Positions 1 to 64,000 of a stretch of DNA of 64,000 nucleotides are shown one piece after another. The position numbers and the translations under genes were made by a program. The stretch is from the NCBI GenBank assembly GCA_019352035.1, contig JABBNZ010000012.1:1-64000 (forward strand), written 5' to 3'. The notes beneath the pieces are model-generated. The model saw only the letters and a list, made by a program, of their open reading frames with translations. It made no database searches and had not been told where the DNA came from. Every line of letters begins with the position of its first letter. Position 1 is the first letter of the stretch. Source of the DNA: Pseudomonadota bacterium. Its GTDB lineage: Bacteria > Pseudomonadota > Gammaproteobacteria > Steroidobacterales > Steroidobacteraceae.

Positions 1-189
1 GTCGTGATCGATGTCGGAATGAACCGTCTCGAGAATGGCCATCTGGTCGGGGATGTGCAGTTCGACGCCGCGCGGGAAAGGGCCGGCTGGATCACTCCGG
101 TGCCGGGCGGTGTGGGGCCGATGACGGTGGCGATGCTGATGTACAACACGCAAGAGGCCTGTCAGCGCCGTCAAGAGCGGCAAGGCTGA
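1..189 (+). CDS. folD: FolD bifunctional methylenetetrahydrofolate dehydrogenase/cyclohydrolase, C-terminal fragment (truncated by window edge)
   Basis: Translation [41 protein letters not shown] matches the FolD C-terminal signature; ends in TGA. Confidence 0.9.
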
Positions 190-337
190 GCCGACCCTCC
201 AACTCGCTGCTGTCGCTGCTCTCGCAGGAGAATCCTCCCGCAGGAGAGTCAGTCGACGGACTCTGCGTCCAGCGCGACGGCCACGTCCACGCCGAACCGT
301 ACGCGTAGCTGGACGCCGAAGGCAGAGCGGGGTCGAT

Positions 338-1768
338 CTAGGCCCGCCGCCACTCCGTCCTGCCGCCGGGCTTGTCCTCCAGAAGGACCCCCGCTCGGGC
401 GAGCTCGTCCCTGATCCGGTCGGCCTGCGCCCAGTTCTTCGCCTGGCGCGCAGCGATGCGCTCCTCGATCCGCCGCGCGATGTCCGTGTCCGTCAGGGGG
501 GTGGCCGCAACGGATTTGCGGTCCTCTTCCGACACGAGCTTCGTGCCGAGCGAAAACCACTCCTTCGGCGTCACCCTGACCCCGAGGACGCCGGCCAGGG
601 AGCGCAGCTGCGCCCCGAGGGCCGCGGCCCGGGCCGCCTCCCCGGCATCCTTGGCGCTGTTGATCTCGCGAGTCAGCGTCTGCAGGACCGCGATCGCCTC
701 CGGCGTGTTGAAATCATCGTCCATCGCCTCCTGGAAGCGGGCGGTGTACCCGGACGGCGGCGGGGCGCCGGGCGCCGGCTCCGGCAGGTCGCGCAACGCC
801 GTCATGATGCGCCCGAGCGCCGCATCCGCCTGCTCGAGCTGCTCGAGCGAATAGTTGATCGGGCCGCGGTAGTGGCTCGAGAGCACGAACCAGCGCAGCA
901 CGTCCGGGTGCCGCACCGCCTTTCCGAGCACTTCGCGCACCGTGAAGAAGTTGCCGAGCGACTTCGACATCTTCTCGTTGTCGATGTTGACGAAGCCGTT
1001 GTGCATCCAGATCTCGGCGAAGCGGTCACCGGTCGCCGCGCAAGTCTGGGCGATCTCGTTCTCGTGATGCGGGAACTTGAGGTCGAGGCCGCCGCCGTGG
1101 ATGTCGAAATGCGAGCCGAGGAGCGCCACCGACATGGCGGAGCACTCGATGTGCCATCCCGGACGGCCTTTGCCCCACGGTGAGTCCCATGCCGGCTCGC
1201 CGGGCTTGGCGTGCTTCCAGAGCACGAAGTCGAGCGGGTCGCGCTTGGCCTCGTCGATCTCGACCCGGGCACCCGCGCGAAGGTCGGCCAGATGCTTGCC
1301 GGAAAGCCGGCCGTAGCCCTCGAACTTCGCGACCGCATACATGACATCGCCGTTCGGGGCGGCATAGGCGTAGCCGCGCTCGATGAGCCGCTCGATCATG
1401 TCGATGATGGCCGGCAGGTATTGCGTGGCTCGGGGCTCGTGATCCGGCCGCATGACTCCGAGGGCGGCGCAATCCTCGTGCATGGCGCGGATGAACCGCT
1501 CCGTGAGCGCGCCGATCGGCTCGCCGTTCTGCGCGGCCCGCTTGATGATCTTGTCGTCGATGTCCGTGATGTTCTGCACGTAGGTGACACGATAGCCGCG
1601 GTGCCGCAGGTAGCGGTTGACCACATCGAACACGATCATCATGCGTGCATGCCCGACGTGGATGAAGTCGTACACCGTCATCCCGCACACATACATGCGG
1701 ACCTCGCCGGCCGCGAGGGTCTCGAGCGGCTGCTTCTCTCCGGTGAGCGAGTTGTGGATGCGGATCAT
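338..1768 (-). CDS. cysS: Cysteinyl-tRNA synthetase
   Basis: 476 aa; [44 protein letters not shown] class I aaRS motifs. Confidence 0.97.
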
Positions 1769-1804
1769 TTCGTCGGTTTCGTGAGGGGTGTGACGGACCG
1801 GGTG

Positions 1805-3241
1805 TCAGGCAAAGCGCGCCAGGCGCAGCTGCGCCTGGCCCGCGGGCATGGCCTTAAGGAGCGGCGCGAGCTCCGGCCCGTGGCCGCGGCCGGTGAGCGC
1901 AAGGCGCAGCGGCATGTAGAGCTCCGCACCCTTCTTTCCCGTCGCGGCGCGCACCGCCGAAGCGATGGCCGCCAGGTCGCTGCCGCTCGTGGCGGCGGCC
2001 TGCGCCGCGGCCGCGAAGAACCCGTTGCCGGCCTTGCGGACGATCGACTCGCCCTCAGGCTCCAGCGCCGGCGGCGGCCCGAAGATGATCCGCTCCCAGG
2101 GCCGCGCATCCTCCGGCAACACTACGTTGGGCAGGACCGCGGCCACGAATGCGTCCGTCGCGGACTCGCCGAGTCCCGCCGGCAGTGATGCGGCGAGCCA
2201 CGCCCGCGCCTCATCCATCGGCAGACGATGTACCGCTTCCTTCTGCCACGCCCGCAGCTGCTGCGCATCGAAATGCGCCGACGCTCGTCCGAGATGCGCA
2301 GGATCGAATGCCTGAGCCATGGCCTCGAGATCGAGAAGACCGTGCTCGCCGCTCGAGTGGCCCAGGCGAAAGAGATGGTTGACCAGCGCCTCCGCTCGAT
2401 AGCCGCTGTCGCGGTATTCGCGCACGCTCGTCGCGCCATGGCGCTTGGAAAGCGGCGCGCCGTCGGCGCCGAGGATCAGCGACACGTGCCCGTAGCGCGG
2501 CTGGCGCAAGCCCAGCGCCTCCAGGATCAGCAGCTGTCTCGGGGTGTTGGCGAGGTGATCTTCGCCCCGCAGGACATGCGTGACACCCATCTCGGCGTCA
2601 TCGATCGCATTGCTGAAGAAGAAAGCGGCCGTGCCGTCGGCGCGCCGGATGACGAAATCCCCGATGTCGTCCGAGAGAAAGCTCTGGGGACCGTGGACCA
2701 GATCCACGAACTCGATGCGCTTACCCGTGGGAACGCGAAAGCGCATCGTCGCGGACAGCCCCTGCTCCCGCTTGCCGCGGCGCTGCTCCTGCGAGAGCGC
2801 GCGGCAGGTCCCGGTGTAGCGCGGCGGCCGTCCCGAGCCCAGCTGGGCGCGGCGCGCCGCTTCGAGCTCGAGCGGTGTGCAGAAGCACGGATAAACCGCC
2901 TCCTGCCGCTCCAGGGCCTCGGAGAACCCGGCATAGAGCGCACCGCGCTGCGACTGGCGGTAGGGTCCCCGGCCGTCCTCCCGGTCCGGCCCCGCATTCC
3001 AGTCCAACCGGAGCCAGCGCAGATCCTCGAGCACCGCGGCCAGGTGCGACTCCTGGCTGCGCTGCGCATCCGTGTCCTCGATCCGCAGCAGGAAGCGCCC
3101 GCCGGCGCGGCGCGCCAGCAGATAGTTAAATAGCGCCGTACGCGCGTTGCCGAGGTGCAACTCCCCAGTCGGACTCGGCGCAAAGCGCGTCACCACACCG
3201 GGGTCGAACCCCGCGGCGGCTGAGCTGTCCATTGCGGTCAT
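1805..3241 (-). CDS. gltX: Glutamyl-tRNA synthetase (exact start uncertain)
   Basis: TRFAPSPTGELHLGNARTALFNYLLAR and LSKRHGATSVREYRDSGY motifs. Confidence 0.95.
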   Translation of the reverse strand: MTAMDSSAAAGFDPGVVTRFAPSPTGELHLGNARTALFNYLLARRAGGRFLLRIEDTDAQRSQESHLAAVLEDLRWLRLDWNAGPDREDGRGPYRQSQRGALYAGFSEALERQEAVYPCFCTPLELEAARRAQLGSGRPPRYTGTCRALSQEQRRGKREQGLSATMRFRVPTGKRIEFVDLVHGPQSFLSDDIGDFVIRRADGTAAFFFSNAIDDAEMGVTHVLRGEDHLANTPRQLLILEALGLRQPRYGHVSLILGADGAPLSKRHGATSVREYRDSGYRAEALVNHLFRLGHSSGEHGLLDLEAMAQAFDPAHLGRASAHFDAQQLRAWQKEAVHRLPMDEARAWLAASLPAGLGESATDAFVAAVLPNVVLPEDARPWERIIFGPPPALEPEGESIVRKAGNGFFAAAAQAAATSGSDLAAIASAVRAATGKKGAELYMPLRLALTGRGHGPELAPLLKAMPAGQAQLRLARFA

Positions 3242-3345
3242 GCGGCAATGGTACGGGGTTTACCGCGGGAGCGACATCGCCCAGCCCCGGACCCCTGGCG
3301 CTGCTAAGATCCCGGCCTCAACGAGATACGCGACACGGAGACCCA

Positions 3346-4317
3346 ATGCGCGCCCAGAACCGGACCCTGATCGCGGCATGCACCCTGGCGGCCGCCCTCG
3401 CCTGCCTCCTGCTCGTGCAGCCCGCGGCTCGCGCGCAAGACGCGTCCCACACCAATCCCGAGGTGCGGGTCACCACGGACATGGGCTCCTTCGTGATCGA
3501 GCTGCGGCCCAACCGCGCTCCGCTCACCGTGGCCAATTTCCTGCACTACGTGCGCTCCGGCTTCTACAACAACACCCTCTTCCACCGCGTGGTGGCCAAC
3601 TTCGTCGTTCAGGGCGGCGGTCATGCCTCGACACCGCCCTACGCGCTAAAGCCCACCTACCCGCCGATCGACAACGAGTCGGGCAACGGCCTGCAGAACA
3701 AGCGCGGCACGGTCGGCCTCGCGCGCGCCGCCGCTCCCGATACCGGCAATGCCCAGTTCTACATCAATCTCGTCGACAATCCGGAGCTCGACCCCCTGCC
3801 GACGCGCTGGGGCTACGCGGTATTCGGCAAGGTGGTCGAGGGAATGAGCGTCGTCGATCGCATCGGCACCGTCGCGACGGGCGCCTTCGGGCCCTTCAAG
3901 TCCGATGCGCCGCTGAAGCCGCTGATCATCGAGAAGGTCGAAGAGATCACGCCGTCGCAGCTCTCCTCACCCTCGACCGGCACACCGCCGGCACCCCCGC
4001 CGTCAGGGACGCCGAGCTCGGGGACATCCTCCTCGGGATCCTCGAGCACGGGTTCTGCCGGCGCGGCGAGCCCGCAGTCGGGGTCACCGCAGTCCTCGCA
4101 ACCTCCCGCTGCCGGCCCGCCGGCACAGCCGGCGGAGAAGGGAGCGAAGCCCGCTGCTGCGCCGGCGGGCGCTACGAGCGGCCAGTCTTCGGACGCGACG
4201 CCGCCTCCGACGCAGTCGCAGTCTGGCGCGGGCGCTGCCGACCAGCCCAGCGGCGGCGCTGGGACCGCGGACAGCACGGGCAGCACGGGCAGCACGAGCA
4301 CCACGCCGCAGCGATGA
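3346..4317 (+). CDS. Exported cyclophilin-type peptidyl-prolyl isomerase with long low-complexity C-terminal tail
   Basis: Signal peptide MRAQNRTLIAACTLAAALACLLLV..ARAQD, cyclophilin core TVANFLHYVRSGFYNNTLFHRVVANFVVQGGG, then ~120 aa rich in S/G/P/Q/T/A. Confidence 0.9.
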   Translation: MRAQNRTLIAACTLAAALACLLLVQPAARAQDASHTNPEVRVTTDMGSFVIELRPNRAPLTVANFLHYVRSGFYNNTLFHRVVANFVVQGGGHASTPPYALKPTYPPIDNESGNGLQNKRGTVGLARAAAPDTGNAQFYINLVDNPELDPLPTRWGYAVFGKVVEGMSVVDRIGTVATGAFGPFKSDAPLKPLIIEKVEEITPSQLSSPSTGTPPAPPPSGTPSSGTSSSGSSSTGSAGAASPQSGSPQSSQPPAAGPPAQPAEKGAKPAAAPAGATSGQSSDATPPPTQSQSGAGAADQPSGGAGTADSTGSTGSTSTTPQR

Positions 4318-5087
4318 CAGCGGCGCCGGACCCCGCAACACCACGGGCTCCGGGCCCAGCATCCGCGCGATACGTCTTCGTTTCCGACGTACATCTCGAC
4401 GCCGCGGCTCCGGATGCACAGTGGCAATTTCTCGAGTTTCTGCGCACGCAGGCCGCTGGCGCGCGCGCACTCTATATCCTGGGCGACCTCTTCGAGGCCT
4501 GGGTCGGAGATGATGATGCCGGGGGCGAAAGGGCCGCCGTGCTCACCGCGCTGCGTGAGCTGACCGCAAGCGGCGTCGCCTGCTTCTTCCTGCACGGCAA
4601 CCGGGACTTTCTCATCGGCGAGGACTTCTGCCGCGAGACTGGATGTCAGCTGTTGCCCGACCCCGTGATTGCGCAGCTCGATGACGAGCGGGTCCTGCTG
4701 ACCCACGGCGATGCGTTCTGCACCGATGACCATGCCTATCAGGAGCTGCGCAGCATCGTCAGGACGCCTGTCTGGCAGCGGCGGTTTCTCGCCTTACCGC
4801 TTTCCGACCGCCAGCTGCTTGCCAACGAGGCGCGCGCGGGCAGCCGCGCGCACACCACGCGCAGCGTCCCGCAGGTGATGGATGTGAACGCCGCGGCCGT
4901 AACGGCGGCGTTCAAGGCCGCACGCGTCCGCAGGATCATTCACGGCCACACGCACAGGCCCGCGGTGCACGATGCGCTGGTGGACGGCCAGCCCGTCCAG
5001 CGCATCGTGCTGGGCGCCTGGTATGAGCAGGGCAGCTATCTGGTGCGCGAGGCTGGAAACTACGTCCTCAGGACTCTGCCCCGCTGA
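4314..5087 (+). CDS. lpxH: UDP-2,3-diacylglucosamine hydrolase
   Basis: YVFVSDVHLDAAAPD, ILGDLFEAWVGDDD, FLHGNRDFLIG, IIHGHTHRPAVH; ATG overlaps the PPIase stop (ATGA). Confidence 0.93.
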   Translation: MTAAPDPATPRAPGPASARYVFVSDVHLDAAAPDAQWQFLEFLRTQAAGARALYILGDLFEAWVGDDDAGGERAAVLTALRELTASGVACFFLHGNRDFLIGEDFCRETGCQLLPDPVIAQLDDERVLLTHGDAFCTDDHAYQELRSIVRTPVWQRRFLALPLSDRQLLANEARAGSRAHTTRSVPQVMDVNAAAVTAAFKAARVRRIIHGHTHRPAVHDALVDGQPVQRIVLGAWYEQGSYLVREAGNYVLRTLPR

Positions 5088-5091
5088 GCGC

Positions 5092-5568
5092 TCATCGGGG
5101 CCCGGGTCCCGGTGCGGCTCCCGGCGGCGGCGGCGGTCCCATACGCCCGCCATGCATCAGCCTGCCGTGCATCATCATGCCGTGCATCATCATCGGGCCC
5201 ATCATCATGTGCGGCCCGGGCATGAGAACCTCGAATTTCTTCATCTGCTCCGGGCTCAACACACCCGTGAGCTTCTCGACGGTGTCCTTGCGTACGGCGC
5301 GATGGGTTTCCCGGATCTGCCGCATCGCCTGCTCCATGGTTCGCCGCATGCGGGCATGCTCCGCGGCGAGAATGGTCCGCACCTTCTGTTGCTGCGCCGG
5401 TGTCAGATCGAGGAGCACCGTGAGCTGCTCCATCCGGCGTTGCTCCATCCGGTGCATCATGGCGCGCCCGCCGTGCCAGGGATGCGGGGGCGGCGCCGGC
5501 GGTGTCTGAGCCAGCGCCATCCCGGAGGCGCAAAGCAGCGCGATCGCTACTACGCTGTGTCTGATCAT
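5092..5568 (-). CDS. Spy/CpxP-like periplasmic protein with Met/His-rich C-terminus
   Basis: Signal peptide; LTPAQQQKVRTIL and LSPEQMKKFE (LTxxQ-like repeats); tail MMMGPMMMHGMMMHGRLMHGG. Confidence 0.75.
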   Translation of the reverse strand: MIRHSVVAIALLCASGMALAQTPPAPPPHPWHGGRAMMHRMEQRRMEQLTVLLDLTPAQQQKVRTILAAEHARMRRTMEQAMRQIRETHRAVRKDTVEKLTGVLSPEQMKKFEVLMPGPHMMMGPMMMHGMMMHGRLMHGGRMGPPPPPGAAPGPGPR

Positions 5569-5640
5569 CGTTCGTCCCCTGTGTGGGCTTGATGGTGAGA
5601 GGACTCTAGCGCCTCCCGCCGGCCAGCGACGTAAGCAATC

Positions 5641-7194
5641 TTAATGCCGCCGCGGCAGCGTGAGCTGGGCCTCGAGGCCGCCCTCGGGACGGTTGCGCAG
5701 CGCGAGAGCCCCGCCATGGGCCTGCGCGACGTCCCGCGCGATGCTGAGTCCCAGGCCCGTACCCCCGGTGTCGCGGTTGCGGGAAGACTCCAGCCGATAG
5801 AACGGCTCGAACACTTTCTCGAGCTCCTCGGGAGGGATGCCCGGACCGTCATCGCAGACGCTGATCTGGAGCTGCGCCCCGTCCCGGACCAGAATCGTCG
5901 CACGGACGCCGAAGTTGATGGCGTTGCCGACCAGATTGGTGATGCACCGCTTCAATGCCTGTGGCTTGCCCGGAAACGGCCGCAGAGCGCGTCCCTCGAC
6001 CGTCACCTCCTTGCCCATCTCCACGAACTCACCGCGGATGGTCTCGAGAAGCAGGTTGACGTCGACCGGCTCCAGTCCCTCCTCGTCGTTCAATCCACGA
6101 AAGAGCGCCAGCGCTCCGCGCACCATGCTCTCCATCTCATCGAGCTCCTTGCCGAAGCGGGCCTGCAGCGCAGGGTCCTCGATCTGCGTCTCGACCTGAA
6201 GCCGCAGCCGCGTCAGCGGCGTCTTGAGGTCATGAGACATGGCCGCAAGCACGCGCGTGCGGCTATCGAGGTATCGATGCAGACGGTCCTGCATGGTGTT
6301 GAAGGCGCGGGCGGCGTGGCGCAGCTCGCGCGCGCCCTTCTCTTCCAGCTTCGGCTGGCGCTCGCCCCTTCCGATGTTGTCCGCCGCGCTCGCGAGCCGG
6401 GACAGCGGGCGGGTGATGCCGCGGGCGGCGATGTAGAGCGCAACGACGAGCAGGACCACGAGGAGAATGACGTTGAGCATCAGGCTCGGGGGCAGCGGCG
6501 CTCCTGGATCGATGCGCGTGACGCGGTAGACGAGCCTGGAGTCATCGGGCAGATGGATGACGACGTCATAGGCCCGGGCAGGCTGAGCAGCCGGCAATCC
6601 CAGGAAAGGCGAGGGGATCTGAATGACCCGCGCGGCCGGTGCGGCCGCCGTCCGCACCGAAACACCGTACCCGCTGCCGAGCTCCGCCCGCAGCTGCCGG
6701 GTCAGCGCCGCCTTCAAACCGAGGCTTCGCGAGGTGAACGGAAGTTGTATGAAGAAGTGCGGCCATGAGTGGGGGCGCAGAAGCGATGTGCGCGCAGGCG
6801 CCTTGGGGGAAGGCCTGGCAGCTCCTACGCCAGGGTGCGGCGCCAGGGCGGATGGCGGCCCGCCCCCGGCGGCCGGCGGCAACAGGTCAGGTGTCCTGCT
6901 CCAGGCATGCGCCCGCAGGCGCAGGGCCCGCCGCTCGCGGTGAAGCGCGAGGCGCGCCGCCTGCTCCTTCAGCCGCGCGATCGTGGGACCGCGCTGCTCG
7001 GGCGGCAGCTGCTCGAGCAGCAGCGTGATCTCCGTGATCCGGCGCGACCACACCCAAACACTGGTGTCGAGGGCGAATTGCTCCAAGTGGCGTGCGAAGA
7101 GGTACAGCGTCGCGGCCTGCGCCAGCACGACGGCGATCACCAGGGCGGCGATCAGGCGGCCGAACAGTGAGTGCGGCCAAGGCGAGATACGCAT
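5641..7194 (-). CDS. EnvZ-like sensor histidine kinase
   Basis: HAMP, MSHDLKTPLTRLRLQ H-box, DDGPGIPPEELEKVFEPFYR, GTGLGLSIARDVAQAHGG; start at MRISPWPHSLFGRL. Confidence 0.9.
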   Translation of the reverse strand: MRISPWPHSLFGRLIAALVIAVVLAQAATLYLFARHLEQFALDTSVWVWSRRITEITLLLEQLPPEQRGPTIARLKEQAARLALHRERRALRLRAHAWSRTPDLLPPAAGGGPPSALAPHPGVGAARPSPKAPARTSLLRPHSWPHFFIQLPFTSRSLGLKAALTRQLRAELGSGYGVSVRTAAAPAARVIQIPSPFLGLPAAQPARAYDVVIHLPDDSRLVYRVTRIDPGAPLPPSLMLNVILLVVLLVVALYIAARGITRPLSRLASAADNIGRGERQPKLEEKGARELRHAARAFNTMQDRLHRYLDSRTRVLAAMSHDLKTPLTRLRLQVETQIEDPALQARFGKELDEMESMVRGALALFRGLNDEEGLEPVDVNLLLETIRGEFVEMGKEVTVEGRALRPFPGKPQALKRCITNLVGNAINFGVRATILVRDGAQLQISVCDDGPGIPPEELEKVFEPFYRLESSRNRDTGGTGLGLSIARDVAQAHGGALALRNRPEGGLEAQLTLPRRH

Positions 7195-7210
7195 ATAGGA
7201 GCGGGCGGCC

Positions 7211-7939
7211 TCAGGCGCTCTCGACCGGAACGCCGATGACATAGCCCTCGCCGTATACGGTCTTGATGATCTGCGGCGCGCGGGCGTCGTCGCCCAGAAT
7301 CTGCCGCAGACGGCTGACTCGCACGTCGATGCTGCGGTCGAATGGGTCCGCCTCGCGTCCGCGCAGCAACTCCGTCAGTTGTGCCCGCGACAACACCCGG
7401 TTTCCGGCGGAGAGAAGCACGGCGAGCAAGCGATATTCCGCACCGCTAAGGGAGACATCCTTGCCAGACGCATCAGTGAGCGTCCGTCGTGTCGTGTCGA
7501 GCCGCCAACCGGCGAAAGAGAACCCGCGGACCAACTGTGGATTGGGATCCCGAGGCGTGTGGGCCGCGCGCCGCAGCACCGCCCGAATCCGCACCAGGAG
7601 CTCGCGCGGATTGAAGGGCTTCGGCAGGTAGTCGTCAGCGCCGACCTCGAGTCCGACGATCCGATCGACGTCCTCGCCGCGCGCGGTCAGCATGATCACC
7701 GGAATCTGCGAATGCGTGCGCAGCTCGCGGCACAGGGCGAGGCCGTCCTCTGCGGGCAGCATCAGATCGAGCACGATGAGGTCGACCGACGACCGCTCCA
7801 GCACGCGCCGCATCTCACGGCCGTCCGGGACGGCCGTCGTGCGGAAATCGTTCTTCTCCAGATATTGACTCAACAGCGAGCGGATCTCGCGGTCGTCGTC
7901 GACGATGAGGAGGTGCGGATGGTCGGTCATGTCGAGCAA
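7211..7939 (-). CDS. OmpR-family response regulator
   Basis: LLIVDDDREIRSLLSQYL, LIVLDLMLPAEDGL, winged-helix DVRVSRLRQILGDD..IKTVYGEGYVI. Confidence 0.92.
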   Translation of the reverse strand: MLDMTDHPHLLIVDDDREIRSLLSQYLEKNDFRTTAVPDGREMRRVLERSSVDLIVLDLMLPAEDGLALCRELRTHSQIPVIMLTARGEDVDRIVGLEVGADDYLPKPFNPRELLVRIRAVLRRAAHTPRDPNPQLVRGFSFAGWRLDTTRRTLTDASGKDVSLSGAEYRLLAVLLSAGNRVLSRAQLTELLRGREADPFDRSIDVRVSRLRQILGDDARAPQIIKTVYGEGYVIGVPVESA

Positions 7940-7975
7940 GATAACCGCGCCCTGCGCGGCTGTTGTAACGAACTG

Positions 7976-8620
7976 TTATTCCGGCGGCCCCGAGTGGAAC
8001 CGCAGCTGCGCATCCGGGGCCGTGGCGAGCCGGGCCTCATGCTCGGCGAGCTCCCGCAGCCGCTGCCGCCACTGCGGCGGCGCCGCCTCCTGCGCGAGCT
8101 CGAGATATTGCTCGAAGTGCCGGGCCTCCGACCGTGCGAGCTGCCCATAGAACCCGCCCACCTGCGCGGGCAGACGCGGGGCGAGCAGGCGAAAGCGCTC
8201 GCAGGAGCGAGCCTCGATCAAAGCTCCCGTCAGGAGCAGGTCGAGCTTGCGTCCGGGGTCCGCGGTGCGCAGCGCCGTTCTCAGACCCGCGGCATAGCGG
8301 CCCGGCCGCTGCCGCTCGAACGGCACCCCGAGCGTGGTCATGAGCGCCTGTACCTGCTCGAAGTGCCGCAGCTCCTCGCGCGCCAGGCGCGACAGTGCGG
8401 CGGCGAGGCGGCGGTCCTGCGGATAGGCGAACATCAGCGCGAGGGCGGTCGACGCGGCCTTCTTCTCGCACTGCGCGTGATCGTTGAGGAGCTCCCGCCA
8501 GCAGGCGGACGCCGCCTCCACCCAGGCGGGCGGTGTCGGCGCGAGCAATATGCCGGCCTCGCCGTTGCGAGGCCCCGTCCCGGCGCCCTCTGAGACCCGC
8601 GTTCTCGAGTCGACACTCAC
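7976..8620 (-). CDS. miaE: MiaE tRNA hydroxylase
   Basis: LLNDHAQCEKKAASTALALMFAYPQ, EELRHFEQVQALM, EARSCERFRLLAPRL, SEARHFEQYLELA di-iron motifs. Confidence 0.9.
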   Translation of the reverse strand: MSVDSRTRVSEGAGTGPRNGEAGILLAPTPPAWVEAASACWRELLNDHAQCEKKAASTALALMFAYPQDRRLAAALSRLAREELRHFEQVQALMTTLGVPFERQRPGRYAAGLRTALRTADPGRKLDLLLTGALIEARSCERFRLLAPRLPAQVGGFYGQLARSEARHFEQYLELAQEAAPPQWRQRLRELAEHEARLATAPDAQLRFHSGPPE

Positions 8621-8730
8621 CGGGAAGCCCCTTCGGGCCGGCTGTCGCCGTCCACAAAAGCCGCCGGAGCGTTTGAACGCCCGGCTTCGCCGGGCGGGCC
8701 CGCAGGGCCGAGGCCCATGGATGGGCCGGG

Positions 8731-8753
8731 TAAAATTGGTCCCGACAATTTTG
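8731..8753. terminator. Hairpin AAAATTG-loop-CAATTTT directly downstream of the kinase stop codon
   Basis: 8732-8738 AAAATTG pairs with 8746-8752 CAATTTT; adjacent to the stop codon at 8754-8756. Confidence 0.35.
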
Positions 8754-9638
8754 TCACACCGGCTGCAGGAATCGCTCGAGCTGCCGGTCCAGAGCCTGCG
8801 CAGCCGCGAGCGCGGTCGGAAAACGCTCGTGCGGCTCCTTGGCGAGCAGGCGCTCGAGCAGCGGCTGCAGTCCCTCGAGACCTTCGGGGAGCCGCGGCAC
8901 CGGCTCCTTGCGATGCTTGTAGATGAGCGCCATCGGGCTGTCGGCTCGATACGGCTTGCCGCCGGTCAGCATCTCGTAAAGGATCACACCGAGGCTGTAG
9001 AGATCGCTGCGCGCATCGGTCGGCTCGCCGTGCCCCTGCTCCGGACTCATGTAGTGCGGCGTGCCGAAGATCAGGCCGCGCTCGGTCAGGTCGAGATTCT
9101 GCGCCGCATCCTTGGACATACCGAAATCGATCAGCGCGATGCTGCCGTCCTCGCGCAACATGACGTTGCCGGGCTTGAGGTCGCGATGCACCACGCCCGC
9201 GGCGTGCAGCGCATCGAGGGCCCGCGCGATCTGCGCCGCCACCCGCACGGCCGAGCGCGGCGAAACCTGCGTTTTCATGCGCCGGCGCAGGTCGCCGCGG
9301 GCAAAGTATTCCATCACGAGCCAGGCGTGCTCGTCGCTGACACCGAGGTCGAAGAGCCGCACGATCCCCGGATGACGGATGCGCTGCGCGATCTCGTACT
9401 CCTGCAGGAACCTGAGAAAGGAGTCCGAGGCCTCGCCGTGCTCATGCTGGTCCCGCACCACCTTGAGGGCGACCCGCGAGCGATTCTCGAGGCGCTCGGC
9501 CAGAAAGATGTCGGCGCGCTTGCCGCTGGCCACCTGGTGCAAACGCTCATAGCCGCGGATGAAGGCGCCGCCGAACAACTGTGACTGCGGCACGGCACGC
9601 GGATCCGGGGAGGCGTCCTGGGGCGGTTCCTGGGGCAT
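8754..9638 (-). CDS. Serine/threonine protein kinase
   Basis: GVVHRDLKPGNVMLREDGSIALIDFGMSK, GTPHYMSPEQGHGEPTDARSDLYSLGVILYEMLTG. Confidence 0.93.
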   Translation of the reverse strand: MPQEPPQDASPDPRAVPQSQLFGGAFIRGYERLHQVASGKRADIFLAERLENRSRVALKVVRDQHEHGEASDSFLRFLQEYEIAQRIRHPGIVRLFDLGVSDEHAWLVMEYFARGDLRRRMKTQVSPRSAVRVAAQIARALDALHAAGVVHRDLKPGNVMLREDGSIALIDFGMSKDAAQNLDLTERGLIFGTPHYMSPEQGHGEPTDARSDLYSLGVILYEMLTGGKPYRADSPMALIYKHRKEPVPRLPEGLEGLQPLLERLLAKEPHERFPTALAAAQALDRQLERFLQPV

Positions 9639-9737
9639 CTTCGGGCCTTATATCACGTTTCGCCCGGGCGGCAGATTCGATGAGTTTCCCGGAGTATTCG
9701 GCACGGGCAGTGGCGCGCCTGAGAGGCTACAGCGCGC

Positions 9738-10928
9738 TCAGGCCGGCGGTAACTTCAGTCCGATCACCACATCGGCCACGTTGGTGCCGGTGGGACCCGT
9801 GCGCACCAGCGCGCCCGCGGCGGCGAGCGCCGTGCCGGAGTCCGCGCGCGCGAGGCAATCGTCAGCGTCGAGCCCGGCCAGCGCCAGGCGCGCGCAGGTG
9901 TCGGCATCCACGAGGCCCCCCGCCGCCTCGGTCGGGCCATCCGTCCCGTCAGTGCCGGCGGCGAGCAGCACCAGCTCGGGATATTCCGGGAGAAACCTCG
10001 CGGCGGCGAGCGCCAGATGCTGGTTGCGGCCGCCGCGGCCCGGGTGCGGTGGCAGGCGCACGGTCGATTCCCCGCCCCAGACACGGACCTGGGTGTTGCC
10101 GACCAGCAACTCGTGAGTGAAACGCGCGGCGAGGCGCGTTGCGTCTCCCTCGAACCGCTCGTGCACACACGCCACCGTGAGCCCTCGCTGCGACGCCGCT
10201 TGGGCAACCCCCTCGATCGCCCGATCCACCGAGGCCACGACCTGCCGCTCGATGTGATCCGCGCCGCCGGCCGCAGGTCCGAGGAGCCCGGAGCCGATGA
10301 CCGCGGGATCATCGCCCGGCACGTCCGATATGAAAAGTGCACGGGCTGCGCGGCCTCTCAGATGTGCCGCAAGACGTCCGCCCTTGATGCGCGACATGCG
10401 TGCACGGCGCGCATTGAACTCACCGATTGCGATGCCTTCGGCGAGCCAGCCGGCCGAGAGTTGCTCCAGCTCCTCGAGGCAGACCGCGGGCTCGAGCACT
10501 TCCACCAGGCTCGAGGCGCCTCCCGAGATGAGAAAGAGCGGCGCGACCGCGGCCGGCAGATCTTCCACCCAGTCAAGAAGCCGCCGGCCAGCGGCGAGTG
10601 AGCGCTCATCGGGAACCGGATGGGCGCTCTCGCGGATCTCCACGCCCGGCCGGGACAGGAGCTCCGGGGTCAGATGCGCGCTCGGGGTGATGACCAACAC
10701 CCGCTCGAGCGAGCTGCCCAGCGCATCGGCGGCTCCCAGTGCCATGGATGCGGCCGCCTTGCCCACCGCGGCAGCCCAGACCGGCGCCGGGTGCGGCGGC
10801 CGCGCGGCGAGCGCCTCCCGCACGCAGCCGCGTCCATCGACCGCCTCGAGCCCGGCCTGGAGCAGCTCGAGCAGGAGCCGCTGCCGCGCGCCGGAAGCCA
10901 CCTCAGTTCCAAAAGAACGCACGTTCAC
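9738..10928 (-). CDS. Glycerate 2-kinase (MOFRL/DUF4147 family), GTG start inside repeat I-A
   Basis: VGKAAASMALGA, SGGASSLVEVLE, SDVPGDDPAVIGSGLLGP, GTDGTDGPTEAAGG. Confidence 0.85.
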   Translation of the reverse strand: MNVRSFGTEVASGARQRLLLELLQAGLEAVDGRGCVREALAARPPHPAPVWAAAVGKAAASMALGAADALGSSLERVLVITPSAHLTPELLSRPGVEIRESAHPVPDERSLAAGRRLLDWVEDLPAAVAPLFLISGGASSLVEVLEPAVCLEELEQLSAGWLAEGIAIGEFNARRARMSRIKGGRLAAHLRGRAARALFISDVPGDDPAVIGSGLLGPAAGGADHIERQVVASVDRAIEGVAQAASQRGLTVACVHERFEGDATRLAARFTHELLVGNTQVRVWGGESTVRLPPHPGRGGRNQHLALAAARFLPEYPELVLLAAGTDGTDGPTEAAGGLVDADTCARLALAGLDADDCLARADSGTALAAAGALVRTGPTGTNVADVVIGLKLPPA

Positions 10929-11155
10929 CCCAAATCATGAAGCAGCACAAAGATGTGGCGGGCACACGGAGCCCCGCCGCCGGTGGCGGAGGCGCGGATA
11001 AAAATCACGCCTTTTGCCCGCGGCGCGCTGGGCCGGGCAGGGTGCGACGCATGCGTCGCGCGGGTGGCCCTGGATGGACACCCAGGGCAGGCCCGGTTGG
11101 ACCCGAGACCAGGGACTGCGCAGCGCAATGCCCGCATCCAGCGCTTGATCAAGAC
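10917..11155 (-). repeat. Dispersed repeat family I, copy A (long form)
   Basis: Shares GGGGTGAACGTGCGT, GGCACACGGAG, CGCGCTGGGCCGGGCAGG, GCGACGCATGCGTCGC, GGACTGCGCAGCGCAA and GCGCTGGATxCGG with copies B and C. Confidence 0.85.
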
Positions 11156-12654
11156 GCGCGCAGGACCTTGAGGCGCCCGCGGTCGGCGATCAGCTGTTTC
11201 GCCTCATCCGAGCGCTCGAGCTGCAGCCGCTCGAGGTACTCCGGCGTCACATCGCCCGTGACGTACACGCCGGAGAAGCAGGAATCGTCGAACTCCTCGA
11301 TGCGCGCATCCTCGTGCTTGCAGGCGGCGATGAGGTCCTCGAGATCCTGATAGATCAGCCAGTCGGCACCGATGAGGCGCGCCACCTCATCGACCTGCCG
11401 TCCGCTCGCGACGAGCTCCCGTGCGGCGGGCATGTCGATGCCGTAGACGTTCGGGAAGCGCACCGGCGGGGCGGCGGAGGCGAAATAGACCTTGCGGGCG
11501 CCCGCCTCGCGCGCGAGCTCGATGATCTGGGCGGAGGTCGTGCCGCGCACGATGGAGTCATCCACCAGCAGCACGCTCTTGCCGCGGAACTCCAGATCGA
11601 TGGCGTTCAGCTTGCGGCGCACCGATTTCTGGCGCTCCTCCTGCCCCGGCATGATGAAGGTGCGGCCGATGTAGCGGTTCTTGATGAATCCTTCCCGATA
11701 CTTGACGCCGAGCCGCTGGGCGAGCTGCAGGGCGCTCGTGCGGCTGGTGTCCGGAATCGGAATGACGACGTCGATGTCGTGATTGGCCTGCTCGCGCAGG
11801 ATCTTCTCCGCCAGACGGTCGCCCATGCGCATGCGCGCGCGATAGACGGAAATGTTGTCGATCTTCGAGTCCGGGCGGGCGAAGTAGACGTACTCGAAGA
11901 TGCAGGGCGTGTGGCGCACGCTCGCCACGCACTGGTGCGAGTGGAGCCGGCCTCGATCGTCGATGAACACGGCTTCGCCCGGAGCGATATCGCGCACCAG
12001 GCGGAAGGAGAGGCTGTCGAGCGCGACGCTCTCGGAGGCAAGCATCCACTCCGGCCCCCGCGGGGTGTCCCGCTGGCCGAGGACGAGGGGGCGGATGCCG
12101 TTGGGATCGCGAAAGCCGAGGATGCCGTGTCCGATGATCATCGCCACCACGGCGTAGCCGCCGCGGCAGCGGCGATAGACGGCATTCAGCGCTGCGAAGA
12201 CATCGGCCGGAGTGATGCGCGGAGTGCCGATGCGCTGCAGCTCCGAGGCAAACACGTTCAGCAGCACCTCGGAGTCGGAAGTCGTATTGAGGTGCCGGCG
12301 ATCCTCACGGACCAGGACTTCGGCGAGCTCCGCGGCATTGGTGAGATTGCCGTTGTGGGCGAGACAGATGCCGTATGGGGAGTTGACGTAGAACGGCTGC
12401 GCTTCCGAAGCGCTGTCGCAGCCGGCCGTGGGGTAGCGGACGTGGCCGATGCCGGCATGGCCCTTCAACTCGAGCATATGGTGCTGCTGGAAGACATCGC
12501 GGACGAGCCCCCTGCCCTTGCGGACACACAGCTCCCCGTCACCGTAGGTGGCGATGCCGGCGGCATCCTGGCCCCGATGCTGCAGCACGGTCATCGCGTC
12601 ATAGATGCGTTGATTGACTGCGCTCGTTCCGACGACACCGACGATTCCGCACAT
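11149..12654 (-). CDS. purF: Amidophosphoribosyltransferase
   Basis: [61 protein letters not shown]. Confidence 0.97.
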
Positions 12655-12663
12655 AGGCCTACC

Positions 12664-13134
12664 TCATGGGCCCGCGCCGACCAGCACGCGCAAGCCCTTC
12701 GCCACCGAGTCACCATAGGGGATCAGCATGGAATGACGCCACCAGGTCTCGCCGTCGAGCTTCAGCAGCTGCCCGAGGATGACGAACACCCCGATCAGCA
12801 CCACCCCGCGCGCCGCACCGAAGAGGAATCCGAGGAAGCGGTCCATGCCGCTGAAGATCGAGAGGCGCATGTAGTGTCCCATGATGGCCCCGAGTCCCGC
12901 GCCGAAGAGTAGGATGAGCGCCACGATGATGACGCGCGCCGCCCACGGCCTGACATAGTGCGCCGCAAGGAGTCCGCCGAGGTGCGGCTCGATCATGTCA
13001 GAGAAATGCCAGGCGACGAAGAGCGCCAGGATCCAGGCGCCGAGCGCGATCGCTTCACGCAGAAAGCCGCGCAGGGCGCCCACGATCGCCGAGAGCACGA
13101 CGGCGGCGATCAGTAGATAATCGGCTGTGTTCAT
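12664..13134 (-). CDS. cvpA: CvpA family membrane protein
   Basis: Multi-TM protein next to purF; MNTADYLLIAAVVLSAIVGALRGFLREAIALGAWILALFVAW. Confidence 0.9.
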   Translation of the reverse strand: MNTADYLLIAAVVLSAIVGALRGFLREAIALGAWILALFVAWHFSDMIEPHLGGLLAAHYVRPWAARVIIVALILLFGAGLGAIMGHYMRLSIFSGMDRFLGFLFGAARGVVLIGVFVILGQLLKLDGETWWRHSMLIPYGDSVAKGLRVLVGAGP

Positions 13135-13260
13135 GGGACAGGGTCTGGCGAGGAAGCCCCGGGAACCCCCCAGGAAAGCGCGGCGGATTGTACAAGACCG
13201 TTACCTCCGAGACACGTTAACTCGTACACGAGTGCACGAGGAAACGCGCTCGGAAACGCA

Positions 13261-14088
13261 TCACCTCGCGGGCAGCACGTCACCGCGGTGCCCGGCGGCA
13301 CGCAGACGGGCGGCGACATGCAGCGCGGCTGCGCGGCTTTGCGGCGCCGCCGTGCTCACCCGCCAGAGAGACCGTGACCGCACCCGAAGGGGCGAGACGG
13401 CGATCCGAAAGCCCTTGCGCTGAAGCCTGTGCGCCAGGCGAAGGGCATTGCGATGATCGGCGAAAACGCCAAGCTGCACCACCCATCTTCCGGAGGAGGC
13501 CGGTGTGCGGGCCTCTCGCACTGACCGATGTGCGGGCGGCTTCGCGACTTGCAAGGCCGCGCGGGCGGGAGCAGCGCGCCGTGAGGCGGATGGGGACGGA
13601 TGGGGATGGGGACGGGGCGCGGGCGGGGTCGCGGTGGTCTTGGGTGCGGTGGTCTTGGGTGCGGTGGTCTTGGGTGCGGTGGTCTTGAACGGGGCGTCCT
13701 GCCGGGCCGCTCGGCCGTGCCCGGGAGCTTGCGCGGACGCCGCGGCGGGCTTTCCGGGGGTGCTCGGTGAGGTCTCTTGCGCAGAGCTTGCCGAGGGCTG
13801 GTTCTGCGCGGGCTGTGCCTGCCTCGCCGCGGGCGGCGCGAGGCTCGAGCGGCCCGAGGCGCGCGCGCCTGCCGCCGTGCCCAGAGTCAACGTATAGGTG
13901 CGAAGCGGCGCCTCTCCCTGCGCCGGCTGGGCGGCACCGGCAGGTAGCGCCGAACCGGCGGTCGAGGACGCGACGGTCGCGGCGCCGGCCGGCGGTGACT
14001 TCCCCCCGATCGGTCCAGTCAGCAGCTCCGGAACCAACAGAACCATCAGCGCCACGAGAATGATGGCGCCCGTCAATCGCTCTTTCAC
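13261..14088 (-). CDS. SPOR-domain (DedD-like) protein
   Basis: GTG start; N-terminal TM KERLTGAIILVALMVLLVPELL; C-terminal WVVQLGVFADHRNALRLAHRLQRKGFRI..RVSTAAPQSRAAALHVAARL. Confidence 0.85.
   Translation of the reverse strand: MKERLTGAIILVALMVLLVPELLTGPIGGKSPPAGAATVASSTAGSALPAGAAQPAQGEAPLRTYTLTLGTAAGARASGRSSLAPPAARQAQPAQNQPSASSAQETSPSTPGKPAAASAQAPGHGRAARQDAPFKTTAPKTTAPKTTAPKTTATPPAPRPHPHPSPSASRRAAPARAALQVAKPPAHRSVREARTPASSGRWVVQLGVFADHRNALRLAHRLQRKGFRIAVSPLRVRSRSLWRVSTAAPQSRAAALHVAARLRAAGHRGDVLPAR
13633..13687. repeat. In-frame 15-bp tandem repeat (TTAPK units) in the SPOR protein linker
   Basis: ggtggtcttgggtgc repeated 3-4 times; encodes KTTAPKTTAPKTTAPKTTA. Confidence 0.9.
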
Positions 14089-14089
14089 T

Positions 14090-15400
14090 TCAGGAGTATA
14101 CCCCAAGCCACTCGAGTGCCGGTCCCACCGTGTGCACCGAGCCACAGACGACCACGCGGTCTCCGGGACGCGAGGCGGCGCGCGCCGCTTCGCACCCCTC
14201 GCGCACCGAGGCGGCCAGGGCTGGCTCGCGCACGATGGGCTCCAGGCGGCGCGCCAGCTCCGCCGCCGCGATGCCGCGGGGCCCTTCCAGGCCGCAGAGA
14301 ATCCACCCATCCAACTGCGGCGCGAGCGCCTTGGCGATCTGCGGCGCATCCTTGTCCCCCAGAATGCCGACGACGCCGAGCGTGCGGCCCCGGCAGGGCC
14401 GCTCCCGCAGCTGCGCCGCCAACACCTCGGCGGCGGGCGGGTTGTGCGCGATGTCGAGGATCCACTCGATGGGCCCGGGCACGATCTGGAAGCGGCCGGC
14501 GAGCCGCACGCGGGCCAGAGCGGCGGCCGCGGTGCGCGCATCGAGCGCCGCCATCACCTGCTGCGCCGGGACCGAAGGCTCCCGGCCGGCAGCGAGCGAT
14601 TCGAGCGCGGCAAGCGCCGTCGCGGCGTTGCGGTACTGGATCGAGCCGGCGAGAGCCGAAGGCGGCAGATCCGCGAGGGAAAGAGCGCTGCCCCGGTAAC
14701 TCCAGCGCGGCGGCCCGCCGCAGCCTGGCTCCACTCGCCAGTGGAAATCCCGCTCGGCGACGACCGGCTTCGCCCCGAGGCGCTCGATGGCCGCGTGGAC
14801 GCTCGCCGGCATGCGCGCAGTGCCGAGCACCGCGGGGCGGCCGGCGCGGAAGATCCCGGCTTTCTCGGCGCCGATCTCCTCGACCGTCTCTCCGAGCCAG
14901 TCCCGATGATCGAGGCCGACCGAGCAGAGCACCGACACGTCCGCATCGATGATATTGGTCGCATCGAGGCGCCCGCCGAGTCCCACCTCGAGCAGCGCGA
15001 GCTCGACGCCGCGATCCGCGAAGAGCTGCAGGGCCGCGAGCGTGTTGTATTCGAAGAAAGTCAGGGTGGTGGCGCCGCGTGCCGATTCGATGCGCTCGAA
15101 CGCCCCGACGATCGCCGCATCCTCGGCCTGCACGCCGTCGATGCGGATCCGTTCGTTGTAGCGCAGGAAATGCGGCGAGGTGAAAAGGCCGACGGAGCGG
15201 CCGGCGGCGAGCCACAGCGCCTCGAGGTGCGCCACGGTCGAGCCCTTGCCGTTCGTGCCGCCGACGGTGATGACGGCTGATCCCGGACGGTCGATTCCGA
15301 GCCGCCGGGCCACCTCGGCGACGCGCGCGAGCCCGAGGTCGATAGACTTCGGATGCGCCGCCTCCTGCAGCGCCAGCCACTGCGCGAGCGATCGGGTCAC
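14090..15400 (-). CDS. folC: Dihydrofolate/folylpolyglutamate synthase
   Basis: VITVGGTNGKGSTVAHLEAL, LFTSPHFLRYNERIRIDG, EVGLGGRLDATNI; GTG start. Confidence 0.93.
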   Translation of the reverse strand: MTRSLAQWLALQEAAHPKSIDLGLARVAEVARRLGIDRPGSAVITVGGTNGKGSTVAHLEALWLAAGRSVGLFTSPHFLRYNERIRIDGVQAEDAAIVGAFERIESARGATTLTFFEYNTLAALQLFADRGVELALLEVGLGGRLDATNIIDADVSVLCSVGLDHRDWLGETVEEIGAEKAGIFRAGRPAVLGTARMPASVHAAIERLGAKPVVAERDFHWRVEPGCGGPPRWSYRGSALSLADLPPSALAGSIQYRNAATALAALESLAAGREPSVPAQQVMAALDARTAAAALARVRLAGRFQIVPGPIEWILDIAHNPPAAEVLAAQLRERPCRGRTLGVVGILGDKDAPQIAKALAPQLDGWILCGLEGPRGIAAAELARRLEPIVREPALAASVREGCEAARAASRPGDRVVVCGSVHTVGPALEWLGVYS

Positions 15401-15414
15401 GACGCGCCGGAGGC

Positions 15415-16278
15415 TTACGCGGCGGCCGCCGGCTGCTTCATCAGCATGCGCAGCACCGATGCGATGCGCTCGCGCATGTCGCGCCGGTCGACGATCATGT
15501 CGAGCGCGCCATGGTCGAGCAGGAACTCGCTGCGCTGGAATCCCTCGGGCAACGTCTCGCGCACCGTCTGTTGGATGACACGCGGACCGGCGAAGCCGAT
15601 GAGCGCGCGCGGCTCCGCCAGGTTCAGATCGCCGAGCATCGCCAGACTCGCCGATACGCCGCCGGTGGTCGGATCGGTCATGACCGAGATGTAGGGCAGA
15701 TGCGCCTGCGCGAGCCGCGAGAGCGCCGCGGCGGTCTTGGCCATCTGCAGGAGCGAGTAGAGCGCTTCCTGCATGCGGGCGCCGCCGCTCGCGGTGAAGC
15801 AGATGAAGGGCTTGCCGTGCTCGATGCAATGATCGGCGGCGCGCGTGAAGCGCTCCCCCACCACCGAGCCCATGGAGCCGCCGAGGAATTGGAATTCGAA
15901 CGCGCAAGCGACGACCGGCAGCTTCTCGAGCGTGCCGGCGAGCACGATGAGCGCATCGGTCTCGCCGGTCGCCTTCTGCGCCTGGATCAAGCGGTCCTTG
16001 TAGCGCTTGCTGTCGCGGAACTTGAGCGGATCCTCGGGCGTGAGCTGCGCGCTGAGCTCTTCGGTGGACGCCGGGTCGAGGAAGCGCTCCAGCCGCTCGC
16101 GGCCGCCGACTCTCATGTGATGGCTGCACTTCGGGCAGACGTACAGATTGCGCTCGAGCTCCGCCCGGTAGAGAACGGCATCGCAGGCCGGACACTTGAT
16201 CCACAAGCCCTCCGGCACCGAGCGGGTCCGGCGCTCGGTCTTGATGCGCGAGGGCATGATCTTCTCGAACCAGGACAT
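15415..16278 (-). CDS. accD: Acetyl-CoA carboxylase carboxyltransferase beta subunit
   Basis: [29 protein letters not shown] zinc ribbon; [20 protein letters not shown]. Confidence 0.96.
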
Positions 16279-16287
16279 GAGAGCCGC

Positions 16288-17109
16288 CTAGGTGGGGAAT
16301 CCAGGTGCGATGATAGCGGTTCCATCTCCCTCGCAGAGCAGGCACTGCGGCGCTACCGGCAGCGCGAATGCCGCCGGGTAGCGCACGTGCCATAGATAGA
16401 GGCCGTCCGCCGGCGCGGTGGCGGCGCTCAGCCGCCGGTCCCGGCCTGCAAGCACCTGCGCCGCCCAGTCCGGGGGCGCATCGCCCTTGCCGATCCGGAT
16501 GAGAAGGCCGGCGATGTTGCGGACCATGTGGTGCAGGAAGGCGTTGGCCGTGGCCTCGATCGCGAGCCAGTCGCCGCGCCTCGTCACGGTCAGCCGTTCC
16601 ATGCGGCGGATGGGCGATTTCCCCTGACAGCCGGCGGCGCGGAAGGCGCTGAAGTCATGCTCACCCTCGAGCGCGGCGGCCGCCTGCGCCATGTGCCCGG
16701 CATCGAGCGGACGGTGGATCCAGGTTGCCCGATGCGCCAGCAGGGCCGAGCGGGAAGCGCGGTTGAAGATGAGATAACGGTAGGTGCGCGCCTCCGCGCA
16801 ATAGCGCGCATGGAAATGCGCGGGCACGGGACGCGCCCAGGAGATGCTGATGTCGCGCGGCAGCTCGGAGTTGGTCCCGAGCGTCCAGGCCCGCATGCTG
16901 CGGCTCGCGGTGGTGTCGAAGTGCGCCACCTGGCCGCGGGCGTGAACGCCCGCGTCGGTCCTGCCGGCGCAGACGAGACTCACCGCTTCGGCCGCGACTT
17001 TGCCGAGAGCGCCCTCGGCGAGCACCTGCACCGTCTCGGCCGAGCGCTGACTCTGCCAGCCGGCGTAGCGCGTTCCCTGATACTCGAGTCCGACCGCGAT
17101 CCGCGTCAT
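16288..17109 (-). CDS. truA: tRNA pseudouridine synthase A
   Basis: CAGRTDAGVHARGQVAHFDT, NAFLHHMVRNIAGLLIRIG. Confidence 0.96.
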   Translation of the reverse strand: MTRIAVGLEYQGTRYAGWQSQRSAETVQVLAEGALGKVAAEAVSLVCAGRTDAGVHARGQVAHFDTTASRSMRAWTLGTNSELPRDISISWARPVPAHFHARYCAEARTYRYLIFNRASRSALLAHRATWIHRPLDAGHMAQAAAALEGEHDFSAFRAAGCQGKSPIRRMERLTVTRRGDWLAIEATANAFLHHMVRNIAGLLIRIGKGDAPPDWAAQVLAGRDRRLSAATAPADGLYLWHVRYPAAFALPVAPQCLLCEGDGTAIIAPGFPT

Positions 17110-17137
17110 GCGGGGGGCTGAGCCTGGCGGCTCTCAC

Positions 17138-20100
17138 TCACCCCGGGAGCGCCTCCATCAGGCGCTCGGCTTCCTGGCGCTGCGTCGTCGAGCCCTCGTG
17201 CATGACCTCCTCGAGAATGTTACGGGCTCCCTCGGGATCTCCCATGTCCATGTACGCACGCGCCAGATCGAGCTTGGTGCCGACCTCGCTCATGGTGACG
17301 GGCTCGAGATCCGGCAGCGCGAGATCGTCCGCGGAAAGCTTCTGAGTCGCCGTGAAGGCGGCATCCGGCACGGTCGCCGTGCCGACATCGAGATCGAGCT
17401 CCGCGCCGTTCGCGCCGTTCGCGCCGTTCGCGCCGTTCGCGCCGTTCGCGCCGTTCGCGCCGTGGCCGTGCTCCGGCTCCGCGGCGCCAAGGTCGTAGTC
17501 GACCGCGGGGGATTCCTCGAGCGCCGCAAGCCGGGAAGTGGCCGCAGTGTCATGACCGTTCGCAGGAGCATCGCCTTCGCTCAGCACCGCTTCGAGCTCG
17601 GTCGCATCGATCTGCCAGGCATTGGTCGTGCCGGTGGGCTCCGGAGAGGCCTCCTCGGTACGTTGGGCCGCCGCCTGCTCGATGATCCGGCGCGAGTGCT
17701 CATCCAGACCCGCGACCATCGTCGGCGTATCCGGTGAGGCTTCGATCGTCTCGCCGAGGTGCTCGGCGGCATCGAATGCTCCGAGATCCAGCCCGAGATC
17801 GTCGATCGCGAGCTCCGCGGTCTGCTCCCCGCCGCTTTGCTTCAGGGCGCTCTCGACCTTCTGACGAATGGTCGGATGCTCGGACATATACAGCGCCGGC
17901 TGCTCGACGGTGGGGCCCTCGATTTCGGTCCCGAACTGAACGTCGTCCGTCCCTGGCAGAGTCGCCGTCATTTCCCGGGTGGAGCCGGTCGCGTTATCCG
18001 CGAAATGCGTATCGAGCAGTGCGATGTTCCGATCGGTGGCGGTACCCGGCGACTCCGCGGTCGCCGCCGAGTCGCCCTCGCCGAGGGCCGACCCGATGTC
18101 GAGATCGAGCCCCTGCGCATGCTGGCCGGTGTGTCCCGAGGCGATGTCGAAGTCGAGCGCGTCGAACCCGCCCTGGCCGTCGGCCAGGTCGAGATCGACC
18201 CCGGCCGCGGCCGCGCCGCTCACCGCGGCGCCGCCCTCGAACAGCGGATCCTCCGGCGCGAGCTGCTTGCCCATGATCACGATCTTTTCCCACTCGCCCG
18301 GCGCCGCCTCGGCGCGGGTGGTGGCCAGCTCGTGCGCGGTCTGCAGGAACTGCTCCTTGTTGCCCCAGACGAAGAAGACTTCGAGGAGCTTGAGCTTCAG
18401 GTCCCGCCGCTCGGGCTCACGCCCGATCGCGATGCGGATGAGATCCGCGGCCTGATCGTACAGGCCGTAGGCCATGTGGAAGTCGGCCTCGGCGAGGGGA
18501 TCTCCCTGATCCAGGTGGACCGCCGTCTCGCTGCTGATCGTCGTGTCGGACGTGCTGACATGCCTGGGCTCGGCCGCGGCGGCTTCGGGAATCCTGGGCC
18601 GCTCATGCGTGCCGCTCTCCTCGACCACGAAAGCATCGTCCTGCGCCGCGATGATCGGGCGCATCGAGGCGGTGTCCGCCGTCGACGGCTCCAGTTTCGT
18701 GTAAGGAGACGGAGTGGCTCCCGCGGCGGCCAGTCGACCGAGCGAATCGTCGAGCTCGGACTGCCGGCGCGAGCGCCAGGCGCGCAGGCCCAGGTATCCG
18801 AGCAGCGCCAGGCCCAGCAGTGCGAGCTCCCACCAGTAGGTCGCCAGCGTGCCGAGAATCGAGGGGCTCGCGGACGGCTCGGCGGCACGGGCGGGCTTCG
18901 CGGAAGCATGAGGCGCCATGTGCGGCGCGGCTACCGGCGCAGGCACAGGCGCAGCGCTCGGTGCCGGTGCCGGAGGCGATGCCGCGGCGGCCGGCGGCGG
19001 AGCGGTTTGCGCAGGCGGCGTGGCGCCGGCCGGCGTGCTGGCCGCGATCGAGCTCGCGGCTGCCGGCGGCGCAGGCTTGCCGGCGAGCTGAGCCTGCATG
19101 CTGGCCAGCTGAGCGTCCTTCATCTGCAGCAGACGATGCTCTTGGGCGAGCTGCGTCTGCAGACCCTGGACCTGCGCCTGCAATGCCTTCACCTGTCCCG
19201 CGGACGCTCCTGCGCTGGCGGCCGAGCCGGAGGCTCCCGCCCCGCCCGGCGGTGCGACCAGCCGGAGTCTTCCGGGGCCGCTCGCCGCGCTGGCGGTCTG
19301 CTGCGCGGCACCGTGCCAGGCTGCGTACTGCCGGCGAATCTCCGCCGTTGCGGCCGCGGGTGAGATGGCTGCTGCCGCCGCCCGATCGGGAATGCGCAGC
19401 ACGGCGCCCGAGCGCAGCAGGTTCATGTTGTGATCGAAGGCGTCCGGGTTGGCCCGGTAGATGGCGACCATCCAGCCGTGGGTGAGGCCGGAGCTCACTC
19501 CGGCGCCGCTCATCCGGTCGGCGATGCCCGAGAGCGTCTCACCGCGGCTCACGACGAGTGAGTGCGGCGTGCCGGGGGCGGCGGCCGGTGCGGAGGAGGA
19601 AGCCCCGGCGCCGGCAGCGGACTGCTCGGAGAGCGGTGCAGCCGGAGCCGGAGCCGGGGCTGGAGCCGCGGGAGCCTGAGAGCGCGCAATCCGGCCCGCG
19701 CGCCGGGCGGTGCCGGTGACAGCCGGCGTGAGCGGCTGAGCGGCGGCCTGAGACTGGTGCGGCACGTACATCGGCGGGTTGAGGAGCACCGTGTACTCGC
19801 GGTACAGATGTCCGCGATCCCAGTTTGCCTCCACGATCAGGGTCACCACCGGATCGGTGACGGGCTGATCCGACGAGAGCTCCACCACTTCCCTGCCGTC
19901 GGCGCGGGGCACGACTTTCAGGTGCACGCCGCTGAGGAACTGCGGCCAGCTGAGGCCGTAGCGCGCGAAAGTATCCTGCGAGGCCAGCTTGACCTGCAGG
20001 CTCTGCAGGGCGCCTGGCGTGGCGTCGAGCAGCCCGATCTGCGCCTTGAGGGGCTGACCGAGGGGTGAGAGGAGACGGATGTCTCCGAGGCCGAGGGCAA

Positions 20101-20161
20101 ACGCCGCTGAGGGTACGACCAGCAGCAATGCCACCGCCCGGCTTGAGCGTTTGGCGACCAT
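17138..20161 (-). CDS. fimV: FimV-like pilus assembly/peptidoglycan-binding protein
   Basis: LGDIRLLSPLGQPLKAQIGLLDAT N-terminus, LysM segment, TM, acidic repeats, C-terminal TKLDLARAYMDMGDPEGARNILEEVMHEG. Confidence 0.93.
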   Translation of the reverse strand: MVAKRSSRAVALLLVVPSAAFALGLGDIRLLSPLGQPLKAQIGLLDATPGALQSLQVKLASQDTFARYGLSWPQFLSGVHLKVVPRADGREVVELSSDQPVTDPVVTLIVEANWDRGHLYREYTVLLNPPMYVPHQSQAAAQPLTPAVTGTARRAGRIARSQAPAAPAPAPAPAAPLSEQSAAGAGASSSAPAAAPGTPHSLVVSRGETLSGIADRMSGAGVSSGLTHGWMVAIYRANPDAFDHNMNLLRSGAVLRIPDRAAAAAISPAAATAEIRRQYAAWHGAAQQTASAASGPGRLRLVAPPGGAGASGSAASAGASAGQVKALQAQVQGLQTQLAQEHRLLQMKDAQLASMQAQLAGKPAPPAAASSIAASTPAGATPPAQTAPPPAAAASPPAPAPSAAPVPAPVAAPHMAPHASAKPARAAEPSASPSILGTLATYWWELALLGLALLGYLGLRAWRSRRQSELDDSLGRLAAAGATPSPYTKLEPSTADTASMRPIIAAQDDAFVVEESGTHERPRIPEAAAAEPRHVSTSDTTISSETAVHLDQGDPLAEADFHMAYGLYDQAADLIRIAIGREPERRDLKLKLLEVFFVWGNKEQFLQTAHELATTRAEAAPGEWEKIVIMGKQLAPEDPLFEGGAAVSGAAAAGVDLDLADGQGGFDALDFDIASGHTGQHAQGLDLDIGSALGEGDSAATAESPGTATDRNIALLDTHFADNATGSTREMTATLPGTDDVQFGTEIEGPTVEQPALYMSEHPTIRQKVESALKQSGGEQTAELAIDDLGLDLGAFDAAEHLGETIEASPDTPTMVAGLDEHSRRIIEQAAAQRTEEASPEPTGTTNAWQIDATELEAVLSEGDAPANGHDTAATSRLAALEESPAVDYDLGAAEPEHGHGANGANGANGANGANGANGAELDLDVGTATVPDAAFTATQKLSADDLALPDLEPVTMSEVGTKLDLARAYMDMGDPEGARNILEEVMHEGSTTQRQEAERLMEALPG
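17401..17462. repeat. 9-bp tandem repeat (NGA codons) inside fimV
   Basis: ccgttcgcg repeated about 6 times in tandem; encodes GANGANGANGANGANGANGA. Confidence 0.95.
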
Positions 20162-20551
20162 TTACGACACCCCGGAAGGTATCAAAGAGTTGAATAGATA
20201 GCTAAAACAAAGGGATGGCTGCACCTTGGCAGTCTCATCCCATCGCGGCGGCAATATAACTTAATTGGGCGGAAAGCCAAAGCGACCGCAGCACGGAATG
20301 ATTGAAGAGGCAATCGTGACCCATAAGTACGTTAAGTCCTATTGTCGGTGGCGGGATATTTGCGCACCGGCAAGACATAAACTGTGTCGTATTTCTAATA
20401 CTGGCTCGGAAGTCGCCCGCGATGGTTGCTCGGCACGATCCTCTCCCGAGCCCTCCTGGCCGGCTTCGCCGTTAAAAAACCGCTCCGGCGATTTTGCCGA
20501 GCAGCCCGCCCACGCCCTGCGATCCCGCGGCCCAGGGCCGGCCGGCCCCCC

Positions 20552-21658
20552 TCAATCAATTGCTCTCGGGCGGGTGATGTCGGGGGTGTTGGAGCGGACA
20601 TCGGCGTTCTGGGCCCGGTGGCGCAGGTAGTGGTCGACCAGCACGACCGCGAGCATGGCCTCGGCGATGGGCGTGGCCCGCAGGCCCACACAAGGGTCGT
20701 GGCGGCCGGTGGTGACGATCTGCACCGGCTGGCCGGCGGCATCCACCGTCCGCCCCGGCACCTGGATGCTGGAGGTGGGCTTCAGGGTGAGGTGGGCCAC
20801 GATGTCCTGACCGGAGGAGATCCCGCCCAGAATCCCGCCCGCGTGATTGCTGGCGAATCCCTCGGGCGTGAGCTCGTCGCGATGCTCGCTGCCGCGCTGC
20901 GCGACCGCGGCCGTACCGGCGCCGATCTCCACCGCCTTGACGGCATTGATGCCCATGAGCGCCGCGGCGATATCGGCATCCAGCCGTCCGAATACCGGCT
21001 CGCCGAGGCCGGGCGGCACGCCGGTCGCGATCACGGTCACCCGCGCGCCGATCGAGTCCCCCTCCGAGCGCAGCTTCCAGATGAGCGCCTCCAGCTCCTG
21101 CACCCGCGCCGGGTCGGGACAGAAGAAGGGATTCTCGTAGGCGAAGGACGGCTCGCGGGCCTCGAGGGTCAGCGCGCCGACCTGGCTCAAGTATCCGTAG
21201 ATACTGACGCCCAGCCGCGCCGCCAGATATTTGCGCGCGATGGCGCCCGCCGCGACACGCATCACCGTCTCGCGCGCGGATGAGCGGCCGCCGCCGCGGT
21301 AGTCGCGCCGGCCGTACTTCTGTTGATAGGTGTAATCGGCGTGACCCGGCCGGAAGCGATCCTTGATCTTCTCGTAGTCGCGCGAGCGGGCATCGGTATT
21401 CTCGATGAGCAGCCCGATCGGCGTGCCGGTGGTGTGCCCTTCGAATACGCCCGAGAGAATGCGGACCTGGTCGGCCTCGCGGCGCTGGCTGACGAACTTC
21501 GAGGTGCCGGTGCGGCGGCGGTCGACATCCTTCTGAATGTCCTCCTCCGACAGCGGCAGGCCCGGCGGACAGCCGTCGACGATGCAGCCGAGCGCCGGAC
21601 CGTGGCTCTCGCCGAAGGTCGTCACCGTGAAGAGCCTGCCGATGGTGTTGCCTGACAT
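20552..21658 (-). CDS. aroC: Chorismate synthase
   Basis: [51 protein letters not shown]; start at MSGNTIG. Confidence 0.97.
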
Positions 21659-21666
21659 GCCGTGAA

Positions 21667-22560
21667 CTACCCGCCCACTTGGTCGGCGGTGAGGAGAAAG
21701 ACCCCGCCGCCGCCGCGCTCGAACTCCAGCCAGAGAAAGGGAAGCCGCTTGAACGCCCGGCGCACGGCCGCCTCGGTGTTGCCGACCTCGACGATCAGCA
21801 GCCCGCCCGGCCGCAGATGACTGCCCGCCTCCCGCAGAATCACCCGGACGGAGTCCAGACCGTCGCGGCCCGCTGCCAGCGCGAGCGGCGGCTCGTGACG
21901 ATACTCCGGCGGCAGACCTGACATCTCCCGCCGCCCCACGTAGGGCGGATTGGCGACGATGATATCGTAGCGCTCGCCGCGCAGGGCGCTGAAGTGGTCG
22001 GATCGAAGGAGCCGCACGCGTTTCCCGACACGGTGGCGGCGAACGTTGATGGCCGCGACTTCCAGCGCCTCGCCCGAGATGTCCACCGCATCGACGCGGG
22101 CCCGCGGCAGCGCCTTCGCGCAGGCGATCGCGATGCAACCGGAGCCGGTGCCGACATCGAGAATGCGCCCCACCCGGGACGGATCGATCCACGGAGCAAA
22201 TTGCCGCTCGATGAGCTCCGCGATCGGGGAGCGCGGGATGAGCGCCCGTGGATCGACGTGAAACGCCAATCCCGCGAACCATGTCTCGCCGGTGAGATAG
22301 ACCGCCGGAATCCGCTCCTCGATGCGACGCCTGATGAGCTCATCCACGCTGCGCACGCCGCGGGGGCCGACGCGCCGCGAATACACCGCCGGATCGCCGG
22401 TTTGGGGCAGGCCCAGGGCGTGCAGCACCAGGGCCGCGGAATCGTCCCGGGCGTTGTCGGTCCCGTGGCCGAAGAAGACGCCGGCGCGACGCAAGCGGCG
22501 GGCGCAGCGGTCGATCAGGCCGAGAACGGTGGGCAAGCCGGTACCCTTCAGCGAGGACAC
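21667..22560 (-). CDS. prmB: Ribosomal protein uL3 glutamine N5-methyltransferase (GTG start overlaps repeat II-a; a downstream TTG is an alternative)
   Basis: [35 protein letters not shown]; adjacent to aroC. Confidence 0.9.
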
Positions 22561-22670
22561 TTAACGTGTCCCCGCTCCGGCGAGCGCCCGCGCACGATGC
22601 CCGGGCCGGGGGCCCCGCCGCTCAGGACGGCCAGTGGCACGGCCCCCTCAACGGCCAGTGGCACGGCCCC
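22548..22670 (+). repeat. Dispersed repeat family II, copy a
   Basis: CTTCAGCGAGGACACTTAACGTGTCCCCGCTCCGGCGAGCGCCCGCGCACG..GGACGGCCAGTGGCACGGCCCC; the last ~20 nt occur twice. Confidence 0.85.
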
Positions 22671-22719
22671 GCCTCTCTTGGCGCGGGAGCGGATTTTTGC
22701 GGTGTGGGATAATCTGCTC

Positions 22720-23340
22720 ATGACTGCTCGACTCTTCTGGATCCTCGTCGGCCTCGGCGCCCTCTGCGCCGCGCTCGCCGGCTTTCTGCTGGCCGCCGAA
22801 GTTGACAGCTCCGCGCCGGTGCTGGCAAGCGGCACGTGGCTGCAGGAGGCCAGACCCATTGCCGACTTCCACCTGATCGACAGCCGGGGACGGCCCTTCA
22901 GCCGCGCGAACCTTCGCGGCCATCCGACCCTGATGTACTTCGGGTTCACCCACTGCCCGGACGAGTGTCCGGACACGCTGGCGGCGCTCGCGCGAGTCCG
23001 GAAGCAGGCCCGCGTGCCGGGCCTGCGGGTGCTCTTCGTCACGATGGACCCGCGGCGCGACACGCCCCCGGTGCTCGCCGCGTATCTGCGGCAATTCGAT
23101 TCGAGCTTCGTCGGTCTCACCGGCACTTCCGCCCAGCTCCATCGCCTCGCGGCCAGCCTCGGCATCGCCTTCGATCGCATCGAGCTGCCGGGGGGCGGAT
23201 ATGATTTCAACCACACCCTGGCGATACTGGTGCTCAATTCCCGAGGCCGCGAGGCCGCAGTGTTCACACCGCCCTTCCACGCGCGGCAGCTCGCGCGATC
23301 ACTGCATCGCGTAGCGCCGCAACTGCGCGCCGCGGCGTAG
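22720..23340 (+). CDS. SCO1/SenC-family copper/thioredoxin-fold protein
   Basis: TLMYFGFTHCPDECPDTLAALA, LFVTMDPRRDTPPVLAAYLRQFD, FNHTLAILVLN. Confidence 0.9.
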   Translation: MTARLFWILVGLGALCAALAGFLLAAEVDSSAPVLASGTWLQEARPIADFHLIDSRGRPFSRANLRGHPTLMYFGFTHCPDECPDTLAALARVRKQARVPGLRVLFVTMDPRRDTPPVLAAYLRQFDSSFVGLTGTSAQLHRLAASLGIAFDRIELPGGGYDFNHTLAILVLNSRGREAAVFTPPFHARQLARSLHRVAPQLRAAA

Positions 23341-23349
23341 ACGCCATAT

Positions 23350-24249
23350 ATGGATGCCTCAACCGTGCCGACGGACTCTCCAACGCTGCGCGCGCGCCTC
23401 TTCGTCGCGATGCAGTATCTGCTGCCGCAGCACTTCCTGTCCCGGCAGGTCCATCGGTTGGCCCGCTCGCGCATGAAGCCGGTCAAAAATGCCCTGATCG
23501 GCTCGTTCATGCGGCACTTCCGCCCCGACATGAGCGATGCGGCGGATCCGGAGCCGCGCGACTACCCCAGCTTCAACGCCTTCTTCACGCGCAGCCTGCG
23601 CCCGGGCGCCCGTCCGATCGATCCCGATCCCGCCGCGCTGGTCTCGCCCGTCGACGGGACCGTGAGTCAGATCGGGCGGCTCGAGGGCCAGGCGATCCTG
23701 CAGGCGAAAGGCCACCGCTATGGCGTCGAGGCGCTGCTCGGCGGCGCCTCCGGTTGGGCGGAGCGCTTCGCCGGCGGCTCCTTCGCGACACTCTATCTGG
23801 CGCCCTACAACTATCACCGCATCCACATGCCGGCGGCGGGCGCCCTGCGCGGCGCGTGGTTCGTCCCCGGCAAGCTCTTCAGCGTCAATACGGTGACCGC
23901 GGCAGCCGTGCCGGGGCTCTTCGCCCGCAACGAGCGGGTCGTGTGCGCGTTCGAGGAGGGACCGCTCGCCTTCGCCCTCGCGCTGGTCGGGGCGCTCTTC
24001 GTCGGCAGTATCGCCACCGTGTGGCATGGTGAGGTGACGCCTTGCAGCCCGCGCCGCGCGGCCGAACTGCCGGTCGACACCGGCCGGGCGCCGCGGCGGC
24101 TCGAGCGGGGCGCGGAGCTCGGCCGATTCAACATGGGCTCCACCGTCATCCTGCTGCTGCCGCCGGGAACGGCCGAGTGGCTGGCGCAGCTGCAGCCGGG
24201 CTCGCCCGTGCGCGTCGGCCAGACCCTCGCCCGGCTTCGCTCGCCGTGA
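23350..24249 (+). CDS. psd: Phosphatidylserine decarboxylase proenzyme
   Basis: YPSFNAFFTRSLRPGARPID, VSPVDGTVSQIG, YNYHRIHMP, FNMGSTVILLLP processing site. Confidence 0.95.
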   Translation: MDASTVPTDSPTLRARLFVAMQYLLPQHFLSRQVHRLARSRMKPVKNALIGSFMRHFRPDMSDAADPEPRDYPSFNAFFTRSLRPGARPIDPDPAALVSPVDGTVSQIGRLEGQAILQAKGHRYGVEALLGGASGWAERFAGGSFATLYLAPYNYHRIHMPAAGALRGAWFVPGKLFSVNTVTAAAVPGLFARNERVVCAFEEGPLAFALALVGALFVGSIATVWHGEVTPCSPRRAAELPVDTGRAPRRLERGAELGRFNMGSTVILLLPPGTAEWLAQLQPGSPVRVGQTLARLRSP

Positions 24250-25268
24250 GCCTCTCATCCGGGACGATTGTGGAAGGCGGCGGGGACTGCGCGGATTGGC
24301 GGCCGACCGCCTCGCGGGAGATGTTGGCGATGCGCGCCGCACTGCTCGCCCGTGCGCGCGCCTTCTTCGCTGCCCGCGGTGTGTTGGAGGTGGACACGCC
24401 CATCGTGGTCAATGCCCCGGTGACCGACGTGCACCTGCACTCCGCGCGGGTGACGCTCGAGCCGGCGGACCCCGAGGCGGGCCGATGCCGGCCTTTCTTT
24501 CTTCATACCTCGCCGGAGTACGCCATGAAGCGCCTGCTCGCCGCGGGGGTGGGCGACATCTATCAGATCTGCCATGTCGTGCGCGCGCTCGAGCGCGGCC
24601 GGCTGCATAACGCCGAGTTCACGCTCATCGAGTGGTATCGCGTGGGGCATACGCTCGATGCGCTCATGCGCGAGGTCGAGGCATTGGTGCGCGAGCTGCT
24701 GGGCGCCCCGGCGGCCTCACGGGCCTGCGCACGGGTGAGCTATCGCGAGACATTCCTGCGTGAGCTCGCCCTCGATCCGTTCACGGCGCCGCTCGGTGAG
24801 CTGGCCGGGCACGCGCGCCGGGCCGGGTTCGACCCCGCGGCCTCCTGCGGGCGGGATGAGCTCCTCGAGCTGCTCATGGGCACGGTCGTCGGGCCGCGGC
24901 TGGGCCACGACGGCCTCACCTTCGTGCACGGCTATCCCGCGGCCCAGGCGGCGCTCGCCCGCCTCGACCCGCAAGACCCGCGCGCCGCGCAGCGCTTCGA
25001 GCTCTACTGCGACGGCATCGAGCTTGCCAACGGATTTAACGAGCTGACGGCGGCGCACGAGCAAAGAGGCCGCTTCGAGCGGGACATCGAGGAGCGCCGC
25101 CGGCTCGGACTGCCGCAGACCCCTGTCGATGAGCGCCTGCTCGCGGCTCTGGAGGCCGGCATGCCGGACTGCTGCGGTGTCGCGCTGGGATTCGACCGTA
25201 CGTTGATGTTGGCCGCGGGTGCCGCGTGCATCGATGCGGTCCTGCCCTTTCCCATCGAGAGAGCCTGA
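24246..25268 (+). CDS. epmA: EF-P--(R)-beta-lysine ligase (LysRS paralog)
   Basis: FFLHTSPEYAMKRLLAAGVGDIYQICHVVR, NAEFTLIEWYR, ANGFNELTAAHEQ; GTG start overlaps psd stop. Confidence 0.93.
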   Translation: MSLSSGTIVEGGGDCADWRPTASREMLAMRAALLARARAFFAARGVLEVDTPIVVNAPVTDVHLHSARVTLEPADPEAGRCRPFFLHTSPEYAMKRLLAAGVGDIYQICHVVRALERGRLHNAEFTLIEWYRVGHTLDALMREVEALVRELLGAPAASRACARVSYRETFLRELALDPFTAPLGELAGHARRAGFDPAASCGRDELLELLMGTVVGPRLGHDGLTFVHGYPAAQAALARLDPQDPRAAQRFELYCDGIELANGFNELTAAHEQRGRFERDIEERRRLGLPQTPVDERLLAALEAGMPDCCGVALGFDRTLMLAAGAACIDAVLPFPIERA

Positions 25269-25279
25269 TCGGACTTCCC

Positions 25280-25774
25280 ATGACCTATACCGGCGAGCCA
25301 TACGATTTCAACGACAAGCGGGCCGGCTACGAGCAGCTCGCGGGACAGCTCGAGGGGCTCCTCGCGGGCGAGAGCGACCCCATCGCCAACGCCGCCAACA
25401 CGGCCGCCCTCATCTTCGATGTGCTGCCGGAGGTGAGCTGGGCCGGCTTTTACTTCATGCGCGCCGGTGAGCTGGTCGTCGGGCCCTTCCAGGGCAAGCC
25501 CGCGTGCGTGCGCATCGCGGTCGGCCGCGGAGTCTGCGGAACGGCCGCCGCACGACGGACGACGATCATCGTCCCGGACGTGGATGCCTTCCCCGGACAC
25601 ATCGCCTGCGATTCGACATCGCGGTCGGAGGTGGTGGTGCCGTTGATTGCGGCGGACCGTGTCGTCGGCGTTCTCGACCTCGACAGCGCGAGGCGGGCGC
25701 GGTTCGATGAGACCGATGCGCGCGGGCTGGAGCGGCTGGCCGCACTCTTCCTGCAGGCCAGCCCTATGGTCTGA
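25280..25774 (+). CDS. msrC: GAF-domain free methionine-(R)-sulfoxide reductase
   Basis: WAGFYFMRAGELVVGPFQGKPACVRIAVGRGVCGTAA..HIACDSTSRSEVVVPL. Confidence 0.88.
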   Translation: MTYTGEPYDFNDKRAGYEQLAGQLEGLLAGESDPIANAANTAALIFDVLPEVSWAGFYFMRAGELVVGPFQGKPACVRIAVGRGVCGTAAARRTTIIVPDVDAFPGHIACDSTSRSEVVVPLIAADRVVGVLDLDSARRARFDETDARGLERLAALFLQASPMV

Positions 25775-25801
25775 AGCGCTGGATCCGGGCATCCCGCCCG
25801 G
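25773..25801 (+). repeat. Partial family I element (D)
   Basis: GAAGCGCTGGATCCGGGCATCCCGCCCGG; its first bases overlap the msrC TGA stop. Confidence 0.5.
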
Positions 25802-25810
25802 CATTCCCGC

Positions 25811-26380
25811 TCAGGATTTCGCGCGCGAGACGTACTGGCCGGTGCGCGTGTCGATGCGGATGACCTCACCCTCGTCGAGGAAGAGAGGAACCCGCACCAC
25901 CGCGCCGGTCTCGAGCTTGGCCGGCTTCTGGCCGCCCGTGGCCGTATCGCCCCGCAAGCCCGGATCGGTCTCCACGATCTTGAGCTCCACGTGGGCCGGA
26001 GGGCTCACCACCAGCGGCTCGTTGTTCCAGAGGGTGACGATGCAGACCAGGCCGTCCTTCAGCCACTGCGCATTGTCGCCGACGGCCGCCTTGCCGGCCG
26101 TGTACTGCTCGAAGTTGTCCGGCACCATGAAGTGGAAGAAATCCCCATCCTGGTAGAGGTACTGCATTTCCGTGTCGACCACGTCAGCAGCCTCCAGCGA
26201 GTCCCCGGACTTGAAAGTGCGCTCGATGGTGCGGCCGGTCTTGAGATTGCGGATCTTGATGCGGTTGAACGCCTGGCCCTTGCCCGGCTTGACGAACTCG
26301 TTCTCGACCACGGAGTACGGGTCGCCTTCGAGCAGGACTTTGAGACCCGAGCGGATCTCGCTGGTGGTGTAGCTGGCCAT
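25811..26380 (-). CDS. efp: Elongation factor P
   Basis: [54 protein letters not shown] lysine present. Confidence 0.97.
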
Positions 26381-26434
26381 TTCTTTCTCGCGGCTGTGGC
26401 GGCAGAATGCGACGCCCATCCAAAATGGCCGCGT

Positions 26435-27457
26435 ATGATAACGGCATCGGTCCACCCCCGCCACCTCGAGCCTCGAACCTGGCAGCAGGAGCTCGCCGAG
26501 GCGATCACCCGCCCGGAGGAGCTCGCCGCCGCGCTCGGCCTGAGTCCCACGGCCCTCGCGGGCGCGGAGGAGGCCGGTCGGCACTTCCGGCTGCAGGTGC
26601 CTCGCAGCTTCGTCTCCAGGATGCGCCCGGGGGATCCACGCGACCCGCTGCTGCTGCAGGTGCTGCCGGATGCCGCGGAGCTGGCCGACGAGGCCGGATA
26701 CGGTGCCGATCCGGTCGGCGAGAGCGGCGCCCTGCGCGCGCCGGGCCTGCTGCAGAAATACCGCGGCCGCGCGCTCCTCATCACGACCCCGGCCTGCGCC
26801 GTGCACTGCCGCTACTGCTTCCGCCGGGAATTTCCCTATGCACAGCGCAACGGCGAGGTGCCGCGCTGGGGCGAGGCGCTCGCCGAGATCGCCGCGGACA
26901 GCTCGCTCGAGGAAATCCTCCTGAGCGGCGGCGATCCGCTGTCGTTGAGCAATGCGCGGCTCGAGAGCCTCACCCGCGCCCTCGCCGCCATCCCGCACGT
27001 GCGGCGGATCCGGGTGCACACCCGCCAGCCGGTGGTGTTGCCTTCCCGGGTCGACGAGGGCCTGAGCCGATGGCTGCGCGGCAGCGCGCTGCCGATCGTA
27101 TTCGTGCTGCACATCAACCATCCCCATGAGCTCGATGCGGAGCTGGCCGCGGCCTGCGCCAGGCTGAAGGCCACCGGCGTCACCCTTCTCAACCAGTCGG
27201 TTCTCCTGGCCGGAGTGAATGACGAGACCGAGGTGCTCTCGCAGCTGTCGCTGCGGCTCTTCGAGGCCGGCGTACTCCCCTACTATCTGCATGCGCTCGA
27301 TCCGGTGAAGGGCGCAGCGCATTTCAGGGTACCGGACGAGCGCGCCCGCACGATCGCCGGCGAGCTCGCCGCGAGGCTCCCGGGATACCTCGTCCCGCGC
27401 CTCGTGCGCGAGGTGGCCGGTGCGCCGGCCAAGGTCGCCCTGGGCGCCCTATTCTGA
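26435..27457 (+). CDS. epmB: EF-P lysine 2,3-aminomutase (radical SAM)
   Basis: [22 protein letters not shown] CxxxCxx[25 protein letters not shown]. Confidence 0.93.
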
Positions 27458-27550
27458 GACGCGCGACAACCGGGCTCTCTCGGGTCCGGTGCTAGAATTT
27501 TTCCAATTTCGCGGTGCCCGACCGCCCGTCTTCATTTTCCGGAGAGCGCC

Positions 27551-29596
27551 TTGACCGAGCAGAACGCAGTTCCGCTCATCGTACTTTCTGCCGCCCGAGA
27601 TCCGGTCGAGGCCATCAACAGCATCCTGCGCCGCGCGGGTCATCCCGTGCACTGCACCTGGATTCCGGCGCTGGGCGACCTGCCGGACGCGCTGCCCCAG
27701 ATCAACCCCGAGCTGTTGATCGATGTCTGCGGCCCGAGTGACTACCTCAAGAGCGTCGTCGATGTGCGCGATCAGGTCGCCTCCACCGTGCCGATCATCG
27801 TGGTGGCGGAAACGGTGGATGAAGGGAGCATCGCCGACGCGATGGCAGCTGGCGCCCGGGATGTGGTTTCACTCGCCAACCCCGCCCGTCTGGCGGCGGT
27901 CATGGCGCGGGAGTTGCGTGCCTTCCGGCTGGAGCGCGCACTCACTTCCACTCTCAAATCCGCGCACGACGCGCGCGATCAGCTGGAGAGCGTGCTGCAG
28001 CGCTCGAACGATGCGATCGTGCAGGTGCAGGAAGGAATCGTGATCGATGCCAACCCGGCCTGGCTCGAGCTCTTCGGGATCACGGACTCGCTGATCGGCC
28101 AGCCGGTGATGGATCTGTTCGACGAGGCCTCGCAGCCCGCGCTCAAGGGCGCGCTGGCCGCGTGCCTGCAGGGGCGTTGGAGCGACCACGCGCTCAAGGC
28201 GACGGCGCTGCTTGCGGAAGGCAAGACGACGCCGGTGGAAATGGTGCTCGCGTTGGGTGAGCACGAGGGTGAGCCCAGCGTGCGGCTGGTGGTGCCCGCC
28301 AAGGGGCGCGACGAGCGCAAGCTCGTGGAGGAGCTGAGCCACGCCGTCCACTCGGATCACACCACCGGATTCCTCCATCGGCGGGAGCTGATGGAGGCGC
28401 TGCATGCGCGCCTCGCGGCGCCGAGCCCCGGAGGCAAGCGATCCATCGCACTGGTGAAGCTCGACGGCTTCGCAGCCGTGGAGCGCGACGTCGGCGCCAC
28501 GGCCAGCGAGGACGTCCTGACGGGATTCGCGAGCCTCCTGAAAGAGACGCTCTACCCCAATGAGATCGTTGGCCGATTCGGCGGCGTCAAATTCCTCGCG
28601 CTGCTGGAGCGCGGCAACGAGAACGACATCCAGGCGTGGGGCAAGCAACTGCTCGCCCGGATCCAAAAGCATGTGATGCGGATCGGTGACAGGACCGTCG
28701 CGCTCACCTGCACGGTGGGCCTGTCCGTCGTCCCTCCCAGCTCTCCCAAGCTCGACTCCATCGTGGCGGATGCCGTCGAGGCGTGTGCCAAGGGAGCAAA
28801 GCAAGGCGGCAACCGGGTGGCCTCCGGGCGCGCCGACGTCGACAACCGAGTGCAGTCCTATGACCAGGTCTGGGTCAAGCACATCAAGTCGGCGCTCATG
28901 GAGAACCGCTTCCGCCTGGCACAGCAGCCGGTCGCGAGCCTGCAGGGCGATGACCCGCAGATGTGGGACGTGTTGGTCCGCATGATCGACCCGCAGGGCA
29001 AGGAGGTGCTGCCGGCGGAGTTCATGGCCGCGGCCGAGCGCAACGATCTGCTGAAGAACATCGACCGCTGGGTGGTAGGCGCCTCGCTGTCGTTCGCCGC
29101 GCAGCGGCGGCCGCAATGCCTGTTCGTGCGGCTCTCGAAGGACACCGCGCGCGATGCCACCTTCGTCGACTGGCTGGACGGGCATATCCGCTCGACGCGC
29201 GCGGAGCCGCAGCGGGTCTGCTTCCAGGTCACCGAGGAAGTGGCGGCCTCCTTCCCGCAGGTGCGGGCCCTGGCGGACGGCCTGCGCCAGCGCGGGTTCC
29301 GCTTCGCGCTCGAGAGCTTCGGCTCCGGCCGCGATCCGCACGCGCTCATCGAGTCGGTGCCGCTCGACTTCGTGAAGGTCGACGGCGCGCTCGTGCAGTC
29401 GCTGGCGCGCGATACGCAGCTGCAGCAGCGCGTGCGCACCCTAGTCGAAGCGGCGACCCAGCGAAGCATCCGCACCATCGCCGAGCGCGTCGAGGACGCC
29501 AACACCATGGCCGTGCTGTGGCAGCTCGGCGTCCAGTACATCCAGGGCTACTTCGTCAACGCCCCCGAAGAAGTCATCTTACGGGCTGAGCGCTGA
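27551..29596 (+). CDS. FimX-like REC-PAS-degenerate GGDEF-degenerate EAL protein (TTG start)
   Basis: GGVKF in place of GGDEF, DVLVR in place of EALVR, but C-terminal EAL-like FVKVDGALVQSL and QLGVQYIQGYFVN retained. Confidence 0.85.
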   Translation: MTEQNAVPLIVLSAARDPVEAINSILRRAGHPVHCTWIPALGDLPDALPQINPELLIDVCGPSDYLKSVVDVRDQVASTVPIIVVAETVDEGSIADAMAAGARDVVSLANPARLAAVMARELRAFRLERALTSTLKSAHDARDQLESVLQRSNDAIVQVQEGIVIDANPAWLELFGITDSLIGQPVMDLFDEASQPALKGALAACLQGRWSDHALKATALLAEGKTTPVEMVLALGEHEGEPSVRLVVPAKGRDERKLVEELSHAVHSDHTTGFLHRRELMEALHARLAAPSPGGKRSIALVKLDGFAAVERDVGATASEDVLTGFASLLKETLYPNEIVGRFGGVKFLALLERGNENDIQAWGKQLLARIQKHVMRIGDRTVALTCTVGLSVVPPSSPKLDSIVADAVEACAKGAKQGGNRVASGRADVDNRVQSYDQVWVKHIKSALMENRFRLAQQPVASLQGDDPQMWDVLVRMIDPQGKEVLPAEFMAAAERNDLLKNIDRWVVGASLSFAAQRRPQCLFVRLSKDTARDATFVDWLDGHIRSTRAEPQRVCFQVTEEVAASFPQVRALADGLRQRGFRFALESFGSGRDPHALIESVPLDFVKVDGALVQSLARDTQLQQRVRTLVEAATQRSIRTIAERVEDANTMAVLWQLGVQYIQGYFVNAPEEVILRAER

Positions 29597-29597
29597 G

Positions 29598-31862
29598 TCA
29601 GGCCCCCGGCGCAGGCACCGCCTCGAGCCGCTCCACTTTCCTCGGCCAGCCGCGCGGCAACACCACACCGCGCTGGGCACGCTGGCCGCGGTAGGCCTTG
29701 AGGTCGGCCCACTCCAGTGTCTTCTGCTTCTCACCCGTCCAGAGCAGCAGCGAGCCCTTCGGCGGCACGACGGCGATGCCCGTCATGAGCTCTTCGCGCG
29801 CGGCGGCCTTCTTGCCGGGGATGTCATAGAGCTTGTTGCCCTTGCCGCGGGGCATCTCCGGGACGTCCGCGACCGGGAAAGCGAGGAGCTTGCCCTCGCT
29901 GCTCACCATCACCACCAGCGACTGCGGCGCGAGCACCAGCGACGGCGGCAACACCATGGCGCCGTCGGGGACGTTGAGCACCGTCTTGCCGGCACGGCGG
30001 TCGGTGATGAGCTCCTTCAGGCGGACGGTGAAGCCGTAGCCGGCATCGCTTGCGAGCAGCCACAGGTCCTCCGGCTCGCCCATCATGACGCCGGCGAACT
30101 TGGCGCCATCGGGAGGGTTCAGGCGGCCGGACAGCGGCTCGCCCTGCCCGCGCGCCGAAGGCAGCGAGTGGGCGGGCAGCGAGTAGGTCCGGCCGGTGCT
30201 GTCGATGAACACCGCGGCCTGCAGGCTCCGTCCTCGCGCCATGGACTGGAAGCCATCGCCGCTCTTGTAGGAGAGCGCGTGCGGATCGATCTCGTGGCCC
30301 TTCGCGGAGCGGATCCAGCCGCCCGTCGACAACACCACCGAGACCGGCTCGTTGGGGATGAGAGTGGTCTCATCGATCGCCTGCGCGGCCTCGCGCTCGA
30401 TGATGCGCGTGCGGCGCGCATCGCCATGCTTCTGCGCATCCTCCCGAATCTCGGAGGCGACCAGCTTCCTCAGTCTCGCCTTGCTCTTCAGCAGCGCTTC
30501 CAGGCCCTCGCGCTCGTCGGCGAGCTCTTTCTGCTCCTCGCGGATCTTCATCTCCTCGAGGCGGGCGAGGTGACGCAGGCGGGTGTTGAGGATTTCCTCG
30601 GCTTGCTCGTCCGAGAGCCTGAAGCGCTTCATCAGCACCGGCTTCGGCTCGTCCTCGCGGCGGATGATCCGGATCACCTCGTCGAGATTCAGATAGACGA
30701 CGAGGAGCCCTTCGAGAATGTGCAGCCGCTTCTGCACGCGCTCCAGCCGGTGCTGCAGGCGCCGGGTGACGGTGGCGATGCGGAAGTCGAGCCATTCCGT
30801 CAGGATGGATCTGAGCCCCATCACGCGCGGACGTCCGTCGAGGCCGATGATGTTGAGGTTGACCCGGTAATTGCGCTCGAGGTCCGTCGTCGCAAAGAGG
30901 TGGTTCATCACCTCGGCCATGTCGATGCGATTGGAGCGCGGCACGAGGACCAGGCGCACCGGATGCTCGTGGTCGGACTCGTCTCTCAGGTCCTCGAGCA
31001 TCGGCAGCTTTTTCGCGCGCATCTGCTCCGCGATCTGCTCCTGCACGCGGGTGGGCGAGACCTGGTACGGGAAGGTGTTGATGACGACGTTGCCGTCCTC
31101 GATCTCGTAGGTGGCCCGCGCTTTGAAGGAGCCCACGCCCTTCTCGTAGAATTCCTTGAGATCGGAGCGGGGCGAGACGATCTCCGCGCCAGTCGGCAGA
31201 TCGGGGCCCTTGATGTGCTTCATCAGCGTCGCGGTGGTGGCGTCCGGCTCCTCCTCCAGCAGATGAATGCAGGCGGCTGCGACTTCGCGCAGGTTGTGCG
31301 GCGGGATGTCCGTGGCCATGCCTACCGCGATGCCCGAGGTGCCGTTCAGCAGCAGGTTGGGCAGCCGCGCAGGCAGCATCACCGGCTCCTCGAGCGTGCC
31401 GTCGAAGTTCTGGGTCCAGTCCACGGTGCCGTGGGCCAGCTCCCCGAGCAGCACATCGGCGTACCGGGTGAGCTTCGCCTCGGTGTAGCGCATGGCGGCG
31501 AAGGACTTCGGATCGTCCTGGGAGCCCCAGTTGCCCTGGCCGTCGACGATGGGATAGCGGTACGAGAAGGACTGCGCCATGAGGACCATGGCCTCGTAAC
31601 AGGCGCTGTCTCCATGGGGGTGGAACTTGCCGATCACATCGCCCACGGTGCGGGCGGATTTCTTGTGCTTGGAGGCGGCGGAGAGGCCGAGCTCGCTCAT
31701 GGAGTAGATGATGCGGCGCTGCACGGGCTTCAGGCCGTCGCCGATCGCGGGCAGGGCGCGGTCCAGAATGACGTACATCGAGTAGTCGAGGTAGGCCTTC
31801 TCGGTGAAGGTGCGCAGGGGTTGGCGCTCTACGCCTTCGAAGTTCAATTCCTGGTCTTGCAT
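29598..31862 (-). CDS. parC: DNA topoisomerase IV subunit A
   Basis: [66 protein letters not shown]. Confidence 0.97.
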
Positions 31863-31877
31863 TCAGTTTTCCCGTGC

Positions 31878-31994
31878 GGAGCCTCGTCCGAAAAACCTTT
31901 CTTTCCGGGACCGCCGTGAATGCGTCCGTGTAAGACGCCTGAAAAACATCCTGTTTTTCAGGCTCCCGGAAAAAAACCTTTCGGCCGAGGCTCC
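31878..31994. repeat. Nested inverted repeat between parE and parC
   Basis: Outer arms 31878-31893 GGAGCCTCGTCCGAAA / 31979-31994 TTTCGGCCGAGGCTCC (15/16 complementary); inner TTTCCGGG/CCCGGAAA; innermost 11-bp stem GCCTGAAAAAC-ATCCT-GTTTTTCAGGC at 31937-31963. Confidence 0.9.
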
Positions 31995-32050
31995 TCTTTG
32001 GCTTGGAATCAACGTGGTTACTGCTGCGCGCGGCTGGGCTTACACGCGGC

Positions 32051-34042
<1,992 letters not shown>

Positions 34043-34151
34043 TTAGTCTTGCGACGGCGGCTCTCGAGGGGGGCGGATCCCCCGTCCTGGCGATCCGCAG
34101 CGGGCCGGGGACGGTGGCGCGTCCCGCCCAGAGGCTTCTTGCGCTGCGCTC

Positions 34152-34748
34152 CTAATTCAAGTCCGCGACCAAAGAGGCTCTTACGGGCTCGGGGACGGGA
34201 TCGACGAAGTGGCGGTAGTTCTCGTGATCCACGCCGGCGGCCAGGACGGCGCCGCTCTTGAGGGCGCCGATCATCGGGCCGGTGAGCTCGAAGCGCAGGA
34301 AGTGCACCGAGGAAGTTTTCTCGGCGTTCTCGCGCTCGAGGTCTTCGTCGGCGATCGCATACACCTTGTCGTGACCCTGCACCTGGACCCAGCAGCGGTC
34401 CTCGAGCGCGATGAGGCGCGCGAGCTGGCGCTGGCGCTCGGAGACGTCGGGGAACTCGATGAGCAGGGTCGCTTTCCAGTTGCTGCCGTCGGGAATGAGC
34501 GGGTTGTAGGTGTCGAGCTCGTCGCGGACGCCTTCGGGCTCGAAGATGCGCTCGACGCGCAGCATTTCCTGGATCTGGTACTGCATGGTCAGCCGGTCCT
34601 CGAACGACCAGGTGACGTTGGGGCCGACCGCGAGCTTGCGATGGCGCTTGTGCTCGAGCACGCGGGCGCGAAAGGCGGGACGCTCGCGGGCGTAAAGCTC
34701 GAGGCTCATGAGTTCATCAGGGGTCAGCTTGTCCATGGCACGCTCCAA
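34152..34748 (-). CDS. DUF3501 family protein
   Basis: LTPDELMSLELYARERPAFRARVLEHKRHRKLAVGPNVTWSFEDRLTMQYQIQEMLRVERIFE. Confidence 0.8.
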   Translation of the reverse strand: MERAMDKLTPDELMSLELYARERPAFRARVLEHKRHRKLAVGPNVTWSFEDRLTMQYQIQEMLRVERIFEPEGVRDELDTYNPLIPDGSNWKATLLIEFPDVSERQRQLARLIALEDRCWVQVQGHDKVYAIADEDLERENAEKTSSVHFLRFELTGPMIGALKSGAVLAAGVDHENYRHFVDPVPEPVRASLVADLN

Positions 34749-34880
34749 AGCAATGCGAGTACCGCGTCAGGCACAGGATGTGCCCCGCCGCCGCAGGTGG
34801 CGGAGGTCGCGAGCCAAAACCGCGCTTTTGCTCGCGAGCGCGCTGGGCGGGGCAGGATGCCCCGATGCAGCGCCTAAAAC
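34749..34880 (-). repeat. Dispersed repeat family I, copy F (short form)
   Basis: GGCACAGGATGTGCCCCGCCGCCGCAGGTGGCGGAGG, hairpin TCGCGAGC-CAAAA..TTTTG-CTCGCGA (34807-34836), GCGCGCTGGGCGGGGCAGGATGCCCCGATGCAGCGCC. Confidence 0.8.
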
Positions 34881-36247
34881 TAGATGCCGTAGGCGAGGCG
34901 CAGGAGCGAGAGCGGATGCTCGGGCTCGGACTCGAGACTGCCCTCGAGGCCGCTCTGAATCTGCTCGCCGGCCATGGGGCAGTCGCTGGCGTAGTGCTGT
35001 GCGCCGGCGGACTGGACCCGCTCGATGACGGGGCGGCCGATCTTCATCGAGGCGGCGCGAAATTCCTTCTTCACGCCATAGGTGCCGTTGTGCCCGGAGC
35101 AGCGCTCGATGGGCTCGACGGTGGTGTCGGGGACGAGACGCAGCACGTCGCGCGTCTTGAGGCCGATGTTCTGGACCCGCAGGTGACACGGCACGTGGTA
35201 GCTGATCTTGCCGAGCGCGCTCTTGAAGTCGGTGCGCAGGAGGCCCGCGCGGTGGCGATGCATCAGGTACTCGAAGGGATCGAAGATGCGCTTGGCCACG
35301 CGCTGCACGTCCGCATCCTCCGGGAACATGAGCGGCAGCTCCTGCTTGAACATCAGCACGCACGAGGGGATCGGGGCGACGATGTCGAAGCCCGAGTCCA
35401 CCGCGCGAATGAGCTGCGGGATGTTGTGCTCCTTCAGGCGTGCCACGGCCTCGAGGTCGCCCAGCTCGAGCCGGGGCATGCCGCAGCAGCGCTCCTGCGC
35501 GAGGAGCGTCACCGGGATCTCGTTGTGCTCGAAGACGGCGACGAGGTCCTCATTGATCCGCGGCTGATTGCGGTTGCCGTAGCACGTGGTGAAGAGCGCC
35601 ACCTTGCCGGTGGTCTCCGCAGTGGACAATGCCTTGGCGCCATCCGTCTCGCGCAGGCGGCTCAGGCGCTTGCGCGCGGTGCGGGAGTAGTACTTGGGAA
35701 CGGGCGCGGTTGCGTCGACGCCGAGCGCCTTCTCCAGTACCGCGCGGCCGGCGCTCGAGCGGTTGACGGCGTTGACGACCTCGACGATCACCGGAATGCC
35801 GGCGATCCTGCCGACCGCGTCCGTCGCAGCCAACGCGCGATTACGGAAGCTGACGCCTTCCTTGCGGGTGCGCGCGGCTTTCGCGCGCAGCATCAGATGC
35901 GGGAAATCGACGTTCCAGGGATGAGGCGGGACGTACGGGCACTTCGTCATGAAGCACATGTCGCAGAGGTAGCAGTGGTCGACGACGTGCCAGAAGACTT
36001 TTTTGTCGACCGCCTCCACCTCGCCCGAGGGGGTGGCGTCCACCGCATCGAACAATGTTGGAAACGCGTTGCAGAGGCTGAAGCAGCGCCGACAGCCGTG
36101 GCAGATTTCGAAGACGCGCTCGAGCTCCTTGGTGAGCGCTGCCTCCTCGTAGAACGCGGGATTCTGCCAGTCGAGCGGATGCCGCGTAGGGGCCTCGAGG
36201 CTGCCCTCGCGGCCAGATCCACCGGGTGCTTTGGGCGTTGAGCTCAT
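34880..36247 (-). CDS. Fe-S oxidoreductase (GlpC/HdrB-like, CCG domains)
   Basis: CHGCRRCFSLCNAFPTLFD, CYLCDMCFMTKCPYVPPH, AQERCCGMPRLELGD, HVPCHLRVQNIG, RCSGHNGTYG. Confidence 0.88.
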   Translation of the reverse strand: MSSTPKAPGGSGREGSLEAPTRHPLDWQNPAFYEEAALTKELERVFEICHGCRRCFSLCNAFPTLFDAVDATPSGEVEAVDKKVFWHVVDHCYLCDMCFMTKCPYVPPHPWNVDFPHLMLRAKAARTRKEGVSFRNRALAATDAVGRIAGIPVIVEVVNAVNRSSAGRAVLEKALGVDATAPVPKYYSRTARKRLSRLRETDGAKALSTAETTGKVALFTTCYGNRNQPRINEDLVAVFEHNEIPVTLLAQERCCGMPRLELGDLEAVARLKEHNIPQLIRAVDSGFDIVAPIPSCVLMFKQELPLMFPEDADVQRVAKRIFDPFEYLMHRHRAGLLRTDFKSALGKISYHVPCHLRVQNIGLKTRDVLRLVPDTTVEPIERCSGHNGTYGVKKEFRAASMKIGRPVIERVQSAGAQHYASDCPMAGEQIQSGLEGSLESEPEHPLSLLRLAYGI

Positions 36248-36312
36248 GGAAGCACGCCTTTTTGCCCTAGGTGCGCTGGGCCGGGCCAGAGCCCGGCTCC
36301 AGCGCCTCTAGA
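36245..36312 (-). repeat. Dispersed repeat family I, copy E (partial)
   Basis: ACGCCTTTTTGCCCTAGGTGCGCTGGGCCGGGCCAGAGCCCGGCTCCAGCGCCTCTA matches the right half of copy B. Confidence 0.75.
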
Positions 36313-36314
36313 CC

Positions 36315-36728
36315 CTAAATCCCCTCGAGAGCCTTCTGGAAGCGGTTGGCGTGCGAGCGCTCCGCCTTGGCCAGGGTCTCGAACCAGTCGGCGATCTCGG
36401 CGAAGCCTTCGTCGCGCGCCTGCTTCGCCATCCCCGGATACATGTCGGTGTACTCGTGGGTCTCGCCGGCGATCGCGGCCTTCAGATTGAGCTTGGTTTC
36501 GCCGATCGGCAGGCCGGTGGCCGGATCGCCCACCGTCTCGAGATACTCGAGGTGGCCGTGCGCGTGACCGGTCTCGCCCTCGGCCGTGGAGCGAAAGACG
36601 GCCGACACGTCGTTGTATCCTTCGACGTCCGCCTTGGCTGCGAAATACAGGTACCTGCGGTTCGCCTGGGATTCACCCGCGAACGCGTCCTTCAGGTTCT
36701 TCTCGGTCTTGCTGCCTTTGAGATTCAT
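36315..36728 (-). CDS. Rubrerythrin (ferritin-like, no rubredoxin tail)
   Basis: [76 protein letters not shown]. Confidence 0.9.
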
Positions 36729-36845
36729 GCCGCTGTCTCCTGTCTTAGACTGGGTCTAACGAGGGCTGCGACTGTAAGCCTCGCTTGCCGGCGCGTCAAT
36801 CGCGTTTGACCGACGCTGCCGCGACTGTATATCGTGAATGGCATT

Positions 36846-37103
36846 ATGTCCGAAAGTAAGACGGCCCCCGATTTCGAGCAAGCGCTCGCCGAGCTCGAGA
36901 CCCTGGTTGGACGGCTGGAGCGCGGCGATCTGCCGCTCGATGAGGCATTGAAAACCTTCGAGCGCGGCGTCGAGCTGACCCGGCACTGCCAGGGCGCGCT
37001 CAAGGCCGCGCAGCAGCGGGTGGAGATCTTGCTGCGACGCAACGGCCAGACGGAGTCCGAGCCGTTCAGCGTCCCGGAGCCTCAGGACGGGACCGGCCCG
37101 TAA
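36846..37103 (+). CDS. xseB: Exodeoxyribonuclease VII small subunit
   Basis: FEQALAELETLVGRLERGDLPLDEALKTFERGVELTRHCQGAL. Confidence 0.93.
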   Translation: MSESKTAPDFEQALAELETLVGRLERGDLPLDEALKTFERGVELTRHCQGALKAAQQRVEILLRRNGQTESEPFSVPEPQDGTGP

Positions 37104-37178
37104 TCGCCAGGGTTTTGTTGCCATGCCGCAACAATTGAGAACTGAGAGCGCCGCCGCGCGTCGTGTAAACTGCCGCAG

Positions 37179-39083
37179 ATGACCTCCCCGCCCAACGCTT
37201 ACCCGCTGCTCGACGCGATCGAGTCACCCGCCGACCTCCGGCAGATGCCTGTGGCGAAATTGCCCGAGGTGGCGCAGGAGCTGCGGCAGTTCCTGATTCA
37301 TACGGTCGCTACGCGCGGTGGGCACTTCGCCGCCGGCCTCGGCGCGGTGGAGCTGGCCGTCGCCCTGCATTATGTTTACGACACGCCGCACGACCGCCTG
37401 GTCTGGGACGTGGGACATCAGGCCTATCCGCACAAGGTGCTGACGGGACGGCGCGAGCGCCTGCACACGATCAAGCAGCCCGGCGGCCTCGCTCCCTTCC
37501 CGGCGCGGTCCGAGAGCGAGTACGACACTTTCGGCGTGGGGCATTCCAGCACCTCGATCAGCGCGGCCCTCGGCATGGCGGTCGCCGCCGGACGGCTCGG
37601 TGAGTCGCGCCGGGCGGTGGCCATCATCGGCGATGGCGCCATGACCGCCGGCATGGCCTTCGAGGCGCTGAATCACGCCGGCTCGCTCCCCAGCGACCTG
37701 CTGGTCATCCTCAACGACAACGACATGTCGATCTCCGAGAACGTCGGCGCGTTGTCGAATTACTTCGCCGCCGCTCTCTCCGGACGCGTGTACAGGCACC
37801 TGCGCGAGGGCGGCAAGAAGGTGCTGAAGCCCATCCCGCCGATCTGGGAGCTCGCGCGCCGCTCGGAGGAGCACCTGAAGGGGATGGTCCTGCCCGGAAC
37901 GCTCTTCGAGGAGCTCGGCTTCAACTACATCGGTCCGATGGACGGCCACGATGTACGCGCCCTGGTCAGCACGCTGCGCAACGTCAAGAAGCTGAGCGGC
38001 CCTCAATTCCTGCACGTGGTGACCCGCAAGGGCAAGGGCTATGCGCCGGCGGAGGCCGACCCGATCAAGTGGCACGGACCGGGCCCCTTCGACCCGGTGA
38101 GCGGCACGATTTTCAAGGAGGCGGCCACGGGCCCCTCCTACTCGCAGATCTTCGGCCAGTGGCTCTGCGACATCGCGGAGCGCGACCCGAAGGTCATCGG
38201 CATCACCCCCGCGATGCGCGAGGGCTCGGGCCTGGTGGAGTTCTCCAAACGCTTCCCCGACCGCTATTTCGATGTCGCGATCGCGGAGCAGCACGCCGTC
38301 ACCTTCGCCGCGGGACTCGCCACCGAGGGCCTCAAGCCCGTCGTGGCCATCTATTCCACGTTCCTGCAGCGCGCCTACGATCAGCTGATCCATGACGTCG
38401 CCCTGCAGAACCTTCCGGTGCTGTTCGCGGTCGATCGCGCCGGTCTCGTCGGCAGCGACGGCGCCACCCATCAGGGCAGCTACGATCTTTCCTATCTGCG
38501 CTGCATTCCCAACCTCGTCATCATGACTCCGAGCGACGAGAACGAATGCCGGCAGATGCTCTACACGGGCACGACCCTTTCCGGCCCGAGCGTCGTGCGC
38601 TATCCGCGCGGCACCGGCCCCGGCGTGCCGCTGGAGAAGGCCTTCACCGCCTTGCCCCTGGGCCGCGCGCTGGTGAAGCGCGAGGGCCGCTGCGGGCTCG
38701 CGCTCCTCGCCTTTGGCCCGTTGCTGGAGCCCGCCGCGCGCATCGCCGAGCGGCTGGACGCCACCCTCGTCAACATGCGGTTCGTGAAGCCGCTCGATGA
38801 GGCGCTGATACTGGAGCTCGCCAGCCGTCACCGCGCCTTCATCACGATAGAGGAAAACGCCGTCCAGGGCGGCGCCGGCTCGGCCGTCGCCGAGCTCCTG
38901 GCGGCCGAGGGCCTCTCCCTGCCCCTGCTGCAGATCGGCATCCCCGACCGCTTCATCGAGCACGGCTCGCGCGAGAGCTGCCTCGCCGCCGCGGGCCTCG
39001 ATGCCCAGAGCCTCGCCGCCACGGTGGAGCGCTGGTGGGCCCTGCAGGCGCACGAGCGCATTCGCTCGGTCGGCAGCGCCTGA
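37179..39083 (+). CDS. dxs: 1-deoxy-D-xylulose-5-phosphate synthase
   Basis: [66 protein letters not shown]. Confidence 0.97.
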
Positions 39084-39172
39084 AGGGCCGCGAGGGCCGT
39101 CCGCCTGCCGGATCCGGGCGAATCCCTCGACAGATATAGGTGCGCCGGACGCCGATCCGGTAGGCTTTCAAC

Positions 39173-40021
39173 ATGACCCCTCCCCCCGCCGCCGCCAAGA
39201 CCCCCCGCCCCCTCCCGGCCGTCGTCGAGGACGTGCAGGGCCGAGCCGACACCCGCCGGCTACCCATCAATCGCGTCGGCATCAAGGACATCCGCCATCC
39301 CGTGCGGGTCAAGGACCGCTCCGCCGGCGAGCAGCACACCATCGCCACGTTCAACATGTACGTCAGCCTGCCGCACAACTTCAAAGGCACGCACATGTCC
39401 CGCTTCGTCGAGATCCTGCACGCCGAGCGGGAGATCTCGGTCGAGTCCTTCCGCGCCATGCTCGCGACCATGACCGAGCGCCTCGAGGCCGACGCCGGCC
39501 ACATCGAGATGAGCTTCCCGTTCTTCGTGATGAAGCGCGCGCCCGTCTCCGGTGTGGAGAGCCTGATGGACTATCACGCCAGCCTCATCGGCGAGCGCCG
39601 CGGCGGCCACACCGACATGTGGGTGAAGGTGGTCGTGCCCGTGACCAGCCTCTGCCCGTGCTCGAAGCGCATCTCGGACTACGGCGCGCACAACCAGCGC
39701 TCGCACGTGACCATCACCGCGCGCCTGCGCGACCACATGTGGATCGAGGAGCTGATCGAGATCGCCGAGAGCGAGGCCTCCTGCGAGCTCTACGGCATCC
39801 TGAAGCGGCCCGACGAGAAGTACGTCACCGAGCGCGCCTACGACAATCCGAAGTTCGTCGAGGACATGGTGCGGGACGTGGCCACCCGGATCAATGCCGA
39901 GGAGCGGATCGCCGCCTACGTGGTGGAATCGGAGAACTTCGAGTCCATTCACAATCACTCCGCATACGCGCTGATCGAGCGCGACAAGGGCGAGCCGGTG
40001 CCTTTCAGCAAGGACACTTAA
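39173..40021 (+). CDS. folE2: GTP cyclohydrolase FolE2
   Basis: [40 protein letters not shown]; stop codon lies in the loop of the repeat II-b hairpin. Confidence 0.93.
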
Positions 40022-40102
40022 CGTGTCCTTGCTCCGGCGAGCGCCCGCGCACGGAAGCGCGGGCCGGCTGCCCTGCCGCCACGGACGGCCAGTGGTATGC
40101 CC
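40001..40102 (+). repeat. Dispersed repeat family II, copy b
   Basis: CCTTTCAGCAAGGACACTTAACGTGTCCTTGCTCCGGCGAGCGCCCGCGCACG..GGACGGCCAGTGG; perfect 11-bp stem at 40007-40033. Confidence 0.9.
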
Positions 40103-40106
40103 CTCC

Positions 40107-40137
40107 GTGCCTTTCAGCAAGGACACTTAACGTGTCC
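40107..40137 (+). repeat. Family II truncated copy c: direct repeat of 39998-40028
   Basis: GTGCCTTTCAGCAAGGACACTTAACGTGTCC occurs at 39998-40028 and again at 40107-40137. Confidence 0.9.
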
Positions 40138-40212
40138 GTTTCCTGGCGCACTCGGGCTCGCGCGAGCGGGTCTCAGAGAGTGCCATGGCAGGCCATCGCT
40201 ACCGCCCCAACC

Positions 40213-41607
40213 CTAACCCGCCGCCTGTGACACTGGCAAACTCACCACCGCCCGCAGCCCGGGATCATTGCTCTCGAGCGTGAGCCGCGCCCGATGCAGG
40301 CGCGCGATCGCCGCGACCAGCGAGAGCCCGAGTCCGCTGCCCTCGATGCCCGAGCGCTGTCCCACCCGCGCGAATGGCTGTCCGGCCCGCTCACGCTCCT
40401 GCGCCGGCATGCCCGGGCCGTTGTCGCTGATGAGCAGATGGGCGCGATCGGCGAGGCGCCTCACGGTCACATCGATGCGCCCGCCCGAAGGCACGTACTT
40501 CAGCGCGTTCTCCAGCAGGTTGGTGATGAGCTGCGCGAGCAGCTGGCGGTTGCCCTCGACGATCACGCCGTGATCCGCGCGGCCCGCGAGGACGAGTCCG
40601 CGCTCGCGCGCGACGGGCTCGAAGAGCTCGACCAGCTCGCCGGCCAGCTCGCCGAGATCCACCGGCGCGGGCGAGGCCATCGGGGCGCCCGATTCGGCGA
40701 GCGCTATCTGCAGCAGCGTCGCGAGGGTGCGTTGCAGGCGGTCGACTTCCCGCAGCGCCGACTCCACGGGCTCGCGGATTCCCGGCTCGAGCGCCGGCAG
40801 ACGCAGCACCGCGTCCATCCTCGTTCGCAGCCGATGCAAGGGCGCGCGCAGATCGTGCGCGACGCTGTCGAACGTGGCTCGCAGCGTGCCCGTCTGTTCC
40901 TCCAGACGATCCAGCACGCGGTTGACCGAGGTCGCCAGCGCATCGAACTCATCGCTGGTGCCGACCACCGGGAGCCGGTGCCCCTGCTCGCCGGACATCA
41001 TCCTCACACAGGTATCGGTGACGTCCCCGACACGGCGCGCGAGGCGGAAGCTGAAGGAGAATCCCGCGATGCCCGCGGCCAGGATGGAGAGGCCGATGCC
41101 CCACAGCGTCGCGATCTGGAACGTGCGCGCATAGCGGCGATCCTGCGACATGTCGGTACCGACGAGGAGCCAGTCGCCGTTCGGGAGCTTGCGCACGGCG
41201 GCGCGCACCGGATGGACGGAGCGCTGTCCGGGCTCGATGGACTCGATGCGAAACTCCGGCCAGGGCTCGGCGGGCGCGCCGTCGAACGGCCAGTTGGTGA
41301 TGTTGCCGGCGAGACGGTCGAACTTCGGGCTCGCCAGCATGTAGACCGCGCCGATCCGCCCCCAGCTGTCGATGCGCAGATTGATCTCGTCGGCGACTCC
41401 GGGAATGCCGCTGCGCACGTACTGGTTCTCGAGACTCTTCAGCTCCGTGTCGATGATGAGGTCGATGTCGCCCTGGATGATGCTCTGGGTCAGCAGATAG
41501 GTGCTGCCGAGGGTGACGCACACGGCGAGCGTCACGAGGAGCGTGTAGCCCATCGACATCCGGAACGCCGAGGTCTTGAACAGTCCCCAGCGGCGCGAGT
41601 CCTTCAC
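40213..41607 (-). CDS. Two-component sensor histidine kinase
   Basis: HAMP, DSVAHDLRAPLHRLRTRMD H-box, LLENALKYVPSGG, ISDNGPGMPAQERERAGQPFARVGQ. Confidence 0.92.
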   Translation of the reverse strand: MKDSRRWGLFKTSAFRMSMGYTLLVTLAVCVTLGSTYLLTQSIIQGDIDLIIDTELKSLENQYVRSGIPGVADEINLRIDSWGRIGAVYMLASPKFDRLAGNITNWPFDGAPAEPWPEFRIESIEPGQRSVHPVRAAVRKLPNGDWLLVGTDMSQDRRYARTFQIATLWGIGLSILAAGIAGFSFSFRLARRVGDVTDTCVRMMSGEQGHRLPVVGTSDEFDALATSVNRVLDRLEEQTGTLRATFDSVAHDLRAPLHRLRTRMDAVLRLPALEPGIREPVESALREVDRLQRTLATLLQIALAESGAPMASPAPVDLGELAGELVELFEPVARERGLVLAGRADHGVIVEGNRQLLAQLITNLLENALKYVPSGGRIDVTVRRLADRAHLLISDNGPGMPAQERERAGQPFARVGQRSGIEGSGLGLSLVAAIARLHRARLTLESNDPGLRAVVSLPVSQAAG

Positions 41608-42284
41608 CCGTCCTCCTCCCGCAGCACGTATCCCGACCCGCGCACGGTGTGGATCAGGGGTCGCTGCGCGCCGCGATCGACTGCCTGGCGCAGGCGGCTG
41701 ATGTGCACGTCCACCACGTTGCTCTGCGGATCGAAGTGCAGGTCCCAGACGCCCTCGAGCAGCATCATCCGGGTGACGACCTGCCCCTCGCGCCGCATCA
41801 GGAACTCGAGCAGCTTCTGCTCGCGGGCGGTGAGCTCGATCTGCTCGCCGCCGCGGGTGACCTTGCGGGCGAGAAGATCGAACTCCAGGTCCGCCGTTCT
41901 GAGCACCGTCGATTCCGCGGCGCTCTGGCGGCGGCGCAGCAGCGCCTCGATGCGCGCCAGCAGCTCCGCGAAGGCGAAGGGCTTGGTGAGATAGTCATCG
42001 CCGCCCGCCTTCAGGCCGCGGATGCGGTCATCGACCGTGCCGAGCGCGCTCAGGACCAGGACGGGCGTCGCGAGCCGCGCCCGCCGCAGCTGTTGAATGA
42101 TCTGCAGCCCATCGACGTGCGGCAGCATCCGGTCGGTGACGATGAGGTCGAACTTGCCCGCGAGGGCGCGGGAGAGTCCCTCACGTCCGTCGGCGGCGTG
42201 ATCGACCGTGTAGCCGCTCTCGCGCAGTCCCTTGACGAGGACCCGGGCGGCCTCCGTATCGTCCTCGATGAGCAGGATGTGCAC
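41604..42284 (-). CDS. OmpR-family response regulator
   Basis: GTG start; HILLIEDDTEAARVLVKGLRESGYTVDHAADGREGL..VDVHISRLRQAVDRG. Confidence 0.92.
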   Translation of the reverse strand: MHILLIEDDTEAARVLVKGLRESGYTVDHAADGREGLSRALAGKFDLIVTDRMLPHVDGLQIIQQLRRARLATPVLVLSALGTVDDRIRGLKAGGDDYLTKPFAFAELLARIEALLRRRQSAAESTVLRTADLEFDLLARKVTRGGEQIELTAREQKLLEFLMRREGQVVTRMMLLEGVWDLHFDPQSNVVDVHISRLRQAVDRGAQRPLIHTVRGSGYVLREEDG

Positions 42285-42308
42285 GGCCGCGAATGTACAG
42301 CAGAACGG

Positions 42309-42326
42309 TTTGCAGCGCTGGATCCG
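42309..42326 (+). repeat. Partial family I terminus (G)
   Basis: CTGCAGCGCTGGATCCGGGCGCATCC-like match to AAGCGCTGGATCCGGGC. Confidence 0.35.
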
Positions 42327-42355
42327 GGCGCATCCCTGCGCCTGCGGTCGGACGT

Positions 42356-43783
42356 TCAGCTGTTGACGGAAGGAGCCGCGGCCTCGACGCCTTGCAGCCG
42401 CCCGATGAGCGTGCGCAGGAAGACCCGGTTGAACCGCAGCTGGCACGAGGCGGAGACCTGCTCGAGAAGAGTCGAGCTCACCTTGAGGACGGTCACCGCG
42501 CTCGCGGCGCGAATGGTGGCGGTGCGCTTGGCGCCGGGCACGTAGCTCGCCTCGCCGAAGCAGTCGCCGGTCTCCAGGGCGCCGATGCGCCGCCCGTGCC
42601 GCTCGACCGCGCAGCCGCCGGAGACGAGGATGTAGAAGCGGTCGTCCATCTCGCCTTCCTTGACGATCTCCTCGCCCTGCGAGTAGTGCTGCCAGCTGCT
42701 CGCGCGCAGCACCTCCCAGATCTCCGCGTGGGAGAACTCATGGAAGAACTTCAACCGCCGCAGGACACCGAACTGCTCCTGCCGGTCGATGCGGGAGTTG
42801 GCCTCGCGCAGGCGCTGATGCACCCGCGTCAGCTCCGCGGCGAAGTCGAGCCCGCTCTTGTGCCGCTTCTCCGGATCCTTCTGCAGCGCGGTCGCGACGA
42901 CGGTCTCCAGCTCCTCGGGCACGTCCTTGCGCAGGGTGTGGATGGGCGGCGGCGTGGCATAGACGATCTGATGCAGCAGCTTCTGCAGGTTGCCGGCGCG
43001 GAACGGCCGCGAGCCCGTCAGCAGCTCGTACATCACCGCGCCGAGCGAATAGAGATCGGAGCGGTTGGTGAGATCCAGGCTCTGCACCTGCTCCGGGGAC
43101 ATGTACGAGGGGCTGCCGGCGATGCCCTCGATGCGGGAGATCTCCGAGTCCGACACCAGCGCGATGCCGAAATCGATGATGCGCACGTCGCTGTCCTGCG
43201 TGAGCATGATGTTGGAGGGCTTGACGTCGCGATGGATCACGCCGCGCGTGTGCGCGTAATGCAGCGCCTTGGCGCACTTGAACACTATCTCAACGGTATC
43301 GTCGATCCGCAGCAGGTTGTCCGGCCGGCAGTACGCGGCCAGCGTGCGCGCGCCGTGCACGTGCTCCATGACGATGTAGCAGCGGCCGTTCTCCTCGCCG
43401 GCATCGTAAATCGGGAGAATGTGCGGATGCTGCAGCATTCCGACCAGATGCGCCTCGGAGAGGAACATCTTGCGCGCCACGCGCGCCCGCTCCGGGTCGG
43501 CGCCCGAATCCATGTTGTAGACCTTGATCGCGACGTCTCGGCCGTAATAGGCGTCATGCGAGAGATACACCACGCCGGTGCTGCCGCGCCCCACCTCCTT
43601 GATGACCATGTACTTGCCGATCCTTTCGGGGATGCCGCGCGGTGCGGCCTTCGGCAATACGGCGGGTCCTTTGGCGGGTGCGGGCATGAGTCGCGGCGGA
43701 TTCATGGATCGCCGAGAGGATACGGACTGAGCCGGCGCGTATCTGTGATCCATTCCCTCTGGCGTGATGCGTACTTTCCGCAT
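42356..43783 (-). CDS. Serine/threonine kinase fused to C-terminal cyclic-nucleotide-binding domain
   Basis: GVIHRDVKPSNIMLTQDSDVRIIDFGIA kinase core; FYILVSGGCAVERHGRRIGALETGDCFGEASYVPGAKRTATIRAAS cNMP-binding-like domain. Confidence 0.9.
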   Translation of the reverse strand: MRKVRITPEGMDHRYAPAQSVSSRRSMNPPRLMPAPAKGPAVLPKAAPRGIPERIGKYMVIKEVGRGSTGVVYLSHDAYYGRDVAIKVYNMDSGADPERARVARKMFLSEAHLVGMLQHPHILPIYDAGEENGRCYIVMEHVHGARTLAAYCRPDNLLRIDDTVEIVFKCAKALHYAHTRGVIHRDVKPSNIMLTQDSDVRIIDFGIALVSDSEISRIEGIAGSPSYMSPEQVQSLDLTNRSDLYSLGAVMYELLTGSRPFRAGNLQKLLHQIVYATPPPIHTLRKDVPEELETVVATALQKDPEKRHKSGLDFAAELTRVHQRLREANSRIDRQEQFGVLRRLKFFHEFSHAEIWEVLRASSWQHYSQGEEIVKEGEMDDRFYILVSGGCAVERHGRRIGALETGDCFGEASYVPGAKRTATIRAASAVTVLKVSSTLLEQVSASCQLRFNRVFLRTLIGRLQGVEAAAPSVNS

Positions 43784-43821
43784 CGCCGCCTTCGAGGCCG
43801 GCGACTTGACATAACCGAAGG

Positions 43822-44796
43822 TCAGGTCAAAGTCAGGAAATGGTCATATCCGGAAGTCGAGAAATTCATCACGGCGCCGCCGCGAAGAGCCTGCGCACCC
43901 GCGCTCTCCGTCAGGGTGCCGATGCGGGTGTAGCCCCAGCGCTGCGGCGGCAAATCCGCGAGCAGCCGGGCGAGGTGCGCCGGCCGCACGCTGAAGCAGA
44001 GCTCGTAGTCATCGCCACCGGTCAGCGCGAGCTCGCGCGCGCGCTCCTCGCCCACGCCGCCCACCAGCGCCTGCGATACCGGCAGCATCTCGTAAGCGAT
44101 CTCCACCCCGCAGCCGCTGGCCCGCGCCAGCTTGCCGGCATCGGCCAGCAAGCCGTCGGAGACGTCTATGCAGGCGCTCGCGTATAGGCGCAGGCATTCC
44201 CCGAGGGCCAGGCGCGGAGCGGGATGGAGGAAACGCTCGCGCAGATACGCCGCCGCCTCTCCCGCGCCCGGGAGCCTGCCCTGCTCGATCGCGAGCCCGG
44301 CACTCGCATCGCCGGGAGTTCCCGACACGAATAGCGCATCGCCCGCCCTGCCGCCCGAGCGCAGCAATGCGGATGAGCGCGGCACGTGTCCCAGCACCTG
44401 CACGGTGACGCACAGCGGGCCGCAGGTCGTGTCGCCGCCGACGAGCGCAACATCATGGGCGCGCGCCAAGGCCGACATTCCAGCCGCAAACTCCGACAGC
44501 CAGGATTCCTCCGCCGCCGGCAGCGTCAGCGCGAGGAGCGCCCACGCGGGGCGCGCGCCCATCGCCGCGAGATCGCTTAAGTTTACGGCCAGCGCGCGGT
44601 GACCGACCGAGCCCGGCGGGGATCCGTGCGGAAAATGGACGCCGTCCACCAGGGTATCCATGGCGGCGACCAGCTCCATGCCCGCGGGACACTCGAGGAT
44701 CGCCGCATCGTCGCCGACGCCCACGCGCACATCGGTCCGCTTCGCGCCGCAGCCGCGGAAGAAACGGTCGATGAGCTCGAACTCCGACAGCGGCAC
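43822..44796 (-). CDS. thiL: Thiamine-monophosphate kinase
   Basis: MPLSEFELIDRFF, VGVGDDAAILECPAG, VGGDTTCGPLCVTVQVLG, LTGGDDYELCF. Confidence 0.95.
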   Translation of the reverse strand: MPLSEFELIDRFFRGCGAKRTDVRVGVGDDAAILECPAGMELVAAMDTLVDGVHFPHGSPPGSVGHRALAVNLSDLAAMGARPAWALLALTLPAAEESWLSEFAAGMSALARAHDVALVGGDTTCGPLCVTVQVLGHVPRSSALLRSGGRAGDALFVSGTPGDASAGLAIEQGRLPGAGEAAAYLRERFLHPAPRLALGECLRLYASACIDVSDGLLADAGKLARASGCGVEIAYEMLPVSQALVGGVGEERARELALTGGDDYELCFSVRPAHLARLLADLPPQRWGYTRIGTLTESAGAQALRGGAVMNFSTSGYDHFLTLT

Positions 44797-44800
44797 GCGC

Positions 44801-45241
44801 TCAATGCTCGTTGGGACGCAGCACCCGCGCCGCCCGATCCAACACTGCGTTGACGTACTTGTGGCCGTCGGTGGCGCCGAAGCGTTTGGCCAGAGTCACC
44901 GCCTCGTTGATCGCCACGCGGTATGGCACGTCCGGGCGGTGGCGCAGCTCGTAAGTGCCGATCAGCAGAATGGCATGCTCGATGGGATCGAGGAGCGCGG
45001 GAACGCGGTCGGTCCACTGGGACAGGCCGGCATCGAGCGCCTCGCGCTCCCGCCAAACGCCCTCGACGAGCTCCCGGAAGTACTCGCGATCCGCCCGCGC
45101 CATGTCCTGAGCGTCGTGAAACTCCTGGATCAGGTCCTGCCACGGACACTCGTTGAGCTGCCAGCGGTAGAGCGCCTGCAATGCGAGCTTGCGCGCCACC
45201 GAGCGCTGACCGGAGAGGGCGCGAGACGGCTCGGTAGACAT
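44801..45241 (-). CDS. nusB: Transcription antitermination factor NusB
   Basis: RKLALQALYRWQL, YELRHRPDVPYRVAINEAVTLAKRFGATDGHKYVNAVLDRAAR. Confidence 0.95.
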   Translation of the reverse strand: MSTEPSRALSGQRSVARKLALQALYRWQLNECPWQDLIQEFHDAQDMARADREYFRELVEGVWREREALDAGLSQWTDRVPALLDPIEHAILLIGTYELRHRPDVPYRVAINEAVTLAKRFGATDGHKYVNAVLDRAARVLRPNEH

Positions 45242-45243
45242 CG

Positions 45244-45717
45244 TCACGCCAGGCGCGCCAGCAGGCTCGCCATCTCCAGCGCGGCCTCCATGGCCTCGCC
45301 GCCTTTGTTGCCGGCGGTCGTGGCCGCCCGCTCCAGGGCCTGCTCCACCGTCTCGACGGTGAGGACCCCGAAGATGACGGGCACGCCGCTCTCCAGGCTC
45401 GCGAGCTGCAGCCCGCGGGCGCACTCGCCCGAGACATACTCGAAGTGCGGCGTGTCCCCGCGAATCACGCAGCCGAGCGCCACGACCGCATCGTAGCGGC
45501 CAGACAGCGCGAGCCTGCGCGCGGCGACGGGCAGCTCGAACGCTCCCGGCACGCGCGCGATCAGCAGATCCTCGGCGGGACCGCCGCGCTCCAGCCAGGC
45601 CGCCGCGGCGCCCTTGAGGAGGCTCGCGACGATGAAGTCGTTGAACCGCGCGGCGACGATGGCCACCTTGCGCCCGCGCGTGGCGATCTCACCTTCCAGA
45701 ACACGTGGTGCGCTCAA
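45244..45717 (-). CDS. ribH: 6,7-dimethyl-8-ribityllumazine synthase
   Basis: VAIVAARFNDFIVASLLKGA, VPGAFELPVAARRLA, ALGCVIRGDTPHFEYVSGE. Confidence 0.95.
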   Translation of the reverse strand: MSAPRVLEGEIATRGRKVAIVAARFNDFIVASLLKGAAAAWLERGGPAEDLLIARVPGAFELPVAARRLALSGRYDAVVALGCVIRGDTPHFEYVSGECARGLQLASLESGVPVIFGVLTVETVEQALERAATTAGNKGGEAMEAALEMASLLARLA

Positions 45718-46904
45718 CCGTCCTCTCCGACATAGCTCTCGATCTCCAGGCCGAACGCGGAGATCCCGTGAATCTGCTTCGGTGCCGACAGCACCCGCAT
45801 CCGGCGCACACCAAGATCCTTGAGGATCTGCGCACCGATGCCAAAGGTGCGCAGTACCTCTCCATCGCGGCGCATACCCGGCGGCGGCGAGCCCGTTTCC
45901 GGCGCAGCGTCCGCAGCGTCCGGCGCGACCAGCGATCGCACCGAATCCAGCAGGTCATCCGGGGACTCGCGGTCGCGCAGGATCACGATGACGCCGTTGC
46001 CGGCACGGGCGATCCGCTCCATGGCCGCTCGCAGTGTCCATGCGAGGGGATCCGCGCGGATGCCGAGGAGGTCCCGCAGAGGGTCCACCACGTGCACGCG
46101 CACGAGAGGCGGCTCGCCGCCCTGCAGCTGCCCGCGGGTCAGCGCGAGATGCACATCCTGGCTGATGCGGTCCTCGTAGGCGTAAAGGATGAACTCCCCG
46201 AGCTCCGTCTGTACCGGCTGCGTCCTCACCCGCGCGACGGAGCGCTCGTTGCGAAGCCGGTAGCGGATGAGATCGGCGATGGTGCCGATCTTCAGGCCGT
46301 GGTGCCTGGCGAACGCCTCGAGCTGGGGCCTGCGCGCCATCGTGCCGTCATCGTTCATCACCTCGCATATGACTCCGGCGGCCTGCATGCCGGCCAGGCG
46401 GCAGAGGTCGACGGCCGCCTCCGTGTGACCGGTCCTCACCAGCACTCCGCCGCGGCGGGAGCGTAGCGGAAAGATGTGTCCCGGCCGTGCGAAATCGCTG
46501 GCCTGCGAGCGCTCGTCCGCCAGCGCGCGGATGGTCGCCGCGCGGTCGCCGGAGGAGACGCCTGTGGTCGTCCCGGCGCGCAGATCCACGGATATCGTGA
46601 AGGCCGTGCGGTGCGCTTCGCTGTTGCTCGCGACCATCTGCGGCAGGTCGAGCCGCGCGAGCCGCTCCTCCTCCATGGGCACGCAGATGATCCCGCTCGC
46701 GTGGCGGATCATGAACGCCACCGCCTCGGGGGTCGCGAGCTGCGCCGCCATGATGAGATCCCCCTCGTTCTCCCGGTCCTCGTCGTCCATGATGATGACC
46801 ATGCGCCCGGCCCTGAGATCGGCGACGATCTCCTCGACGGAATTCAGGCCCGCCGGGCCGGCCGGCGGCGCCGGCTTGCCGGAAAGAGGCAGGACTTTGG
46901 ACAT
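45714..46904 (-). CDS. ribBA: 3,4-dihydroxy-2-butanone-4-phosphate synthase / GTP cyclohydrolase II-like
   Basis: DDEDRENEGDLIMAAQLATPEAVAFMIRHASGIICV; C-terminal RibA-like domain QPVQTELGEFILYAYEDRISQDVHLAL. Confidence 0.92.
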   Translation of the reverse strand: MSKVLPLSGKPAPPAGPAGLNSVEEIVADLRAGRMVIIMDDEDRENEGDLIMAAQLATPEAVAFMIRHASGIICVPMEEERLARLDLPQMVASNSEAHRTAFTISVDLRAGTTTGVSSGDRAATIRALADERSQASDFARPGHIFPLRSRRGGVLVRTGHTEAAVDLCRLAGMQAAGVICEVMNDDGTMARRPQLEAFARHHGLKIGTIADLIRYRLRNERSVARVRTQPVQTELGEFILYAYEDRISQDVHLALTRGQLQGGEPPLVRVHVVDPLRDLLGIRADPLAWTLRAAMERIARAGNGVIVILRDRESPDDLLDSVRSLVAPDAADAAPETGSPPPGMRRDGEVLRTFGIGAQILKDLGVRRMRVLSAPKQIHGISAFGLEIESYVGEDG

Positions 46905-46927
46905 GGGGACGCCTCGAAGTAGTTGCC

Positions 46928-47095
46928 GAAAGACGCACGTTCACCCCGAATCATGAAGCGGCACGAACGCGTGACAGGCACACGGAGGTGCCCCGTCGCC
47001 GGAGGTGGCGGGCGTTGAGCCAAAAACCACGCCTTTTTTGGCTCAACGCGCGCTGGGCCGGGCAGGAGCCCGGATCCAGCGCTTCTTGATAGGGC
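46928..47095 (-). repeat. Dispersed repeat family I, copy B (medium form)
   Basis: CGTTCACCCCGAATCATGAAGCGGCACGAACGCGTGACAGGCACACGGAGGTGCC..; perfect 15-bp stem GCGTTGAGCCAAAAA/TTTTTGGCTCAACGC (47012-47026/47035-47049); ends GCCCGGATCCAGCGCTTCT. Confidence 0.9.
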
Positions 47096-47126
47096 ACCCC
47101 AGTATACCTGGGCGCCCCCTCCGGCT

Positions 47127-47651
47127 TTAGCTGCCCCGCGCCAGCAGCGGCAATACCGCCTTCTCGAGCGCCCGCGCGGAGACTCCCGCCGGCCCCTCGG
47201 CCTGCAGCTGCGCGCGCAGCACCCCCCGGGCATCGATCACGTACGTGACCGGGACCGCGACCGGCTCGCCGAAGCCATTCGCCCGCGCCCCGCTCGCCAG
47301 TGCGCCCGGATAGCTGAATTGCCGCATCACCTGCCTGACTTGGCCGTCATCCGGCGCCTGGTCGATGCTGAGGCCGAGCAGCTCGAGCCCGCGCGAGTGA
47401 TAACGGCGGTAGAACGCGTTGAGCGTCGGCATCTCCACGCGGCAGGGGGAGCACCAGGTGGCCCAGAAATTCACCAGCACGACCTTGCCGCGCAGCTTGG
47501 CGAGGTCGAACCGGTGGCCGTCGAGCTCCCGCACGATGAGGGCCGGAGCGGGTCTGCCCATCACGGGCGGCGCGCCGAGCGCGGGCATCGGTGCGCTGAG
47601 CACCGTGGCGGCGGCCAGCGCGGCGGCGAAGATGCGAGACCTCAGTGCCAT
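47127..47651 (-). CDS. TlpA-like exported thioredoxin-fold protein
   Basis: KVVLVNFWATWCSPCRVEMPTLNAFYRRYHSRGLELLGLSIDQ; signal peptide. Confidence 0.88.
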   Translation of the reverse strand: MALRSRIFAAALAAATVLSAPMPALGAPPVMGRPAPALIVRELDGHRFDLAKLRGKVVLVNFWATWCSPCRVEMPTLNAFYRRYHSRGLELLGLSIDQAPDDGQVRQVMRQFSYPGALASGARANGFGEPVAVPVTYVIDARGVLRAQLQAEGPAGVSARALEKAVLPLLARGS

Positions 47652-47713
47652 GGCAGCGCCTCCGGTGAAAGATACAGCGATCCTGCCACAGGTCGAGCGC
47701 CGCGTGGGCGGCC

Positions 47714-48733
47714 TCAGATGGGCCTAAACACCCAAACCGCCGCCGGCTGGCCCGAATGCGGTGGAACAGCCACGCACAGCTCGTCCAGGCCCGGCACGAA
47801 CTGCGACGTTCCCGAATGCGGTCCGGTGGGCTCCGTCGCTACCAGCGCGTAATGATCGGTATTGAGCTGCCGGTAGGCCTGCACGAAGCCTTGCAGGCTG
47901 GTCGTGTAGATCAGCCCTTGCGCCGCATCCAGGTACATGTCCTCGGTGGCATCCTTGCTCGGGAGACTTGCGATCACACGGCCCGTGGCGGTGTCGAGCA
48001 CATTGAACGTCGGCGGCCGGGGATCGCCCGCAAACGTGCGCGTGGCCACGAACAGTCGCCCGTGCGCCTCATCGAGGGCCATCGATGCCGGCCTGCCGGG
48101 CACTGACAGCCGCCTGACAATGCGCCGCGTATCGGTATTTACCACCGCCACCTGATCGAGCCCCGGAATGGCGGCGTACAACAGCGGCCTTCGCCGCGCC
48201 ATGACGAGTGCCGCGGCGCGATAGGCGGTGGCGATCCGCCCGACGCGCCTGCCCGTTGCCGGATCGATCAGCGCGAGCCAGCCGGGCCCGCGGTTGGAAT
48301 CAGTACCGCCGGACTCGACATAGAGGAGGCGGTGCCTCGGATCGAAAGCGATCATGTCCGCGCCGACGGAGACTCTGACCGTCGCGGCGGTCCGATAGCC
48401 CCGGCCGCTCAGAATGCGCACTACGCCGTCACGCCCGTTGGTGATCACCAGGCGATCGAACGACGGCACGAACAGCTCTCCCTGAGGTCTGTCGAAGCCG
48501 CCCGACAGGCGTCGGATGGCTCCGCCTTGGAGCGGCACCACGTACACACTCTGCTGGTCCTGGGCCGACAGGAACAGCCGGTCCGTTTTCGGATCGACCG
48601 TCATGTGGTCCCAGGTCCCGACCATGTGCGGTACGGGGATCTTGCCGGCCAGCTCGAGCGCCGGTGTCGCTGCCGCCGCAAAGCCGGGGGTCGCAATGCT
48701 TGCAGCGAACGCGAAGAGTACGAGGGCTCTCAT
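47714..48733 (-). CDS. Exported YVTN-like beta-propeller protein
   Basis: Signal peptide; GTWDHMTVDPKTDRLFLSAQDQQSVYVVPLQGG, VVNTDTRRIVRRLSVPGRPASMALDEAHGRLFVATR repeats. Confidence 0.8.
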   Translation of the reverse strand: MRALVLFAFAASIATPGFAAAATPALELAGKIPVPHMVGTWDHMTVDPKTDRLFLSAQDQQSVYVVPLQGGAIRRLSGGFDRPQGELFVPSFDRLVITNGRDGVVRILSGRGYRTAATVRVSVGADMIAFDPRHRLLYVESGGTDSNRGPGWLALIDPATGRRVGRIATAYRAAALVMARRRPLLYAAIPGLDQVAVVNTDTRRIVRRLSVPGRPASMALDEAHGRLFVATRTFAGDPRPPTFNVLDTATGRVIASLPSKDATEDMYLDAAQGLIYTTSLQGFVQAYRQLNTDHYALVATEPTGPHSGTSQFVPGLDELCVAVPPHSGQPAAVWVFRPI

Positions 48734-48752
48734 GATGAAATCTCCAAACGCG

Positions 48753-49820
48753 TTACATGGACGCGGGCAGCTTCTTCAGCTGCCTGGTCACGACGGACGG
48801 GGTGAGCGGCAGAAAGCTGCCCTCGCGCAGCACCTGCTCCTGGCCCTGGCGGCTGAGGATGTAGCGCAGAAACTCCACCACGACCGGGTCGGGCGCGATT
48901 TTCGGTCCGTCATTGATGTAGAACTTCACCGCGCGGGACAATGGATATTCGCGGTCCGCGACCTGGGCCAGGGTCGGCTCGATGTAGGGTCCCCCCGGGC
49001 CCACGGCGATGGCCACCAGCCTGGCATGGGGATTGCGGTAGCCGGCGGATGTCAGAGCGATGCCGTCCCGATCGGCGGCGACGGCGTCAACGGCGCGCTG
49101 GTAGCCGTTGATGCGCTTGCCGCCCGGCCCGGCGGCCCCGGCGAGTTGTTTCAGCGCACAGTTCCAGAGCGTGCTGCCGCGCATGACAGTCTGCGAGAAA
49201 TAGAACCACGGTGCCTCGTCGGCGGCCGGCCCGCTGTAAGGGTGCAGCGGACGGTTTTTCCACGAGCCTCCGAGCCCGAGCTGACCCCACGTGCGGATGC
49301 CGTGCGGCTCGCCCCGCGACTGCTGCGCGCCGAAGATCGCGGCGAGCTGCCTGAAGTCCAGTCGCGCGAGCGGATTGTCCCTGTTGACGAACACGCCCAG
49401 CGCCATGATCTTGTCGGGGTCGGTGTAGCTGCCGGTCAGCACGGTGACCGGGAATGGCTTCTGCCCGGCGACCTTCCGATAGGCCGCCGCCTCCATCGGC
49501 ACGATCTCGCGCGCCAGCACGCCGAGGTTGGCCCTGCCCGTGTACAGGCCCGCCATCGCGGCGCCGCTGCTGAGCAGATCGTCCCGGAACCTGACATGGG
49601 GCTGAAAGCGCTGAAATCCCTGCTCCCACTCGCGCATCATGACCTTCAGGAATCCGTGCCCCCAGCTGCGGATCGTGCCGCTCACCTGGCGGCGCGGTCG
49701 ATAGCCCGGCAGCGACTGCACGTACTGCGCCCAGGGCGGCACGGCCACCTCGTGAGAAGCCGCGCACGCAGCAGGCACGCCAAGGCAGAAGAGGATCAGA
49801 AACGTCAGTGCCGTTCGCAT
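48753..49820 (-). CDS. Secreted PstS/PBP-like substrate-binding protein 1
   Basis: YRPRRQVSGTIRSWGHG, IRTWGQLGLGGSW, REYPLSRAVKFYIND..VEFLRYILSRQGQEQVL. Confidence 0.82.
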   Translation of the reverse strand: MRTALTFLILFCLGVPAACAASHEVAVPPWAQYVQSLPGYRPRRQVSGTIRSWGHGFLKVMMREWEQGFQRFQPHVRFRDDLLSSGAAMAGLYTGRANLGVLAREIVPMEAAAYRKVAGQKPFPVTVLTGSYTDPDKIMALGVFVNRDNPLARLDFRQLAAIFGAQQSRGEPHGIRTWGQLGLGGSWKNRPLHPYSGPAADEAPWFYFSQTVMRGSTLWNCALKQLAGAAGPGGKRINGYQRAVDAVAADRDGIALTSAGYRNPHARLVAIAVGPGGPYIEPTLAQVADREYPLSRAVKFYINDGPKIAPDPVVVEFLRYILSRQGQEQVLREGSFLPLTPSVVTRQLKKLPASM

Positions 49821-51967
49821 GCGGATTCTCCGGGTCTGGCCCGCATCAGCGGAAGATAGCCGTCGCCGCCGTGAACCGCGGCCTGCCCCTTCGCGCTGAG
49901 GATGTAGCTCACGAACCTGCGGGCCTCGGACGGCGCCCCCGCGCCCGGATCGAGATAGGCGTAAACGTCACGGCCAAGCGGGTAGCAGCCCTCTCGGACG
50001 GTCGCCGCCGTGGGCAGCACATACGGGCCGGCCGCATTCACGCCGAGCGGCACCGGCTTTACCGGCCCTGCGCCGGGCGGCAGCCAGGCGATCGCCAATC
50101 CGTAAGGGTCACGCGCGAGCGCGCCCAGGATGCGGCTTCGAGTGTGGAGCACCGCCTCACTTTCGGGCGCGGCGCTCGCAACCTCGTTGATGCGCGGCCA
50201 CTCGAGCAGCGCGCTGCCTCCCAACACCGTTGCGCGCAGGAAACGCCCGGTGCCGCTCTCCGTGTCAGGCATATAGATCTCGACCGCGTGCCCCGCCCAC
50301 TTGCCGCGCACGCCCAGCTGACCCCAGGTGTGGATGCGCGGCACTCCTGGCGGCGGACGAGCCTCGATCAGTCCCTGAAGCTGCGCAAAGTCGATGCCTC
50401 GCAGCGGATTGTCGGCGTGGACGAACGCCACGAGCGCGGGCGACCTGCCCCGGCTCTCGAGACTGCCCCGCACAATCTCGACGCGCAGCGGCGGATGCCG
50501 GTAGACCCACTCGAAGGCCTTCAGCTCACTGCCGGTGGCGGCCCGGCCCATGAGAGCCACGTCCGCCTCTCCCGTGTAAAGACCCGCCATCCCGATGTCG
50601 CTGCCGGTCAGATGCAGGGCGACGCGCACATCCCGATGGCTCGCGCGAAAGCCTCTCGCCCAGCGGCGGGCAAGAGAGGCGAGCGCCGGGTTACCCCACA
50701 CCCGCAGCACCGCTTCGCCCGCGGCCGGCGCCCCCGGGCGGTCGAGGGACGGGACGGCAGGGCCGCGGATTTCAGGCGCCGCCTGCCGCGGGGGCGGCTT
50801 GCCATATGAGCAGCGTGCGGAGCCTGCGACACCACACGGCCGCGCGTCTCGAAGCTTCAGCCGCTGCTCGCGGATCTGCCGCCGCCCCAGCGGCAGATAA
50901 CCACTCTCCTCGATGAGCGCCCGCTGCCCCTGCCGGCTCAGGATGAAGCGCAGAAACTCCCGTATCGCGGGCGCGACCGGTTGGCCGGGCGCACGGTCGA
51001 TGTATGCCGGAATGATCCGCGTCAGCGGATAGCGCTCCGTGATCAGCGTCCGCGGCGTAGCGCTCACGTAGGGACCTGCGCGCGTGAAAGCGAGCTTCAG
51101 CGTCCTCACCTGCGGATTGGCGAAGCGGATGTTGGACACGGCAATGCCGTAGGGGTCGCGAGCCAGGGCCCGCAGAATCTGCAATCCCCGGTCATCGACA
51201 CCGCCTCCCGGCCGATCGAAGGTGACGAACTGGCGGATGCGCGGGTTCCAGCGATGGCTGCCTTCGAGCACCCGGCCGCGAAGGAACAGCGCGAAATCCT
51301 GGTTCACTTTCCAGAAATACGGATCGATGCGCCTGGGAGCCCACGCGCCCTTCAGTCCGAGCTGGCCCCAGGTGCGGATGTTGTGCTCCCCGCGCCCGTA
51401 CCGGGCACCGAGGATCGCGGCGAGCTGCCCGAGCGAGAGCCGCTCGATCGGATTGGTCCGATCGACGAACACCATGTGGGCATAGTCGAAGTAGTTGGTC
51501 TCGAGACTGCCGGTGGCGATCTCGATGCGCGTCGGTGCGTAGTGGCGAGCCCGCTCGAAGGCCCGCTTCCCGGCCGGGCTCAGCTCCTCGCCCAGGATGG
51601 CGAGATTGCCCGCGCCGCTGCAGAGCGCGCCGATGGCCGAGGCGGTTCCGTACATCCTGTCGACGATCCGGACACCGGGCTCGTAGCGGCGAAATTCCGC
51701 ACTCCATCGGCCGACGAGCCTGCCGAGGAAATCGTGCTCGGGACTGCCGTGGCCCCACAGGCGGATGGTGCCCGTGACCTGCGCGCGCGGCCGGTAGGAC
51801 GCCAGTGAGTCGACCACCTGCACGGCATACGGCGGCGGCGCGAATCGCGGGCCGCCGCCCAAGTCGGCGGCTTGGCCCGCGGCCGCGGCGGTCAGCGCGG
51901 CAAGCGCCAGGACGAGCTGCGGGCGAGCCCGTGCGGGCCGGCCCGCGTGCCCGCCCTGACGGCTCAT
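49805..51967 (-). CDS. Two-domain fusion of PstS/PBP-like substrate-binding proteins
   Basis: Domain 1: YRPRAQVTGTIRLWGHG..IRTWGQLGLKGAW..FLRFILSRQGQ; domain 2: AVLRVWGNPALASLARRW..IHTWGQLGVRGKW..FVSYILSAKGQ. Confidence 0.82.
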   Translation of the reverse strand: MSRQGGHAGRPARARPQLVLALAALTAAAAGQAADLGGGPRFAPPPYAVQVVDSLASYRPRAQVTGTIRLWGHGSPEHDFLGRLVGRWSAEFRRYEPGVRIVDRMYGTASAIGALCSGAGNLAILGEELSPAGKRAFERARHYAPTRIEIATGSLETNYFDYAHMVFVDRTNPIERLSLGQLAAILGARYGRGEHNIRTWGQLGLKGAWAPRRIDPYFWKVNQDFALFLRGRVLEGSHRWNPRIRQFVTFDRPGGGVDDRGLQILRALARDPYGIAVSNIRFANPQVRTLKLAFTRAGPYVSATPRTLITERYPLTRIIPAYIDRAPGQPVAPAIREFLRFILSRQGQRALIEESGYLPLGRRQIREQRLKLRDARPCGVAGSARCSYGKPPPRQAAPEIRGPAVPSLDRPGAPAAGEAVLRVWGNPALASLARRWARGFRASHRDVRVALHLTGSDIGMAGLYTGEADVALMGRAATGSELKAFEWVYRHPPLRVEIVRGSLESRGRSPALVAFVHADNPLRGIDFAQLQGLIEARPPPGVPRIHTWGQLGVRGKWAGHAVEIYMPDTESGTGRFLRATVLGGSALLEWPRINEVASAAPESEAVLHTRSRILGALARDPYGLAIAWLPPGAGPVKPVPLGVNAAGPYVLPTAATVREGCYPLGRDVYAYLDPGAGAPSEARRFVSYILSAKGQAAVHGGDGYLPLMRARPGESACERH

Positions 51968-53244
51968 CGCGTCAATTGCTCGACGGGCCTGCCGGCCTCC
52001 AGAGCATCGAGCCGCCGCGCCTGCTCGGCGGCCACCTTCGCCGTGAGCGGCAGGTATTTGCCGTCGCGCTCGACCAGCTCCTGGCCCTGCCGACTCAACA
52101 CGAAGCGGACGAACTCGTAGATCTTCCGATCGAGCGGCCGGCCCGGCTTGGCCTCCACCCAGAAGGACTGATCACCCCAGAGCGGATAGGAGCGGTTCTG
52201 TTCGGTGTCGAGAGTCAATGGAACGTACGGCCCGGCCGCGGTGCTGGCAACCGCCAGCACTTTGACCGACTTGGGCAGCTCCTCGTGGTAGCGGATGTAG
52301 CCGATGCCGCCGGGGTCCCGCGCCACGTGGTCCATGATCTGATCGCTCTCGAGATAAGTCCTGCCGTCCCGCTTGTAATTGCCGAACGCCAGCAGATTCC
52401 CGTTCCACTTATCGCTCGACATCAGCACGTCATCTGAAAACTCGAGCGCCGTCGAGTAGCGCAGGCTGAAACCGTACGTATCCACGGGGCGGTCGGTCCA
52501 CGCCCCCGTGAGGCCCACCTGGCCCCAGCGGCGGATGTTCTCCTGCGGACCGCGCGCGAACTGCGGATGCCACGTGGATCCCACCCATCCGCCGGCGCGC
52601 CGCGACCCGAAAATATCATCCAGCTGCCGCATCGTGACCCCGGTCAGGGGATTGGCGGCGTTGACGATGATGGCGAAGGAGTTCTGCCAGCCGATCACGT
52701 CGTAGGATCCGGTGACCACCGAGATATCGGTCGGCAGATATCCCTTCAGGCGCAGGTTGGACAGATCATCGTAGAACAGCGCCTGGTGTCCTATGCCGAT
52801 CTCGCCCCGGTTCTCGTACAGGCAGGGGATCGCGTTGGCGGCAGTCAGCAGGTGATAGACGATCCGGATCCCCGGCTGGTACTTCTCGAAGGCCTTCTTC
52901 CACCAGCCCCCGAGCGGCGAATCGCCGATGTAATTGTTGCCGCACACGGTGAGGGTGCCGTGCGGATGAGACCTCGGCGCGTAGCCGGGCAGACCGCTCA
53001 GGTCGAACTTCTTCGTATAGAAACGCGAGTACGCCACCGCGTGCATGCGCGCCCTGCGCTCCGCGGCCGAGCCATGCGGGAACTTCCTCGATTGCGCATT
53101 CGAGCGGTAGAGCTTCAGCCAGGGCGCGGACTGTCCGCTGGACTGTCCGCTGGACTGGGGCGCCGCGGGTGCCGGCGCGGCCAGGACGAGCGGCAGCGCC
53201 GCGATGCCGAGCAGAGACAGATGTAACTTCTTCACAAGACTCAC
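51964..53244 (-). CDS. Secreted PstS/PBP-like substrate-binding protein 3
   Basis: Signal peptide; YAPRSHPHGTLTVCGNNYIG, IRRWGQVGLTGAW, RSYPLWGDQSFWVEAKPG..FVRFVLSRQGQELV. Confidence 0.82.
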   Translation of the reverse strand: MSLVKKLHLSLLGIAALPLVLAAPAPAAPQSSGQSSGQSAPWLKLYRSNAQSRKFPHGSAAERRARMHAVAYSRFYTKKFDLSGLPGYAPRSHPHGTLTVCGNNYIGDSPLGGWWKKAFEKYQPGIRIVYHLLTAANAIPCLYENRGEIGIGHQALFYDDLSNLRLKGYLPTDISVVTGSYDVIGWQNSFAIIVNAANPLTGVTMRQLDDIFGSRRAGGWVGSTWHPQFARGPQENIRRWGQVGLTGAWTDRPVDTYGFSLRYSTALEFSDDVLMSSDKWNGNLLAFGNYKRDGRTYLESDQIMDHVARDPGGIGYIRYHEELPKSVKVLAVASTAAGPYVPLTLDTEQNRSYPLWGDQSFWVEAKPGRPLDRKIYEFVRFVLSRQGQELVERDGKYLPLTAKVAAEQARRLDALEAGRPVEQLTR

Positions 53245-53263
53245 CTCGAGGGGGATCGGCGCC

Positions 53264-54469
53264 TCAGTCGAGCTTCTTCAGCTGCTTCTTGATGTAGGAC
53301 TCGGGCAAAGGACTGTAGATGCCCTGCTTGCGGATGATCTCCTGGCCCTGCCGGCTCAGCACGTATCGGATGAACTCCCGCACCGCCGGAGTGAGCGCCC
53401 GCCCCGGCGGCTTGTTGACGTAGATGTACGCATCGCGCGTCAGCGGATAGCTCCGATTGCGCACGTTCGCGGCGGTCAGCGGGATCGCCGGCCCGTCCGC
53501 GGTCGCGGAAATCGCCAGGATCCTGATGTTGGGATAGGAATGGCACTTTGTGCCGTCCGGATTCACACACGTGCCGTCGACGTGCATGAGAGCGCCCCAG
53601 CCGATGGCGTACTTGTCCTTGCTGATGGCCGCGTACATGCGCTGGCTCCAGACCTTTCCGCCCTCGGCGTCCGCGGTGGCCTCCTTCTCCTCCACCACCT
53701 CGCGGAAGTTCGGATTCCACTTGTCCGACCAATGCATGACGTGCCGCTCGAAGCTCACCTCGAATCCGGGCGCGACGTAACCCCAGGTCTGGATCTTCTT
53801 GCGGGCCCAGCCGCCCTTCAGGCCGAGCTGCCCCCAGGTGCGGATGAGGCTCTTCGCGCTCTGCGCGTATTTGCCGGTGTAGAGGATCGCATGCTGCGGG
53901 CCACCCACCACCCAGCCGCCGGTGCGCTGGGCGCCGAAGATCTCACTCAGCTGTCGCATCGACAGATGGGTGAGCGGATTGTCCTTGTTCACCATGATGG
54001 CCCAGGCATACAGGCACCCGCGCATGTTGTAGCAGCCCGTCGCCACGGAAATTTCCGTCGGCGTATAGCCGTACGTGTTGTAGAAGGGCATCTGGTCGGT
54101 GATCTTGGCGTCATCGCCCATGGGCGCGACATCCGAAACGCCGGCGTACATCATCCCGAGCGCGCCCTCGCTCTCGGTCTGGAAGTTTCCCGAAAGCTTC
54201 GCATCCGGCTGCGCCTTCTCGAAGCCCTTCATCAGCGCCGGGATCATCCCCATCAGCGGGCTGCCGGCGATGCGCAGCGGCCCGATGATGTGGTACTCGG
54301 GCTTGTATCGAGGCACCTGACTCAGAACCGGCTCCTGCGCGTGAGCGAGCGCCGACAGCGCCAAACCGGCCAAGGCCAGCGCGAGCCCGGCCGCCCCGTG
54401 TCGCCGGGAGGGGGTGTCGCCGGCGAAGGCCGGACCGGGCACGCGGGCCGAGGAGAAGCGCTTAGTCAT
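53264..54469 (-). CDS. Secreted PstS/PBP-like substrate-binding protein 4
   Basis: ATG at 54469 (MTKRFSS); signal peptide; YKPEYHIIGPLRIAGSPLMG, IRTWGQLGLKGGW, RSYPLTRDAYIYVNKPPG..FIRYVLSRQGQEII. Confidence 0.82.
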   Translation of the reverse strand: MTKRFSSARVPGPAFAGDTPSRRHGAAGLALALAGLALSALAHAQEPVLSQVPRYKPEYHIIGPLRIAGSPLMGMIPALMKGFEKAQPDAKLSGNFQTESEGALGMMYAGVSDVAPMGDDAKITDQMPFYNTYGYTPTEISVATGCYNMRGCLYAWAIMVNKDNPLTHLSMRQLSEIFGAQRTGGWVVGGPQHAILYTGKYAQSAKSLIRTWGQLGLKGGWARKKIQTWGYVAPGFEVSFERHVMHWSDKWNPNFREVVEEKEATADAEGGKVWSQRMYAAISKDKYAIGWGALMHVDGTCVNPDGTKCHSYPNIRILAISATADGPAIPLTAANVRNRSYPLTRDAYIYVNKPPGRALTPAVREFIRYVLSRQGQEIIRKQGIYSPLPESYIKKQLKKLD

Positions 54470-54546
54470 GTTCGATGGGTCTCCAAGCTGCTGAAAGAAT
54501 CGGCGCCACGGCCGGGATTGCGCCCCGCCGCCCGAGGGTCCGCCGG

Positions 54547-56718
54547 TCAATAGAAGCTCCTGCTCAATGTCAGGGAAACGTTCCGGGGATTGCCCGGCGT
54601 GATGCGCACGGCGCTGAAGGCGCTCTGGTAGTACTGCTTGTCGAGCAGGTTCGAGACCTTGAACGAGACACTGTAGGTATCGGCGTCGTAGTAGAGGCCC
54701 GTGTCGACCGTGGTGTAGCCGGGCATGATGAAGTCGTATGCGAACGCGGCGTTCGGGAGATTGCCGACCCTCTCGGAGCGGTAGATCACTCCCAGCATCC
54801 ACCCGATGTTGCTGAAGCGGCCTGGAAGCTGGATCCGCGAGAGAATGCTCCCGCTGTTGCGCGGCGCGTTGAGCGGCATCGAGCCGACATCGGCCTTCGC
54901 GGCATTCGCAATGATGCGGGCATCGACGAGGGCGTAGTTGGCGCTGAGCTGCCACCAATTGGTGGGCCGGAAATCGAGCTCGAGCTCCGCGCCGCGGCTG
55001 CGCACGGCCCCGATCTGCTCGTAGAGGCCCGTGATGCCCACCTCCTGGATGAGGTTGACCTCCTTGATGTTGAACAGTGACACCGTCGCCGTGGCCCTGC
55101 CGCCCGTGCTGGCGAACTTGGCGCCCACCTCCTCCTGGGAGGCGGTCTGCGCCTGCAGCGTCTGACCGGGGACGACCGACTGCGCGGTGGGCGATGGCGG
55201 CACGAAGGAGGTGCTGTAACTGGCGTAGAGCGACCATTGCTCATCGGGCTGATAGATGACCCCGCCCATCGGGAGGGCGGACGTGAAGCTTCTGGACCGG
55301 GTCGGCTTCACCAGCCGCAGGTCCTTCTGTTCCTCCCGGACTTGCTGGTAACGGGCGCCGACCACTCCCTTCCAGTGCCGCGAGAATGTGAGCAGGTCCG
55401 TCGCATAGGCGCCGTACGCCTTCGCCGTCGCCCACTCGTGCGCCTGGGGCGGCTCCGTGGCCGGGGGCGTGTCGCTGTAGCCGATGACCGGATCGTAGAT
55501 ATTGATGTCGAGCAGCGGGCTCTTGAAGTCGCGGATCCGGTTGTAATCCTCGATCGTCTGCCCGTAGGTGACGCCGGCGAGCAGCCGGTGGGCGATCGGT
55601 CCGGTATGGAACAGGTCCGTGGCCGAGGTATCGATGAAGTTGATGTGGTGGTGATTGTCCTGCTGACGGTCGACGCGCTCCAGGGTCGTCAGATTCTTCA
55701 GCACCGTGCCGTTGTCGAAGCCGGTCTCATAGTCTTCCGAGTACACCGAGCGCGCGTTGAAGTCCCAGCTGAGCGAGTGGGAGAAGGCGTGATGCACGAG
55801 GAGGGTGGCCGTCTCGCCCTTCTCCATCTCCTTGTCCTGCGGATTCTGATATCGGGTGCTGATCGGCGCGATGAGCTGGCTCTTGAAGGCCGGCGCCACC
55901 AGGCCCTGGTCCCAGCTGTCATTGCCGTGGCGGAATTCGAGCAGCAGTGTCGCCTTCGTTCGGGCGGAGACGTTCCAGGTGAGGCTCGGCGCGAACATGA
56001 AGTCCTTGTCGAGCACGAAGGCTCGGAAGGACTGCTGGTTCGTATACTGCACGATGGCCCGGCCGAGGAACCGGTGATCGCCGTCCAGGGGACCGGTGGT
56101 ATCGACGATGCCCGTGTAGCCGTTCTTGCTGCCAAACGGGATGCCGTCGCCGGCGAAGGTGTTGGCGCGCAGATCCACGCTGGTCTCGTAGTGGCCCTGC
56201 GGCTTCTTGGTGATGAGATTGATGAAGCCGCCCGGCTGATTCTGACCATAGAGCACGGAGGCGGGGCCCTTCACCACCTCCACCCGCGCGATGTCGGCGG
56301 TTTCGGGTGAGGCAGTGCGTGCCGGCAGGCCCGGAAGCCCGTCCATGAGCACGGAGTTCGGATCCGTGGAGCCGCTGGTGAAGCCGCGGATCGTGATGTC
56401 GTAGCCCGAGGGACCGGCGCGCTGCACATCGGACATGTAACCGTAGAGATCGGTGAGGCGGGTCGTGTCGACCGCCTGCATGAACGCTTGGCTGTAGTTT
56501 TCGAGGGAGAACGGCACATCGCGGACCGGAACGTTCATCTTCAGGCCGCTCTTTCCGCCCGGCCGGATGAAGTTCGCGCTCACGGTGACCTGCTGCAGCT
56601 GCAGCGCCGGTGCCGCCGGGCCGGCCGCGGCGTTTTGCGCCGCGGCGACTGGCGCCAGAGCGCAGCAGGACGCCGGCCCGAGAATGAGTCCCGCAATCAG
56701 CTTGATTCTGATCGTCAT
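54547..56718 (-). CDS. TonB-dependent receptor (siderophore-receptor type)
   Basis: Plug ADIARVEVVKGPASVLYGQNQPGGFINLITKKP; beta-barrel repeats; terminal aromatic LTLSRSFY; signal peptide. Confidence 0.92.
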   Translation of the reverse strand: MTIRIKLIAGLILGPASCCALAPVAAAQNAAAGPAAPALQLQQVTVSANFIRPGGKSGLKMNVPVRDVPFSLENYSQAFMQAVDTTRLTDLYGYMSDVQRAGPSGYDITIRGFTSGSTDPNSVLMDGLPGLPARTASPETADIARVEVVKGPASVLYGQNQPGGFINLITKKPQGHYETSVDLRANTFAGDGIPFGSKNGYTGIVDTTGPLDGDHRFLGRAIVQYTNQQSFRAFVLDKDFMFAPSLTWNVSARTKATLLLEFRHGNDSWDQGLVAPAFKSQLIAPISTRYQNPQDKEMEKGETATLLVHHAFSHSLSWDFNARSVYSEDYETGFDNGTVLKNLTTLERVDRQQDNHHHINFIDTSATDLFHTGPIAHRLLAGVTYGQTIEDYNRIRDFKSPLLDINIYDPVIGYSDTPPATEPPQAHEWATAKAYGAYATDLLTFSRHWKGVVGARYQQVREEQKDLRLVKPTRSRSFTSALPMGGVIYQPDEQWSLYASYSTSFVPPSPTAQSVVPGQTLQAQTASQEEVGAKFASTGGRATATVSLFNIKEVNLIQEVGITGLYEQIGAVRSRGAELELDFRPTNWWQLSANYALVDARIIANAAKADVGSMPLNAPRNSGSILSRIQLPGRFSNIGWMLGVIYRSERVGNLPNAAFAYDFIMPGYTTVDTGLYYDADTYSVSFKVSNLLDKQYYQSAFSAVRITPGNPRNVSLTLSRSFY

Positions 56719-56990
56719 TGCGATCCCCCTGCGCGGCCTTCGATTTTTGCCGCTTCGTATACCCGCATTCTTGGCGCGGCGCGCTCCCCTGGCGATAACC
56801 CCTTCGGGCTAGGCCGCGGCCGGGCGGGCGATCCGGCCCGGGCATCGCCGCCCGCCGCCGGGGCGACGGGGTCCGCCGCCCGGCGCGATTTCAGGATTAT
56901 TTAATCTGGCCATGATGCAATGACCGCGAGCCGGATCCCGGTCGCTGACCCGGGCTTCGCGGCGAGACTGTCCATTGGGGGGGGTGGAGC

Positions 56991-57704
56991 ATGACGGCGG
57001 ATCGCGCCAACGAGGCTTCCTCGGGGCCCGCAGCCCCGGCCAAGATCATCATCGCGGATGATCATCCGCTGGTGTGCGCGGCTCTGACGCACACCCTGCG
57101 CGCGGCAATGCCTTGCGCGACGGTGCTCACGGCCGCCAGCCTGAGTGCCGTCGAAGCTGCCCTTGCAGAGCATCCCGACCTCGACCTGGCCCTCCTCGAT
57201 CTGCACATGCCCGGGGCGCGGGGATTTTCCGTGCTCCTGCTGCTTCGAGGTCAGCGCCCGGAACTGCCGGTCATCGTCGTCTCCTCCAACGACCATCCGC
57301 GCACGATTGCCCGCGCCCGGCAATTCGGCGCTGCGGGATTTCTACCAAAATCCGCCCCAATCGCGGAAATGCTGGCCGCGATCGCCAGCGTGATGGCCGG
57401 AGGGGCCTGCTTCCCCCGTCATGAGGTAATGCGCTGCGACGACGATGCGAAGCTCGCCGCGAAACTCGCGCAGCTCACACCGCAACAGATGCGCGTGCTC
57501 ATGTGCATCGCCGACGGCTTGCTCAACAAACAGATCGCGCACGAGTTGCGCCTCGCCGAAAACACCGTCAAAGTGCACGTCGCCGCCGTGCTGCACAAAC
57601 TGGGCTGCCATACCCGCACGCACGCCGCTCTGCTCGCCAAATGCCTCGAGGCTGAAGGCCCCGCGCCCCACCGCATCGTCCCCGAAGCCATCGGCGCAAG
57701 TTGA
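56991..57704 (+). CDS. LuxR/NarL-family response regulator
   Basis: IIIADDHPLVCAALTHTLR, LALLDLHMPGARGF, LTPQQMRVLMCIADGLLNKQIAHELRLAENTVKVHVAAVLHKLG. Confidence 0.93.
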   Translation: MTADRANEASSGPAAPAKIIIADDHPLVCAALTHTLRAAMPCATVLTAASLSAVEAALAEHPDLDLALLDLHMPGARGFSVLLLLRGQRPELPVIVVSSNDHPRTIARARQFGAAGFLPKSAPIAEMLAAIASVMAGGACFPRHEVMRCDDDAKLAAKLAQLTPQQMRVLMCIADGLLNKQIAHELRLAENTVKVHVAAVLHKLGCHTRTHAALLAKCLEAEGPAPHRIVPEAIGAS

Positions 57705-57742
57705 GGCCGGCAAAGCGCCTCCTCTTGATCGAGGCTCCGAGC

Positions 57743-59923
57743 TCAAACGCGCGACGCGCTGCGCGTCAGCATATGCGCAACCGCCGCCCGAAGCTTCGAT
57801 GGACTGGCCGGCTTTGCGAGAAAGCCCCACCCGTTCGCCTGAATTTTCTGGCGCACCGCCGGATCCCGCTCGGCCGAGACGACCAATACCGGCACCTCGG
57901 CACCCCACATGCGGAACAATTCGGGCACCCACTCGGGCCCGGTGCCGTCCGGCAGCCGGTAATCCAGCAACAGCAGGTCCGGCGCCTGCGCATCCTCGGC
58001 CGCGACCCGCAGCGCCTCCTCCCCGCTGGAGGCCAGCACGACCTCGCACCCCCATCCGGTCAGGAGGCCCTGCAGGCTCTCACGTACACGAGGATCGTCC
58101 TCGACCGACCAGATGCGGCGGCCCCGCAGCGGCATTGAGTCATCATGCATCCGGGCCTGCGCGCGGCTCGGCTGTGGATCGCGCGATGCAAGCACTTTCC
58201 CCCTCGCCGCCGCTTTGACCAGCGGCACCTCGACGAAGAACACACTGCCCAAGCCGCGCCAGGAGCGCAGGCCGATCCGGTGCCCCAGGCGCTTCGCGAC
58301 CCTCTCCACGATTGCGAGTCCGAGACCGGCGCCGCCCCCGGCCGGCTGACCGGAGTCCAGTCGCTGAAACTCGAGAAAGATCCGGCGATGATGCTCCGGT
58401 GCGATGCCCGGACCGCTGTCCCAGACCTCGATCCGCAGCGACCCGCCGGCACGGCGGCATCCCATGAGAACACGGCCGCGGCGACTGTAGCGTACTGCGT
58501 TGGAAAGGTAGTTTTGCAGGATGCGTCGCAGCAATGCCTCGTCAGAGTGGATCACCGCGCCGCACCGCATCACGCGCAACCGGATTCCGCGGGCACTCGC
58601 AATGATGCCGAACTCCCGCCCGAGGGTCTCGAGCAACGTGTGCAGCTCGAAATCACGCTCATGTACCTCGAATGTGCCCGACTCGAGCCGCGAAATGTCG
58701 AGCAGGGTCGAGAGGATCTCATCCTCCGCCTCGAGCGCGCTGTCGATGCCACTCAGCACCTCCCTGTCTGCTGGTGACGTCAGACGCGCACGCGCGGCAT
58801 CTACGAACATACGCGCAGCATTGAGAGGCTGCATGAGATCATGGACCGCGGCGGCGACGAAGCTCGTCTTCGACCGGTTGGCCTGCTCGGCTTCCGCTCT
58901 CGCAGCTTCGAGCGCACGGGTGCTCCGAGCGATGCGCCGTGCGAACCCGCGCGCAACCAGCGCCGAGATCCCCGTCACGGCCAACGTGGTCAGGCCCAGC
59001 AGCAGCCACGCATAGCGGTTCGCCTGCGACACCGCCGCCATGCTCTCGGCCTGCTGTTGTTGCGCGACGACGATCCAGCCAAAGTCTGTATGGCGAATTT
59101 GGGCGATCCTGGCGGAGCCCCTGAATCGGTAATGATAAAAGCCGTCGCCGCGTTGAGCGGCGGCGTACGCCGGACGGCTGCGAAAGTTGCGCAGCCTGCT
59201 CAGCATCGCCACACCCCGGTCCGCGATCAGCAGACCCCGGTTGGTCATGAGGAAGGCGTGACCCGTGCGTCCAAGCCGCGCGGACGTCACCGCTTGCGTG
59301 ACATGGTCGAGGGTCGCGGCCTCGATCAGCATGCCCTCGAGCTTGCCGCCGGGTGCCTTGATGGGGACGGCCAGCAGCAACGCCGGAAGATGTGACGTGC
59401 GCCCGATCTGGATCTCCACGCCGTAGGGCCTGCCGACCAATAATTCCCTGAAGTACTCCCTGTCGCCATACCAGTTCGGGCGGCGGCCGTCGCTTCGCGC
59501 GACGTTCCAACCCGTCAGATTCACCGTATGGATCAGGTAAGCCCAAGGAAGCTGGGCGCTCAGACTCTTGATGGCGCGCTGCTGCAGCCGGGCATTCATG
59601 GAGCGCATCGACGCCTCGCCCGCGGCGAGCTGGAGAACCGAGAGGTTCAGTCGAATCCAGTCATCGACCTGCTGAACCGCTCTGTCCGCGAAGAGCTGCA
59701 GCCGCTGGCGCGCCTCGACCTCCCCGTTGTTGATCATCCGCTGCCGTTCGAGCTGCCAAAACGCGGTGAGCGGCAGCAGTGCGACCAGGAGCAGCGCGAT
59801 CAGCAGGCGCGGGAAGATGCCCGCACCGAGCCGCCAAAGCCCTCGGCGGGGGCCGCCGCCGCCCTCCCCGGCTCCGCTCACGGCGGCACGATCGATCGTG
59901 GACTTGGAACCGAGAAGAGTCAT
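57743..59923 (-). CDS. Hybrid sensor histidine kinase (Cache-like sensor, HisKA, HATPase, C-terminal REC)
   Basis: NWYGDREYFRELLVGRPYGVEIQIGR sensor; SKTSFVAAAVHDLMQPLNAARMFVDAARARL H-box; VWDSGPGIAPEHHRRIFLEFQR; DLLLLDYRLPDGTGPEW. Confidence 0.9.
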   Translation of the reverse strand: MTLLGSKSTIDRAAVSGAGEGGGGPRRGLWRLGAGIFPRLLIALLLVALLPLTAFWQLERQRMINNGEVEARQRLQLFADRAVQQVDDWIRLNLSVLQLAAGEASMRSMNARLQQRAIKSLSAQLPWAYLIHTVNLTGWNVARSDGRRPNWYGDREYFRELLVGRPYGVEIQIGRTSHLPALLLAVPIKAPGGKLEGMLIEAATLDHVTQAVTSARLGRTGHAFLMTNRGLLIADRGVAMLSRLRNFRSRPAYAAAQRGDGFYHYRFRGSARIAQIRHTDFGWIVVAQQQQAESMAAVSQANRYAWLLLGLTTLAVTGISALVARGFARRIARSTRALEAARAEAEQANRSKTSFVAAAVHDLMQPLNAARMFVDAARARLTSPADREVLSGIDSALEAEDEILSTLLDISRLESGTFEVHERDFELHTLLETLGREFGIIASARGIRLRVMRCGAVIHSDEALLRRILQNYLSNAVRYSRRGRVLMGCRRAGGSLRIEVWDSGPGIAPEHHRRIFLEFQRLDSGQPAGGGAGLGLAIVERVAKRLGHRIGLRSWRGLGSVFFVEVPLVKAAARGKVLASRDPQPSRAQARMHDDSMPLRGRRIWSVEDDPRVRESLQGLLTGWGCEVVLASSGEEALRVAAEDAQAPDLLLLDYRLPDGTGPEWVPELFRMWGAEVPVLVVSAERDPAVRQKIQANGWGFLAKPASPSKLRAAVAHMLTRSASRV

Positions 59924-60005
59924 TGAGTCGATCTTGCTCGCTCCCGGACCGGTCTGCTCGGTCGCCAAGTATCTTGGGCGAAAGACCCGTGTCGCAGTCC
60001 CTGGC

Positions 60006-60620
60006 TCACCGCGGCTGTTGCAGCGAAGCAGCCTCCCCCAGAAGCCGCTCGACATATCGGGCGATCTGGTCGATCTCGATGTTGACCCGAGTACCGAGCC
60101 GGAGGGCTCCGAGCGTGGTCACTTCCTGGGTGTGGGGGATGAGGTTGACGCCGAACGTGGCACCCTGGACTTCGTTCACCGTGAGACTCACGCCGTCGAG
60201 GGTGACGGAGCCTTTGCGGGCGATGTAGCGGGCCAAGGCGGGCGGCGCGGCGATCTCGATTCGGGTGGAGCGCGCATCGCCGCTGATCGCGGCAATCCCG
60301 CCCACGCCGTCCACGTGACCGGAAACCAGATGCCCGCCAAGGGGATCGCCCGCCTTGAGCGACGGCTCGAGATTGACCGGCGAGCCGGGTGTCAGATCAC
60401 CGAGCGTCGTCAGCGAGAGGGTCTCGCGAGACACGTCCGCGGCGAACGTGCGATCGCGCAGCTCGACTGCCGTGAGGCAACAGCCCTGCACACAGATGCT
60501 GTCGCCGACGTTCATTCCAGATGAGTCGAGTCTATCGAAAGCGATCAGCAGCCGGTCATCTCCACCGCGAGCCTCACGACTCAACACCCTGCCGACGTCT
60601 TGAACGATGCCTGTGAACAT
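60006..60620 (-). CDS. ribE: Riboflavin synthase alpha subunit
   Basis: MFTGIVQDVGRVLS, GCCLTAVEL, GGHLVSGHVDGVG, TLDGVSLTVNEV. Confidence 0.96.
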   Translation of the reverse strand: MFTGIVQDVGRVLSREARGGDDRLLIAFDRLDSSGMNVGDSICVQGCCLTAVELRDRTFAADVSRETLSLTTLGDLTPGSPVNLEPSLKAGDPLGGHLVSGHVDGVGGIAAISGDARSTRIEIAAPPALARYIARKGSVTLDGVSLTVNEVQGATFGVNLIPHTQEVTTLGALRLGTRVNIEIDQIARYVERLLGEAASLQQPR

Positions 60621-60640
60621 TCGCTGCCGTCCTCTTGTTT

Positions 60641-60880
60641 AGAAGCGCTGGATCCGGACTTTGCGCTGCGCAGTCCCTGCTCCGCGCAAAGCTCCGGGGT
60701 GTCCATCCATGGCCACCCGTGCGACGCATGCGTCGCACCCTGCCCGGTCCAGCGCGCCGCGGGCAAAAAGCGCGGTTTTTTGCCCCCGGCTCCGCCACCT
60801 GGCGGCGGCGAGGCACCTCCGTGTGCCTGTCACAGGCTCGTGCCGCTTCACGATTCGGGGTGGACGAGCGTCCATGGGCA
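60641..60880 (+). repeat. Dispersed repeat family I, copy C (long form, inverted relative to A and B)
   Basis: AGAAGCGCTGGATCCGGAC..GTGCGACGCATGCGTCGCAC (20-bp palindrome 60719-60738)..GGGCAAAAA/TTTTTGCCC stem..GGCACCTCCGTGTGCCTGTCACAGGCTCGTGCCGCTTCACGATTCGGGGTG. Confidence 0.9.
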
Positions 60881-60881
60881 A

Positions 60882-62048
60882 CTACTGCAGGGCCTGTCGC
60901 GGGCGGAGGCGCAACCGTATGTCTTCACCGATCTGACGCGTGTCGACCACGATGAAGCCGGGCGCTTCGTGGAGATTGCGCAGCTCCCCCATCTCGACCA
61001 GCGGCCGCGCCTGGGGTCCGAGCAGTTTCGGCGCGATGTAAAGGATCAGCTCATCGACGAGCCCCTGGCGCAGCAGCGCCCCGGCGAGACCGGGTCCCGC
61101 CTCGACCCACAGCTCGTTGATCTCACGCCGGCCGAGCCGGTCGAGCACATCGGGCAGGCTCAGTCGGGCCCGGCCGGGGCCCGTCGCCGGCGCAGCGCCA
61201 TGCTCCGCAGGCACCTCCTCGATTTCGGCGCCGCGCTCCGCGAGCCCAGCGTGCCGGGTAGCGCGCGCGGTCTCCATTTCGCGGTGATCTGCCGCAGTCA
61301 TGATGAGAACGCCGCCGCCGGTCCCCAGCATCCGCGCGCTCGGCGGAGTCTGCAAACGGGCGTCGAGAATGACACGCAGGGGCGCGGACCGCGGGCCTGC
61401 GGCAGGAGGGTCCGGCAGCCGCACATCGAGCCGCGGGTCATCCGCGAGCACCGTGCCGATGCCCGTCAGAATCGCAGAGCTCCGCGCGCGCCAGTGCTGC
61501 ACGTCCTCGCGGGCGGGCGGTCCGGTGATCCACTGGCTCTCGCCGTTGGCGAGTGCGGTGCGGCCGTCCAGACTCATCGCCAGCTTCACCCGCACCCACG
61601 GCCGGCCGCAGCGCATGCGCTTGAGGAATCCGGGATTGATCTCGGCGGCTTCGGCCGCCATCAGACCCGAATCGACCGCCACACCTGCGCGGCGCAACGC
61701 TTCCGCCCCCCGGCCGCTCACGCGCGGATTGGGATCTTCCAGAGCAAATACGACGCGCGCCACGCGTGCGGCGATCAATGCATCGATACACGGGGGCGTC
61801 CGGCCATGATGGCTGCACGGCTCCAAAGTGACATAGGCGCTAGCGCCGGCAGCCTTGCGTCCGGCCACACGCAGAGCGTTGATCTCCGCGTGAGGCGCGC
61901 CCGCGCGCTCGTGCCATCCCTCGCCGACTACCTCCTCACCCTGTGCGATGACGCAGCCGACCCGCGGGTTTGGATGAGTCGTCTCGAGACCGCGCTCGGC
62001 GAGCTCGAGCGCGCGCGCCATCGCTCGGCGGTCAAAGTCCGTGAACAT
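60882..62048 (-). CDS. ribD: Bifunctional diaminohydroxyphosphoribosylaminopyrimidine deaminase / 5-amino-6-(5-phosphoribosylamino)uracil reductase
   Basis: HPNPRVGCVIAQGEEVVGEGWHERAGAPHAEINAL, VTLEPCSHHGRTPPC, KLAMSLDGRTAL. Confidence 0.96.
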   Translation of the reverse strand: MFTDFDRRAMARALELAERGLETTHPNPRVGCVIAQGEEVVGEGWHERAGAPHAEINALRVAGRKAAGASAYVTLEPCSHHGRTPPCIDALIAARVARVVFALEDPNPRVSGRGAEALRRAGVAVDSGLMAAEAAEINPGFLKRMRCGRPWVRVKLAMSLDGRTALANGESQWITGPPAREDVQHWRARSSAILTGIGTVLADDPRLDVRLPDPPAAGPRSAPLRVILDARLQTPPSARMLGTGGGVLIMTAADHREMETARATRHAGLAERGAEIEEVPAEHGAAPATGPGRARLSLPDVLDRLGRREINELWVEAGPGLAGALLRQGLVDELILYIAPKLLGPQARPLVEMGELRNLHEAPGFIVVDTRQIGEDIRLRLRPRQALQ

Positions 62049-62060
62049 CGGCCGGCCCTC

Positions 62061-62648
62061 TCACTTGTGCCCTTCCTCCGCGCCGCGCTCCTGCGAGGGC
62101 GGCGACTCGGGCGGCAGCAGGGAGAGCTGGTCGCGGTCCTGCGCCGGCTGCCGCGTTGCGGGGCGCTTCGGCTCGCGCGGCCCCGGCGTGGCCAAGCTCG
62201 GGTCGCGAAGCCTGCGGATCTCCTCGTGGAAGGCTTCGACATCCTCGAAGTGCCGGTAGACGGATGCGAAGCGCACGTACGCCACTTCATCGAGCTGCCG
62301 CAGCTCCTCCATGACGAGCTCGCCCACGGCCCGTGACGGCACTTCCCGATCACCGAGAACGCGCACCTTGTGCGCAATGCGGCTCACCGCCTCATCCACC
62401 TGCGCGCGTGGCACCGGACGCTTCTCGAGCGCTTTCTCCATGCCGGAGCGCAGCTTGCCTTCGTCGAAGGGCTCGCGCGTTCGGTCGCCCTTGACGACCA
62501 TGGGCATCACGAGCTCGGCGGTCTCGAAGGTCGTGAACCGCTCGCCGCAGGAGAGGCACTCGCGGCGGCGGCGGATCTGCCGCCCTTCGCCGGCCAGGCG
62601 GGAGTCGGTTACCTTCGTCTCGATGTGGCCGCAGAATGGGCAGTACAC
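62061..62648 (-). CDS. nrdR: Transcriptional repressor NrdR
   Basis: [45 protein letters not shown]. Confidence 0.96.
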
Positions 62649-62651
62649 GGA

Positions 62652-63905
62652 TCAGCCATAGACGGGGAAGCGCCGGCAGAGCTCGAGCACCTGCGCCCGC
62701 ACCCGCTCCACGACGGCCTGCGCACCGCCCGCATCCAAGACCTCGGCGATGAGATCGGCCACCTGCTCGACTTCGCGCTCCTTGAAGCCCCGTGTGGTCG
62801 CGGCCGGCGTGCCGATGCGCAGGCCGCTCGAGATCGCCGGGGGCCGCGGATCGTTCGGCACGGCGTTCTTGTTCACCGTGATGTTGGACTTGCCGAGCGC
62901 GGCGTCGGCCTCCTTGCCGGTGATCGTGCGGCCGATGAGGCTCACGAGAAACAGGTGGTTGTCGGTCCCGCCCGAGACGATCTCATAGCCGCGGCTGGCG
63001 AGCCTCGTGGCCATGGCGCGCGCATTCGCGAGCACCTGTCGCTGATAGGCGGCGAAATCCGGCTGCAGCGCTTCGAGCAGCGCCACCGCTTTGGCCGCGA
63101 TGACGTGCATGAGGGGGCCGCCCTGGGTCCCGGGGAAGATGAGCGAGTTGAGCTTCTTCGCGATCTCCTCGTTCTCGCGCGCCAGAATGAGGCCGCCGCG
63201 CGGCCCGCGCAGCGTCTTGTGGGTCGTTGTCGTGACAACGTCCGCATGCGGCACCGGATTGGGATAGATGCCGGCGGCGACGAGCCCCGCGACATGCGCC
63301 ATGTCCACCACGAGGTACGCGCCCACGCTCTTGGCGATCTCGGCGAATCGCGCCCAGTCGACCACGCGCGAGTACGCGGAGAAGCCTGCGATGATCATCT
63401 TCGGGCGGTGCTCCTCGGCGAGGCGCTGCACCTGCTCGTAATCGATCTCACCCGTGTCGGGGCGGATGCCGTACTGCGCGGCGCGGAAGAACTTGCCGGA
63501 GAAATTGACGCGCGCGCCATGGGTGAGGTGCCCGCCGTGATCGAGGCTCATCCCGAGGATGGGATCGCCCGGCTGCACCAGCGAGAGATAGGCGGCGGCA
63601 TTCGCCTGCGATCCGGAATGCGGCTGCACGTTCGCATAGGCCGCTCCGAAGAGCTTCTTCGCCCGATCGATGGCGAGCTGCTCGGCGATATCGACGTACT
63701 CGCAGCCCCCGTAATAGCGCTTGCCCGGGTAGCCCTCCGCATACTTGTTCGTGAGCACGGAGCCTTGCGCCTCCAGTACCCGCGGGCTCACGTAGTTCTC
63801 CGACGCGATGAGCTCGACGTGGTCCTCCTGGCGTCGCCGCTCTCCCTCGATCGCGCGGCTGAGGTCGGGGTCGAAGCTGCGGATATCCAGGCTCTTGGAG
63901 AACAT
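62652..63905 (-). CDS. glyA: Serine hydroxymethyltransferase
   Basis: [59 protein letters not shown]. Confidence 0.98.
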
Positions 63906-64000
63906 TCGGGGGTCCTGTCGAGAACGCGCAAGAAGCCGGGGATTGTACCGGAAGCCCTTCGCCGTGACTGGCCCGCAAGCGACACGGGCTCGTTGCCCGG

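Follow-up and report, generated by a model that had tools for sequence, protein, structure and literature searches.

Organization of the locus

The stretch of DNA analysed here (the window) comprises positions 1-64,000 of the forward strand of contig JABBNZ010000012.1 in assembly GCA_019352035.1, from a Pseudomonadota bacterium of the Steroidobacteraceae; its genus, as the term is used below, is a Steroidobacteraceae lineage of soil bacteria. Within it a riboflavin operon lies in two parts, all of whose genes are on the minus strand. One part contains glyA (62652-63905), nrdR (62061-62648), ribD (60882-62048; Pfam RibD_C and dCMP_cyt_deam_1), which forms the upstream flank, and ribE (60006-60620; two Lum_binding domains). 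The other begins with the downstream flank, ribBA (45714-46904; DHBP_synthase and GTP_cyclohydro2), followed by ribH (45244-45666), nusB (44801-45241) and thiL (43822-44796). Pfam also identifies glyA and thiL; nrdR, ribH and nusB were assigned from their open reading frames and conserved position in relatives, rather than by family search. As originally predicted, a block of other genes splits the operon: the ribE stop and the ribBA start are 13.1 kb apart, and each of the two genes has a single match in the assembly.

The interval first proposed for this block, 46905-60640, does contain it but also takes in ribE itself and a gene for a TlpA-like thioredoxin (tlpA; 47127-47651, minus strand; AhpC-TSA) that falls outside the insert. 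The order ribE-tlpA-ribBA is found in relatives lacking the block, marking tlpA as an older resident of the junction. When the window is compared with the empty site of one such relative, G072, homology ends at 47621 and restarts at 60039, giving an insert of ~12.4 kb. No tRNA gene or Rfam family is matched anywhere in the window, which rules out a tRNA attachment site.

Next to ribE, the insert encodes a hybrid histidine kinase (57743-59968, minus strand) with dCache, HisKA, HATPase and receiver domains (Pfam), which scores 376.1 bits against the NahK/ErcS-like family NF041832, below the cutoff of 400. The adjacent open reading frame (56991-57704) is on the plus strand and its translation reads as a LuxR-type response regulator; homologues adjoin the kinase in G063, G049 and G005. 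A TonB-dependent receptor follows (54547-56718, minus strand; Pfam Plug and barrel), its 265.7 bits against TIGR01783 exceeding the cutoff of 223.5 and placing it with the siderophore receptors. Like other members of that family it passes the cutoff, but it is followed by an array of binding proteins instead of an ABC importer. No PepSY reductase is present in the block.

The array consists of four PstS-like proteins spanning 48753-54469, all encoded on the minus strand: PBP1 (53264-54469; PF12849, 39.3 bits), PBP2 (51964-53244; PF12849, 26.0 bits against a cutoff of 27; PDB 4OMB profile, E 2.9e-35), PBP3, a fusion of two PstS-like domains (49805-51967; PF12849; three stretches matching TIGR02136; 4OMB, E 2.3e-32) and PBP4 (48753-49820; PF12849, 37.3 bits). 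Between PBP4 and tlpA lies a beta-propeller gene (47714-48733, minus strand), weakly of the YncE/PQQ-associated type (TIGR03866 E 4.5e-10, below cutoff; PDB 1L0Q E 4.1e-8).

Sequence comparison also revealed a dispersed repeat of ~170 bp, with one copy in the tlpA-ribBA spacer (about 46910-47086, minus strand) and another, in the opposite orientation, in the ribD-ribE spacer (about 60641-60875, plus strand). The two copies bracket the ribE-block-tlpA segment and could in principle have mobilised or rearranged it. We regard this as very improbable. With 74 copies of the repeat in the genome, two lying near each other are unremarkable, and ribE, inside the bracket, has the same orientation as ribD outside it. 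The limits of the insert are tlpA and ribE, not the repeats, and G063 carries the block with a ribD-ribE spacing of <60 bp, which leaves no room for a repeat copy there.

The ribE-ribBA junction in other genomes

The ancestral arrangement is clear from genomes of the same order but other families. Fifteen were sampled, one of which (G026) was dropped, as neither gene was found; in all 14 that have both genes ribE and ribBA are adjacent (≤162 bp), in keeping with the contiguous order of the operon in many gammaproteobacteria. In the close relative G072, ribE, tlpA and ribBA lie within 0.6 kb and ribE and tlpA overlap. The ancestral order is therefore contiguous ribE-ribBA, with ribE-tlpA-ribBA in part of the genus. 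The interruption is not common to all relatives and outgroups, and because the site is empty in both the 14 other-family genomes and G072, the prediction of an insertion between ribE and ribBA is supported.

Within the genus, both genes lie on one contig in 38 of 58 genomes, and the gap between them exceeds 300 bp in 32 of these and 12 kb in five. The 20 genomes left out have the genes on different contigs (G012, G013, G017, G019, G043, G049, G065, G069 and G070), ribE only (G009), ribBA only (G014, G022, G048, G064 and G071) or neither gene (G005, G007, G008, G015 and G062). Earlier draws of 40 genomes overlap the 58, from which all genus counts are taken. As a control, we measured seven other junctions of the cluster: none exceeded 400 bp in any of 24-48 loci, compared with 30 of the 37 loci that have ribE and ribBA in one stretch.

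Unrelated gene sets fill the junction in different species. The cargo is a phage-like element in G003, ketoacyl synthases with other enzymes and a two-component pair in G045, an outer-membrane protein with TPR and other genes in G040, CPT/DUF7065 in G054, PepSY-Fer2 in G069 and receptors in G017, G019 and G070. At integration hotspots of bacterial chromosomes, conserved core genes enclose a variable set of genes. The ribE-ribBA junction resembles them in its conserved flanks, in the non-homologous content that varies among related genomes and in the integrases found at some of its edges; it differs in its site, the 3' end of ribE within the riboflavin operon. In our view the junction is probably a hotspot at which genes are inserted and replaced in this genus, and the window's 12.4 kb, a putative uptake module, is one of its cargoes. 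A search of the literature at title level found no description of this hotspot or of ribE as an integration site.

Integrases at the 3' end of ribE

In G003 and G017 an integrase gene directly follows ribE and a displaced ribE tail is found at the far end of the element. In G003, 130 of the 160 positions aligned between this far end and the native ribE end and spacer of G018 are matches; in G017 the two element ends sit on different contigs. In these two relatives a tyrosine integrase thus uses the conserved ribE 3' end as its attachment site; the ribE 3' end of the window (about 60006-60065), the edge of the hotspot, corresponds to that attB. Both elements have the integrase beside the target and the duplicated target end opposite, as do other tyrosine-integrase elements (Arm-DNA-bind_3/Phage_integrase) at gene 3' ends; what differs is the target, ribE, and that the block in the window has no integrase.

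Identity between the G003 and G017 integrases is 54-58%, and other integrase matches in the 58 genus genomes reach at most 45% (at most 42% for full-length ones). In an order-level draw of 396 genomes a match at E 1e-90 was found only in G003, and relatives in viral contigs are at most 35% identical.

These elements raise the possibility that the window's block is itself a degenerate site-specific integrative element whose integrase was lost after entry through the ribE attB. It shares with the G003 and G017 integrases the junction immediately 3' of ribE, and the 3.6 kb gap of G010 contains sequence resembling short repeats beside those integrases. However, neither the window block nor that of G063 yielded a displaced ribE tail, an att repeat or a mobility gene: no integrase was found among the scanned open reading frames of the window block (Pfam), there is no att direct repeat or displaced tail at its far end, and the best candidate for a duplicated ribE end inside it matches only at the level of shuffled sequence. 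Moreover, the far side is tlpA, not an element end. We think such an origin possible but rather unlikely.

History of the block

The original prediction held that the module was inserted as a unit or was joined there by a rearrangement. Insertion in one piece is not supported: tlpA predates the insertion, and the kinase, the regulator, PBP1 and the flanks differ in history from PBP2, PBP4 and the propeller. The kinase, regulator and PBP1 track species relationships. The window's PBP2, PBP4 and propeller group with those of G014/G049, against the flanks, and for these three the species grouping is rejected (p 0.0085, 0.0013 and 0.0035, respectively), as it is not for PBP1. Values of dS match this mosaic; the tree of the TonB-dependent receptor favours neither of the two histories. 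PBP2, PBP4 and the propeller, a part of the cargo in the window, have thus been exchanged with another clade.

Composition had been proposed as a further check on the insertion. The block is not distinct from its flanks in GC or GC3 (GC3 0.77-0.89, against 0.77-0.94 in the flanks), and composition as an indicator of foreign origin was rejected.

In an alternative history, a single module entered once, in an ancestor shared by the block carriers, and was followed only by vertical descent and losses. Consistent with this are the genes that follow species relationships and the clade A block carriers, whose grouping as one clade is not rejected (p 0.24). The block is, however, also present in G014, G022 and G049 and absent from their sisters G003, G018 and G053, and a joint clade of the A carriers with G014/G022/G049 is rejected (p 0.0005), so that losses would be needed. 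The AU tests strain this history, as do the exchanged PBP2, PBP4 and propeller and the unrelated cargo at the same junction in other species, and we judge it improbable.

Function of the PstS-like array

The name of the family (PstS, TIGR02136) and the closest solved structures, the phosphate-binding proteins 4OMB and 4PQJ, would suggest that array and receptor serve in phosphate scavenging. The window's proteins do share the fold family and overall alignment of PstS, but they form a tandem array of diverged subtypes next to a TonB receptor, and all four score below the TIGR02136 cutoff of 206.6 (56.4-112.7 bits). The Arg...SGT segment of 4OMB, which we take to have a phosphate-binding role, is replaced in PBP1, PBP2, the N-terminal half of PBP3 and PBP4; translations and alignments show SGT kept in the C-terminal half of PBP3 alone. 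Furthermore, no pst ABC transporter genes were found in the block (Pfam), and carboxylate genes are among the neighbours of such arrays elsewhere. Phosphate scavenging therefore seems an unlikely function.

Relatives of the array occur in Acidobacteriota, Verrucomicrobiota, Eremiobacterota and Streptomyces. A raw neighbourhood count finds di/tricarboxylate genes beside eight of 17 related arrays examined, and none inside the window block. These neighbours are TctC and SDF in one set of loci; SDF, 2HCT, citrate lyase alpha, malonate decarboxylase alpha and a CitA/DpiA-like pair in a second; CitG in a third; TctABC with a 2CSK_N kinase in a fourth; and malate synthase and isocitrate lyase in a fifth. 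NMT1-like and RND efflux genes likewise lie near some arrays. PBP2 relatives were not found in viral contigs, and those on plasmids amount to only six distant records (best identity 44%). A title-level literature search returned no matching description of PstS/TonB arrays.

Tripartite tricarboxylate transport and sensing by CitA/DcuS or TctDE are known systems. Related arrays adjoin TctABC and CitA-like or 2CSK_N kinases, but TctAB is missing from the window block, and its dCache hybrid kinase is unrelated to these. On the strength of these gene neighbourhoods, we propose that the block is a putative module for taking up and sensing a carboxylate or iron-carboxylate. The TonB receptor would import the carboxylate or iron-carboxylate over the outer membrane, the specialised PstS-like proteins would act as its periplasmic binding proteins, and ligand sensing by the dCache hybrid kinase and LuxR-type regulator would turn on the module. 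Cargo at the junction may have been carried in by integrative elements or have come through homologous recombination at the conserved rib flanks, with the integrases lost thereafter.

A wider reading, which we put forward tentatively and with more doubt than confidence, is that the PstS-like arrays, in which four or more subtypes stay together in Pseudomonadota, Acidobacteriota, Verrucomicrobiota, Eremiobacterota and partly Streptomyces, are one horizontally spread, multi-component apparatus for the capture and sensing of (metal-)di/tricarboxylates, swapped with other cargo in this genus at a ribE hotspot seeded by ribE-specific integrases.

Implications

If the ribE-ribBA junction is, as seems probable, a hotspot that has been hit again and again and not just once, it would offer a general, testable pattern in place of a one-off oddity: large insertions are repeatedly tolerated in a core biosynthetic operon, but at a single junction. 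The integrases of G003 and G017 add the ribE 3' end as a new integrase target. The binding-protein array appears to be widely transferred; annotation would assign it to phosphate, and its neighbourhoods often hint at organic acids and iron, so that it may be relevant to the uptake of carbon and iron in soil.

The ribE–ribBA junction

On the minus strand of the window, which comes from contig 9 of a 4.5 Mb draft assembly, glyA, nrdR, ribD and ribE (60006-60620) are followed by a gap of 13.1 kb and then by ribBA (45714-46904), ribH, nusB and thiL, bearing out the original prediction of a riboflavin operon split by receptor, binding-protein (PBP) and two-component genes. Lodged in the gap are the genes of a two-component system (hybrid histidine kinase and LuxR-type response regulator), a TonB-dependent receptor, a set of four PstS-like proteins (PBP1–PBP4, minus strand, 48753-54469, with PBP3 fusing two domains), a propeller protein and a TlpA-like thioredoxin. 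Because the response regulator is oriented oppositely, on the plus strand, a single transcript spanning ribE to ribBA seems unlikely.

The alternative raised with that prediction, that the interrupted order is ancestral, does not hold: the distance between ribE and ribBA is -4 to 162 bp in 14 of 15 other-family genomes of the same order (the 14 with both genes). Within the genus (58 genomes, 38 with both genes on one contig and hence a measurable gap), the distance is 70-119 bp in six, at least 335 bp in 32 and more than 12 kb in five (the window, G063, G003, G040 and G045). Most compared genomes are drafts and several are metagenome assemblies, with contamination of up to 6%; the large inserts of these five lie inside single contigs and the remaining ones are split across contigs. 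As a control, seven adjacent junctions, running from glyA as far as a protein-kinase-like gene that follows thiL, were measured at 24 to 48 loci and none exceeded 400 bp, versus 30 of 37 loci for ribE–ribBA in the same comparison.

Cargo and attachment site

What occupies the junction differs between genomes. Twelve one-contig genomes (G004, G020, G023, G024, G051, G052, G055-G059 and G072) hold tlpA alone. A ~290 amino acid protein is found, with or without tlpA, in nine (G001, G002, G016, G021, G040, G041, G047, G060 and G061), its identity to the G001 copy being only 32% in G021 and 28% in G041; G040 is the one carrier with large additional cargo. In many genus members this protein sits between ribE and tlpA or ribBA (locus L055, 2585-3454; homologues in L056, L065, L076, L121, L132, L134 and L135), and the L055 copy gave no match in Pfam and NCBIfam scans. 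Other cargo comprises a tyrosine integrase, AAA_25, resolvase and phage terminase (G003); an outer-membrane barrel protein, kelch/TIG protein, acyl-CoA dehydrogenase, TPR regulator and others (G040); a two-component pair, ketoacyl synthases, alcohol dehydrogenases and an AMP-binding enzyme (G045); CPT and DUF7065 genes (G054); a PepSY_TM-Fer2 reductase between ribE and the kinase (G069); and receptor genes or fragments on junction contigs (G017, G019 and G070).

In G003 and G017 an integrase gene begins directly after ribE. When the junction loci were scanned in six frames for the conserved end of RibE, displaced tails running to a stop turned up, ribE itself aside, in exactly these two genomes; two more motif matches (G072 and G049) lack a stop close by. 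Over 160 aligned positions that extend to the ribBA start, the displaced ribE end and spacer of G003 agree with the native ones of G018 in 130. A 7-base core common to attL and attR (TGGCGCG in G003, TCGCCCG in G017) covers the ARY motif codons; in G017 the two element ends are on separate contigs, with receptor and 271 amino acid genes lying to the host side of attR. Identity between the two integrases is 54%, or 58% in the stretch aligned by a genus-wide search, and all other integrase matches in the 58 genomes are at most 45% identical (full-length ones at most 42%). These sequences indicate that the conserved 3' end of ribE is the attachment site in G003 and G017.

In block-free relatives (G072; clade C genomes such as G020) the stop of ribE and the start of tlpA overlap. 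tlpA therefore predates the block, whose insert in the window spans 47622-60038. A CTGTGGCA(G/A)(C/G)AT-like motif is conserved upstream of tlpA in the window (47560-47800) and at the same place in G063, G069, G054 and G064; its carriers are cargo-bearing clade A genomes and it is absent from empty G072. It is possibly a new promoter for tlpA–ribBA.

The ribE–block–tlpA segment is also bracketed by two inverted copies (46910-47086 and 60641-60875) of a ~150-170 bp dispersed repeat with an internal hairpin-like stretch, further copies of which lie at 25772 and 36290. At up to two mismatches, the 20-base end of the repeat occurs 74 times in the genome (reversed control, 0), and an Rfam scan of the window gave no match to the repeat.

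History of the block

Seven of the 58 genomes have block genes on a contig that carries ribE or ribBA, four in clade A (the window, G063, G069 and G064) and three in clade B2 (G014, G022 and G049). The receptor is truncated to about 110 residues in G063, and in G064 its end alone is left, adjoining tlpA. Empty G072, which lies inside clade A (p 0.076 for it as first-branching), may have retained the older state or lost the block. Flanking genes place the window in clade A, grouping with B2 being rejected (AU test, p 5e-12), and kinase, regulator and PBP1 agree. For PBP2 (p 0.0085), PBP4 (0.0013) and the propeller (0.0035) the species grouping was rejected. All AU tests on the block's history, those on the flanks and on G072 included, were selected with the identity table already in view. 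Synonymous divergence agrees: window–G014 dS is 0.63, 0.53 and 0.54 for these three genes against 1.01 for ribBA and thiL, and window–G063 dS is 0.95, 0.85 and 1.19 against 0.74 (ribBA) and 0.65 (thiL). Together, these results show that a segment with PBP2, PBP4 and the propeller was swapped between clades inside this insertion hotspot. The receptor tree favours neither species grouping nor exchange, and the window's PBP3 is distant from all compared copies. Of the proposal that the module was inserted as one unit, insertion of the block thus stands; tlpA, as an older resident, falls outside it, and PBP2, PBP4 and the propeller were exchanged with another clade.

The PstS-like proteins and their likely substrate

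By fold, the block PBPs are members of the PstS family (4OMB), with scores far below the family cutoff. Four of the five PBP domains lack the Arg-SGT segment of 4OMB, which we take to have a role in phosphate binding; the fifth keeps SGT. Relatives of PBP2 in named genomes come from Acidobacteriaceae (best 59-63% identity), Opitutaceae, Eremiobacterota and Streptomyces, and of 369 Gammaproteobacteria genomes drawn only the window's own gave a PBP2 match at E 1e-40. PBP2 is 62% identical to a protein of another phylum, and ribBA 48-55% identical to its counterparts in the other families of the order; the higher value for PBP2 suggests that it was transferred between phyla. In a tree of 147 domains, the PBP1, PBP2, PBP3 and PBP4 types each group across phyla.

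Several PstS-like arrays lie near a TonB receptor or PepSY reductase. The Opitutaceae loci L168 and L173 have 14 and 12 PstS-like domains in tandem; an NMT1-like protein is also encoded, and a fragment of a TonB receptor lies at the edge of the locus. In several genus genomes (loci L088, L082, L084, L085 and L091) a TonB receptor, about 40% identical to the window's, adjoins a single PstS-like protein, a two-gene arrangement from which the arrays may descend.

Di/tricarboxylate genes occur near 8 of 17 related array loci, a raw count with only some neighbours per locus scanned (identified by Pfam in 15, by deposited annotation in two). Array neighbours include TctC and SDF in G005 (with a regulator and kinase homologous to the window's, at 57% and 51%), SDF and 2HCT (L167), citrate lyase alpha (L160), malonate decarboxylase alpha and CitG (L161), a CitA/DpiA-like pair (L172), TctABC (L164) and a 2CSK_N kinase (L217); 2CSK_N is associated with TctE, and sCache_3 with CitA. 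The window genome's second array (L080; contig 115, 28000-45371) runs malate synthase, isocitrate lyase, PepSY_TM reductase, three PstS-like proteins and a 2OG-Fe(II) oxygenase, and it includes a DUF3612 regulator; similar gene sizes recur in loci of two other species (L170 and L175). Scanned neighbours of nine arrays (L158, L162, L163, L165, L166, L168, L173, L218 and L219) held no di/tricarboxylate genes. With moderate confidence, the neighbourhoods of related arrays suggest that the block would serve uptake and sensing of a carboxylate or iron-carboxylate.

Follow-up and report, generated by a model that had tools for sequence, protein, structure and literature searches.

What is the role of a TonB-dependent receptor gene that heads a same-strand run of PstS-like binding-protein genes? 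The arrangement lies in the window analysed here, a 64-kb stretch of DNA from a member of the Steroidobacteraceae, as a seven-gene minus-strand block (47127-56718) encoding the receptor (TBDT), four PstS-like periplasmic binding proteins (PBPs) with five domains among them, a beta-propeller and a TlpA-like protein. Our gene calls agree with those of a first-pass annotation, and we find as it did a 4-bp overlap (ATGA) of the PBP2 stop with the PBP3 start, a 16-bp overlap of PBP3 and PBP4, plausible N-terminal export signals in all PBPs (judged by eye) and no PstA- or PstB-like open reading frame (ORF) in the 64-kb window. The remaining intergenic gaps are 77, 19, 19 and 62 bp, and no intrinsic terminator-like site is present on the minus strand within the block, a sequence feature compatible with, and not proof of, a single transcript.

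Table 1. Coordinates in the window of the block, its putative regulators and the bordering rib genes.
Feature	Position	Strand	Remark
TonB-dependent receptor (TBDT), siderophore type	54547..56718	-	TIGR01783
PBP1, exported PstS-like binding protein	53264..54469	-	ATG at 54469, stop to 53264; SGT absent
PBP2, exported PstS-like binding protein	51964..53244	-	SGT absent
PBP3, two PstS-like domains in one polypeptide	49805..51967	-	
PBP4, exported PstS-like binding protein	48753..49820	-	SGT absent; nearest solved sequence 4OMB
Exported beta-propeller, weakly YncE/PQQ-propeller-like	47714..48733	-	
TlpA/ResA-like exported thioredoxin	47127..47651	-	
LuxR-type response regulator	56991..57704	+	divergent from TBDT
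Hybrid histidine kinase	57743..60055	-	dCache_1 sensor domain
ribBA	45714..46904	-	downstream insert border, outside the system
ribE	60006..60620	-	upstream insert border

The block belongs to an insert of ~13 kb between ribE and ribBA, which are directly adjacent in two genomes of the same genus, G679 (locus L074) and G672 (L079). The insert also carries the LuxR regulator and the dCache hybrid kinase, both left out of the first-pass annotation; the LuxR gene is divergent in loci L015 and L016 too. The kinase ORF overlaps ribE at its start, and the true start is probably further downstream. The receptor scores 265.7 bits against the TonB-siderophor profile TIGR01783 (cut-off 223.5) and 37.6 bits against the SusC-type TIGR04056 (cut-off 368.25), and its nearest solved structures by sequence are the enantio-pyochelin receptor 3QLB, CntO, FoxA and FhuA. 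Matches of the propeller to YncE and PQQ-propeller families are weak, and it is linked to PBP genes in relatives as well; the TlpA-like protein is AhpC-TSA/ResA-like in a profile search, with its gene in the same position only in L015 and L022.

Do the binding proteins serve phosphate transport? Their fold is that of PstS-type periplasmic binding proteins, and the profile searches give a mixed picture: PBP1, PBP3 and PBP4 exceed the PF12849 cut-off (27 bits), PBP2 falls slightly below it at 26.0, and all four match the 'PstS family' profile TIGR02136 at 56-113 bits, below its cut-off of 206.6. An AlphaFold model of PBP1 is of moderate quality (mean pLDDT 73.7, weak at 212-253). The SGT phosphate motif is kept in one of the five window domains, the second domain of PBP3 (PBP3b), and is absent from PBP1, PBP2, PBP3a and PBP4; overall it is kept in 13 of 127 domains. 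The genome has a single pst locus, on contig C201, away from the block, and neither here nor in relatives do pst genes lie beside the PBP genes, in line with the first-pass reading. Each of 12 relatives has 9-96 PBP matches vs at most one pstC over cut-off, on other contigs, which is the pattern of an orphan expansion with many more solute-binding-protein genes than membrane partners; the Opitutaceae genome G515 has 96 PBP matches and no pstC match. In Paraburkholderia piptadeniae (L024), ABC-type genes, recognised by eye and by a PstB-like match, adjoin the array in place of a symporter, which counts against the symporter model set out below. We reject a phosphate ABC role because the pst locus is elsewhere, the motif is mostly lost and the paralogues far outnumber pstC. 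Ordinary scavenging by extra PstS copies that serve a distant PstCAB would suit the fold, the annotation of 4OMB as a phosphate-binding protein and the one window domain that keeps SGT, but with the motif gone from 114 domains and the PBP excess extending to a genome without any pstC match, we regard it as highly improbable.

The block is not a chance assembly, because the order TBDT-PBP1-PBP2-PBP4-propeller is found again in other genomes. PBP1, PBP2, PBP3a and PBP4 each represent a cross-phylum subfamily (that of PBP1 is orthologous, with 42-85% identity in A1), and such orthologues recur in arrays; in L015 and L022, three full PBP domains and a partial fourth lie within a single ORF. Related TBDT/PBP neighbourhoods, whose existence had been left as a possibility, are present across distant phyla, and a same-strand TBDT lies within 300 bp of PBP genes at 26 of 38 loci outside G515. 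None of the 22 loci examined in G515 has a TBDT within 5 kb, and the receptor is therefore a frequent, not an obligatory, partner. Many array loci are on MAG contigs that end early.

Full PBP1 is rare in the genome samples: it is found in 3 of 121 genomes of the window's family, only in the window's own genome among 387 Gammaproteobacteria, in 6 of 150 genomes sampled around the Opitutaceae, in 1 of 399 around the Paraburkholderia genome and in 2 of 401 around the Sphingomonadales genomes. A plasmid search returned relatives all of at most 36% identity, with Novosphingobium pSA1 as the best-matching record and the region unannotated there. A literature search that had most subscription journals outside its reach found no description of a TBDT/PstS-like array arrangement. 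The first-pass annotation suggested that the PBPs may be periplasmic or secreted ligand-capture partners of the receptor, somewhat like SusD with SusC, and not as ABC subunits. Its non-ABC part and the receptor linkage are upheld by these results; the SusD-like surface role is weakened by a lipobox-like signal in only 7 of 225 PBP ORFs (pattern test, no dedicated predictor), by the periplasmic type of the fold and by the TBDT-free arrays.

Which inner-membrane proteins might the PBPs serve? We find that the arrays repeatedly adjoin carboxylate symporters of four families: SDF/DctA (G108, L029, G629, G1308), CitMHS (G079, G080, G587, G629, G1308 and Novosphingobium pSA1), DASS (G540, G511, G587) and 2HCT (G585, G515-C27). 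Coupling of a binding-protein gene to a secondary transporter gene is seen best in L025 of G108, from the same family as the window's genome, where the stop of an SDF/DctA-type gene overlaps the start of the PBP1 orthologue by 4 bp (ATGA); an SDF gene sits inside the G629 array, and in G1308 a CitMHS gene ends 63 bp ahead of the TBDT. Genes matching PF03600 and PF00375 near PBP loci number 10, vs 1.1 expected, in a set that takes in the loci that prompted the symporter idea and has its locus borders set by hand; G1308 and G515-C27 were examined after the idea had formed, and both hold symporters. Genes for RraA-type aldolases are a further recurrent feature of the Opitutaceae arrays. The window has no coupled pair of symporter and PBP genes: its insert is without a symporter, and so, to the extent visible, are the rib-site loci of the closest relatives. 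The sole CitMHS match in this genome is on another contig, and SDF matches are absent; carried over to the window, a symporter model would need an unlinked partner.

The recurrent symporter link leads to a more specific form of the earlier capture model, to which we give a probability of roughly one half: the block is one form of an envelope module for nutrient uptake that recurs with a patchy distribution, taking up a carboxylate or metal-carboxylate with hand-off to a symporter. The ligand would enter the periplasm through the siderophore-type TBDT and is most likely to be a di-/tricarboxylate or a chelate of metal and carboxylate; there the diverged PstS-fold proteins, acting outside any ABC transporter, would bind related ligands and pass them to inner-membrane symporters (SDF/DctA, DASS, CitMHS or 2HCT) and not to an ABC permease. 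Expression would be controlled by a two-component system, or by FecIR at other loci, and PepSY-type reductases at some loci would release metal; ligand, hand-off and metal release are the parts of the model that we infer. C4-dicarboxylates and citrate pass porins, and the model therefore needs a larger or scarcer ligand for the TBDT, a point against it.

Another reading centres on metals. In uptake of metallophores only, the TBDT would import a chelate of iron or another metal, the PBPs would hold the chelate or apo-ligand, a PepSY reductase would free the metal, and the symporters would be neighbours that take in the same carboxylates independently of the PBPs. The TIGR01783 score and the siderophore and metallophore receptors among the nearest solved structures are consistent with this, as are FecI-FecR genes adjoining TBDT-PBP in L012, L051, L052, L053 and L060 and PepSY_TM genes in several arrays, that of L034 encoding a fusion with a reductase NAD-binding domain, next to a 2Fe-2S protein. 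Such a scheme leaves the SDF/PBP1 overlap, the SDF gene within the G629 array and the RraA aldolases unexplained, and the window insert has neither PepSY nor FecIR; we consider it unlikely.

Many arrays are flanked by two-component genes, and the TBDT-free arrays of G515 adjoin response-regulator genes and very long ORFs, candidate sensor kinases, so the PBPs could instead be periplasmic ligand sensors for two-component systems, with the TBDT a regulated target and not a transport partner. The G585 locus, with well over 20 PBPs vs one recognised kinase, is unlike one-to-one sensing, however, and same-strand coupling of TBDT and symporter suggests transport, which makes a sensing role quite unlikely. 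RraA-like aldolases function in protocatechuate 4,5-cleavage, which would fit uptake of larger lignin-type aromatic acids, and not of aliphatic carboxylates, by these arrays. The TBDT would then be an analogue of DdvT of Sphingobium SYK-6, a known TBDT for a lignin-derived aromatic acid (PMC6874591). We give this little credence: an unsystematic look noticed no aromatic ring-cleavage genes beside arrays, and the symporters found belong to families whose known substrates are mainly aliphatic di-/tricarboxylates. A similarly unsystematic look noticed no lanthanide- or PQQ-dependent dehydrogenase beside arrays, and a role of that kind, prompted by the YncE-type propeller and XoxJ (PMC10875860), was set aside.

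Beyond the carboxylate module with symporter hand-off, we suggest, more tentatively and at less than even odds, a new kind of transport across the envelope, with a TBDT supplying tandem PstS-fold PBPs that serve elevator-type carboxylate symporters of several families. If true, binding-protein-dependent secondary transport would extend beyond TRAP, TTT and TAXI-GltS, and TonB-dependent uptake would gain a periplasmic relay. The loci offer PstS-like candidates next to symporters of four families, one pair of genes overlapping, and suggest another function for many of the proteins that match a 'phosphate-binding' family best.

Several known systems share parts of this design. The phosphate transporter PstSCAB has the same binding-protein fold, but here there is no linkage to PstC, PstA or PstB and the phosphate motif is mostly gone. 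SusCD pairs of Bacteroidota likewise place a binding-protein gene beside a TonB receptor gene; here the binding proteins are PstS-like and not SusD-type, lipobox signals are few and the TBDT is of siderophore type. FecIR-FecA ferric citrate uptake shares the metal-carboxylate idea and, in C34-type loci, the order FecI-FecR-TBDT, whereas PstS-like proteins here stand in place of the FecBCDE ABC system and the window TBDT is merely distantly FecA-like. Escherichia coli YncD (PqqU) and YncE also combine a TBDT with a YncE-type propeller, although that pair is without PBPs and the propeller similarity is weak. Orphan expansions of TTT solute-binding proteins (Bug proteins), with 434 genes in Rhodoplanes (PMC5994714), resemble the arrays in their abundance of periplasmic binding proteins, their scarcity of membrane partners and the regulatory genes nearby, but involve another binding-protein family, whereas the subfamilies described here are orthologous across phyla and linked to TBDTs. 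In TAXI-GltS of Bordetella pertussis, a precedent for the SDF/PBP1 overlap, the binding-protein gene overlaps a sodium symporter gene (PMC12344293), and the likeness extends to a binding protein without its usual permease and an elevator-type symporter partner; here, in contrast, the PBPs are PstS-like, arrayed and linked to TonB receptors, the gene overlap occurs at one related locus and not in the window, and the partners are SDF, DASS, CitMHS and 2HCT symporters in place of GltS.

Gene calling reproduces the coordinates, strand and overlaps of all seven genes of the first-pass annotation (47127-56718, minus strand), which had described a TonB-dependent receptor (TBDT), four exported PstS-like binding proteins (PBP1-PBP4), a propeller and a TlpA-like protein. 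We find that the TBDT is of the siderophore type (curated model TIGR01783, 265.7 bits vs a cut-off of 223.5), and that the binding proteins are distant PstS relatives, at 56-113 bits under the 206.6 cut-off of TIGR02136, with PF12849 above cut-off in three of the four. Together with a divergent LuxR regulator and a dCache hybrid kinase, both left out of that annotation, the block is an insert between glyA-nrdR-ribD-ribE and ribBA-ribH-nusB. In the same-genus genomes G679 and G672 ribE directly adjoins ribBA, and thus about 13 kb has been gained in the window genome or lost in those genomes. A PstS-like array fragment lies close to ribBA in another genome, G675, and in further relatives this position is occupied by unrelated genes, making the rib site variable.

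In agreement with the original suggestion, the window binding proteins are not phosphate-ABC subunits, and the reported lack of a permease or ATPase holds for PstA- and PstB-like ORFs, none of which occurs in the window. The only pst locus of the genome is a separate one on contig C201, accompanied by phoU- and phoBR-like genes. Of 127 domains aligned to the solved phosphate-binding protein 4OMB, 13 retain the phosphate-binding SGT motif; within the window it persists solely in the second domain of PBP3. PBP matches far outnumber pstC: 12 genomes reached via related loci have 9-96 each, counted as profile matches such that one gene may give several, while a pstC search of 14 genomes yields at most one match above cut-off per genome and none in G515, despite its 96 PBP matches. 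G515 is an Opitutaceae MAG of ~3.0 Mb, in which these PBP1-profile matches occur as arrays and lone genes (L037-L046, L089-L100).

A PBP1 scan of 85,488 species genomes gives 18 loci, in records bearing the labels Steroidobacteraceae, Gammaproteobacteria, Betaproteobacteria, Deltaproteobacteria, Paraburkholderia, Eremiobacterota, Opitutae and Sphingomonadales. In a FastTree tree (a quick method, with some long branches), members from different phyla group together within PBP1 and the other subfamilies, and the patchy distribution among sampled genomes fits horizontal transfer. Many loci are MAG contigs broken at the array, with ORFs in relatives called by a simple GC-position script rather than a gene finder; single loci may be chimeric, but the pattern repeats in independent assemblies, e.g., the 4.15-Mb single contig of G585. 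Outside G515, a TBDT lies within 5 kb of 29 of 38 PBP loci, and in 26 it is a same-strand gene no more than 300 bp away, where some loci are pieces of one array and some TBDT-negative ones end at a contig edge. The corresponding 5-kb count in G515 is 0 of 22. The TBDT is therefore the most frequent partner of the PBP loci, yet not an obligatory one.

Carboxylate symporters also adjoin arrays. SDF, DASS and 2HCT are elevator-type transporters, as CitMHS is presumed to be. Pfam places 2HCT next to the array in G585, DASS in G540, G511 and G587, CitMHS in G079, G080, G587 and Novosphingobium pSA1, and SDF in locus L029 and in G108, a member of the same family as the window, where the SDF TGA stop overlaps the ATG of a PBP1 gene (ATGA, L025 2698-2701). 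Places inspected after the carboxylate idea had been set down include G1308, which combines SDF with a two-component system, one SBP and a CitMHS gene that stops 63 bp ahead of the TBDT and PBP1 array; G515 contig C27, where 2HCT adjoins a TBDT and two PBPs follow about 6 kb on; and G629, whose array contains SDF, with CitMHS further along. PF03600/PF00375 genes within 15 kb of PBP loci number 10 vs 1.1 expected in 25 genomes, most of which had suggested the idea, with locus borders and G515 territory set by hand, and this is not a clean test.

The window genome itself, searched for symporter families, has one CitMHS match, elsewhere than the insert, and no SDF. Its paralogue loci read FecI-FecR-TBDT-PBP on contig C34 and PepSY plus three PBPs on C115, with further PBP paralogues on C20. 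The C115 cluster comes directly after genes that resemble those for malate synthase and isocitrate lyase, an order shared by L103. Alongside C34-type loci is an exported protein of ~500 aa that has no Pfam or NCBIfam match; it has likely relatives in L050, L052 and L053.

Array loci also hold unusual architectures. A 125-residue domain of exported proteins recurs, in two cases (L034, L106) fused to the N-terminus of a TBDT; members scanned have no Pfam or NCBIfam match. Its predicted structure is of good confidence (pLDDT 89.5), and Foldseek matches it weakly to ligand-binding domains of the GAF and IclR types (lowest E 1.5e-4, TM near 0.5). Other Opitutae arrays have long ORFs similar to the NMT1/THI5 fusion, and YVTN propeller ORFs adjoin one of the two Arthrobacter relatives.

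Coordinates of the insert and of features in fetched loci (L-numbers)
Feature	Position	Remark
Insert / ribE-ribBA junction	window 46905-60005; counterparts L074-L084	junction empty in some genus members, different genes in others
125-residue domain	L013:1892-2791; L034:13049-16027; L106:1974-4508	single, doubled or TBDT-fused
1240-aa single ORF	L015:12348-16070	three full PstS-like domains and a partial fourth
1200-aa single ORF	L022:2171-5773	three full PstS-like domains and a partial fourth
NMT1/THI5-type binding domain and PstS-like domain, one polypeptide	L026:2464-4647	
PstS-like relatives, Arthrobacter sp. Hiyo8 plasmid (Gram-positive)	L036:2914-3923, 7971-8996	no obvious signal sequence
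Malate synthase- and isocitrate lyase-like genes	L011:3577-7802	
~500-aa exported protein	L012:7770-9281	

The simplest model is a route in which the TBDT would take up a carboxylate or metal-carboxylate, periplasmic PstS-fold proteins would capture the ligand and pass it to a symporter, which in the window case would be unlinked to the insert, with any metal released on the way. Some loci carry FecIR and PepSY reductase genes, consistent with a metal complex as ligand. The hand-off modelled here for PstS-fold proteins would be that proposed, from binding protein to symporter, for TAXI-GltS (PMC12344293).
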